From Pegea sp. RAD2-039 (taxonomy: Eukaryota > Chordata > Thaliacea > Salpida > Salpidae): a stretch of 64,000 bases of DNA. Where the stretch lies: assembly GCA_034620365.1 (NCBI GenBank), contig JAQGEQ010000048.1:434001-498000 (forward strand). The letters run 5' to 3'. A program made the translations under genes and the position numbers. The notes beneath the pieces are model-generated. The model ran no database searches. It was not told the DNA's origin and saw only the letters and a list, made by a program, of their open reading frames with translations. Each line of letters begins with the position of its first letter. The stretch's first letter is position 1. This document shows positions 1 to 64,000 of the stretch, piece by piece.

Positions 1-2508
1 GGAACATCATTCCACAATATTTGTAACAGAGTTACAATATTTTGACTGACTTGAATGCTTAATATAATAAATAATTTGTTATAAAACCTTCTTATTTTAT
101 TGTCTATTTATCTATAAGGCATGATTCAATTATAATTGGTATTTCTAGATATTTTGCTTGGCGAGTTACTCTTTGGTAAACTTATTCTTATTTCACCAAA
201 AAACTTTATCTAGCTGCTGCTTTGATACCCTTAATACTGGTCTTTCAGTTTTCAAACCGATATTTGAGTGTGAAGTATTCTTAAAATAGTCGCTTATTGT
301 CGTCGATATAATTTTTTCAATCTTTAGGTTATAGACTAAGTAAAAATTTTCGTATCCAATAATATTCATTAAACTTTTTTGTTATTTTTTTCGGTCTTCT
401 TAACTTCTTTTATGTCATACACAGGAGTTTTAAAAGCTTGAACTTTTGGTGTTTCCAAAAGATTTGTTGTGTTCGTCTAAAAGAAGCTTAGTTTACATGC
501 ACTACTTCGAAAAAAATTCGTATCCTACCTTAGTTTGTTTTTTATATGTTTTTAAGTAATAGCAAAAATAACCGTTAACATATAAATAATCTCTAATTGA
601 TATTTGCTACAACAAAATTATTGAAAACCGAACAAAATTAAACAATATATCTAAAGAATATATTTAATATTAGTATTTTAAACTTCATACTTGAATAGCA
701 AAAAAAATTGATAACCTCTTCACCGTTTTAATAGAAATTACAGTATCATGAAAAACATCAGAATCTAATGCTTCCTTCACATACTTATTTGATTATTAGT
801 CAGCTTAACTAAACTTTAAAAGGAATACATAAAAAAAGTTCTTTAGTTGCTGCTGGTAAGTATTGGGTGAGTTTCTGGGCAATCCTTTAAGCACTTTTTG
901 TTAACTCAATACTTTCTATATCTTTCCTATAATATATCTTTTCATAAATTTTTCCTGCTTCAGCTTGCAATGTGATGTTAACAAACTGTTCTTATTAGTT
1001 GGAGATGTTAGTATTCTTATTATTTAGTTAGAGAATAGTCGTTCATTTATAGTTGTTGATTGCTGTTGTAGGCTGTCTTATTAATTAGTCTTAAAGTTTA
1101 TTGAAATAAAGTGCTTATAGAGTTCATCAATAACGTCAACTCCTAAATGTTTAAATAAAGACACAAACACTTAACATCATATCTATTTACTTATTAATAA
1201 GTATTTTACCACGTAATTTGTTTTTAAATACCCTTGAATAAAATTGTGCTTGTGATAAATCAGTTGATTGACAAAATAATGTCCTCTAAAAATCTTAGTA
1301 CTACTGGTAAAGTATTACGATCTTGTAATTGAGTACCAATGACGACATATGATGTACAATTCGTTTAATTATCAAGTTAGCAAACTATTTCCGAGTAACT
1401 TTGACCACTATACATGAAAACAAATTAAATACGGTTGATAAGATTACAACTAAAAACAGCAAACATTAAATTTTAATTCTCTTTTACACATGAATAGTTC
1501 ATTTGAAGAGGTTCACAAATATAAGCCATTTCTGTGCAGATTAATGAGCTCTACTTGCCAAATGATAAAACCAACACTTTTATAACAAATAATTTAGCAA
1601 GTATTTTTACCGAACAATTTTTGAAGCTGCTAATTATACTACAGAGGTTTGGTCAGCTGTTTTTATTTTTGATTAATAACAGCTGCGAATTGTATAAAAC
1701 TTTTCTGAAAAATTATTAAAATGTATTTTTTTGGAAGTTTAATATTTGTTATAACCATAATAATCTAAATACTTAATATTTTTTTTGTTTTTGAATTAAA
1801 CAACTTTACAATTATTATTTATTAATTGCTTTAAATGTGGTTCTTGAAACCTCAAGTTTTGTTTTGATTAAAACATTCTACAAATATTAACTAGGTTAGT
1901 AACAAGTCAAAGTAGCAAATTTTTTGTCAACTTTTGTATTTTAACCTCAGTATACAAACTCTTATTCTTAACTATTGATTTAGAGTTGATCTGAGTTTTG
2001 TAGATGGCAAAAAGATTTTCACTTCCTTCACATTTATTTCAAGTTTATTTATGTTGACTATGTGATCGTACTAAAGTATTTAAGTTTAAATGTTGTTGCT
2101 TAATAACTATAAAAGTATTTTAAATCTTAATATTTTTAAAAATACTCTTACTCGCTCCAAAAGGATTTTTTTTAATTTCTTTCAAATTAATCAAGTTTTA
2201 TTTCTGACCATTTATTTTTTTTATTTGATAGAACAAAATAGTTTTTGTTTCATAATTTCTAAAAATATTTATATACTTTGTAGGAACTTATTAATTTGTT
2301 TTTCATCAAATTAGTCTTTATATAGCAAATGGAAAACCCAAATTTTTATCAAGCTTTAATTTATTGACATAGCTATTAATATTAACTGTATGATAAAGAA
2401 TTTTCCTTGCAGCAATTGCTAATTTTTAAATTATTTTAATTTAATTATAGGTTTCAAAACAAATTTATTGTAACTAAGAAATACTTTTAAGAATCTTAAA
2501 TATGGTAG
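1..2508. other. Gene-free AT-rich DNA
   Basis: No exon, RNA gene or repeat can be supported here. Open frames such as 1534-1719 and 2090-2314 have the length and composition expected by chance at this AT content, with no recognisable domain or flanking splice sites. Confidence 0.5.
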
Positions 2509-2655
2509 TATGGCCTGCTTGGGTCGAGAAATTGTGGAGATTCAGTTGTATCTTATGTAGCAGGATATCACTGTGCACGTCAGCAAGTGATAGCTGAATA
2601 TTTAGCGTTTTTGGTACAAACCTGGACAATTTTATTTGCATTAATTGAATTTTAA
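2509..2655 (+). pseudogene. Possible transposon-derived coding fragment
   Basis: A stop-free stretch of about 48 codons on the + strand runs from 2509 to the TAA at 2653-2655. It includes the peptide SVVSYVAGYHCARQQ, which is less AT-biased than its surroundings. The 'SYVAGY' string resembles a short motif seen in several DNA-transposon-derived proteins (for example P-element/THAP9-like C-terminal regions, 'Y-[IV]-A-G-Y'). There is no start codon in a good context, no second exon and no terminal repeat that I can find. It could equally be chance. Confidence 0.15.
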
Positions 2656-2659
2656 ATGT

Positions 2660-5600
2660 GAAGGTTTTAAATAATTTTAGATTAATGACGATATTGATTT
2701 GATAAATTTAACCTAAAGATACATTTGCTAACGTCAAATTAATCATTAACTTTAATTAGAGCCGAGCGCAAATTACTATAAGTGAAAAAATTTTCAACTG
2801 AGAGGCAGTTACTGTAGTTTCAAGAGATGTTTGGAGATAAAGTTCATCTTTTTGATGTTTAACCAACAAAACAACATTTTCAAAAGTTTGTATTTTCATC
2901 ATCAACTCTTTCTGCCACTTCTAATTGTCAAATTATCTTTTTCTACGATGTAGCTAACTGTTCTAGCGAACGGATGGGGATTATGTAAGCAGCGGAGGTA
3001 TTTCTTACTGAACTTTGATCTCGTCTCAGATCTATCTTTTGTTCAACAGAAGTGATTTTTGTTAACGCTTTTATTAAATGAGATAAGATTTACATTTGTA
3101 ATGCAAATTTAACTACCTTAACTGGCCAAGTTGTCACAAATATAATTTTATCGGTAACTTAGGCGCCTGCATAATGAGTATAGAATAAGAGGGGGTCGGG
3201 AATGGGTGCCCAAAATTTGTAGTGACATGAAAAGAACAAAATAAGATATTTACAAAGTATTCTGTTATTATTTCATACAACTGTAGTTACTAATCACTGA
3301 AATTTACACAAATTACTTCAGCTTTATCGTCATCGTAGTAACACACAGAATGAAGACTAGGAAAAGATAAAGAACAAACAGAAACAACAAAAATAAAGAC
3401 ATGAAAAATTGTTTGATGACCACAAAACATAGTTGATGATGAAACAGTTAACGTCAACTCAAGCCCATCAAACAGATGAACAACTACAACAACTGAAATA
3501 TGGTAATCGATACACAAAATACTCAAACTTGAAAGAAATTTGAATGAAAACACAGCAAATTATCATCAACATCCGAAGAACAGATATAAAGTACAAGTCT
3601 GAAATATAATCAATATAGATACTTAACTGCTTTAGTTTAGCTTAAGCGCTGTTAGCATATACAAGATGATATTGATAGAAAGAGAAGTATTTGATGAAAT
3701 AAGCTACACAACGCAAGATAACTGGTCTTTTAATCGATTCAAAGAAGGTTTGTAAATTAAGAGTAAGAGAAGAGATAGAAGTTGGCGTGGTTGCAAAGAG
3801 AGATGCAACAAAACTTGCTTCACATAAACGAAATAGAAGAAACATTTAATGTAGTATTCCACATGCCGAAGAAATTCCTAAATGTATCTTACCTGTTGCT
3901 GCTGCCTCTTTAAATGCTCTATCATCTTATCTTTTCAGTTGTTAAAACATATAGCTAGGAAACAGTTAAACTATTTGATAAAAGACTTTTCCATTTTTAT
4001 CCAAAACAAACCAAGCATAAAACGAATGACAATGATGAGAATGCGGAGTAACCCTCTTTAGTGAAAACACAAGAGTTGAGATTTTAAGAAATCAAGTTGA
4101 AAATTGATATTGAAAAAAAAACAAATATTTGAAAGGAAAATATAGACAGCGACAAAAGGATAGCAACAAAAGAATGGTGGAAAGTTAGTGGGTGGAAAAA
4201 TTGTTCCGATATTTTGTTCAGTATTTCGACTGCAAAAGGCTGCGACAAAATTTTGCGTAAAAGCCATTAAAGAGTGAAAATTGTATTGAAGAAAGAAAAT
4301 CAATAGATTGCAAATTTGTCAGCGCATACTAATCAATAGGAGTTGGCTAGCTAGCTAGATGGCTCGCTGGTTTGCTAGGTGAGTGGGTTACTGATAACTT
4401 CTGGTTTCTAATAATGTTCGAGTTGTTTCGAAAAGGCTTGCTTCTTCTCTTGCTTGTTTTCGTTAAGATGAAATAAAAAGGAAGACAACACGATAGGAGG
4501 CCTGTGCTCTTACGTAATTTGCTCTATGACGCTAGAAAGCGTCGAGCCGAAAAGTTTATCGCTAAAAAAAGAGAATAAAGAGTGAGACGAAAAGCGCCTG
4601 TTTGCCGAGCAATCATGAAAATGAAGGAGCATAAGACGTAGGTGATGACGTGAACTGGGTGAATGATGGCGATAGACGCAAAACATAGAGCGTAACTCGC
4701 ATATGGAAAGTGTAAGAGGAAAGAGCAGCCTACTGCTGGTGCTGAGGGAGAGTAAGTGGAAATTGTGCGAATCGGAACATTGAGAACTGATTAACAAAAG
4801 TTAATGGTTCCACTTGTTGTAAGGGGATTTTATTGCACATTGGTTCATGAATTTTATATCAAATAACACAAGAACCAGAAAGTTGTTTGCTGAAACTGAT
4901 TTAAGTATAAATAGCCAATCAATTGATGAGGCAGAGAACACATCAACGTTGTTGTTGTTGAAAGATGCTTATAAAAGAGAGGGGGGTTGGTTTGTAGGAT
5001 CGGCACAAGTTTTACAAACAAGCTATTACCTAAACAAATCAATCAGTTTGCCTTGCAGTAACTAGACTTATATGTCGCCTTAAAAGCAGAAGCTCACATG
5101 CAAGATGGTTGGACTACTCCTTCAGCCCGCTTATCAATATTAAAAATTAGCAATTTACTTCAAGCTACTCATGCATCGAAAACACAAATAAGATAAAGAC
5201 ATAACGCAAAAAAAATGGGCAAAAAAGAGAATTTAATTACGATCAAGCAGAAAAGTGGTCAGTTTTCAGTTTTTCCCTAGTTAATTCATATTCTCTTGGG
5301 TATCAGATACACACACACACAACGTCCAATAACTCGTTTATCCTTCGCTTCCACGCACACAGTTTCGGGGTGAGGACCGCCGGTGCTTCAGGAGTGGTAC
5401 AAGAAGATGAAAATGACATAAGAGCAGGATAACGAAGTCGAGGGTGTTGATGTTGAACAGAAAAACGAAGTTGTCAATCCTTGCTGATAAGTTTGTAGGG
5501 GTATAAGAGACAGGTAGCCAAAAAAACACAAAATAAAGAAAACAACTTTCAAATAATGTTTGTAATTGGTTAAAAATCAAGAAGAAAAAATATCGATGAT

Positions 5601-6100
5601 GAAGTAAACAATCTAGAATTACATAGACATGATAAATGAAAATAAATGAGTTGACCGTCAATTTTATCATTGAAATATATGAGAAATAGGAAAATAGTGA
5701 AAGGGTTAGGATACCAACAGCAGCTAGTTGGCACTGACGCTGTTCATATAATCACCAAAGACACTCTCCAAGAAGATGGGCCATCAACAACTTGAAGATG
5801 TTATTGTGTATAGGTGTGAAGTTATCTAATTGATGTGATGAAAGATCTGTGCGTTGTTTGAATCAGTTTGTTACTACTGAGACAAGTGGCCAACACTCAA
5901 ACAGTGGCTGGCAGATCATACGGTTCAGAATGTCTGTTCGAGTCAGTTTGTTGTTGTTTCATGCGGTAAGTGAGGGACGTGAGCGACGACGAATGATTTG
6001 AGCAGTAGAGAATGGTTGTAAATGAGCCCTAAACATGATTGAAGGCTGCAACACTATCAGTATTTCTATGTTACTACCGCTGGTGTCATTAATGTCGTCT
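2660..6100. other. Downstream flank / possible long 3' UTR of the G-beta gene
   Basis: This stretch lies just past the G-beta stop codon at 6101. Parts of it (about 4500-4800 and 5330-5480) are richer in G and C than the flanks, and its minus strand is pyrimidine-rich. A minus-strand AATAAA (TTTATT on +, near 4829) could end a long 3' UTR. Minus-strand open frames at 3290-3553, 4510-4797 and 5338-5670 have low-complexity C/F/L/S-rich translations, as expected of a pyrimidine-rich strand. I see no domain in them. A small (AC)n run is at about 5310-5321. Confidence 0.4.
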
Positions 6101-9863
<3,763 letters not shown>

Positions 9864-12800
9864 TTTTGCCTTGGTTGGAAATAAACAAGTAGCAAGCAAA
9901 ATGAGTTACAAATCTAAGTAAAAACAGTTAGTCTATTTATTTAATCAGGTCTGAAGAAAAAAGCTGACAGTTAAACATCAAGAATTACTTCACTGTATTT
10001 GAACAGAATTAAATAAAACAATCTTAACATCAACACTAATTTATAAAAAACATTTAATTATTTTGAAAATCAATTCCAAAATTAATTAAATTCATCTAAA
10101 ATAAATTGAAAACGGTTTAAAAATTTCAAAGAAAGTTCTTTAAGATACAACTTAAATATATGATAAAAATAATATTCACAAATTATAGTCATTAACAAAA
10201 AATAACTTTGTAACTGTTTAAGAGTGACTTGTATCAAAACTTATCAATTGATATAAAACCATATTCTAAATGCCTTTCTATATTTATACCCAAATATCAA
10301 CATTTTATCTATATCTATACAATGCTACTAATACTTATATAACAATGTTCACAACTTTGCTTATTTGCCTCCGCAATATATTTCTACAGAAATTATATTT
10401 CACTTTGGTACTTTTTATGATTTTTCTGCAGTTATATGGTTTTGTCAACTATAAGAGCTATATAATTTGTCATCTATAACCATGCTTTATTCAATAAATA
10501 AATGGCTTTTCTTAGAACTTGGAAAGATAAATTAAAGTTGATTTGATCATAAAAATTATAAAATAAACATAAATAGAATAATATGTATATATATGTATAA
10601 CAACAAATTTTTAGGTGGTTACACCAATCTAATCTCCTTCTTGATTTATTATTCCATGTCAGTTTTTATACAAATTGAAGTATATAATATAAGTATAACT
10701 TTTTTCAAGTCAATTACGGACTATATAAAATTCTTATTTAAAAATTATATTACTTAGACATCATATGCTTTCTAAAAATCTTAATGTAATGAAAGTTTTT
10801 ATAAATTTTAAACCTATTTCATACTTTTTAGCAACAAAATATTTGGAATAATTTAAAAAACTAAAATAATGTTTATAAAGTATTGAACCAAGATTTTGAG
10901 AATCTTAAAGAATGAAGCAAAAGAAACTTTTCAACAAATCAATAATAGAATGATGACTTAGTTGTTACTGGCTTCACATTTGCCAGCCACTTATTACATA
11001 GTTTTATAAAACTTTCTATAAACTGTTTAATATTAGAACTTAAGTGAAATATATATATTTATATTATATCTAAACAAAGTTTTATTGAAATAATTCAAAT
11101 AGTAAACTTATATTCTTTTATTATAAAAAAAAATAACAAGCATTAAAGTTAACAAAGATTATTTGAAAGTTTAAAATTTAAGTTTTTATTAGAAAAAAAA
11201 ATTTATTCTATAAAAAGTTTTTATTCAAAAAGTGACTAGATTTTTAGGTAAAACTGAGTCACAAAGAAAACTAAATCTAAAAACTCAATATAAATACCTA
11301 AACGTTATATACATTTTAAACTTAGCTTAATTGCACTTATATATTAATCAGCCTGCATTTTAAAGGTAATAAAAATGTTTTAAATCATTAAAACAATAAA
11401 ATTCCCAAGCTTAAAACTAATTTAAAAAAATAAAAATCAATTTATGATGAGCAAGATAATTATAAAAAAAGTAAAACTTATATTTCAGTAGAAACCAAAA
11501 ACTAAACCTTAGTTTTACCTTGCATTGCTTTCAAAAAAAAATCACGTGAAAAAAACAGATTTTTTCTTCAAACTAATCAAAACTATTTTAACACTAAAGT
11601 TTGCTGACTAATAATATGAAGATGAAAACAATCCTCAGCAATTAATTTGTTAAACAAGCCGGAAATATTACAATTAAACTGGTGAAAGAAAGCTCTATAA
11701 TTTCTCATCACCAATTTTTTTATTTCAAAAAAAGGTTTAGTGTCTATTATTTTAATAAATTGACTTATTTTCAACTTAATTTTGAGAGTATTGGATAAAA
11801 CATCAATATAGAAAATAAATGCAAATTTCATTTTTTACAAAAGCTCTAAATATCATATTTATAAAATTTCACAAAAAAAAATAAACGAACAAGATAAAAA
11901 TTTAAAATTTTAGGTAAGTTAATTCTAATACAACTTTTAAAGCTTTTATTTATATACCATAGAACTTTTTATATTTCAAAGAGTATAAAAAAAAGTTAGG
12001 TATATATAAAGATTGTCAACTTTTGAAATGATTATTTTTATCTAATTTATTATACAAATCTAATTTAAAACACTTTGTAGACAAATCTAATTTATAATAA
12101 AAACATTAAAATGAATATCAGTTTTTAATGTAACAGCACCAACTAAGAATGAAAGAAAAAATCATTCATTAAAATCATGTATATAAAATAAAAATATCTT
12201 AAAGTATATAAAATGAAACCATAAGCTTTAGATGGTAGTTAGATTATAATTTTTCAGCAATTTTAGATTAAACCAATAAGAAAGTAGATAAGCTATGAAA
12301 ATAAACATATAAATATAATATATAAAAATATTATAAATTAAAATATTTCCATAAACACATTTCATCTGCTATTTGTATCAAGCCTATTTTTATTATCTGC
12401 AACCATGCATTAAATAAAATAAATGTATAAAAAATATTTTAAAATAATTTTAAAGAAAAAAGTGTGAAGTAAAAGATAGTTAAAGTAAAAAGTAGCACAA
12501 ACTATACTTAAAGGTATCATATAATAAAAAACCTTAAATAGTTACTTACATCAGATAAAAGAATTTTTCAAAATCAAGTCAATTAATTATGAAAGAAAAT
12601 TTAAATAATAATTGTAAACTTGCTATCAAAATTATGCAAACCAATAAGTAAAGGGAATGATAGTATCATAAGAAAATGTTTACTTTATTTTATAAACTTG
12701 AATTAAGATAAGAAATCAAAATAATAAACACATCAGTGAATGCAATGGGTAAAGAAGGGACTAAAGTGATTTAAAAAATATATCAAATTATACAGTTACA

Positions 12801-13160
12801 AAAAAATATAGTTTTAATGTAAAGCAACACATAAATAATTTTACTAATACATAAAAAAAAACTGTAAAACTTCTTTGTTATCATTTCTCTATTGAACGTC
12901 ATTGCACTTAAATTGAATCTTTTATCTTAAGAAATGCTTATTAATCATCAATTTAAACTACTACAATAACAACTTTTTCACTAACACTTGATTTAAACTA
13001 CAATCAGAATTATTTAGTCAGAATAAAGAAGTTTACACAATAAAATGTTTTATTATAAGCTTTATCATTAAATTTAAGGAAAGATAAAAGTTTATGAACA
13101 GTTAATGCTTCCAGAAAACCAAATGCAAAAATTTATAATATCAAAATTGTTAATTAAACC
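9864..13160. other. AT-rich non-coding DNA upstream of the G-beta start codon
   Basis: No coding exon is visible. A plausible splice acceptor directly before the G-beta ATG suggests at least part of this is a 5' UTR intron. The + strand is A-rich over T in many lines, as expected if the minus-strand transcript carries T-rich introns. The frame 11583-11831 (82 aa) has no domain and looks random. Confidence 0.4.
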
Positions 13161-13164
13161 TCTA

Positions 13165-13410
13165 CCAAACCAAATATTCTCACAAAAATAAGGATTAACT
13201 ATCGTTGAAAAATCATTTAGTGCCCTAGACCAAAGATTGCCTATCTAAATACCGAAACAGCCTTGTGAAGAAATCAATCAAAAATAATAACTAGGCCATG
13301 GCCCTGAAGATATAAATACCACCGTTAAGTTTATTCATAAAGCCAACGCCCCGGTAAAAAGCCCGGATGTTAATAGAAAAATTTTCAAGGATACGTTATA
13401 GGCCTTTATA
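13165..13410 (-). pseudogene. nad1: Nuclear copy of mitochondrial nad1 (NADH dehydrogenase subunit 1) fragment
   Basis: Read on the minus strand from about 13400 with TGA as tryptophan (mitochondrial code), this gives YNVSLKIFLLTSGLFTG, then GPWPSYYFWLIS. Downstream in the same frame come LV-stop-G-T-AAA and LFLWEY. The order and near-exact spacing match the central part of ND1, which in animals reads YEVSL...LL..G..., then WP-x4-W-F-I-S, then ELVSGFN..., then LF-x-EY. Two TAG/TAA stops, an apparent short disruption after LIS, and loss of the NRxPFD segment show it is decayed. AAA where ND1 has Asn would fit an echinoderm/flatworm-type code, though this is weak evidence. The local GC content is higher than the flanks. 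It is probably a numt inside non-coding DNA. Confidence 0.55.
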
Positions 13411-16170
13411 ATAATATTATAAAAATGTAAAGAAAATAACAAATAACTGCTTGTGAAAAAAGATAAACAGCAAATTTTATCTCAAAAATATTTTCTAGAA
13501 GTCTTTGAAAAACTATTAAAATTAAGTTTCATTGGTTGAATATTTTGTTTAACTGTATTGATGATTTTACAGTATAAAGACAACTAAAATTAAAAATGAT
13601 AAAAATTATGATTTTGACGAAAACTATCAATTTTATCATTAAAATCTATAAGTTCGAAAAACAATCAAATAGATCTCAAAACCTTGTTGAAAACATTGCA
13701 TGAAATTACTAAAAGCTTCAAGTTTACTTTCAAGTTTGTTTGATTAAGCATACTATCATCAAACGTAAATTCAATCAAGTTTTTTTTATAAAATACTCTG
13801 TGAAGCTGCTTTAATTACATTTTCTCTATCTTTCAAACATTACATTTATAAAGTAAAAATTAAAACTAAATTTTCCATTTTTTGAAATTTATACACAAAA
13901 AATTAAAGTTACTTAAAATTCAATCTTAAGATGGTTTTATTTATTTATGATGGAGTTATCGGCAGCAACAAAAAGTTGTTTAAATCAAAAAGTTTAGTTT
14001 TAAAAATTGAATACTCGTATGATACAATGTTAAAATAATTAAATTTTCCATAGCCATTGAAATGAAGCTATTTCTAATAAAAATTTAATTTTGACTCAAA
14101 ATTATACTTTTATTTAAAAAAAATACTTAAATACTGATTGAGACTTAACTTTAAGGTATTTTTACAAAAGTAATGATTTATCGGCATTATAAACTATAAT
14201 ATAAGTACATTTTACGAATGATTTAAAATTTTTTTTTATCGAGATCAACCTAAGCTTCTAATAGAAATATCTTTAATGCGAATATGTAGTTTGGAAATTA
14301 TTAAGGGACAGATTACTGTAGTATCTGGGATATATAAGTTTTATACAAATAATTCTTGATATAAATAAAGCACCAAATTTTGTTGTTTAATTTTGTCGTA
14401 GTGAAACAATCATTACCTCTAGAAATTTATTATCTAAAAATACCAACTAAAGTCTACTTTTATTAGAAAAGATAAACGTCATGCTATAGAATCGTGTCTA
14501 TAACGAACAAAGTGTAAAATATACTAAATATTGTAAAAATCCATTTATAACAGAAAAAGATTATAGAAAAAAGAGTTAATTTGAATGTAAATAGTTTACT
14601 CTAATCATATTTTTTGAAGTCTTTACATTCAATAAAATATTTTTTGAGAAATTTACATAAAAAGAAGTTTTATCGAAATTTTCAGGCTTTTTTAATTAAG
14701 ATTCCATTTTTAATTATCTTTATTTTTAAAGTTAAAGATATTCCTTTCACTAAACCCATTCTGACCAATAATGATAAGTAAAATATAAAAAAATATTTTA
14801 TTTTTAATGAAAAAAGAGAAATATTTTTTAAAATTATGTTTCATGTTTATTAAAATATAACCTTTAAGCAATATCTGCTTCGTATTTGATTGGTCTTTAA
14901 AGTAATCTTCCCACCTCCCCAATATGCATCTAATATTGATGTCATAAAACCATGAAATAGATCTCGATAAAAATCTTATGGTATACGACAAGTCCCTAGA
15001 CTATTGGCCTGATGTATATCCTTTGGGCAATCAGCACAAATCTATTTTTACAGTTGATTTTTAATGTTTAAAATGATAAGTAATTTATTTTACAAATATT
15101 CACATATCCAAAAAGTAGATGATAAATATTGATTCGATATAATTGGTCTTTCTATATAATTATAAATTCAGCTTAGCATGAAAGTTTAAGAAAAAGTATA
15201 TTATATATATTAACATGTTTTACTATATATAATCTATCTATAGGGGTTAGTTCACTTATAGCTTGGTTTGTATCAATATTTTGCTTTCAATCAACTTTGA
15301 TTGTGATGAAAAATCTTTAAGCTATTGCTCAAGACTTACCCTACCTATAGATCTCTGTTACCAGCGTTAGCTTGGTTTAAATCCAGTCAAAAGTAATTCA
15401 AACTGAAAACAGTTGATGGTATTTTACAAAGTAAGCTTTACATTCTTAAATTAAAAATTAAACTTTTTTTTTACTTCTAACAAAACTGTATCCAACTTTT
15501 TAACATTTAAGACCTCTTAAAAACTTTAAATTAGAAATATATTGATGTTTATTAGTCATCTTTTTGTTTGTAAAATCACTTATCAACTGATATACATCAA
15601 TTAATTAGAAAATAAGCAATTTTGAAGAAATTTCATTTATAAAAGGCTGTTTTATGAATAAGTGAAGAAAAGTGCGTGGAAGCAACCCTAGGTTTTCCAA
15701 ATGAACAAGAATAGCTTAGTGTAAGTCAGGTAGGTTCATTAGCATATATCACTACACTTAAAAGTGGTCTTTTAGCAGTTTTCGTTGGTTTAGATAAAGA
15801 TGGAAATGCTAAACAAACATAAAAAAATTTAAAAGTACGTACAATATAATTAGTTTACTAATATCAGCAAATTGTAAACTAACAAAAGTTTACTTTTAGT
15901 AAGTTCCATTTAAACAGCCAATACTAAGATGAGAATAAAACCAACTTTGTTGAGTGGCAAGTACCTGAAAGAAGCAACTTGAAAACCATCTAGAATGCCA
16001 AAGCAACTGCTAAAGATGAAAGAGAACCATTCAGATCTAGGAGGTGAAATCTGATGGTGAAAAATATTATCGAAAGATAAAACAACACAATAGTAAGTCA
16101 TAAAATAAGCGTGTAAACATCGATATTTGTAAACAAAATAACCAAAGCCACCGGTTTAAGATATTTGTTG
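13411..16170. other. AT-rich non-coding DNA
   Basis: I see no gene that can be supported. The 93-aa minus-strand frame at 14710-14991 and the 63-aa frame at 15910-16101 are low-complexity and lack splice or start context. This may be the promoter-side flank of the G-beta gene. Confidence 0.4.
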
Positions 16171-16172
16171 TA

Positions 16173-16394
16173 ATGCTTTTGGATGTACATGTGATTACCG
16201 ATAACATGATGCTAAAGACTAAAATATACTACAAAGATAAAAAAGATATAAGGAATGTGGTAAAAAGAACATTAGATAAAGCGTTTGTGAGAACAACTAG
16301 TCGCATCTATTCAACTGGACATTTTTTGCATCTTAGATTGCCAGTCAAGAAAAAGTCGGAAATTAAATACATCTTATTTTTATTCGACACATAA
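16173..16394 (+). CDS. Small open frame, 73 aa, unrecognised
   Basis: The frame opens at an ATG and encodes a lysine-rich, basic peptide (KKDIRNVVKRTLDKAF, then LRLPVKKKSEIKY) with no signal peptide or known domain. It is less AT-biased than neighbouring lines and sits just upstream of a second small + strand frame at 16453. Length alone is not significant at this AT content. It could be an exon of an unannotated + strand gene or chance. Confidence 0.15.
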   Translation: MLLDVHVITDNMMLKTKIYYKDKKDIRNVVKRTLDKAFVRTTSRIYSTGHFLHLRLPVKKKSEIKYILFLFDT

Positions 16395-16452
16395 ACCGAT
16401 TAGAAAGTAAAGCACAACCATAAAAACTAACTATCAACATCATTCTACTCCA

Positions 16453-16578
16453 ATGGCTTACAAAGCTAGTAGTGAAGGATTTGATGATGACAATTATGTA
16501 AGAAGTAGTGGTTCTTTACAAAAGTCTGCAAGTTTCATCAGGAAAAGATTATTTAAAAGATTTTTGAAACTTCAATAA
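16453..16578 (+). CDS. Candidate small ORF, 41 aa, acidic-then-basic peptide
   Basis: An ATG at 16453 opens a 41-codon frame ending in TAA at 16576. The N-terminal half is polar and acidic (ASSEGFDDDNY). The C-terminal half is strongly basic and amphipathic (SFIRKRLFKRFLKLQ). There is no signal peptide and no homologue that I recognise. A GTAAGA sits at residue 15 and could instead be a splice donor of a larger gene. The frame lies tail-to-tail with the TSC22-family gene, whose likely poly(A) signal is at 16646. Composition is more coding-like than the surroundings, but this is not proof. Confidence 0.25.
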   Translation: MAYKASSEGFDDDNYVRSSGSLQKSASFIRKRLFKRFLKLQ

Positions 16579-16645
16579 CTAATTAAGGACGGCTAATAGG
16601 GGATGTAAAACCGTTATAAAAATTATTAATTAGGCGAAAAAAACT

Positions 16646-16651
16646 TTTATT
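16646..16651 (-). terminator. Polyadenylation signal AATAAA for the TSC22-family gene
   Basis: TTTATT on the + strand reads AATAAA on the minus strand, about 600 bases past the stop codon at 17246. It is the first good signal in a plausible 3' UTR. Confidence 0.45.
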
Positions 16652-16690
16652 GGAACGAAAAAGGCCCTTGCCTAAGTTAGACATGTAAAA

Positions 16691-16900
16691 TTATTTAGTT
16701 GATAAATAAATGCATTTAATAATGTTACTGGTTGGGCGAATAGAATACGAATTTGAGATTTGGTTGGCAAGCATTTTAGCAGCAGTGTCAATTTGAAACA
16801 TAGATAAGTTTGCTTGAATGAGCTGACCTCGTATCAACTGTTGTAGTAGCCATTCAAAGACTCGCTTAACCTTATCTACACCCTCTTTTTGCATTGGCAA
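16691..16900 (-). CDS. Unrecognised 69-aa frame in the 3' flank of the TSC22-family gene
   Basis: The frame starts MPMQKEGVDKVKRVFEWLLQ and is predicted helical and glutamine/leucine-rich. It lies between the TSC22-family stop and its likely poly(A) site, on the same strand. A T-rich tract and CAAAAAG precede it and could act as an acceptor, so an alternative terminal exon is possible. It may equally be a chance frame in the 3' UTR. Confidence 0.2.
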   Translation of the reverse strand: MPMQKEGVDKVKRVFEWLLQQLIRGQLIQANLSMFQIDTAAKMLANQISNSYSIRPTSNIIKCIYLSTK

Positions 16901-17245
16901 CTTTCAAAATCAACTTTCACCAGCATTATTAAAGAAAAGAAATTACCAAAGGAAAATGTAAGCTGCCATGATGATGTGGCCAGGAGTACAGATGTCCAAA
17001 CGATAATCAGATGAGCCAAAGATCTACTTTTATGAAAAAGAAAATATAAACGAGTAGAAGATAGAAAGAGAAAAATGACTTCTGTGAATGAAGTGAAAAC
17101 AACTTGTGCTTAGAACAGCACTTTAATAAACACGTCATCAGATACAACGTCAACTTGTTGGTTGTTGCAACAACTAGAAAAGCAGATCACTTTGATGATA
17201 ACAAATAAAAATAAGAAGCAAATAGTAGCAGCAAGTGGTGGGTCG

Positions 17246-20200
17246 CTACGAGTTAGAAGCCTGCGTGCTTTGTTCTGTAGTCGTCACCAAAGTAGGTGAA
17301 ACTGGACCTGACGTCGTATTTTGGATTCCACCAGTAATTTGAGAGTGCTGACCATGTAGTGGTTGAGCTGGTTGCTGCTGCATATGCAGAGTAACATTAG
17401 AACTTGCAGAATTGAAGAAGTTTGCTTGTTGCGTGGTTTGTTGAGGCTGTTGCTTGAGTAGCTGTGAGTCGCCAGAGTTAGTCGTTATCGTATTTGAAGT
17501 CATCTTGTTTGGATAAAAAGTCGGCTGCAATTTGCTGGCTGGTTGATTGTTACTTTGCAGTGGTGGTTGTCGTGATACATGGATGTTATTCACCATTTGC
17601 TGGTTTCCAGCTTGCAACTGAGGAAGCTTCTGTTGAAGTCTTGGTTGCTGTTGCTGGTTGAAATGGCTGGCTGGTAATTGTTGCTGGTACTGTACTGGTT
17701 GTTGTACTGATTGTGACTGGTATTGCGTTTGAGGTGGCTGCTGCTGGTACTGCTTTTGCTGAGTTGGTTGCTGGTGGTAGGCTGATTGCAGCAGGGAGGG
17801 TAGTTGTTGCTTTGCTGGTTGCATTTGTTGCTTTTGAGTTGGTAGCTGCTGCTGCATTGGTAATTGTGGTGGTTTTTGTTGCTGATATTGTACTTGTGGT
17901 TGTTGGTATTGTTGTTGAGATGGTGGCTGATACTGGTGATGCTGTGATGGTAGTACTTTATTTTGATGAAGTATGAGCGGGTGTTGGGGTGGTGGTTTCT
18001 GCTGGTTTGCTTGCTGCTTTTGATGGTGTAATTGCTGCAGATGCATTTGAGCATTGGTTTGTATTTGATGTTGAGTGGTATTTGATGCCAACGTAGAAAC
18101 TTGTTGCTGTTGTAGTTGTGGATGATGTAGTTGCCTGTTAGGATTCTGCAAACATGACATCTTTATTAAATATTCGAGATTTTATTTGAAATTACTGGGA
18201 CAGGTTTGTTAGATGGATTTGCAGCTGAAGTTTTTACTCCAGCACCAGCTACTGCACTATTAGTTTGAAGAACTTGTTGAAGCCCAGAAGTCTGTTGCTG
18301 CATCTGACCTACAAACCATCATTTTTATAATTCACAAAACAAACAAGTTGAATGAGACAAATAAAAATGAAATAATTTTGTATGATGCAAAATTTTACTC
18401 ATCAAGAAATCGTGAGACACCAGTTGAGGCACTCACTGAAATTATTTAATAAAATTTCACCAACAATATGACAAATAAAAACACTTTATCAAAGCTGATC
18501 ACTTTCAAATTTTATGATTTAGTAAAGTTGGTAATCTTTACGAATGTTCTTGTAACTACTGACGAAACCACTAATGAAATATAACTACAAACTTTTGGTC
18601 ATTTGTTGTCCAGTTAGATGGGACTGGTTTGGAGGCACGGGGTAAGCATAAGCAGTACCAAGATTAGATGGCTGAAAGACAAATAAAATGAGACTCGTGA
18701 AAATTGAAGTTGTTAAAAGAACTCACAGGTTTAGTTTGATGAAGGCTCTGTGAATATAGTGGTTGGGTGTTGGCAGTTGCTTTCTTTATCATTGAAGGAT
18801 TTGCAGCCTAAAAAATTTGACTGTTAATCAGATTTGTGGATGAAAGTAAAGAAAACTTGCTCGAAAGCAAACACCAAATACTCGACATTTTAAAATTCCA
18901 AAAAGTAAGAGATAAAAAGAAAGAGTTTTAGTAAATCGAGTAAAAAAATTTGCCAAGCGAAGTTGTTGGAATTATAAACACATCTGAAGAAGAAGAGAGG
19001 TTTTATAAACCACAAACAATAAAATCAATCATAACTAAGTTACTCTATCCACACAAGAGGTTTCAAAAGCTTCCAAAATGGCATTCGAAAAAGTTATGAA
19101 CAAATACTCACGTAATATTCATTAAGCTTATGATGGAAGAGAGTTACTACATCCGCAGGAGCAACAGATTTCAAAATATCAAACTCCATTTTAGTCCTTA
19201 TCAGATCTTCTTGTAACTCGTGGACACGATCAAACAACTCGGCAACTTCACAACCAATCGAAAACGTCAGATGTTGCTTCACCAAATCCTGTTTCGAACA
19301 AACTCAAATTAACTTTCTCATATCGAGCAAGAATGATTAAAATAATTTCGCGTAAAATTCAGTTTTTATTGAACTGAAAAAAGAAAACATAAATTTTTAG
19401 GATAACAATTTGAATATCGACTTTCAGCTTTGGAGTTTGATAAAGTGTTAAAGCAAACTGCATTCAAATAAGAATTGAATAGAGATCAGTTTGGTGGTAA
19501 TTGAATGATGTTTTCGGACAACTGAAACATCACTAATTGTTTAACTGGTGTTCTGGTTAGTTAAGGAACCATATTTCAATGAATTAGTCGGAAATTGGTC
19601 ATTCAATGGTTGGAAAATTTGAGCTGGTCACTAGGAAAGGTTCTTTTCATTTCTAATTTTAATTTGAAGTAGAAAATAAATAAGTAACCAAACGTGAAAT
19701 AGTAAAAGCAGACTGGATACACGCCATTAATGATTTCACATCAAAATATTGAAAAATAGAAAGTTTAGGAAAAGCACTGCAGCCTATAAAATATTGAAGC
19801 TTTGAAAATAGAATATTTTTTGTAGACTGATGTCAGGAAAAGGTAGAAAATATAAAGATTGTTCATCACACTAATGATAAATATGGCAATCAATCTTTAT
19901 GTGAGTTCTAGCACATGAGTCCTCAACATCCGGGCATCTAACTTCAAGTTTGTATGATTGTTTAGATCATTAGTTGGTAATATTACTTCAACATTTAGAG
20001 GAATTTTTAAGAGGTTAAGAAACCAAACTATAAAAAGTATTTTTTTAAATAAACTACCTCAGTAGTATAAACTGAGTCTTCTATATAAATTTGGAACTAA
20101 ATATTGGAAAGCTTCTTTTATAATACTAAGATAGAGATAATTTCAGAGGATATAGAAAGATTTGGCAACCACGATAGATATCAATTGTGACCATTCGACA

Positions 20201-23200
20201 ACAAATTTGAGCAGATTGGAAAATATATTTCAAATACTAAGAAAGTTGGATGATGTAATTGATTTTCAACAACAGTTTAAACATTGAAATGATTGAAATT
20301 AAATATCTTGAATAATCGGCAAAAAACTGGACAAATGTCAAAAAAAGAAATCGTATTTAAGCGAGAAAACTACTTGATAATATCAGATTGAACATCAAGT
20401 AGTTAAACAAACAAATTAAAAAGTTATTTGGTTAAAGACTGAGATATATCTCAGTACTCACCATGGCTTGACCAATTCGGTTCTCAATTCGGAGAGAGCG
20501 CTGAGTTTCTCTGCAAAGACAATTAAATATAGGAATTAGCTAAACAGATAAACCGTAAACAAACACAATATTGGCACATAAGTTGCTAACAGGCGCCAAC
20601 CTGATATTTATTTATGAAAGATATAAGCAGAGAGAAATTGTTGGAAAATTTAATGGAGATATCCGGAGATGTGAATTTCTCAAACCATTATCGAGAAAAA
20701 ACTTATCAGCAAATATATAAAGAAAAAACTCCAGATAAAAAAAACATTTCTCAGCAAGTTACGATATTTATATTTGAAGACGTAGAAAGAACTTGACAGT
20801 AATTTGTAGAATATTCTTTTTATTTTAAAAAAAATTTTACAAATGAAAGAAGCTGTTAAAAAAATTAAGAATTATCTAATTTTTAGTAAGGAATCCTCAG
20901 CCTATGAATAATTTAATAAACATTACTAATACCAACGCTGTCTTCAGCGGGCAGGTATTGCTACAGAGACAGACAAACATTTAATTTGAGAATAATTAAC
21001 ATATCATAAAATTGGTTAGATAAACATGTCAGCTTTGAAGGCTGATAAAAAATCAAAAACAAGAATAAGATAAAAGATTGTTTGGCAAATTAAATAAGAT
21101 GAAAAAATAAGTAGTTTAGTTGAAGGTGATTTCTAATGAATCAAAAAGTCTTTAAATACAGAAAGGATATTTGATATAATTTACAATTGTTGTAATATAT
21201 GAAGGCGAAGAAACCGAAGTTGGCATCGGGCGTTTGCTTCTAGGCAAATTAGATTATTACCTCTAATATAATTAGTGAAGCCATCATAAAGGTTAGTTTT
21301 ACGACAAAAAATTGAGAATAGATAAATTATTTCACTTTGTATTATGCGAAAAAGATAATAACTAGTGAATAAAGATAAGTTTACTTCCTTATCACTAAAA
21401 TATCAGGCTTAACACCACTAGTGACACAAGTTAAATAAAAATGTGAAAAAATATTTTCGTGATTTCATTTGAACTACAAATGTTAGGATTGGACATCATA
21501 GAAAAAGTTGAAAAAGTTATGAGAAAGAACTTGAGAAATTAGTAAGACGCTAACACTTCAGATTTAGATATCTTATTCAAAATAACTATCTTCTTCAAAT
21601 GAATATTAGTATTTAAGAGAAAAAGTTATTACAACTACAAATTAAAAATTTGATAAACTAGTGAGTGAATATAAACCATAAAACCATCATTCATTCTTAA
21701 CTGTGATTAAGATACTTCATATACTATAGAGTAGTCTAAAAAGAGAAAAGAGAAGAAACAAAGATGTATCGTGCTAGATAAATACTATTTAGTAAATTGT
21801 ATCTTCAGATCAAAGATAAGACACAAATTTCACCAAAAACTCGCCAAATGATGACAATAAAAAACCTTTTGTTGATGTTTAGTTTATTTTAAACAAAAAC
21901 TTACTATTGCTTTAACATATATCATCTACATCATATTACTATCAATAGTAATGATAAGTTACCAGATGTTGTTACGTAATTAGAAAATTAAAAACTATAA
22001 ATAAAGTAGTTCCAGCATTTCTTTTGAAGTAAGTTGAAGGTATGACCAAATGGTGATTATTTGACAATTTAAATCATTTGAATTAAATCATGAAAAGACG
22101 TCGACTACAACTAAATCAGTGACTCACTACCAGAAGCAGTTTCAAACCAAAGCTTTTCTTACAAGTGTAAAAAAAAGGTGATAAAACTGAAAGCAATTTA
22201 AGAGCATATGGAAAAATATCTTTATCAATATGTAACAACACAAAGCAAATAACACCAGCAACATGATAGGAATTATTTTTATCACCACAATAATTGGGTT
22301 AGTTGTAGCCAACTAATAAATGTGGTAGGAAATTGGTATGAACGTCTTCACCTTGCAGATGCATACAAACTGCTTATAAGCATATACAAGAGTTAAATGG
22401 AAACGAAGATAGAAAATCAATTGAAATTTATTTTATATAAATACCAAACTCATACTTTTCTTTGTATTTATCTTGTTTAACTTCAAAATAAATGTCAACA
22501 AGTATTAAAACTCAATTGAAGCATCGAAAGTTTCCTTTAAAGTAGTTGAAAGTTAAGAGAAAAATTTCTGGGAGATTATCTTTTGATGACTTAAGAATAT
22601 TAGAAATCAAATGTAAGAAGTTTAAGTTAAGTTTAAAGTTATAAATATTCAACCTGTTTAATGGTAGATTCGGATTTTGTTGACGATTTATCTTTTTTGA
22701 TATTTAGATAAATGAATTGACTTAAAAATGAATAATCACCTACATAATGATTTGAAAAATGCGTCATTCTTAATAAAATATTTCACATTTTTTCTAAACA
22801 GTAAGAAAAACAATATTTGAGAACTCTAGGTCTTTTTTAAAGGGATGTTTTTCAAACATATCTTGCTTATTCTTTAGATATAAAAAAACTTGAATAAATA
22901 TCAAAAGGTTAAGGAAAAATAAAAAGCTGAAAATTACGAACAAATGTAAAAGTGACTACCACAAAAACTACTTTCAATGTTCATCAGCTTGAATTACTGC
23001 TTCAATTATTCAACTGAATAAAATTATCGGATTTTAAGCAACTAAAGTGTAAGAAGTGATAAAAATATAGCAGCTGAAGTTACAACAACATGATATTAAG
23101 CTGATGAAAAGAAGCAGTAAACAATATTTGCAGATATTTGCTTCGAACCCACCTTTCTTCGCGTCCATCGACGGAGTAATCTGAAAATGACGACCACTGA

Positions 23201-25072
23201 GCCTGTGGGGTCGCTGCACTGAAACTCTTAATCGAGTCAGTATCTGTTGTATCCGCTCGTAAGTTACTGAATAAAAAGGATAATAAATTGTAAACTTGTT
23301 GATGATTCGATATCAACTTCAGCGGATGTGGGTTTTAAAAAGTTTTTTTTCTGACACACTTCTAAATGTATGCAGCAAATGACAAGAGAAGATAAATTTC
23401 GAAAAAAAACTTAATAATTAAAGAAGTTTTAGTGTTGGTATAATCTGTTAATTATGCGCTACAAAACCTTATTTGTTAAACAGTAAAACAAACAAAAGTT
23501 TTTATCATAAAGTTACAGTTGCCTAAAGTCATATTGCTGAAAAGATTTAATTCCATTTTAAGAAAAGTGAAAAATGTTCAGCTGAACAAAATGACAATAA
23601 AAAAACTGAATTAATAGAAAAAAACCCAGATACTCACTCGCCAGTTACTTTGTAATCATCTAGCTTGGAAGGTTTTATTCCAGCTGCTTTACGAGCTTCT
23701 GTATCGTAATTAACAGATGAAGAACTAGCTGATTGTTGAATAGTCAATGGTAAAGTTGGATTCATGGTGGTTGGAATGTGTGTGGATTGTACATCTCGTT
23801 GTATAGATGAGCTGGAGTCTGAATGTTGTAATGTATATGAACTTGAACTGGCTACAATTGAATAATTTGGTCCAGAAACACTGTTTGCAACAGGATTAAC
23901 TAACTGTTGAGGGTCGGTAGGACCAATTTTAAGAGTACTAGCCGACTGTGTGAGGTTAGCATAGCATGGAGAATGTAAGTCTAAGTAGTCGATACAATTC
24001 CATCGGTTTTTGGTTCGATGAACTGGGTTGTGGGTGTCTCGTTTGACAAACTTGTAGTTTCGCAAAGCCGTTTTGGCAGGGGTTGCTGTTGTTGTGGTAG
24101 TTGTATTTTTTGCAGTTGTAGTTATAGTAGATACTACTGCAGGTGTGGGGGCTTGTGTTGCTTCACATATAGAGTCCTGGCTTTTTTGAGGTTTCAGATG
24201 AGCCTAAAAAGAACATTTAGGTAAGATATTAATCAAGTAATCGCTTATGATGTTACTTTAGGTAAAGCGTTAGCGGTTGCAACTTTATTTTGGTCCAATG
24301 AAACTGCAGCAGGTTGAGATTTGGTTTGGTCAGCTATCTGAGTTGGTTGAGGTACGTTTTCAGATTGAAGAACGATATTTATAGTGTCTTCAGATGCAGT
24401 ACTCTCTTGATCATGATCAACATCTGTTGTTCTCGAGTAAGAGATGTCGGAATAAGATGCATGTGAGACATCAAGATCATCCGCGCTTTCATCTCCGTCA
24501 TCTTTTACTCCAGTTATCACAAACCCTCCCTTTTTTTTGGGAAGAGTTGACCTAAAAATCATATTTTTTAATCCTCAATTATTTGACTGAAAATTAAAAG
24601 AGTTTCAAAAAGTAGTTTATGATTGAAAATAGAAATATTTGAGTGCCCAAAAAGAGCAATTACAAAAAAGTTTGATGGAAATTAGAGACATTTTGGTTTT
24701 TAATGACTTACAACAAAACTTGAACTTTTTTTATATCAAATTGATGACTTATTAACAAACAAATTTTAATTTTTTCTTTTAAATTCAGATTTAAATATTA
24801 CAAAAAAAAACTTTTTTTATCATTCTGCATAAAACATTTTGAAAGTTAACAAATAAATATTGAATTATTAATATATACTTAATATTTATAATTCATTCAT
24901 CAACTTACATGTTATTATCAGGAGGCGTGCCTGAAACTTTCAATGTAGGAATTAGCAAACTCTTTTCCTGAAAAATTGCTGAAGCAGGCGAAGCAGCTTT
25001 CATATCTAAGGGTTTATTTCCAATTTTAGACCCATTGATTGGTATAGCTCGTGATTTTGGTTGATTATTCAT
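17246..25072 (-). CDS. TSC22D1: TSC22 domain family protein (Bunched-A / TSC22D long-form type) with an internal TSC box and long Gln-rich tail
   Basis: A leucine-zipper regulator related to Drosophila bunched and vertebrate TSC22D1/2/4 long isoforms, which act in transcription and growth control. Coding exons: 25072-24909, 24551-24257, 24203-23638, 23266-23153, 20510-20462, 19288-19112, 18807-18727, 18671-18593, 18308-18196, 18145-17246. They sum to 2538 nt (845 aa) in one frame. Conserved motif 1 is LPKKKGGFVITGV (residues about 58-70). Motif 2 is LRNYKFVKRD...NRWNCIDYLD (about 200-230). The TSC box runs from RIENRIGQAM across the 20462/19288 junction into DLVKQHLTFSIGCEVAELFD and the zipper (about 388-445). 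Residues 456-845 are mainly Q, with P, H and S. In known relatives the box is close to the C-terminus, so this tail is unusual. The zipper is divergent. The paralogue symbol is a best guess. Confidence 0.9.
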
Positions 25073-28000
25073 TTTAAAACAATATCCATTATACTAACTC
25101 CAAAACTACTATAAAAGTCTAACCAGACAAAATATTATAAATTTAAAATGATTCTCCACTCATAATTTTATTTGCCAAAACATTTTATTCCATTTGATAA
25201 TTAGAAATCAATCTAGAAAAAAAGCTCCAATAATCAGACTTGACATTTTCATTACATTTATGGAAAGTACTTAGAATTTGAACTCATTAATTTTAAACAT
25301 ATACAAAAAAACAATTTCAAAAAAAAGTGAACAAAATAAATGTAGCTTCTCATTATAAAGCAATATACAAAACAACAAATAAAGTCTAGAAATGATCTCA
25401 TGAACATAACACAAAAGTTAAAGGGAAATAAGATTAACATTAAAAAATGAGTTCACAAAGCTGCTTAAAATAAAGATCAAAATCAAAAGATCTAAAAAAT
25501 CTTATGAACATTTTACAATACAAAAATTTTATATAATTATAGATCTGAAAATAAATTACAAATGCAATTTAATTTCATAACCACATTTATTAACAGATTA
25601 AGCAGTAAATCAAAAATTTTATACTAATAATCTAATATGATTAATCTATTCAGGTTTTATTACTAGTTGCTTTAAAGTAAATTATAGTTTCAACTTATCA
25701 AAAATAAAAAGAAATACCAATTACTTAGATGTTACTACATAGAATTGGTTTTTTAGCCAAATAATAGAAGTCCATAAATTTTAAGATAAGTTTTAACTTT
25801 TTGAACCACTTCGAAAAGAAACACCATTTTAAAAAGTTTAATAAAAATTTTACTTAAAAAATAGTTCTCAAAGTTTAATAAAAGATAAAAAAAGGTCAAT
25901 TTAAACAAAGACTAAAAAACGTATAAATAAAATAAAAAAATATTAAAAAATAATATTTCCGTTTGAATGTCACTTAGATATAATCTTTATATAACATAAT
26001 TATAAACTTAAATAATAAATCTATATACTATACAAAATAAAATATATTAAATGATATACTTTTTCTAAATTTACTATAAAATCAGTTTTAATTCTGTAGT
26101 TAGTTGAACTTTTACACATATATAATAAAAAAGAATATCATAAGCATCTTTAGTAAGAGATCACTTAGATCTGTAGAATAAAAACTACATTTAGAGCTGA
26201 TATAAAATTGATTAGAGAAGCTTAATAGTTATAAGATTTTAAAAGATGTAGCAATAGTTGTCTATAAAAAGTAAAAAAATAGTTTACTAAAATTTAAAAA
26301 AAAAGTAAATAATCTAAAACATTAATCTATAAACTAAGTTTGAAATTGATAAAAAAATCATAATTGGCAATATATCTAATGTTAATAGTTTAATATTAGT
26401 CGAAAAACAATTTTTTAAACTAAACAATCAAACTAAAGTATTCATAACAAACAATAAAAAGAAATAAGTACCTTGTTCACTAAATAAACTAAAAAATCAA
26501 CTTATTCAAAGCATATTTCAGCTGAAATAAAATGTATAGACCAATCAAAAGTTATATATCATATGAAATTTAGAATTTGTAATCACTCTAAAAATTTTTA
26601 AGAAACTATACATAAATGAGAAATTAGTAATAAAACATCATAAGTGTACTCATCTTAAATAAGCATTACCACACAACTAAAGTTCTTAAATCTACATTTA
26701 AGCCATTACTTAAAAAATAGTCTTTAATCATTTTAAAAGAGTTAACAAAAGGACACATTAGCAACAACACATAATATAGCATTAATAATACTCATTAAAA
26801 TCTTAAAGAATTAAAAACATTCAATGAAAAATAATCAAATGAAACATAAAAATAGGACATTAAAACTGGTGTTAGTATAACCCTATCTAAATTAACAAGT
26901 AATAGAGACATCAAAGCGGTTAACAAAGATAAAAGTTGTATGCTTCTAAAAAATATGAAAAGAATATTGATGAGATAATCCCCTATTGCACAATAAGCCT
27001 GCCATACAAATAAGAATACTAACACCTAAAAGATAATTAAATTTATTCAAACTAAATTGAAATATATTTCATAATAAACAACACGTTATAGTAATAAAGA
27101 AAACTAAGCTATAAGAATAACAAAAAAGTTGATTGTTTTAATGATTTTTAGTTAGGATTGATTGTCACAACCTAAAAAACCTAACTTGATTCAGAATAAT
27201 AACCTGCTTTTATTTAATTGGTAGATAAATTTAAACATATTCTATTTATACTGATCATATAACATAAATATACATTTTTGATAAACATCAAATAAGTTAA
27301 CAACATACTTTTTTTTCTTTTAATTTAAAAAAGAAATAAAAACATTTACAAGTGTATTTATATATTTATAAATTAGAAAATTATTCTACAAAATCAAAAA
27401 GCTAAATTCATCAACATAAATTTATACTAAATTTAAGCAAACTAATAAACCTATAATTAAATCTATATTTGCAGAACAAATTAATGAAAAAGACTATATT
27501 TTGATCAAAAGCAACAAATAAAAATAGATCAACTTAATTTGAAGAAAATTAAAAGCAAAATTTATTAATTACCAAACTTATTCAAGTAAGTATCTAAAAA
27601 GCTTAATATAAATTTTTTTTTAGATTAAACGAAATTTCAAAAATAAAATAATATGATGCAAAAATAACATTCTATAAAATTATTTGATTATTATTTTGAC
27701 AAATCTTTATATTGGCCAAGCATAAAACATTGTGAAATAACAAAAACGAAATTTTAATATGTTACTGTTGAACAGATATATAAGCATTATAAAACTTTAA
27801 ATATTAAATAAATTTCTTTAAAAACTAAACCACAATTTTAGTTCATAAATTTAAATGAAAAGTTTCTTGCAATGCAATAGAAAATTTATGTTTGAAATAT
27901 AAACCTTTTATACTAAATTAGTAGAAATTTAATTAACTCAGATAGTTAGCTATGAAAAATTATTATAAATAGTCTAAAGTCTTAAAAAATATTTTAAGGA

Positions 28001-28139
28001 TAAAGCTAAAAAATGCAACTTAACAAATAATTTAATGACAAAATTTTATCTACACTGATAGCTTTAAGTTGCTAATAACTAATTACTTTTAATAAAAGTC
28101 AGTATAACGAACTAAACTCAGTTTTTTTCCAAACATAAG
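25073..28139. other. A-rich non-coding stretch upstream of the TSC22-family start codon
   Basis: No exon is visible. The + strand has a marked excess of A over T, as would be seen in T-rich introns of a minus-strand transcript. It may be a 5' UTR intron of the TSC22-family gene. Minus-strand frames at 25258-25440 and 26795-27025 are F/L/C-rich and look random. Confidence 0.35.
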
Positions 28140-28170
28140 TTCAGATAAACTCTTAAAGAGTTTATCTGAA
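28140..28170. repeat. Perfect 15-bp inverted repeat with a 1-base spacer
   Basis: The arm TTCAGATAAACTCTT is followed by one A and then the exact reverse complement. This is the most perfect long palindrome that I found. It lies at the edge of the A-rich stretch and is followed by a weaker CACTATAT...ATATAGTG inverted pair (about 28173-28220). It could be a cruciform, a MITE remnant or a transcript hairpin. Confidence 0.85.
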
Positions 28171-28221
28171 TTCACTATATTAACACTCACTGTGGGGCTT
28201 TCGCCATTATATATAGTGTAA

Positions 28222-30960
28222 GCAAATGACAAAAAGCGTTGTTTATAAATGTGGAACTAAGTTTACTGGTCATAAAAATATATTATTAGTAATTCAAATT
28301 ATTTTTGAATTATATACTTTGAATATCTTGAGCTTATAAATATTTTTTTCAAATTTTGTGTTACTATCTAATACTTTTAAAAGAGATGTAAATTGTACGT
28401 GGGAGCCGCTGTAATACATGCCGTCATAGAAAATGAAATGATTCATCTAAGTTACACTATATAGATGTCATGCAAAAACTTCAGATTATTAGTAGCATTA
28501 TAAAAATGCAAATAATTACCACGAGTTAAAGCTATCACAAGTTAATGAAGCTTATCGGGTGTTTACTGATTAAACGTCGACGTATATATGTATTGTATAA
28601 CGCTAGAAAATTGATAGAAATATATTTCAATTGATTTTATTTGCGCAAAAACTTATATGTAAATCATTTACAGCTTCAAAACTATTCAATACTAAATAAC
28701 TCCAATTACGCATTTAATTCAAGTAAGTACACCTAAAAAATGTATACGCAACTGACTAATAAGTATATCTTATGTTTTAAAAGTATAACTTCAGTTTGAG
28801 CATTAGTTTTAAGATTTTAGTTTTAAGTTAGTTTTAAAATTAAACTTATTTTCTTCACACTAAATTAACTTAGAATAAGAATAATTATAGTTTTATATAA
28901 TTTAGTATTGTACATATATTGATGTATTTTTTTGCACAATATTGCAAAAAAACATAGCTGATTATTTATTACGTTAAAATAGCCTTACGTAAATGAATTT
29001 ATGTGTAAATATACGTTTTAAAGTTACAGTTGTTCTCAGTTATATATTAGAGTGGATATTTTATTTACACCCGGAAGAAAATGTATTTTTGTTTTTGGAT
29101 CATAAAAGGTGATAACTCTTCGTTAAATATTCATTTAAGTATTTAAGTTAAATACTTTACACAGTATACTACATGCAGAGTATAAAATGAATACAAAAAG
29201 CGTCACAAATGTTGGAAAATATGACATCAATATTTTGTTCCTTATAGAGGTGCTAAACTTCCTCGTTCACAAATTACTTAGCTTAGTTACAATTATTAGC
29301 TTCCAGACCCTGAGCAAAAATCGGCCTTTTTTAGTTTTCTTTATAGCTGAAATTAGTTATATTAGTAATATCACTTAGAGATACCACAAAATGGACTTTA
29401 AATGTTTTTAATTGGCAATAAATCAGTATGTACTATTTTAAAAAAAATTTACATATATTGAAGTTATTAAAAATGCTGTTTTTATAAGTTAGTTAGTGAG
29501 ATTTCTTCAAGTATAAGAAAAGCTATTAAATAACCAATGAAAACTTAATTATAACGACTATATGTTACGATATAAATGTAAACTTACTGTGATATGCTGA
29601 CAGTACTGTTAGTGACCGTATAAACAAATTTCTAAAAATTAGTTTGCATATAAGAACTTTATATGAATGGTTTGTTTCATAACTCTTGAAATACTTTCTT
29701 TCAGATTGATGTATTAATTCAAGTTCATACATTTGAATCAAGCAATAAAAGAGCTTTTGAAAAGACCTTATAAAATAATAATGAGTAGTTCAGAAGGATA
29801 GATGCGTAAATTAAGGTAAGTGCGCATGCTACAACCAGATAGATAATCTAATTACTAATTTACTTGACGCATGGCTACAAATAACAAATCAAATAGCCAT
29901 TATAGCGAGTTCTATATAATTAATATAAAAAAAGAAGGGATATAGTAAAAGCATAAATTAGTTAGTTACAAATAACTTAGATAAAAACATACACCATTGT
30001 GAAAAAACCTCTTTAATTCATGCAGCATATAGACTAATAGCTTCAAACTTGCAAATAACTTTTTAGAGAAGTGCAACAGTTTATCAGGAAAAATTTCCTA
30101 CACTAAATCTCTTCCTAAAATCTAACCCCGAAGATTAATAAGCTTTATCAAAAATTTACTTTAAAGTAAATCTAAAAATTTCAAGCAATACAGTTTCATG
30201 TAAGTTTTTGAAAGCATTTGTTTTATTATTATCAGTGTTAAGAATTAGTAATTGATTTATTTTGAATCAAAAGTTCAAATTACAATAAATTGTTTTTTAT
30301 GGCTTTATTCTTCATACTATAAACAGGGTTTTATTTTCATGCAATTTTAATTTCAAGTGAGATAACAGGAAATATTTCAAATGTGACATCGAACTTTAAA
30401 GACTAACTTTGATTATCTAAATTAACGGCTTTAATTACTAAAGTTGAAAGGTTATAGATAATCATAAATTACAATTAGACTTTGAATTTTGTATGAAAAA
30501 AGTTTTTATTATCAACTCAAGTATTTAATGGTGCACCTGGGTACCTTGAACTCTACGCTTAATAATTGCTTTTATTTTTTCTTAAAATTTATAGAAAGTT
30601 TAAATGAGATGACAGTATGAATTGTATTCACTTGAATAAAATGCTCAATAGTTTTCATAAATAATAGTTGATATGTTATTTTATGGTTTGAATCAGTTAT
30701 TTTATTGCCCTAAACCAGAAGAAAAGATTATATAAAGAAAATGTTAACAGATTATTTAACCAATTTTAGCTGTAAACAAAATTTCAAAAATAATGTTCAA
30801 TTAATGATTTGTTTTTGATTTAGAAAAATTTGATTATTTCAGTTACATAAATGCAAATCAGTAAAATGTTAAACCTTATGTTTAATTTATGATAAACTTT
30901 TAACAATCATTGAATTTTGATATTTATTAAAGACATTAATAAAAAAATGCAAATATAAAC
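28222..30960. other. Gene-free intergenic DNA
   Basis: I see no supported gene. The small frame at 29187-29378 has no domain. This separates the TSC22-family gene's upstream side from the 3' end of the SLC4A11-like gene. Confidence 0.4.
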
Positions 30961-30961
30961 A

Positions 30962-30967
30962 TTTATT
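30962..30967 (-). terminator. Polyadenylation signal AATAAA for the SLC4A11-like gene
   Basis: TTTATT on + (AATAAA on minus) lies about 200 bases past the stop codon at 31166, a normal 3' UTR length. Confidence 0.6.
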
Positions 30968-31165
30968 GATCACTTATTCAAATGAACCTAACTAACAAAT
31001 AGGTTAAAAATTCAGCCAGCTTAACCAGTAAATTATTTGAAACTTAACAAATTATTTCGTTCAAATAGTTTCCCAATTGACCACAAGGACTTTCACATAC
31101 AAAACAACGTCAGTAGTAGATACTGAAGCTAAGGCACCATTTGATAGTTGATAAGTAAAAAGCTG

Positions 31166-34100
31166 CTAGCGATCCAAGACTTTCAGATATTTTTCATCAA
31201 AAAGTTTAGGTAGAAGCAAGTGTCTAAACACAAAAAGTAATTATATCAAGATAGGAAAAATTATTTCATTGAAATATAAGTTTGAAATTTAATGATCAAT
31301 TTATTTAATAAATACTTGCCTTATAGGTAATAGCAGCAGAATAATGACTGGAAATATCATTTTTAAATAATAATAGTCAGCAAAACCAAAGAAAGAAACA
31401 ACTCCTAGTTGAACCATCTGGGTAATTGTAAAAAAGTGAACTGTTCGTTGAGGTACTTTTCGCACATAATGGGTTGGTGGGTAAGAACTCTAAAAAAGAA
31501 ATTTTCTTAGTACTATTAAGTATATTGTCCAAATAAGCCAACTAATTAATGCAAAAAGTAATTCGAACTAAGTATAAAAAGTTTAAAAATATTTATTTAT
31601 TTAACACATGGCTGCGAGTGACAAATTCAACAGCTCTTAGCAAACAAAAACCAAATATATTATGAGCAAAGAGATAATTGGAACTCTTAGGTATCACAAT
31701 TTAAGATTAATGGAAAAGAATAGAAACACTGTAGAGGTATACGTAGAACGTAAATTGTGAGTAAAATATATAATATGACAAAATAAGAAAGTGAGGAAAC
31801 TGGCAGTGTTACATATTACTTGTTAAGGAAACTACTTAAATCGTTATCTTCAACAAAATTTTAAAAGATACGATAAATTTTGATGTAGTAATAGAAATAG
31901 CGTATTTTAGGGTGTATATTTGTGTATATGTCTTATTTTTCTTTTCTAAGCGATAAATGATCCAACGGACAATGATCATTTTCTCAGACTTACTTCTTCA
32001 GTGAAGAACAGCATCATTCGTTCGAACATCTGGTTTCCGATAAATGATGAAAATCCCAAGTACAGAAACAAACCCTGCATAACGAAACGTATCTTTTAAT
32101 ATAAACATTGAAGTTCAATTTTTGATTAATGTTTAGCATACTTTATTTGTTATTATTTTTACAGAGAAATATTTTTGATTAATCTAACTTTAAATTAAAT
32201 TCACTTTTTATTAAAGTAAGCTGGAATTGATCATTTTTTAATAATAAATTGGAGAGTTAATAAAGATTACTTGAAGCACTGATATTGGAATGAATTGCAG
32301 GATGTTTACGAATAGAAGTGAAACTCCAATTAGGATGTGAGATATAATTGCTGACAGCCTAGTTTCTCGAACTTTAACAATCCTGTAAATAAGTAAATTC
32401 AAATCACTATTCAATTGGAAGTAAATGTCGGATTTTTCAAAGTTCAAAAGTCAACAGTTTTATAAATCACTTAATTGGTTTTATAATCAATCATTACAAA
32501 AATTGTCAAACAATTTACTACAATTACAATAAAGTTATCTGTTTGGGAACACAAAAATTAGATAGAAATTGGATTATTTAGTAAACTTACTCATCATGCA
32601 CTGTTCCAAGGTTAGTGACATGCTGTTCGACATCAGCAAGGGCTCTTACATGCAACGGGGAGTGAGGTAATGCTGCATGAACCCACGGCAAGTTAAAAAT
32701 TGACAGAAAAGTGTTGATGATTGCTACTACTACCAAATCCCAATGATAAGCTGGTCCCTTATGTAACCTGAAGTAAAATAAGGAAACCAATTCTGAGGCT
32801 GCACCAAATTCAATTACAAAAGTCAAAATGAAATGATAACAAGTAATTAAAAATCCATAAAATGGTACTTACTTGTTTTGTGGAGCATTAACAAAAGCTG
32901 CAGACACATTTTGATCCACAAAAAATAGACAGCTGAGACATAAGCCGAGACCCATAGCTCCAAAGTGAGCTCCAACTGACAGAGACGAAATTGAAGGAAC
33001 TTTAAAACTGATTCCTTTATTTGGATCATAATAAAACTGTTCACCTAAACAAGTTTGAGAAATTAAAGGTAAAAAGAAAATATTGTATTAAAAAGTTTAG
33101 ATACTTACTTTTAATTTGTCGAAACACGTATGACCCTAGAAATGAGAAAAAGATAACTGATATTGGAAGAGCATAATCGGCGAGAATCTCTCGTTTCCTT
33201 GCTGACAAGTAAGGCCTTAAAAATGTTGTTACAATAAGTTAGATAATTACTAGTATCAGAAAATATCCTCTAAGTTAAGTCAAAAGTTCAAAATATTACA
33301 TTAAATTTGTAAAAACTGTCTCACAAATATAAGGTTAGATTAATTTCCATAATGATAAATCAACACTTGTGAATGTACCCAAGCATATTTTACAAAAAGT
33401 AGATTGTTATGTTACAAAACAAAATTGTTTTTTTAAAGTGTAATGTTGAGAAACGAACCGATATTGTTCAAAACAAATTGATTTTGTTCAACAAACTTAC
33501 GATTGATCAAATTTTAGTAGCGTGTAACCTAACCACAGAGTTCCCAACATCAACACTAGAAATAAAAGTGAGTTTTCTGGTCTGTAACAAAGACCTGTTT
33601 TGCTGCAGCTTTCGGTATAATTTATAAATGTTGCAGCTTCCGTAAGATTAGTAGGAGGAAAATGGTAGTTCTTCTTGAAATCTGTTCAAAAAAGCTAGCA
33701 TTAATATATTTTTGAAAAATAAGCACCACTGGTAAGTTTCTTGTGGTGTGAGACTTTATGAGTTTGATAAATCTAAATTAAGTGTTACCACAAAAATTTT
33801 TTGTATTTGGTAAAAGTTTTTGAGTAATCTAAATCAATTTTTTTAAGTATTTAAGTTATTTCTTCAGACACTGCCAGTTTCTTCATTTTCTTCACTTGTA
33901 TTAAACTTTTTATTCACAATTTATATTTTACTTGTTTTTCTATCCTTTCTAAATTAATTATTCTCAGTTGTGATGCTTAAGACCTTTTCATTACCTTTTC
34001 TCTCAAATTGTTTTGTTTTTTTTCACTATAACAGCTGTACAATTTGTCACTCGCAGCTTTGAACAAATAAATCAAACTAGATTTTTTCAAAACTCCACTT

Positions 34101-37100
34101 ACTACTTAACTCTATTTTTTTTATAAAGTATATTGTTTGGATTTTTAATCATTCTTTAGCAGTTACTAAATGATATAAACCTATAATACAAAGCTTGTAA
34201 AAGATATCAAACTTTGAAAATCAAGGGTGATTGAAACTAATAGAAAATAAAAAAAATCTTTCTTTAAAATCTAAGTAGTTGCTGAAGACTTACTAGAAAT
34301 TGTTCCTTTTATTGCATCAGAACAAAAGGCCAAGGCGATAAAGAAGCCAAAGATTTCCTCCGTTGACCTTCAGATGTAAGTTTTAAGTCAGATCATTAAG
34401 ACGATTTGTTTAAGTATTGATATAATTCTTTAAATCGAGAAATTTATAAACCTTGTAGAGAACTTCATTAGCTGGCTCAAGTTGAAAAAGGCTTCAAGCA
34501 GTAGAAAGATAGCATTCCAAATACCAACCATAGTGTACATTGCACTGAAGTCTAAAGTGAATTGAAGACTTACCATCTTTATAACTGTTTGAAAAATGTA
34601 ATTTTGTCAAAAGTTGTTTAATTACTTTCAATAATCAGTAATCATTTAGCTACAATAATTAACCTTTAACATATAGTGCCAAGGGAGCTGTGGTTAGCAT
34701 AATGAGCAAGGGTTGCCCGCTAAATACTGCAAACATAATTCCACCGATTGTTTGAGAGAGTATACAAGATGAGACGTCTGTACAATTTGAAGAAAATCAT
34801 TCTTTTTATTTTTCCAGTTTTGGAATTCTTATATGTAAAGCACAATTGTTTATGAGAAAGAATTAGAAAAGTTATTTACATTCTTCTTAAAACCTCATTA
34901 TCATGTACTTCCGGCGGAAAATTATTATGCATCCGTTGTAAGTAAGATAAAAATTGAAATATGACAACCTTCATAAATAGTTTACATACCTATTTTACCA
35001 TCTGTAAATTGTTCATACAAAGTACCAAATGCAATATCAGGTAACAAGCAAGCAAAGTAAAGAAAGAAAATAGTGGCTAGTAATTTGGAAATTGTATTTT
35101 TCCCTGTAAGTCCTATAATCAGAAAATAATTGTCGAATGGAGTAAACCTCAAATACAGATATCTAACCATCTGTATAATCAGACACATAATGGGGTAGCC
35201 GTCTCTTCAAATCATCATAAATTCCCACTCCACACTGCTTCCACGAATAACTCTGTTTTTATAAAACAATCATCATTATACTTTAAATGAAACAACAGCA
35301 AATTCTTATCTAACAGCTTTGATAAGGAAAAAGTTTCAAACTGTTTCATAAATGAATTTCAAAATAAAAACATTGAACAAAATCATTTTATAAACAAAAA
35401 TTTGTTTGAAGTCGAGTATTTTACTTGGAATTCAACTCCTGCATTCTCTTCGTGGGTGTTCTGATCTTCCAAATCTGACTTTGACTCACTCTTCAACTTT
35501 TTGAACTTATTATGATACTGTGTAAAAGCTTCTTTAACTTCAGTCTCATCATTTGCATTTTGTAGAAGAGCTCTGAAGTCAGAATCACAAAGTAGAGAAG
35601 AGAAAGTTCTTCCGATTTCCACGGCATTTTTGGTGAACTTTTCTTTAGTTGGTGCAATTACAACTACAACAAACTTTACTTCTTCACAATCAGTTCCAAG
35701 GTTAACTGGATTGCAAAGTCTTGCAATTGCTACATGACTCTTTTCAAGGTTGGGTAGTGAACAACTAAGATGTAAAAAAAAGAAGTTTTATTTGCGAGTT
35801 GATGTGGTTTAAAGATGATTTTAAGATACATTTTGCAAGATAATTACAAAAGATTGGTTTGTTTTATTTCAAATCACAAATTTATCATTATTTCAAAATG
35901 TTTAAAATATATTGATTTTCATCAAACAGAAATTAATTGTGTTTAATTACTACCATAATTGAAACATTGATTTTATCACTTTTCGTAAAAAGCATTGATG
36001 CTGCCACTTAAATACAGTAAAAGATTTGTCTCTAAGATTAGTTCTCCTGAAGTGATGTTGTTTATCATCGAGTATTTACCAGTCGAAGTATATCAGTCAA
36101 CAAATTTGATTCAACTTACACAGCAGTCACCCAAGTTTGTTCAAAGTCAGCTTGCTCCGGACGATAAACGACCCCTTGAATTGTCTCTCTCAGCTGGTTA
36201 ACTGACACAACTAGAAAAAGTTACTTAGAAGTTTTAAATAATCTAAATTGAACTAATTTTTATGAAATGTAATTTTTTACTTTCTTAAAAATTTAAGCAC
36301 AAAGATGTAAAGAAAAATTTATATGACATACATTAAAAACTATTTTTTTATGATTTATTTGTTGTCAAAGCTTATAATCCTCATAAGAAACATGAAATTG
36401 TAAAATTTCTGGTATTTCAGAACAAAACAACATTTTTGTTAGCATCTGACAGTTGAACTTATTTATCACTTTATAACATATTCAAAAAAAGTTTTTAACA
36501 ATTAACAAATTTTTAGTAGCTTTCAACTTTTGTAAAAACAAACTAACAGGAGTCCTGATATTCATCTTGAAATGTAAAAAATGCCTTTGCAGCTTGAGAA
36601 GTGATTTTTTCCGACACATCTAAATCTTTTTGCAGTTTTTTCAGCATTTCATCAACAATAAGATACAACTCTATGACGACAACAAAAAAATTAGGACACC
36701 ATATATATGAAGATAGAATTGTTATTCATAATTCTCAAATGTTTATTTTCTAAACTATAGAAATTCTGGTTTAAAATTTACTTGTGTGAGTGACATTTAA
36801 TGCAACAACTGGATTGACAAGAAAGCGTTGTATATCTCGATGTCCTCTGACTTCATCTTTAAAGTTTTTCAGAGGGATAGTCTGAAATGAGATGTGATTG
36901 ACAAAGTTATCTTTCATGATCAAATTTTACATAACGTATCGAAAATTCCAAAGATTTTGACCAAATTTTTAGCTATTATCTCTGACCTCAATATTTTCAA
37001 ATCAAGTATTGATTTAGAAACACTCAGTCAATGAAGTATGAAACATGTTATAGAAATCGATAAAGACAATTTTGAAAAGTTAAACTAACTTTTCTGATTT

Positions 37101-38306
37101 TCAGAATGAGTTCACTGTGGGTCAAATCTCCAGCAATCACATTTTCTGTAAGAATAAACAAAAGTCGTAAAAAAAGTTTTCAATTTTTTTCAAGACTTGA
37201 TTTCAGAGTTCTAAATATTATATCTCAGACTTTTCAATAATATGTTCTTGATTCTTATAAATAATATCTAAGAGTTATGATCACAGATAAATAAAAACTA
37301 AAAAGTAATTAAGAACTTCATTCAGCGACAGATATCAACACTAACCACCGTTTTCAACAGAATTTACTGATGTATTAGGAACATAAGCGATATCATCTAC
37401 AGCAGCACTGTAATCAGGAGGCCGAGAACCGTCGCTTTTCTCTTTACTTGAGTGATTTCCATTTATAGAAGGATTTGAAGCTTCAAGATCCGATTGATTC
37501 AATTTATCTATCAAACTGTTAGCCACGGCGATATCTTCATAATCCACCCTGAATGAAAAATTAGATTAGAATCAAGATGTTCTGCTGATGTTAAAAAAAT
37601 TACTGCGCAGTAATGTCAGCATTTGTTTCAGAATAAATAAAAGGAGTTTCTGTTGGGCTGCCAGGAATATTTTCGGAGAAGTCTGACTCCTCATCTTTAA
37701 ATGATGGATTGCTATATTGGCTAGTAGCATTTAGATGAATATCTGAAAAATATGTAAAAAAAAAATAATAAAATTTACTGAAGTTGTTTCATATTATGGG
37801 TTTTTATGTTACAAAATAGTATTTACAGTTACTTACTCTTAGATAACTGCAATTACAAATTTTAAAGTTACAGTTAAAGTCATTGGATAACTGCTATTAT
37901 CTTTTTTTAACAAAAATTAATTATTTTACAATTTTTAATAAACTTTTGAAAATAAAGAATAAAAAAACTAAACTTCCTTATTAATTTTAAAGATCTACTG
38001 TTTAAATAGCTTTATTTGTTTTAACATCAGGTTTGTTACTTACAATAAATTACTGTCAATATAAATTAATAAAATTGTTAATCAAGCAGCATAACATAAA
38101 CTTGGAGTCATCACAGATTGACAAGTTATAAGATTCGACTAGATGGAGTTTTCTGCAACTAATGATCCGTTTTTCTTCTTCACAATATGTTTGAGTTCTA
38201 TTATTTATAACTTAGAGCTTCTAATTTTTAATGCGATCTTTATTTTGTAACTTAGAATAAATTATTCACCGTTTTTTGACGATTCATCTTTTGGAGGAGA
38301 AGACAT
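31166..38306 (-). CDS. SLC4A11: SLC4A11-like (BTR1 family) membrane transporter, 21 coding exons
   Basis: An SLC4-family plasma-membrane transporter; the vertebrate homologue moves H+/OH- or NH3-coupled H+. Coding exons: 38306-38270, 37742-37604, 37548-37346, 37145-37090, 36881-36782, 36670-36548, 36201-36120, 35764-35425, 35252-35168, 35112-34990, 34777-34664, 34584-34452, 34367-34294, 33681-33501, 33215-33109, 33044-32873, 32767-32591, 32382-32271, 32074-31994, 31489-31320, 31223-31166. They sum to 2667 nt (888 aa; human about 891). The cytoplasmic domain (about 1-385) carries [17 protein letters not shown]. The membrane domain from about 389 has [41 protein letters not shown] and [18 protein letters not shown], signatures of SLC4A11 more than other SLC4s. 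Luminal sequons N548 and N557 sit where human SLC4A11 is glycosylated. The last intron uses a GC donor. Others are GT-AG. Confidence 0.95.
37599..37614. repeat. 16-bp perfect palindrome spanning the exon 2 splice donor of SLC4A11
   Basis: ATTACTGCGCAGTAAT is its own reverse complement. The exon 2/intron boundary falls between 37604 and 37603, inside it. Confidence 0.8.
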
Positions 38307-41300
38307 TTTGGTGCGAGGCGGTTATGGCCGAGCAGAAACAAAGTTTTTTAATGTACTTACAAATATTCAAGTCTATAAAAATTGACAATAGTATTATTTT
38401 TAAAAAAATCTAAAAACATTTATACAAAAAATAACAAATGTGTAAAAATAAAACTTTAGATAAAATAATTTAAGGCTCGCTATTCACAAAACTAAAAAAG
38501 AAAGCTCTTGTACTAGACAAAAAGAGGCTTCTTCAAAAAATGATTTGTTATATAATTTTATATTTCAAAGTTATAAGGTAAAGTCAAGAAACAAGAAAAC
38601 AGTTTTTGAAATCATGAAAATTTAAAACTTGTTTCAAATGAGCACTTTAAGAAAAAAATCTGACATAATTATAGCATAGCTAAAAACTATTTAGTAACAA
38701 CAGATAATGAAAAATAAATAAATAAAATCAAAAATACCCTGTTCATTATAACTTTCAAAACTTTATTCTTGCATATAATGATTTGATTTTTCTTGTATAA
38801 CATCTCACGATATTACTTAACCTTTTTTTTCTTTTTTTGTTTCATTCTCTTTATACTCTTAAAGTAGTTGATAATTTTAAATTATTTTTGCCAAATGTTT
38901 TTTTCAATATTAACTTTTATTTTTCAAATTTGATTTCATCAATAAATATTTATAGTAAAACAACCATCCAACACAACAATTTATTAATATTTAAAGTAAA
39001 ACACCATTATAAAACCCATATAACTGAATTCTTTGTATGACTGTAAGCCACCACTAATATACTAAGCGTCCATTATGCAAGGTGTTAAACCAAAATTTAA
39101 AAAAATCGATGCAAAGGTAGACTTACACTTATAATTTTTCTAGAAAGTACATACAGCTACAAAACGTCAATAGATTTTAATTTTTTAGAAAAGCTTTTAT
39201 GAAACCATTGTGAAATTGTAAAAATCTATTAAGTATTTTTTTTTTGCAATTAGAAAAACGCAGACTAACAGTTAGTAAAAAATAAATAATCAGTTACATG
39301 AAACTTCTTTTAAGCTTTTATTAAACCATCATATAAAACGTTGCTTGAAAGAAATTACTTAATCAAGTGTATTTGTAATTAATATATGTTTTAAAACAAT
39401 TAACTTTTAAATCATATAAAGGTGATATATTAAAAGATATATTATCAAAAACCTGTTTATCTGCTTCTTGTGTTACTCAATGTTGACAAAATTTTCATTT
39501 ACTACCACAACGTCATTTCAGTAGTTAGTCAGCTATTAATAACTATTTTTAATAAAATATCAAAACTAAAAACTTAATGGATTTCCATTAAAATTTTTGG
39601 TTCTTATAAACCATTTTCCTCAAATGTAATTTATTTCTTTGCTTAATACTCACAGCATATTCAGGAAAGGTTGTCAGTAAAAAAAGAGAAAGAAAGTAAG
39701 AAAATAATTCTACTCAGTTAGTTAGTTGATGAACAAACTTGATATCAAACTATTATCACTTTGAATTTATTTGGATGGTGACAGATTCTACAAGAGTTTA
39801 ATAAGATTAAACTTATTTCCTGAATCAAATTACAAAGCCTGTTAAAACACTTTCAAACTTTATATCTTGTAGATATATTACTTCAATTCTAAACAAAATT
39901 TAAAATAAATAAAAACAAAATTTGTACAAAAATTTTAAGAACCTTAAAGCTAAAGCATTTTCTAAGCTAAGTTTACAAAGTAACACTTAGTCACTAGTGT
40001 GTGAGTATTTCAAAGGCTTGCTTGCTTACATGCTTTTATTTATAGTTTAGAGGAGAGACAGGCTTTATAGTTTAAAGAAAAATGCTATTGTTAAATATTT
40101 CCAGGCTTTCTATTATATACGAAATGTTTTTAGAGGATGAAGTATTATTTTATATTTTATAAAGTATATGATAGACAGTAAAAAGCTGTAAGATTATATC
40201 ATTCTTTGTAATAATCGATGTTTTCAGAGGCGGCACTTGCCGGGTTTATTTTAAATGCTGGCAGAAAACTGTAAGTAATTGATAAAATCTTAGAAAGCTA
40301 TCAGATAAATTTCAGCAATAGTAGATTTAGTAAAATATATATTTAAAATTAGATTTCATATAAGCTGAGCTTTATCTCTTTAGATAGTAAATTTTCGTTT
40401 GAAACGCATGACTAACGGCAAGATGCATTCACAAATTCAGCATGTCAGGAACACTACAGATTTGTTTATAATATTTGAAAAGCATAAATTTTAGAAATAA
40501 TTTGTAATCTTTTTTAAGTTTATTGTCAGTTAACAAAAAATTAAGAGAATGTTTATATTCTATCACTAATGTATTCATCTAAAGTCTTATCAGATTACTT
40601 TAAATGTTTTAAATAGTCATCATTTTATTCTTGCTATCCTTCAAAGATAAAAAAATAATAAAATTACTGTAAAGCAAGGTGTTTGAAACAAATACAGAGC
40701 TCTAGACATAAACATTCTAATTTTTATTGCAAATTTTTTTGTTCTTCCTGCTTTTACTGAACTGAAACAAAACTATTTTTTCATAATGTGCGGTTTTGGA
40801 AAGCGAACAAACTTCAACTTTATAAACTGAAAGGTAGAAATCAAAATTCTCTTTCTTGTTTTCTCTCAAATTTGTGCTTTCTCATTTAAGTACTTTGATA
40901 GATGCATGATTTGAATCATCATAACGTTTTTAATTGAAAGCTTCAGTGTCGCTATTTTTTGTTATGTTGTGATGCAAAAAAAAAGTCAAAATTGCGCAAT
41001 AATTTGTAAAATGAATTTTTCTAGAAATCATCTTAGTTATTATTAAACAAGAAGACTCTTGTTTCTAATATTAAATAACAAAAATATTTACTAAAACTGT
41101 TTAATTTATTTTGTTTAAAGTTCAGTAGAAACCCAAAATAAATTTCCAAAAACTAATTTGCATACCCCGTTTACTTCTATAGTATATAATAAGAAACATT
41201 GTGAGTTACTGAATAATACTTAAACAGAAAATAAAGCCTTAATTAAATCAACTGCTCGCTAAATTGAAATATAAAAATAAATAAATTAAGAATAAAAACG

Positions 41301-43076
41301 AGGCAACTAAGGATCTTGTTGCTAGCGGTATGAAAATTATATTTAAAAATCTTCAACATTTTTAGATACTTTTTCTAGTAATTTTTTCACAAATGAACTA
41401 ATGTAATTATTATCAAAAACTGATACAGAATTAAAGTTTGTTAATTAAATTATTAGCTAAAAAATTAACTTAAAATTTTGAAGAAAAAAAATTATGTCTG
41501 CAATTTTTATATGAAATATTTATGTAATAACTTTTGTATGCATCGTCAACAGAATACTTATTTTTGTTCCAGTTTTTCCTATTTGAAAACTTGTAACTAT
41601 TAAAAATGTATCACAATATAAAATCGGGAACAAACCAACTTGAATCTTACATCTATTCTATATTCAGTAATTAATAATTTTGAATGAGGGAGGATAAAAA
41701 AAAATTCAACTTAATTTAAATATATTATCATGTGATATGGCATTATTTTGTTGTGTTGTTAAAAATTATTACTGTATTATAATCTAATGGAAAGTAATAA
41801 GTATTTACCTAATAGGACATACACAGATCAAGTTTAAAACATTTCTATTAAAACTATAAATCTACCGTTCGATTTATAGTAGTTTATTAAAAATCAAATC
41901 ATAATTAAGTTTAGATAGTTTAAAAACTTATGATTTATTTAATAATATTTTCAACCATAACAAAATATAAGCCATTTCTGTTAAAAAAGTATTTTTTTAA
42001 CAAATTTTAGAATGTAATTGTTCAAATTATTGATATGGTCTAAGCTATCAGCTATCTCTGCTTTAAAAAAGTTATAACTTAGAATTTTTCAAGCGAACAA
42101 AATAACTGATCTTGTAAAGCATTCATACAAAATTTCTGATACAACCCGTCAAAGTAAGTTGTATGAATATTTTACTTCTTCTAAAAACACTTTGCTTGTT
42201 TGATGGATAAAAGTAATATGCAACCTACACGTTTAAATATTCGTGTTCAATCATGTGACCATACAACATTTTTCCTAAACTTATTTTATATAACCACATA
42301 ATATTTTACATCAATGTTTTGATTTAAAACCTAAAAAGCTTTTACCTATCTTGCACTGATGATACTTTTTGTAAGTAATAGTCATTGATGCTAATGAATC
42401 ATAAAAGGAAGTTTATTTTCGAATCACTTTACAAGTAGTTATGAAAATATTTTTTAGCAATAACTTTTCTTCAAGTCATTCAGTTTTAGAGCTTATATTT
42501 TAGATTTTATCTCTTGTGAATTCATTTAAGTTATAAAATTAACATCTCATCGTCGGTATATTTCTTTATTCTACAACCACCTACAACTTCCCTTCTTTTA
42601 GTTTTTACAGATAGCCTCTTTACATATCTTTATCAATTAGCTTATTTATTTTTGAAGATTACTTTTGCATTTAGCAACTTTGTTTTATTCTTTCAAACAA
42701 TTTAAACTTTAAATAAGCTTTTTAATTTTATTACTCAGACAATAATTAACAATTCATTTTCTAAAAATTATAATCTTAAGTTTGATATTGTGACCACCTG
42801 CTGACACAATGGAAGACCTCTTTAGATATTTTTACAGCATTGTTGAGACATAGATTTAAAATTATTCAGTCTAACCGTTATTTTAAAGAACCAAACATCA
42901 AAAAACTTTTGAATCAGATATAAATATAATAAAGTAAAACAGTAAATGATTAGATAAGATTTCAGCTTTTTAGACAGATAATACAGAAATATTTATAGCT
43001 TAAAAATTATCTTTAAACCAAATAGCTACCATTGAAATAAATGAAAACGGAGATAAGAGATTAATTATTGATGATC
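38307..43076. other. Intergenic DNA between SLC4A11 and SDHD
   Basis: The first bases contain a short CG-richer stretch (around 38310-38335, GCTCGGCCATAACCGCC on minus) that likely marks the SLC4A11 5' UTR. The rest is AT-rich with no supported exon. The + strand frame 38837-39040 is F/N/I-rich and looks random. The SDHD 3' UTR must lie at the right end, but I see no clear poly(A) signal within 400 bases of its stop. Confidence 0.4.
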
Positions 43077-44698
43077 TTAAAGTTTTAAAAACCCAGAAAC
43101 ACTTCGCGAAAAGCCAGCACCGTTGTAATTAAAAGAAAGCAGTAATGCCAAAGTAGCAACACTGATAACCAACCAAACCATGTAAATAACATTCACAAAC
43201 CAATTGGAGAAAAATAATGGTGCATAATCTGCTATAACTGATCTGATACCACTGCAAAAAAAAAATTTTGTCAATGAAAGATCTTTTAAAAAAGATTACA
43301 CAAATGTGATATCTACATCTAAAACATATTTAAAAATCAATTTGGTATTGTTGTAAAAATTAATTAAGTTTTCACTGAACATTAAAGGAAAATTACAAAA
43401 CAAATAGATAAAGTTTGAAACATACAAATGGTTGTGATGAACCAAAATAGTCACAGTTGCAAAATCGACTAATGGGTTTCCAGGAATTACAAGACAACCT
43501 GTCATTCCAGCTAACAGTCCAACAGATAATATCCTATAAGTCTTCCATTTAAAGTTGGCGTTTTCTAAAAGTTAAGAAATACTTGTTAAAGTTTAATTAG
43601 ATTACTTAAATTGAAACTTTAAAGTAGAACATTAAAAAGAAGAAAAATTTACATTTAAATATTAATTATGTTTAAGAAAAAAAGGAAAATAAAAAGTTAT
43701 ATATCAGATTATATATATTTGATCAATCTAATTTTTGCCAATTATTTAAAGAAGTTTTAAATTAAAAGAATTAATTATCATAAAAATAAATTCTAAAACT
43801 TCTCAAGGTTTTGCAAATCAGCTTTTGTTACTCTGAGTTTGAAAACTTAAACATTTAACAATTTCCTCTTAAATTTATTTTTTAAGAATCTAATCATTGA
43901 TGTAAAGATTTTAAAAAATTGAAAAACCAAAGATGAATAAATCTGGTTTGTAAGTTCATCCAAAAAAGTTTTTTTTACCTTTTTGAAAGTTGAGGTTAAG
44001 AATCCAAGCTATATACTTTATAATGAAGAGATTTAAGTAACTTATGAAACAAAGGTATCGTTTTTTTTGCCAAGACTTTTAAAAGTCAAGAGATAAACTA
44101 TATCTCAAAATTTGGAGATTCCAAAATTAAAAAAAGAAAATTATAAGTTTCACAAGACTATTAAAAAAATATATAAATAAAAACTAAAAAAAATATAAAT
44201 AAATATTTATAGAATAAAATATATTTACTTTCAGAGAGAATTTGATGACGTAACTCATACGATTCAGGTCCACTCATCAATTGCTTGGAGTTGATAGCTG
44301 ATGCCAAGTTTGGTCGTAACAACTTGTGCATTACATGATGACCTAATAAACAAATAAAATTAGAAAAATATAAATTGTCAAATGAAGATTCATCACAAAA
44401 ATAAATTATTCTAAGGTCTTAAAATCAAACTTAAAGATAAAAGTATTCAAATCTACAAATGGTGACAAAAATTAAGTTATAAGTTACATTTTCACTGATA
44501 TTTTAAGACTATGAATAAATTTAGCAACTTTATAATTACTGAAAATATGATAATACAAATAAATTGAGACTTAATAATTACTTGATTGACAAAATAAATT
44601 ATTTAAACTGTTTAAAATACAAATATTATAATAAATTCACCTAAAATCAATTTACCTTTTTGAAAGCTCAGCAAAGAAGAACCAACTAGGTTAATCAT
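43077..44698 (-). CDS. SDHD: Succinate dehydrogenase cytochrome b small subunit (CybS, SDHD), mitochondrial
   Basis: A membrane anchor of respiratory complex II in the inner mitochondrial membrane. With SDHC it holds haem b and the ubiquinone site and passes electrons from succinate to ubiquinone. Coding exons: 44698-44656, 44342-44229, 43564-43426, 43251-43077. They sum to 471 nt (156 aa; human 159). A basic, serine-containing N-terminus (about 1-40) looks like a mitochondrial targeting peptide. Three hydrophobic spans follow: ILSVGLLAGMTGCLVIP (about 64-80), the segment DFATVTILVHH, and VNVIYMVWLVISVATLALLL. HHNHFG (95-100) aligns with human LHGHWG and supplies the haem-ligand His. ADY (106-108) aligns with the quinone-site Asp-Tyr of TDY. 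The end GFLKL matches the family ending. All introns are GT-AG and in frame. Confidence 0.93.
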
Positions 44699-47600
44699 TT
44701 TTATATTAAGAAGTAAATCTATGAAAACTATTGCTGATAAAATGTTTTTATGATTTAGAACTAAGAAAAAGATGCTCTTATTATAGCTTCATATTAAATA
44801 ATATCTTAAAAAATTTGTTCTTTTTATTCTATTTTCAAAGTGCATTATTATAATTACAAGCTTTTATAAATTTTATATAATACTTAGCATTCAATTTAAA
44901 TGAAATAAATAATACCAAGCAAAATGAATGATTTAATTATATATATAATTTAGTATTTATATAATCTGTTATCTTCGTGATGTTCTATGAATAAATATAA
45001 TTTGTAAATATAATAGAATACTAAGTAAATGTAAATAAATTTGGTACAAATATAAATGACATCTAAAATAATAAAACTAGCTTAAATAAGTAAAAATTTC
45101 AATATATTAAGATAAAACACAAGTTAATAAAGAAGTTGTAGACCATATAAGACTAAAATATTTAAAGATATATTTTGAAATTTAAAAAATATACCAGTAA
45201 ATTGATCAATAAGTTAACAAATATAAAAAAAAACAGCAATGGATAAAATTATAAATAAATAAAACTTATGGATAAAATATTATTATCTACATTTTTTAAA
45301 ATTGTATTGAACAATAATCATTAACTTAAACAATAGTTTTACTTTTAAATATTTAAAAAGTAAAGTTGGATGAAACAGTTAAATATTATTTTGCTATTTA
45401 ATCAAATCTAAATTAATTTAAAGCATGTTGTATAGAAGTCTATTGATAATTTTATAACTTTTTATATTATGGACAAACTTGTCACATAAAATACTTGTAA
45501 AGTTTAAATCAATAATTTTGTCATCTTCCATAAATTTATTTTCAACCAGTTCATTCTTTTAAAATATGTCCTTGAAAACAAAATCTTTATGTCATCCAAG
45601 AGTTTTTAATACAAAATTCAAGTTGAGTGGCTTAATTTGGCGTATAATTTCTATGAAACTTGAAATACTATTATGACCAATTATCATCGATAACAAACAT
45701 TTTTTAAAGTAATTCTCTTATTAGACGAACAAAAACCAAATTTTATGGAATCTTCCTAAAAACAATTTTTTTTGTTTTGATATCAATATTTAAAAAAAAT
45801 CTTAATTAAAAGCTGCATTACTTAAAAGCAAATAGAATATTTAAGCTGAAAGAAATTCGAAAGATAACAAATTTATATTACTAATAACTTTTATAAGAAA
45901 AAGTCTCAGATAGTAGTATTCAAACAATGTATTTTTACAATATCATCCTTCTTATGATTATACCTACAATAGTTTTACTTTAAATTTTTTTAATGTTCAA
46001 GATTGATATTTTATAAAAATGAGGTTCATCTTTCTTAATTTTGGACTTTTATTTGTTTAATTTATTAACTCTGAGCAATATTAAAATACATTTTCAAGGT
46101 ATTTTTTACTCTACTTTATTTTTCATCTTAATATCTTTTAATCATTCAATAATGAGAAAACGCGTCAGACTAAAATCTAATAGAAGGCAATAAAATTGTT
46201 TTTTTCAAGTGTTATTTGCTACACAACAAAAAGAAAAATGATAAAAATAATACTTTTCTAGTCCTGCATTTGAATAAGGACACTCTTTATCAAAAGTCTT
46301 GATCATAAACTAAAATATTTTTTTTATTCTAATAAGAAATTTTTGCATGCTATATTACACTTCCTTACTAAAGAGTAACAATTTTTCCAACTAGGCTTTA
46401 GCTGCAGCTTCTAAAAGACTTATTATTATTTGAGGTGCTTTCGGCACGCTTTCTTAGTTTTTTTTTCAAAGTTATTGTCAAACTTCCTAGATTCTTTCTA
46501 GATATTTTTTTCATTAATATTTACTGCTTTAAGGAACTATTTCGACTTTAAAACGTATTATTCTACTTTAATTGCAGATTTCTGCCACGTTAACAGAAAA
46601 TATTTTCTTTAGAATCTCTTCTCATTGCAACAGTAGTGACACTTTTTAGTCAGAAGCTTGAAACTTTTTCAAACAGCTTGAAATTTTTAAACAGAAAAAA
46701 TTAGATATTTAATCTATAGATATGAAAACTCACTTTTTGCATTAACATAATATGAAAACTCACTTTTTGCATTAACATAAAGGACCTCGAGATATATAAT
46801 ATCCTTAATTTGTAGAGCTTTTATGACCAATTTTGTAGTAAGTTGTAGGAGTGCAAGCTTTCCTTAAAGTCACAGAAATTGGTCATTAGTACAGCTCGAG
46901 GTGCAATGAGATGGCGAACAACGTTTGATAAAATTTGATGTTATACAATAATTGAAATATTTTATATCTTGGCAGTAAAAAAGAAAACCCATTTTTCTCT
47001 AAAGCTTTCTAATTGTAGTTGTGTCTTACCATCAGCTAGACTGAGTCAACTTGGTTTTAAAAAAAGACCTGGCAATAAAAGTTGCCTATTTTGTTCGAGG
47101 ACACTACAGTTACAAAGTATTTCGATCTAGGTTTCGTGGATTTAGTCTGAGCTGGTTTTGGAAAATGCAATGATCCTAAACTTATACTTTTAAAAGTTGT
47201 TTCTTTTTCAGTTTCAAGTCTCAATTTTCGTGTGAAGTCTTTTTTTCATCACATTAATGTACAAAAGAATATTTTTCATCTTGATCTTTACTATTAATTC
47301 TGGTATTACTCCTTGTATTATTAAATCATTGATCACATTATAGAAAGTTTTACTAAACTTTACTACCTATCGTCAATTTTAATTTGTTGTTAATTTATCG
47401 TCTATTTTGGGAAGTAAATACTTTTCTACCAGTAAAATGATTTCATTTGGACGAAGTTACTGTATTGACGAGTAAGTATTTTGGATTATGAAGATCTTTT
47501 CAAATTCTTGTATTTGTTACTGAAAATATTTTTACTTAATGGAGATACTTTCAATTTAAATGTAAAAGCCTTGTAAGTTTCTTGGAAGTCTTATATTGAT

Positions 47601-48891
47601 ATTTCTATGGATTTGTTTAAATCTTAAATATAATGTCTTAGAATGTAATGACCATCAAATTTGTAAAGAAAATTGTAACAAAGTATAATTTCCCTCATCA
47701 GAACAATGTACTAAAACACAATCATAATCCAAACAAATCATAAATTAATAAATTGCAATTAGCAAGCTTAGTTGATAAGTAACATAAAAACACTAATTAT
47801 ATAAATTAAATCAGATCATATAAAAAATCTATTAAACAGTTATGATTAAATTAAAACCGTATGTGCTTTTGGAAAAGTTTAAATTTTATTTAAATTGAAG
47901 AAAGGTGTTTATAATTTTTTTTTAATTTTTCGTGCAGCATAAAGTCCACTTAAAATATTATTATTTAGTTTCTTACTCATATCTCATGGAATTTATAGAA
48001 ATTAAAAGTACTCTTATATTTAATATGAGAAACTTTCTGAGAATGAAATACTATCTTTTTAAATTTCTAACTTTTTCAACAAGTTTCATAAAATATTTAA
48101 TGTGTATTTTATGAATATAAATATAAACCAAAAAAGTACTATCTATTAATAAATATTTACATTATTCTAAGACAGTGCTATTTATTTTTAAACTCAAAAA
48201 GATAAAATCAGTTGAAGTATAATCATAAGACTAAAAATAAATTAAAAATTCTAACAAATTTATATTTCAAAGAATATTCTAGAATCTTGAACATGATCTA
48301 TCTCAGCTTACTAATGTGGTTATGACAGTTTTCAAATATTATCATATAGATGATACCTAAATTTATTTAAATTGAGACCTTCCTAAAGCACAAAACTGTA
48401 CTTAATATATTTTTTTCCATGGGCAAGAATAGACCATTTCAATTTAAGCTTTTATTTAAGTTTTTTAAATTGGTCAAACCATAATTTAACATCATAAAAC
48501 TAGAAACCAATAGTTTAAAAATATTTGACATGTAATAATATTGTTCCAATTATTATCTTATATCAAAACAAAATTCGAAAAGTCACCTTAACATTAAGAG
48601 ATTCAAGCAGAAAATACTTTAATCTCATTATTGGTTTTAGATTTTCAGATATAAATGGTTGTTTTGAAAATGATCTTACCATAAAACATCAAAGTTATTT
48701 TTTACCCTCAAATTGATAAGGTTGTCAAGTGTTAAATTCAAATACAAATTACTGTAAAATTAAAAATTAAGCTTTAAATTTTTTGTGCATTGAAAGAATA
48801 CATTTGTTTAGAAATCTTTTATTTGCTAAAATATAGTATAAAATCTTAATATAACAATTTAAGTTATTACAAACGCGTTCTCTCAAGTTAG
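44699..48891. other. Gene-free AT-rich DNA
   Basis: No exon or RNA gene is supported. From about 45.5 kb the + strand shifts to T excess. It contains only the short tandem duplication listed separately. The frame 47932-48114 (60 aa) is low-complexity. Confidence 0.45.
46721..46780 (+). repeat. Exact 30-bp tandem duplication
   Basis: Two adjacent identical 30-base units (46721-46750 and 46751-46780) each begin TATGAAAACTCACTTTTTGC. Exact identity implies a recent slippage or duplication event. Confidence 0.95.
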
Positions 48892-48902
48892 ACGCGTGCA
48901 GT

Positions 48903-48930
48903 GTGTATGTGCATTAAAAAGTATATATAA
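48903..48930 (+). promoter_or_regulatory. Promoter-like block with TATA box, copy A
   Basis: A 28-nt block identical in both copies ends in TATATATAA (48922-48930). About 30 bases downstream lies another identical block (TTCAGACCACGCCTTC, 48955-48970) with an initiator-like TCAGA. The spacing fits a TATA-dependent Pol II start near 48953-48958. Confidence 0.4.
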
Positions 48931-49016
48931 AGCAAGCATAAGCTTGGTCACTCCTTCAGACCACGCCTTCAAACTGCCAGTTGTTTTTCAGAGCTGTTAC
49001 AACTTTCATTGCTATC

Positions 49017-49082
49017 TTGAGGACTAACATCACCGAGCTTTTAAGAATCTTTTATCTTAAGCTCGATGTCGTTAGCCCTGAA
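49017..49082 (+). ncRNA. Hairpin I, copy A (pre-miRNA-like)
   Basis: The 5' arm (from TTGAGGACTAAC) pairs with the 3' arm (to GTTAGCCCTGAA). About 19 of 24 arm positions pair, with scattered single mismatches and a loop of about 18 nt containing AGAATCTTTTATC, which is identical in copy B. Size and shape resemble an animal pre-miRNA. No known miRNA seed was recognised. Confidence 0.45.
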
Positions 49083-49169
49083 TTTAGCAGCTTTCAAAAG
49101 TTGTATTTATTTCTGAATGATTTAAGTCTAAAAAGTTTATAGTTATTCTGTATAAGGTTATCAACTCAT

Positions 49170-49226
49170 GAGGTAGTTTTCAGTGTAGCTCCAATGTAAG
49201 TTCTTGGACTGCACTTAAGCTACCTT
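49170..49226 (+). ncRNA. Hairpin II, copy A (pre-miRNA-like)
   Basis: The arm beginning GAGGTAGTTTTCAGTGTAG folds back on GGACTGCACTTAAGCTACCTT with about 18 pairs, including G-U, and small bulges. The 5' arm has GAGGTAG as in the let-7 seed, but the rest does not match let-7 and copy B lacks it, so this is not a let-7 gene. Confidence 0.4.
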
Positions 49227-49588
49227 GCAAATTGGTAATCACTTTTCATCAAGTAACTAATAAAAATAAAACAAATTAAGCTTAAATATTCTGATTATGC
49301 TCAGAAAACTTTCAAAGCTTAGACTTAGCAGTCTACGACAAAAGGAACTACTTTTGAATTCATTTTTACATAGAACTTAAATAACATTTATAAATTCAGA
49401 TTTTTATAGATTGATACTTGATTTGAAAACTTTATACATTGACAAAGTGTCCCCTTTGCTAAAATTTTATAATCTTAATTACTGTACAGCTTATTTTCCA
49501 GCCAAACTAAAGCTGTTCAAATCCTTTTTTTAATATTTTCCAACACACTTTTGCATTATATTTTAAAATACATTCAAAATTATTGCAA

Positions 49589-52323
49589 CATCTATTGCAG
49601 AACCGGCGTGTTATGAAAATACACAGAGACATTTAATGTTTTTCTCCTTTATTATGATTTTGTTTTTGATGAGCTTATTAAGTTACAATTCAATCTTATG
49701 AACAAAGGTTTAGCTTTGAATTATTTTTCACATTAGTTTAAAATGTATATGTTTAACTGAATCTAGTTGGCAGCTACATTTTGTTTTAAACTCTATAAAA
49801 AACGTTTTAGTTGATTAATTAAATTTCATACAAAAAGTTTAGATCAATTGTTCTAGGATAAATACACATAAATCCATTCATATGAATATATTTTTTAAAT
49901 CATGCATTCTACAGTTTATTAGATTAATTCTTATTTTTAAGCATATATTTAAAAATAATAATATTTAGAAATTTTATATCAGTCTGTTATCCACTAGTTA
50001 GTTCCAAAATATAAATAAAATATTTTGACAAAAAAACTAAAAGAAACTTTAACTTCAAATAACTTGTTTATTTCTTAAACTTTAGACCCATTCTTAAGCT
50101 AGATGAGAAAAACAGAAATTTATATTGAAACATTTATATTTTATTTTCATCAAATACAGCAAGGCAGAGATAATTCTACTTTTCTTCTTCAACTACTTTT
50201 TCCAAAATAAGCATAAGAGTATTTGGAGTAATTAGTAACATCTTATGTAAAAAATTACGAAATGTTAATGTTCCTAAGTTTGATATAATATGTTTTATAG
50301 TCTTGTGTACACATCTGATCTTAGATGACATTTTTATTACTCATACAAAGATTTTCTAGCAATATAGACAACAAAATGATTTGTATGCAGATAATTAAAA
50401 AAGTTTCTATTAATTAAAACTCAGTTTACTTTGATTATAAAATTGTAAGTAGGCACCCATCAAAGTGGAATTAATTTTAAGTTTATTTAGTTCTTTTTTT
50501 TCTGATTTTAATCATTGAAATGTTTATCATTTTGATTTTATCATTTTACTTAATTGGACATTACTATTTTCAGTCATTTAATTTTATAAAATTTGTTCAA
50601 GATCCAGTTGTAATTATTCAACTGAAGTTACAAACTATTTATAAAAAGTTATTAAACAAAACCCTACATTTAAAAAAATAATTATATTCTTGACAAATTT
50701 CAAAAAAATTTTCTTTCTTTATTCTTTCTAGAAAAAGAAATTATTTTGTAAATCAGTACACAATTCACTTTTTTCTTATTTATGATTATCAAATATAAAT
50801 TTTGGAGATTTTATTTAAAAAAAATATATTAAATTTTCTCAACAAAAGTAAAAACTTTACACATTTAATTGTGCTAGGCTAAATTACTAAAAAAAGTATT
50901 TTTCGGTTTCAATTTATCTTTAAAAATCTAATGTGAAACACTAGAATCATTGTAGAAATCTAGATACCTTTATATAGTTACTATTTCTGATTTTAACCAA
51001 TTATAAGAATGAAGTAATGAATGTTTTTTAATTTGATATTTATAATTATTACAAATTTGATAAGTTATTAACAATAATAAAAAATACTTTAAGATATCAA
51101 TTAAATATAAGTTTTGTTGAAAGCAAGCTTTTTATCAAATATGAAACTTAATATAATATTAGTTGAAGACTTTTTATTACGTAAATATTTACTAATAATA
51201 TTTACAAAATGTTAAAAATAAAGTTTTCTTAAATATATATACTCTTTTTATATTTTTATCTGTTATTAATTGTTTATAAATACAAAAGCAGTTGTTTTAG
51301 ATCAAAGTTTATCAAAATAAACTTGTCACTATATTTTCTTTTAATTTTTTTTCAAGATTTTAAGCTAATTAAACTAGAGATTAAATAAAAGGAATATATC
51401 TTTGGATGACAAATGACTGGTTAACAAACGGTTCTCGTATTATCAGAGATTTAAAGCAACGAAACTTCATTGTTGATGTATTTGTATAAACCTTTGCAAT
51501 TAGTTGATATAATTAACCAACTTTTACACAATTCAATCCTATTTATATTGTACTTATTCTAAAGAAAAGTTTACAGTTAGACTTTATAATTTTAGTTTAT
51601 TGTCATTTTAGTATATCAAAATGGAATATTACCAGTTAATTGTAGCTAAAGAAAAAAGATTTTCAGAAAATCAAATTATTGAAATCATTAATATTTATAT
51701 TTGTCAGTTGTTTTAAAAGTCTTTTAAAAAGATGTTTATAATGTTAAAAATAAATGTGTATCCAGCTTTGTCTTCAATTTCAGCCTTAGATAAAATTTCC
51801 ACAAAAATCTTAATATTCAAAATTTGTTTTAAACAAATTACAATTTAGAAATGTTAACTTTTTGCAATATTTAAATTACAAAATATCTTTAGCAATTGTT
51901 ATCAGAATCTATTATTTATGTTACACTTTTTAAAGTCTTAACACTGTATAATGCTTCCAAATTGATTTAAATATTTTAAACTGGAGATGAAAATTTAAAC
52001 ATTTACTTTGAGATAATACAGTTGAATAAAAATACACATTTAACAAATTAATTCTTTCAAAATGAAATTTTATAATGGTGTTGATTATTATAAATGCTAT
52101 CACAATAATAATACTTGATAGAAATAATCTGACTAAATTTTTGTATCACACGAAAGTGCTTTTACTTTAAAATAAAATTTTTATTTTCTAGCAATAAGTT
52201 GTATTTATATAAAATATAAATAAAGTTTAATCAGGCCAATGTTTATCTCATTGGCTAAAATATATTACTTAACTACTTATTTTAAAAATTATGTTATGAA
52301 ATCAAGAAATTACTTTTAATAAA
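49589..52323. other. T-rich spacer between the two duplicated units
   Basis: I see no gene or repeat in this stretch. It is AT-rich with T excess on the + strand. Confidence 0.45.
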
Positions 52324-52332
52324 ACGCGCGCA

Positions 52333-52360
52333 GTGTATGTGCATTAAAAAGTATATATAA
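52333..52360 (+). promoter_or_regulatory. Promoter-like block with TATA box, copy B
   Basis: Identical to the copy A block over 28 nt, with TATATATAA at 52352-52360 and the TTCAGACC block 25 nt farther on. It is the longest perfect match in the upstream half of the unit, as expected of a functional promoter. Confidence 0.4.
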
Positions 52361-52448
52361 GGCAAACACAAACTTAGTCACTCTTTCAGACCACGCCTTC
52401 GAATAACGTTTCGTTCCTCCAAATTTACTTCGACGTTTGATTGCTATC

Positions 52449-52512
52449 TTGGATACTATCGTCACCGAGCTTAAAGAATCTTTTATCTTAAGCTCGGTGC
52501 GTTAGTCTTCAA
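52449..52512 (+). ncRNA. Hairpin I, copy B (pre-miRNA-like)
   Basis: A nearly perfect stem: CACCGAGCTTAA pairs completely with TTAAGCTCGGTG around a 13-nt loop. The stem continues outward with TTGGATACTATCG against CGTTAGTCTTCAA. About 23 pairs form in total with one bulge and two mismatches. It is the more stable of the two copies. Confidence 0.5.
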
Positions 52513-52584
52513 GTTAGAAACTTACTGCAGCTGCTATATTCTTATATAAAATTGTTAATAATTCTGGTAGAGATTATCAAATCA

Positions 52585-52639
52585 CAAGGTATACATAAGT
52601 GTAGTGGCAAATATTTCCTACTACACTTAAGCTACCTTG
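52585..52639 (+). ncRNA. Hairpin II, copy B (pre-miRNA-like)
   Basis: Seven outer pairs (CAAGGTA with TACCTTG), a small internal loop, then twelve inner pairs (TAAGTGTAGTGG with CTACTACACTTA) enclose a loop of about 10 nt. The 3' arm is nearly identical to copy A while the 5' arm differs yet still pairs. Confidence 0.5.
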
Positions 52640-53522
52640 CAAATTGGTAATCACTTTTCATCAAGTGCCTAATAAAAATAGAATAAATTAAGCTTGAAGA
52701 TTCTGATTATTTTCAAACAACTTTCAAAGCTTAGCTTAGCATTCTACGACAAAGGGAATTGCTTTTCAATTCATTTTTGCATAGAACTTAAATAACTTTT
52801 ATAAATTCAGAATTTTGTAGATTGTCAATGTATAAAGTTTTCAAATCAAGTATCAAAGTGTCCCCTTTGCTAAAATTTTATGATCTTCTTAATTACTGTG
52901 CAGCTTGCTTTCCATACAAACTAAAGCTGTTCAAATCCGCTTTTTAATATTTCCCAAAACACTTTGGGATAGTTTGTTTCAAAATTATTGCAAAATTAAA
53001 TTTGTTTTTCTTTTTATAAACTTGCAGCAGACAGTTAATGTTTTCATTAAAACTATTTTTTTAAGAATTTATTATAATGAAATTTATTTAAAAACAACTT
53101 TTCAGTATAGTGTTGCTTTTCAAACAAATTCAAAACTTATTTTGAAAATAAAATATTGAGTTTATGTTTAACTAAATATAATTTATAAGTTTTTCATTCA
53201 TTTTTATGCAATAAATAATATGGTTTTATCACTTCAATCAATTTTGATTGTAATTTGAAAGAATCATGAAAATTATAAAAACTTATTTTTGTTGAAATTG
53301 TTGAAGAAAAGTAAAACAAAAGTTTTATCTCAACATTTTTACAGAAGTACTATTTTAAAAGCATTATCTTTAATACTTTTTTATCGAATCACTTCAAGAT
53401 AATTTGTTTTGATAAAATATATAATTTTTTTTATAAGTGTTTGATTTATATCTCAAGATTTAATAAAAACCAAAACTCAAGTGTTATAAGAAACTAAAAC
53501 TTACAGATCAGGAGTTAATTGG

Positions 53523-53909
53523 TCAACAACCAAACTTTCTTTCAACTTCTTGTCCTTCCACCTTCATTTTGTAACTTAATTCATTTTCCTTTTTCGCTAA
53601 ATTAGTACTCAGTACTAGCGAAGTCCGGCAAATTGGCATCCTAGAAGTAGGCGGACGAAAAATGGAAAATGTAGGACTCAAATGAAGTGAAGAGCTGCCA
53701 AGAATCTGAAAAGTTCTGACTAAAATGGGAATAAAAACTCATTTTCTGAATCGTACCTGCATCCCTAGACACACTGTATCCTGATTGAGAAGAATTGCGA
53801 GACTCTTTGAAGTCAATTTATTACAATCAGAGAACGTCGATCGGCGAGTGATGCAGATTTCCTCCCATTTCCTGTCATAGTCCTCTTTTTGTGGACTGAA
53901 GAGGGACAT
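53523..53909 (-). CDS. Unidentified two-exon gene candidate, 111 aa
   Basis: Exon a (53909-53757) starts MSLFSPQKEDYDRKWEEICI and ends at CAG|GTACG. Exon b (53705-53523) follows a 51-base T-rich intron ending TTTTCAG, stays open for 60 codons (with KKENELSYKMKVEGQEVERK) and stops at TGA. The junction is in phase, and the intron is like the 50-base intron in the TSC22-family gene. Base composition is more balanced than the surroundings. The stretch TRRSTFSDCNKLTSKSLAIL...Q has heptad-like spacing loosely like the first SNARE motif of SNAP-25 relatives, but I do not regard that as identification. An alternative acceptor (TTCTAG at about 53656) would give a shorter end, and a GTAAGT near 53505 hints that transcription continues. 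Confidence 0.35.
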
Positions 53910-56900
53910 TGAAGAGCTCCATGAACGAAAAGTCAACTGAATGTTACTGGCCAAATTATTCGGAAACTGAATTTTTTTCAAAATATTTTTGTTTCTACTT
54001 TCAAATCTTCCATTTTAATTCCGTTTTTATTCTTCCAACTTTAGTTTTTGTTACTGATAATATTTTTCTAATTATCTTATCGATAAAGGCAATAACTTTT
54101 GACAAGTTTTGAAAGTTTATTATTCACTAGATTAGTATTATTTGGACTATTTCAGTAATTTGCTGAAATTTTTATCTTAGTTTGGATTGCAGAGATTTTA
54201 TCAAAAACTTTATGAATTAGCTTTGAACTCGATAAAAAGTACTTTCTGTGTATCTTTAAGACCTATAAAATAATTTTTACGATTGCGTAAATAAATTTGA
54301 TATCAAATGCTAGAAAGGTGGTTTAAACTCTATATAGAGCAAAAACTTTAGTAAAATGTTGATGGGCGACAATGATTTACAAAAAAGTCAATAAATTGTT
54401 GTCATTCAGACAAGCTTTGCTCCAGAAGATTAAAGTTGCTTGGAGGCTTCCTTACAGCAACTAGTGTATCCAAACAGATTGTAAAACATCTACTTGATGG
54501 TACTCTATTTGCTAGTAATGGTCAACAGATTTTGAGTATTATATTACAAAGCTAAGTTACTTACATACAAACAACTACTTGATGATAGCTATCATAGTAG
54601 TAGTAATCTATAGCTGACTTAACGGATACTTCCGCTAGGGGTATTTTCCTTCTTAGCTAGAAAAACATTACTATTGATTTTTTCGAAAAAACTCATTAGT
54701 ATTTTTCAAAAATTTGCAAATTCTTACTTTAATGATTTAACAAGTAATTTTTGTTGTTGAAATCTTTTTCTTCATTGGATGAAAATATAGTTAATAACTT
54801 ATTACCGAAGCCAGATAACTTCACTTTTTAAAAATTGTATTTATCTACTGCCAATGAATGTAAAAGTTATATTCTTATAAAATTTTACTGAGTTTAATGA
54901 TAAAATTAGTTTCAGTTCTTTTATAACTACATTCTATACCTTTCAACTAAAAACTTTATTTTATATCTTTTGATAACATACTTTCTGTTATAACTGCATT
55001 TTTTTGTAAAGTGCGCATGCCACAGAAATTGCTTGCTCCTAGTAATAAGTTTCGATTCTGATTCACTTGTATTCATAAAAGAGTCAATAGTTAAGTTGCT
55101 TTCAACATTCCAAATGGTTCGAAACGAAACAAGCATAAATAGATTAAACTAAAATATTGTCATTAATCGAAATAAACAATTATAAATATCTCTACAGTAC
55201 AGTTATTAAAAATTTATTGATAAAACTATTTGAAAACGCTAGATGAAAAAGCTTTGCAAAAAACTAAGTTTTTGTATTTTTACTTCTTGAAAATCGTATA
55301 CGGAGGTTTAATTTTTTTAAGATAAAAAGTCTGAATGGGTTTACAGTTTCAAAAAACCTATTTTAAATTTTACATTTTAATAGTTTTTAGTTACTTGGTA
55401 TTAAAATGTTTCATGTTATACTTTAAGTCTTAAAAATATCTCGTCATCTTTTACAATAATGCAACTTAATCTGATGAAATACTACACCAAACTCGCTAAG
55501 CATTGTAAAAACTACTTCCTCTTTTTATTTAAAGCACTTTGAATTAATTTTAAAGAGGTTAGAAGTCTTAATTTTAAATCTATATTTGATCATCAATTCC
55601 AAATAGCTAGTATTTTCTTCACTTTTTGACATGTAAGGTCTTTGCAAGAGATTCAAATTTGGTTTATAAGATCTTATAAAAGATGACATTGAAATTATAA
55701 AAAAGGTGCACATTGAAATCGATAATTCCAAATCAATATCATTTGGTATAAAAATGTATAAAGAATTGTAGATTGAATTGACCTGTTTCACTGACTCGTA
55801 TAAATTATTAGTCTTATGCGATTCATTAATTGCAATATTTCTAACATAGAATGCTAGATTTACTTGCAAACTTTATCTAAGTTTTCATTTAAGCAACCAA
55901 AAATAAAATGTATATTTTAATTGATCAGTCAATAGACTTCAATTGGAACTGACATACTTAAAAGCTTTTCAGTAAAAATAAACTAGTTTATGTGACTTGA
56001 AATATCTAAATTTGATTTACATTTAAGAAGTCTGCTTTCGATAAAATATCTTGATAAGTATAAAGATAAGAACAGGTTACATTTGGTGTAAGTAAGATAT
56101 ATTGATCTGTTTAACATATTATCTTTATTTATCCTTGCTCATTGATAAGATATTTCACCAGCTCATCACAAAAAATAAAAGATTTTTGCATCAAATTAAG
56201 TTTATCAAAAACGAAGAAACTCGGAGAAAATAAATAACAATCCAGTAAGAAATGTTAGCTATAGTACACCTAAAACAGTTTATAAGTCGTTTGTAATCCT
56301 CGAAAGTTTTTAAAAACTTTACATTATAGTTTCTTGTTTGTTATTCGCTGCATTAAAACAAATTTAAACTTTTTTAGGATAAAAATATGCGAGTTGAAAG
56401 TTAGAATTTGTTTATTTGCTATCCATTTGGTATATCTATACCAAAATTTCTACTTTGTCAATTAAAATATTCAGACAGGTAAGTGATGTAATAAATCAAT
56501 TATAGCATCATTGCAGTTTTAAATTTTTCGAGGTTCATTAAAATTAATAGTTTTTAAGTTATCATATCTACCGTTTTACCACCATGCTGTACATAAAATA
56601 CCTAAAATTCTACTAGAAAATCAATTTTAGTATTTTTCATAACTTGCTTTTTCCGCGTAATTAAATATTTTCTTAATACTTCAGGATGTTTAGTGGGGCA
56701 TGTACTTAAAATAAGCCACTACAGCTTGTATGCAAGTTGAAGAAAAATATATTAATTTAAATTTTGGAAGGAAACTATGTATAATATTTTGTTTTCACAA
56801 TATGTTACGTCTCATTAAGCTAAGTAAATTTAAAGCAGGCTTGACTGGTAAAATAAGGTTTTAAATTTTCAAACAATCTACTTTAAAGGTTAAGAAATTG

Positions 56901-59900
56901 TTAAGAAATATGTCTTGCTCTAGAAACGTTGTGATAGCTTCACAATTTATTTTATAGATATCCTGACAATCTTAAATACGATCTCATAATATTACATCAA
57001 ATTTACTTCGCAGTGTTTCCACTGCTACTTGTTTAATATTTCTTCTTTTAATTATCTAAGATAATGTAGACATCAACTTTACAAAAATTTACCTAAAATT
57101 TTAATATTTCAGAAATGTTATCGAGAAAATACCGTTTTTTTCATTTAAGTTTAGCTAATATTAAGATGTTTCTTAGTCTGTTTTTAATATAGCTATTACC
57201 AAATATTTCTATTGTTTATTGGAATTAATAAAATTTCATCATTTGAACTATCATGAATATCTTTTAATCAAAAGTTCAATCTGTACAAGAAATATTCTTG
57301 AATAAAGATATAAATCAATAATATAACTTTTTGTTACTTAATTTACCGTTGCGAAATTGCTTCCAATAGCAAACAACGCAAACAAAAAAACAAGAATCTT
57401 TTGTAATATTAAAAATTTGTAAAGTTGATTAATTTAAAATGAAAAAAGGATAATTATTTTTAAAGAATGTTTCAAAATTAGTTTTTGTAATTCAGCATCT
57501 ATGGAAGCTCTAATCCATGCACCTCTTTTGTTATTAATTAGGACATAACAACGTTATAAGCTAAAAAAATTTATTGTAAAGGCCACAAAAATTAAAAAAA
57601 GCTATTTTAACAAACAATTTTTGTTAGATTTTTGCAACATTCTACAAAGTTGGTTTCTAGAAGTTCTCAAAAACGATTGTTGCTCTTTAACAATTATTTT
57701 ACTACAGACCACCTTCTACATTCAATTGTTTTTCAAAAAGATCTAATTACTTTTATAATCAGCATTTTAACGTACTCAAAAGTTCTTTGTGCTTTCTGAT
57801 ATTATTTTTATGTAATGTTGTAATAGTTGTTCATTAAGTCTGTATCAGCCTTTTTTTTTTACATTCTCATTATATCTTAAGTTTTTTACAATGTACTCTA
57901 ATAAGCGACGTAAGCTGTTTTTTAGCGTATATCTGTAAATGTTTAGTTTTTGCACATTTGAGATTTCTTAACAAAAGTATTTGCTAAAAATAGATTGCCT
58001 GACATCAAAAAGTTTACACAAATTGATAGTAACTGCTAAATACGGCTTTCTTTCGACGAATCGGTATTGACAGCTTAACAGCATTTAAGTAAATGGAAAG
58101 TTTCTTTAAAATTAATTAACGATATTGTCAGTAGTCTGTTTCTATGGATATTCTGGTTTTTATTTTTTTATCAAATTAATATCAATATTTCTTTTTAACG
58201 ATGAATTAGTTATAAAATTACTGACATAAATATTCAATAAATCAAAAAATGTTCAGTTAAGGTTACACTTATCAATCTTTATCAAAAAATTTCTTCCTAA
58301 AATTTATTTTTATGTTCTGAAGAGTGGCAGATAGGTAACTTTCTAATTAAATTTTCTTGAAAAGCAATCACCAGATCAGTTACTTTACTGATCATTAAGA
58401 TGCTACTTAGATCAACAAGCAAGAGATTTATCACTGAAGTTTTTACAAGTTAAGGTGTTTAATTGACTCAAAATACTTTTTATAAGATTGTTGTACTAAA
58501 AATGACTTGAGCCATTGTACAAATAGAAGCTTCCACAAAAGTCTGCAGTCAATTGATTTATACATTTTAATAAAATTTTTACGAAAAATCAATAAACTTT
58601 TAGCTGTTGATATATTGAGCATAAGCTTATAAATAAGCAAACAAAAATAACTAGTTGTATAAACGAGACTTTTTAATCTACGCGAATATATCAAATTTAC
58701 ACCGAAAAGTTATATTAAAATTTTAATCATTTTTTAACTGTCGGATAATTGAAGTTTTAATAAAGTAAAGCAAACATAGATTTTTTAGTATCAGTAAATT
58801 ACTTATTACCTTAAAAATGTTCTACTAAATAAGGCTTTAAGTAAACATTATTACTTTTAGAAGCATTAGCACTTGATAAACAAAATAATATTTTTGTAGG
58901 ATTTGCTTTTGCTTTCAACTTACTGGTAAAATATTTTATTAAGATTTTTTTCAACTTTTTCTTCATGTGTTTACCTAAAACAATTAGATATTTCCTCAAA
59001 AAATTTTCCTTCTAAAAATATTTATATTAATAAGGATCAGAGTTAGTTAAATTACATTTTTGCTTACTGGATGTTTTTGTGATTAATTAGATCCTTTTAA
59101 ATTGCCGACATCAATTCATTATTTAAGGTTTGATTTATCTTCCCATCTGAGCACACTTTGTTACTTTTTCGAATACTTTTTTGATTACCAATCTAACCAC
59201 AAATCCTAAATCATTGAAATTATCTTGTTCAAAGTATAAAATAAGCTTTCTTATTTTAATTACATAAAAATATAGAAAAAGCCTTATAAAATAATTATTA
59301 TAGTTATGAGAGAAAATTTTAATTTTATTCAAAAGGTGCAACTTAGCGTCGAATACAAGTTTAGTAAATTTCTCTAGTACTTCTTTAAATATTTTAATAG
59401 TGATTAAGCTGTAAGTAATACAGTTTAAACAACATTACAAAGCTTTTTTAGTTTTGTTTTTTACACTCTTATAAAACCTACTTAAATTTTATAATTAAAA
59501 AAACCTCAAGCATCATGTAAAAGTGCTAACTCAAAATTTTGAAAAATATCAAAAATAGGAGGATGAAAACCGTCAGCGGCTTAAAACCACTAAAATTGAT
59601 TTGATTGAAACAAATTTGGTCTTTTCTGAATAAATTATGCAAAAATATCTTATCACAAGTCATAGTATAAATGCCAATTCAGCTATACTGTCGGAAAACA
59701 GAACAAACAGAACTGAAATTCATTTGAATACAGTAAAAAACTGATGATTAGTAGGAGCTGTAGTGATGTAGTGCTTCAGGCTTGCAAGTTTTAGCTGTAA
59801 CCACTCGTACATAAAAAGAAATGATTTTATTAAGAGCTTATTATAAAAATGATTTATTTCCAAAAAACGACTGTTTGTAACCCGTCTGCAGCACACATAT

Positions 59901-60215
59901 TTACAGCGCTCATAAAAACTTAGAAAAGCTGAGACGAACGCTAAAACTGTAAAACAACTCTATTCAATATTTATTTTTATAAATTTATTTGAAGTTATTT
60001 GGTTTGATTAAAGTTCTTGATATTTTATATTTATAATGAAATATTCCGATCATTTAGAAACGATCATTTAGTTTTAAAATTACAACATTTATAGAAATCG
60101 ATAAGTGCTGAGCTGATGCTCAGCAAGTTAGTTAATGATCAATCAAATAATCAGTCTGCTACATTCCCACACATAGCTCTACTTAAAATGAGAAACTAGT
60201 CGAAGTACTCGAGCC
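53910..60215. other. Gene-free AT-rich DNA
   Basis: No supported exon. The 114-aa minus-strand frame at 55525-55869 is about the longest expected by chance here and has no domain. Frames at 54927, 58443, 58811 and 59135 are K/I/F-rich and similar in nature. Confidence 0.4.
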
Positions 60216-60218
60216 AAA

Positions 60219-60224
60219 TTTATT
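60219..60224 (-). terminator. Polyadenylation signal AATAAA for the 60284-60501 exon candidate
   Basis: TTTATT on + (AATAAA on minus) lies 60 bases past the TGA at 60284, supporting a real 3' end on the minus strand. Confidence 0.4.
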
Positions 60225-60283
60225 CTTCATCAACACAATGAACTTCATTTTCTCCTCAATTACAATTTCTCTATCCACCAAAA

Positions 60284-60501
60284 TCACGATAGATTATTTG
60301 AAGATATCAATTGAAAATAATCTCTAAGAGCTGAATGAGAAGTTTCCGACCAAGCTCTTCTCTTTTCCATCTCCATCATCACACTATCAAAAAGATCCTT
60401 GCTCAGCAGCGATAGGTCTTCAAAAACCCCCTCCTCAATAGCCCCAGTATTCTTACTCTGCACACAACGCAATTTTTTACGCCTTTTGCTGAGCTTTGTG
60501 A
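60284..60501 (-). CDS. Candidate terminal exon of an unidentified minus-strand gene
   Basis: A pyrimidine-rich tract and TTACCAG precede a frame of 71 codons ending in TGA. It contains a basic cluster SKRRKK (nuclear-localisation-like) and a helical acidic/basic stretch (FEDLSLLSKDLFDSVMMEME, then KRRAWSETSHSALRDYFQLI). Amino-acid composition is balanced, unlike the random frames nearby, and an AATAAA follows at 60 bases. I do not recognise the family. Upstream exons were not found with confidence. The frame 60672-60989 (FYKKLQNEIFQQKVDL...) might contribute one. If the acceptor is wrong this may be only a conserved-looking chance frame. Confidence 0.35.
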
Positions 60502-61982
60502 CTGGTAACCATAACGACGACGTAAGATGATACGAAAAAGAGCAAAAAATAAAGAGAAAAGGGTCGAAGCGATACGCGCCAGCGGGATAAACGGTTTGAA
60601 AACTAACAAAGGCGTGTCAGAAGTGAGAACGTCGTGCTCTTTTTGTATTCATTTGAGCTTTTAGCTGATTTTCACCATCTCTTGTCGTCTGTGTGAGTTG
60701 ACCGTTTAGTTTGAATCACAAAAGAAATGATGATTATCAACCAGCGGGCAGCCCTTGCGCAATCTTTTTCTGCATCTCTGTCTGCTGCTCGCTGCGTGTA
60801 AGGAAAAAAGGGGACAATGATGAAGAAAAGAGTTGTGAATGTTGGATTTCCCCAGCCAAAATTTTCAAACTTTAATAAATCAGAGATAACATTGTTTCTG
60901 AGTTCAGATGGAAAATTCTCTGTTGAAAGATCCACTTTTTGTTGGAATATTTCATTTTGAAGTTTTTTGTAAAAGTCATTGAAATTCAAAGGGAAGAAAT
61001 TAGATGAAAAATTATAAAAAAACAGTTTGTCGGAACACTCTTAAATCATACTTTTATGCTTCTCAAATTACTGTTGATTGTTTAACAGAAGGAAGGATAC
61101 AAGCATTGAAACTTTCAACATGAATTATTAATTTTGTTCTTGAAAAATATCACAACTTAAAAGTATCCAAAACGAGATGGGTAGCACAAAATTAGTTGTA
61201 TTTTCATATGTAGAAAAATAATAGAAGTTTGCACCATATTTCACTTGGATTTTGAAATATTATTTTAACTTTTCTATTCTAACGACATACTTGTCAAGCT
61301 GTACCATCAAACTTGATACAAATTGAAGTTTTAACATCTTGGTAAAAACACCCCGCGCTTTTAGGCACTTGAGTTTCTTTTTAAACATATAAGAATGTTT
61401 TTGAATGACGGGTGGATATCATTCTGTAGTCCATCAACTTCAAATAAAGTTACGTAACTAAAACCATCAAGTCCAATCTCGTTCAAAAACTATTACAAAT
61501 CACAGCTTAAAACCGTATTTGTGAAATAAAAATGACAAAACACTCATCATTTCAAGTATACTTCCTGAACATTTGACGTTCTCACCAAAAACTCTTCCCA
61601 TAATTCATGTAGTTAGAATTTTCTAAAAAATGTTGTGTATACTAACAAGTAATAAGGCATGACATTGGCATACTATATATAGTATTGAATAGCTATGCCA
61701 ACATCTTGCCATAGAACAAGTAGTAGTAAACGAACTAATGCTGCAGAGTCTATTCAAACAATCCATGCATCAATTTTCAACGAGTTTCGAAGTTGAGTAT
61801 ATTAAGCTTTTCACTAACAACAAAGTTTCTTGTATTCGTATACTTTCGAAACTGATTGGTACATCTATTTATAGAAATTTAAGAACTGTAAGAGCAGATA
61901 AGATATCAAACAAAGTTAGAAAAATCGCCTTAACTCATTAATACTGCTTCTTGTGATTGAGCACGAAAAAGAAGTTACTTAC
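60502..61982. other. Mixed-composition DNA upstream of the 60284 exon candidate
   Basis: The part up to about 60.9 kb is richer in G, C and CpG (for example CGATACGCGCCAGCGGG). Its minus strand carries overlapping frames, so it may hold exons or a promoter, but none is provable. The remainder is AT-rich. The + strand frame 61738-61941 is unrecognised. Confidence 0.3.
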
Positions 61983-62260
61983 CTCAGGGTAGGCAACAAA
62001 ACTACCTTGTAAAGTTGAAGTACCGGTGCTCACCAGCCTTTTTCATTTTTTCCTTTCGCGCCCTGGCGAATTTAATGCACGCGTTGGCACAATCATATTC
62101 AGCTCTAGTTCAGTCTTTTTCTCTTTCCTACTCCCGTTGAAGAGTGTTTGTGTTCAGGTTCTCACTATTCTGCTAGACCGTCGATACTGTAAAATCGTGC
62201 AAATCCAAAAAGAGAGAGGTTGCTCTCGGCAAATGTGAGCAACAGACCGTAGGTTCATTA
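61983..62260 (-). promoter_or_regulatory. Possible 5' exon/promoter of a minus-strand gene
   Basis: This segment has clearly more CpG than the surrounding DNA. It includes TTTCGCGCC (62054-62062), a match to the E2F consensus. On the minus strand it ends at CCTGAG|GTAAGT (61983), a full consensus splice donor. It contains only short upstream frames, so it would be a non-coding first exon, perhaps of the gene ending at 60284. Confidence 0.25.
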
Positions 62261-64000
62261 GTTCTGGCTACGAATAATTTACCTGCCAGCTTCGCTTTTC
62301 TTATTCAAAAATAAAAAGACAAAAAATCATCGCTAAAAGTCAATAACTTGGCTCCGTTTGATGCTTATATTCCAATTAATTATCAATTAACTTGATTTAT
62401 ATCTTACACTTGTACATTTGGTTCACAGTTTGGAATTTTTTGATCTTACACTGTATATTTTGATTAGAAAGATGGAGCTCATATTTGAGTGATATTGTAA
62501 AGTATAGGAGTGGATGATAAGACAGCTGAAAAACGCGCCAATATTTTAAGTGTATTATTCTAAGCATATATATAGGGTTGTTGCAAAAAATATTTTCCAA
62601 ATTTAGTTCTTATGATATCTTTACACCGCTGACTTAATAATTAGTTCTTTGAAAGCTTGAATTGATCATCTGAGGTTGAATGCCCGATTTTGTTTGTTTC
62701 AAAGAGCACCTGAAACACAAAATGGAATGTGGAAACGATAAAACGGCTTGTAGTTAAAACTCTATTTCTGTTACTGAGTATTTTCGATTAACTTTAAAGA
62801 ACAACTAGATGGGTCTTATTTTATGAAATTATGGAAGATATCGCGTGCAGATATTGCCAACTTTTAATCCCAAAAGCAGACTAAATTTTATTTCCAATAT
62901 AAAAAGGCTTGAAAACGAGCTTTTGAAACGATAAGGCGTAAAGTTTATTTTTAGTAAGATGAATGATTTTGAAAGCTTATGTAAACAGAATTATCATAAA
63001 AAGTTTACTAAGTGAAGATCACATCTGCTTGGAAATATGATAAATTATTTTTTATAACTAAGCGATTGTTAAGCTCACCAAAGGTTAAGATTTATTGTAA
63101 TTTATAATATAAATCAAAGCAATTCAATTTTAGAAGAATATTAGAAAAAGTAACTTGAAAGGATAAGTCATATCAGCATTTTAAAAAAAATTGTCAAGCT
63201 GTGGATACTGATAAACAAAACCACATAAAATTACATAAATTAAGTTATCTCTAACTTTTCGCTGCTTTCTGACGTAATGATGGTTAGTAATGCTTTGTCA
63301 TTACTTTACAAAAAATTGCCCTTTTCAATCGTACGTAAAGATCGATCATACAGCTCAGCTGTTACTAATTGATATCCAACTTTTTAGTACTCTTTAAAAC
63401 TGGCCCAAAAGATGAAGATGTTGTACATGAGATGAAATTTCTAAAACTTCTAAAAAATTAAACTTACATCGGTAAGTAGAAAGTAGTTCTGTTGGTTCTC
63501 AATCAATTTAGCTAAAAATTAAATTACTTCTTGGCTTTTTATCAAGCTTCGACAAAACGCTAAATACCACGCCTGATAGGCAAACTAAGCTCGCTTGAAA
63601 GAGTTTAGCTAATATTTACCAGCCGTTATTACAATGTGCTGTGATCGGAGCTTGTCCATTTTTAAACTTCGAAAAAAGAACAGCTTGAAAAATGCGAAGA
63701 GTTTTTTGCTCAATAAATATTAGTTGAATACACGATAAAAGACAATGGACTTCGCCTAGGCTACACCAACACCTTAAAAGCGAAAATTGCTAATCCTAAA
63801 ACGCTTCGTTTCTATGTACTCATATTGGCGGGAAAGATATAAAGGAGTAACGGACCAAGAAGTCCAGCTCTTTAACTTCATTTATATTGTGTGATGTAAG
63901 AAAGGAGAAAGATTAGTTGAAAGTAAACGGAAACTGATTTCTTTCTTTTTATTAGAAAGTGAAAGATTATTTGTTCTTTGACAAAATCGAACCCTGATTT
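62261..64000. other. Gene-free AT-rich DNA to the window end
   Basis: No exon, tRNA or repeat is supported. A TATA-like GATATAAAG (about 63836) followed by a GTAAGA about 60 bases on could mark a + strand first exon running out of the window, but nothing else supports it. Confidence 0.35.

Follow-up and report, generated by a model that had tools for sequence, protein, structure and literature searches.

We suggest that a unit of about 0.7 kb, which was found at three places in a 105.7-Mb genome, is a lineage-specific primary microRNA gene with two hairpins, and that the three copies are paralogues. We consider this reading probable, though well short of secure. Because a TATA box, an initiator-like leader and two hairpins of pre-microRNA size occur together with no coding constraint, a primary microRNA gene is the best fit. 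Each copy would be transcribed from the + strand by RNA polymerase II, using its own TATA promoter. The transcript would be non-coding and carry two hairpins of pre-microRNA type, separated by about 60-70 nt. From these, Drosha and Dicer would release RNAs of about 22 nt that guide Argonaute. If the hairpins are indeed processed, the unit is a further lineage-specific microRNA cluster, whose three paralogues stem from an old and a young split, and offers a clean case of one arm that is fixed while its partner arm drifts.

Copies of the unit and their origin

The window, i.e., the 64-kb stretch of DNA analysed here, is G000:C262:434001-498000 of an assembly of 105.7 Mb in 387 contigs. The two direct copies about 3.4 kb apart, on which the earlier note was built, are confirmed by a blastn comparison of the window with itself, where 48821-49582 matches 52250-52998 with 76% identity. 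The ungapped match families have a spacing of 3,405-3,432. These are copies A and B (Table 1). Searches of the whole genome returned one further copy, C, and neither blast nor patterns found any beyond these three. The blast queries were 48892-49300 at E 0.001 and 49200-49600 at E 10, and the second also picked up the inverted 35-nt piece of B along with another piece of C. Repeat counts by blast are lower bounds; here the initial candidates numbered three and every one was scored. The pattern queries, each with up to 3 mismatches, were the 28-nt TATA block, a 23-nt core of hairpin 1 and 30 nt of a conserved 43-nt block. At this stringency the promoter block, the hairpin-1 core and the 3' arm block were not found outside A, B and C. 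The search with the 43-nt and 28-nt blocks had been proposed as a check of the unit, and hundreds of genomic copies had been named as the outcome that would speak for an ordinary mobile element; only three copies appeared.

Copy B lies in a 5.4-kb segment that recurs inverted about 415 kb off, at about 66448-71771 of the same contig, with copy C inside. The two segments are 96-97% identical. Copy A shares with this segment only the 0.7-kb unit (E up to 1e-6). To judge from the linkers, which are 49-54% identical, A and B go back to an old tandem duplication, and C arose together with B by a recent inverted segmental duplication, whose flanks differ by 125 substitutions in 4,748 aligned sites.

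Table 1. Positions of the unit, its copies and its parts. Coordinates are those of the window except for copy C.
Feature	Position	Strand	Basis and remarks
Copy A, from the promoter block to where homology with B ends	48892..49592	+	blastn and alignment; limits approximate
Copy B of the conserved unit	52323..52998	+	blastn and alignment; limits approximate
Copy C	G000:C262 about 70529-71073	-	genome blast
5.4-kb segment with copy B, recurring inverted	51626..57067	.	blastn
Promoter-like block of A, 28 nt, with TATATATAA	48903..48930	+	pattern search; putative promoter
Promoter-like block of B, 28 nt	52333..52360	+	pattern search; putative promoter
Initiator-like stretch under the TATA box, conserved	48948..48974	+	alignment
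Hairpin 1 of A, 8-nt loop	49008..49092	+	fold
Hairpin 2 of A, 9-bp basal stem, UGAGGUAG on 5' arm	49155..49241	+	fold
Hairpin 1 of B	52440..52522	+	fold
Hairpin 2 of B	52571..52653	+	fold
43-nt invariant block, copy A	49212..49254	+	A-B 43/43 identical; C the same
43-nt invariant block, copy B	52624..52666	+	alignment
AATAAA, present in all three copies	49259..49264 (A)	+	alignment; possible poly(A) signal
Downstream conserved stretch	49255..49592	+	87-88% A-B identity outside the inversion
35-nt micro-inversion between A and B	49411..49445	.	reverse complement at 52822-52856, 35/35 identical

Putative promoter and leader

The TATA-type block had been described as shared by two copies, and its 28 nt are in fact identical in A, B and C. 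The spacing between initiator and TATA box is used for reading gene starts, and transcription of copy A likely begins near 48958. A transcript of RNA polymerase III was considered and rejected, since TTTTT in the leader of A (48984-48988) and TTTT in the hairpin-1 loop of A, B and C would be expected to stop it early.

Folding and conservation of the hairpins

Each copy contains two stem-loops of pre-microRNA size, as the earlier note had it. On the + strand, hairpin 1 folds with z of -5.5 in A and -8.0 in B and hairpin 2 with z of -5.5 in A and -4.4 in B, and 0/200 dinucleotide shuffles were as low in each of the four. When the window was folded blind (sliding 90-nt windows, n=6,391, both strands, merged by place), the four most stable loci in the 64 kb were both hairpins of A and both of B. 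The two hairpins of a copy are separated, end to end, by about 60-70 nt and not by the 90 nt or so given before.

A consensus fold over the copies, another of the checks proposed earlier, also upholds the stems. Hairpin 1 has 28 consensus pairs and hairpin 2 has 32, including a 4-bp side stem, and 95.2% and 97.9% of the cells, respectively, are paired over the three copies, against 24-43% with the partner slid. With three sequences only, the covariation is not significant (shuffles as high in 175/500 for hairpin 1 and 48/500 for hairpin 2). In hairpin 2 pairing is mostly retained despite the change of the arm, and two pairs have changed on both sides.

Conservation between A and B is uneven along this part of the unit. 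Identity is 85% in the promoter, 84% in the leader, 84% in hairpin 1 and 77% in hairpin 2, but 49% in the linker ahead of hairpin 1 and 54% in that between the hairpins. Inside hairpin 2 the 3' arm is 95% identical (21/22), whereas the 5' arm is 59% (13/22) and the loop 46% (6/13 aligned) identical. The identical runs are 43, 28 and 28 nt long. The longest was matched in 9/20,000 column permutations, and the sum of the top three in 0/20,000. This pattern, in which the promoter, the stems and one arm are kept and the linkers and the loop fall to about 50%, points to old constraint. In hairpin 2, where the 3' arm is held while the 5' arm and loop change, it looks like a conserved mature arm whose partner drifts.

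MicroRNA annotation looks for arm pairs, two reads of about 22 nt with fixed 5' ends and 2-nt offsets, and conservation of the mature arm. The hairpins are unbranched with more than the 16 arm pairs that are asked for at least, the main stems having 28 and 28 pairs. Conservation of a mature arm above loop and flanks is seen between A and B in hairpin 2, but in hairpin 1 the loop is kept too, and there is no such excess between B and C. Hairpin 1, with its conserved 8-nt loop and what would be a short precursor, fits a microRNA less well.

The 43-nt block and the predicted arms of hairpin 2

The conserved 43-nt block, which had been noted between A and B, was recovered unchanged and is the same in C. 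Hairpin 2 contributes the greater part of its 3' arm and its basal stem to the block, which then extends 13-14 nt further. As a rule, the Drosha cut lies 11 bp above the basal junction, and a CNNC motif 16-18 nt below that cut. If Drosha cuts here by this rule, the arms of hairpin 2 would be at about 49169-49190 and 49208-49229. A CNNC can be read from the sequence of the block of A at 49247-49250, which would be 18 nt below the predicted cut, though such a match is common by chance. The arms, the basal stem and the CNNC below the predicted cut would account for the extent of the 43-nt block. The predicted precursor of hairpin 2 is about 61 nt by hand count, near the mean of 69 nt that PMC12256650 gives for monogonont rotifers, which is of relevance if the host belongs to that group.

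The unit resembles polycistronic animal microRNA genes (lineage-specific families as MirGeneDB understands them). Its putative Pol II transcript would carry two hairpins, each about 80-90 nt long and with a basal stem, it has no constrained reading frame, and one arm of hairpin 2 is kept while the other changes. The host, in addition, has let-7-like genes. Unlike those genes, the unit matches no family, its conservation extends far past the hairpins, and the strand of hairpin 1 is not settled.

Known RNA families and let-7

That neither hairpin matches a known RNA, as stated earlier, holds for Rfam 15. No family reaches its gathering cut-off in the window, and the best match listed for A or B is mir-556 on the - strand, with 24.6 bits against a cut-off of 84. 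No tRNA was found by ARAGORN with the bacterial code, and a text search of 5.39 million papers with sequence words of the unit returned a single, unrelated one. MirGeneDB includes a rotifer (PMC8728216), and published rotifer microRNA complements comprise 54 genes recognised for Brachionus plicatilis, with novel species-specific ones predicted (PMC12256650).

In the host genome, four let-7-like hairpins lie in tandem at G000:C42:53785-54357, with scores of 47.0, 46.9, 43.1 and 26.2 bits, and each has TGAGGTAG on the 5' arm with an intact seed. Among the six let-7 (RF00027) matches listed for the genome, none is over the cut-off of 53.5 (57 of 15,419 candidates scored). Since the same search, at E up to 10, gave matches below the cut-off in 6/14 prokaryote control genomes, only the top three hits at C42 (E 7e-6 or lower) count by score, and the fourth is weak (E 0.23). 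These let-7-like hairpins fall below the Rfam cut-off, and thus microRNA genes of this animal can escape Rfam cut-offs. RNase III domains gave four matches that exceed the Pfam cut-off, at two loci (C4 and C103), with neither Drosha nor Dicer assigned. Taken together, the let-7-like genes and the RNase III domains make microRNA processing in the host plausible.

The 5' arm of hairpin 2 carries UGAGGUAG in A, where B and C have CAAGGUAU, so the let-7 seed GAGGUAG is present on this arm in one of the three copies. In likeness to let-7, hairpin 2 of A has UGAGGUAGU at the 5' end that is predicted by the 11-bp rule, and by eye it agrees with the 5' arm of one C42 let-7 at 16/24 positions. The match is weak by score, since a hairpin-2 model gives 15 bits (E 0.11) at the C42 locus, where chance level in the window is 14.2 bits. 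Among let-7 kin in Rfam, mir-84 scores best for A, at 16.4 bits where the cut-off is 60, and RF00027 is not listed for copy A at E up to 5. A pattern built from the positions common to A and one C42 let-7 gave two exact matches, which are circular, and its backwards control gave 12 at up to 1 mismatch. Unlike let-7, B and C are without the seed and the conserved arm of hairpin 2 is the 3' arm. The seed in A is for the most part what pairing with the conserved CUACCUU would dictate. Because the model scores are weak, the seed occurs in one of three copies and the other arm is the one kept, membership of hairpin 2 in let-7, or homology to it, is not supported. We treat the seed as a lead: in a less far-reaching variant of the novel and unlikely reading given below for the whole unit, copy A would have recruited a let-7 seed on its freely changing arm, outside the let-7 group.

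The downstream tail

The unit was thought to end at an AATAAA-like motif. This does not hold, since the A-B homology runs on for about 330 nt beyond AATAAA (which starts at 52671 in copy B), to about 49592. In this tail the identity is 88% over 49255-49410, 40% in register over the inverted 35 nt, and 87% over 49446-49592. The roughly 330 conserved nt 3' of hairpin 2 have no explanation from microRNAs. They speak instead for a long non-coding RNA with structure, some 0.3-0.65 kb in length, whose hairpins would be protein-binding or architectural and would not be cut to microRNAs, as do the retention of loop and arms in hairpin 1 and the conserved leader under the TATA box. We regard such an RNA as unlikely, though as the rival with the most weight. 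With z of -1.00 and -1.02, two downstream stretches of A fold no better than shuffles, copy C has lost part of the tail (about 125 nt, equivalent to 52795-52919), and hairpin 2 has the one-arm pattern of microRNAs. A slightly smaller chance is given to the idea that the unit, about 0.65 kb long, represents a structured non-coding RNA of a new kind, consisting of the hairpins and the long tail jointly under its own TATA promoter, with hairpins that would not be microRNA precursors, or not only.

The claim that the copies share no protein frame stands in substance but not to the letter. A stop-free frame of 50 codons is common to A (49381-49530) and B (52792-52944). It is not coding-like: outside the inversion eight codons have changed, seven by replacement and one silently, and the changes are spread 4/4/3 over the codon positions. 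A protein-coding gene is rejected on this lack of a silent excess and on the even spread.

Constraint or decay

The earlier note preferred a functional RNA gene to a decaying repeat. The A-B pattern, the folds and the copy number agree with this preference, but the recent pair does not, since the element has diverged between B and C no more slowly than the flanking DNA (19/547 aligned sites against 125/4,748, where 12 of the 125 substitutions fall within the last 42 sites, at the frayed end). Inside the hairpins there are 3/180 B-C changes, too few for judging the rate. As B and C show no slowing, the argument for constraint comes from comparing A with B. Gene conversion is not favoured as the source of the A-B identity. 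At the element sites where B and C differ (indel columns counted), A agrees with C at nine, with B at five and with neither at two, so A-B conversion is not what keeps the copies alike.

The equal B-C rates, the deletion in C and the differences from A that are private to one copy (9 in B and 5 in C, indel columns counted) are what can be said for decaying mobile-element remains or a plain functionless duplication. Like a MITE or SINE, the unit is short, AT-rich, non-coding and hairpin-forming. Unlike these, it has three copies in the 105.7-Mb genome and not many dispersed ones, two of the three come from one segmental duplication, and its promoter looks to be of TATA type. No terminal inverted repeats were listed, as none of the 25 longest among 100 inverted pairs in 48000-54000 links the two ends of the unit, a reading that rests on a general list of inverted pairs and not on a dedicated test. 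A dispersed mobile element is unlikely at this copy number. Decay in general sits poorly with A-B linkers that are 49-54% identical beside identical runs of 43, 28 and 28 nt, and we judge it improbable, more so than either of the structured RNAs.

Strand preference

For the primary microRNA gene that we favor, the + strand is expected to be the transcribed one. The folds are mixed in this respect. On the - strand hairpin 1 has z of -8.4 in A (against -5.5 on the + strand) and -7.8 in B (about equal to -8.0), and hairpin 2 folds better in B (-5.9 against -4.4) and worse in A (-2.1 against -5.5). Read on the + strand, hairpin 2 of A has six G-U and one A-C, which would agree with the direction of the promoter, and hairpin 1 of A has no G-U and two A-C. 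The strand is not settled by folding, and G-U use favours + for hairpin 2 but not for hairpin 1. Such a mixed preference is compatible with a palindrome in DNA, yet a cis-regulatory or other DNA-level element (e.g., protein-bound paired palindromes) in place of an RNA gene is very improbable, as the six G-U against one A-C in hairpin 2 of A suit an RNA stem better and the TATA box and initiator-like stretch keep the spacing expected where a gene begins.

As observations on the host DNA, the GC content of the window varies from 20 to 38% by 2-kb steps. For monogonont rotifers, which are a guess at the host group, a GC content of 24.95-31.14% is given (PMC11954553). A 23-nt bdelloid spliced leader has no match in the assembly at 2 mismatches, COX1 has none either, and TTAGGG arrays are present on three contigs of the assembly.

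Divergence and rearrangement of the copies

The stretch of about 330 nt that lies 3' of hairpin 2 is 87-88% identical between copies A and B of the two-hairpin unit, and neither a coding signal in the A-B comparison nor a strong fold was found in it. A 35-nt block has opposite orientations in the two copies. This block is identical at all 35 positions, although its flanks differ by about 12%. There is also a 5.4-kb inverted segmental duplication, the two halves of which are about 415 kb apart on one contig. This duplication is a recent event.

Other loci and features

Four let-7-like hairpins are found in tandem within about 570 bp at locus L027, and all four (47.0, 46.9, 43.1 and 26.2 bits) score below the Rfam gathering score. 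Locus L028 holds one long, near-perfect hairpin with let-7 scores of 35.4 and 33.0 bits on its two strands, each under the cut-off, and looks like a palindromic repeat.

Coordinates of the features (window positions unless a locus or contig is named)
Feature	Position	Strand
Stretch 3' of hairpin 2	49255-49592	
Inverted block, copy A	49411-49445	
Inverted block, copy B	52822-52856	
Inverted duplication	51626-57067; L009 (same assembly) 449-5772	
L027	G000:C42:53785-54357	-
L028	G000:C258:2138698-2138779	
30-nt repeat	46720-46780	
Exon pieces	7260-7817, 32587-32868, 35383-35787, 43296-43571	-

The exon pieces in the window resemble G-protein beta and a bicarbonate transporter of the SLC4 type. 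For the transporter, the membrane part scores above the Pfam cut-off and the cytoplasmic part falls short of it. A third resemblance, a weak one, is to the succinate dehydrogenase small subunit. Elsewhere in the window, a 30-nt unit is present as two perfect head-to-tail copies.
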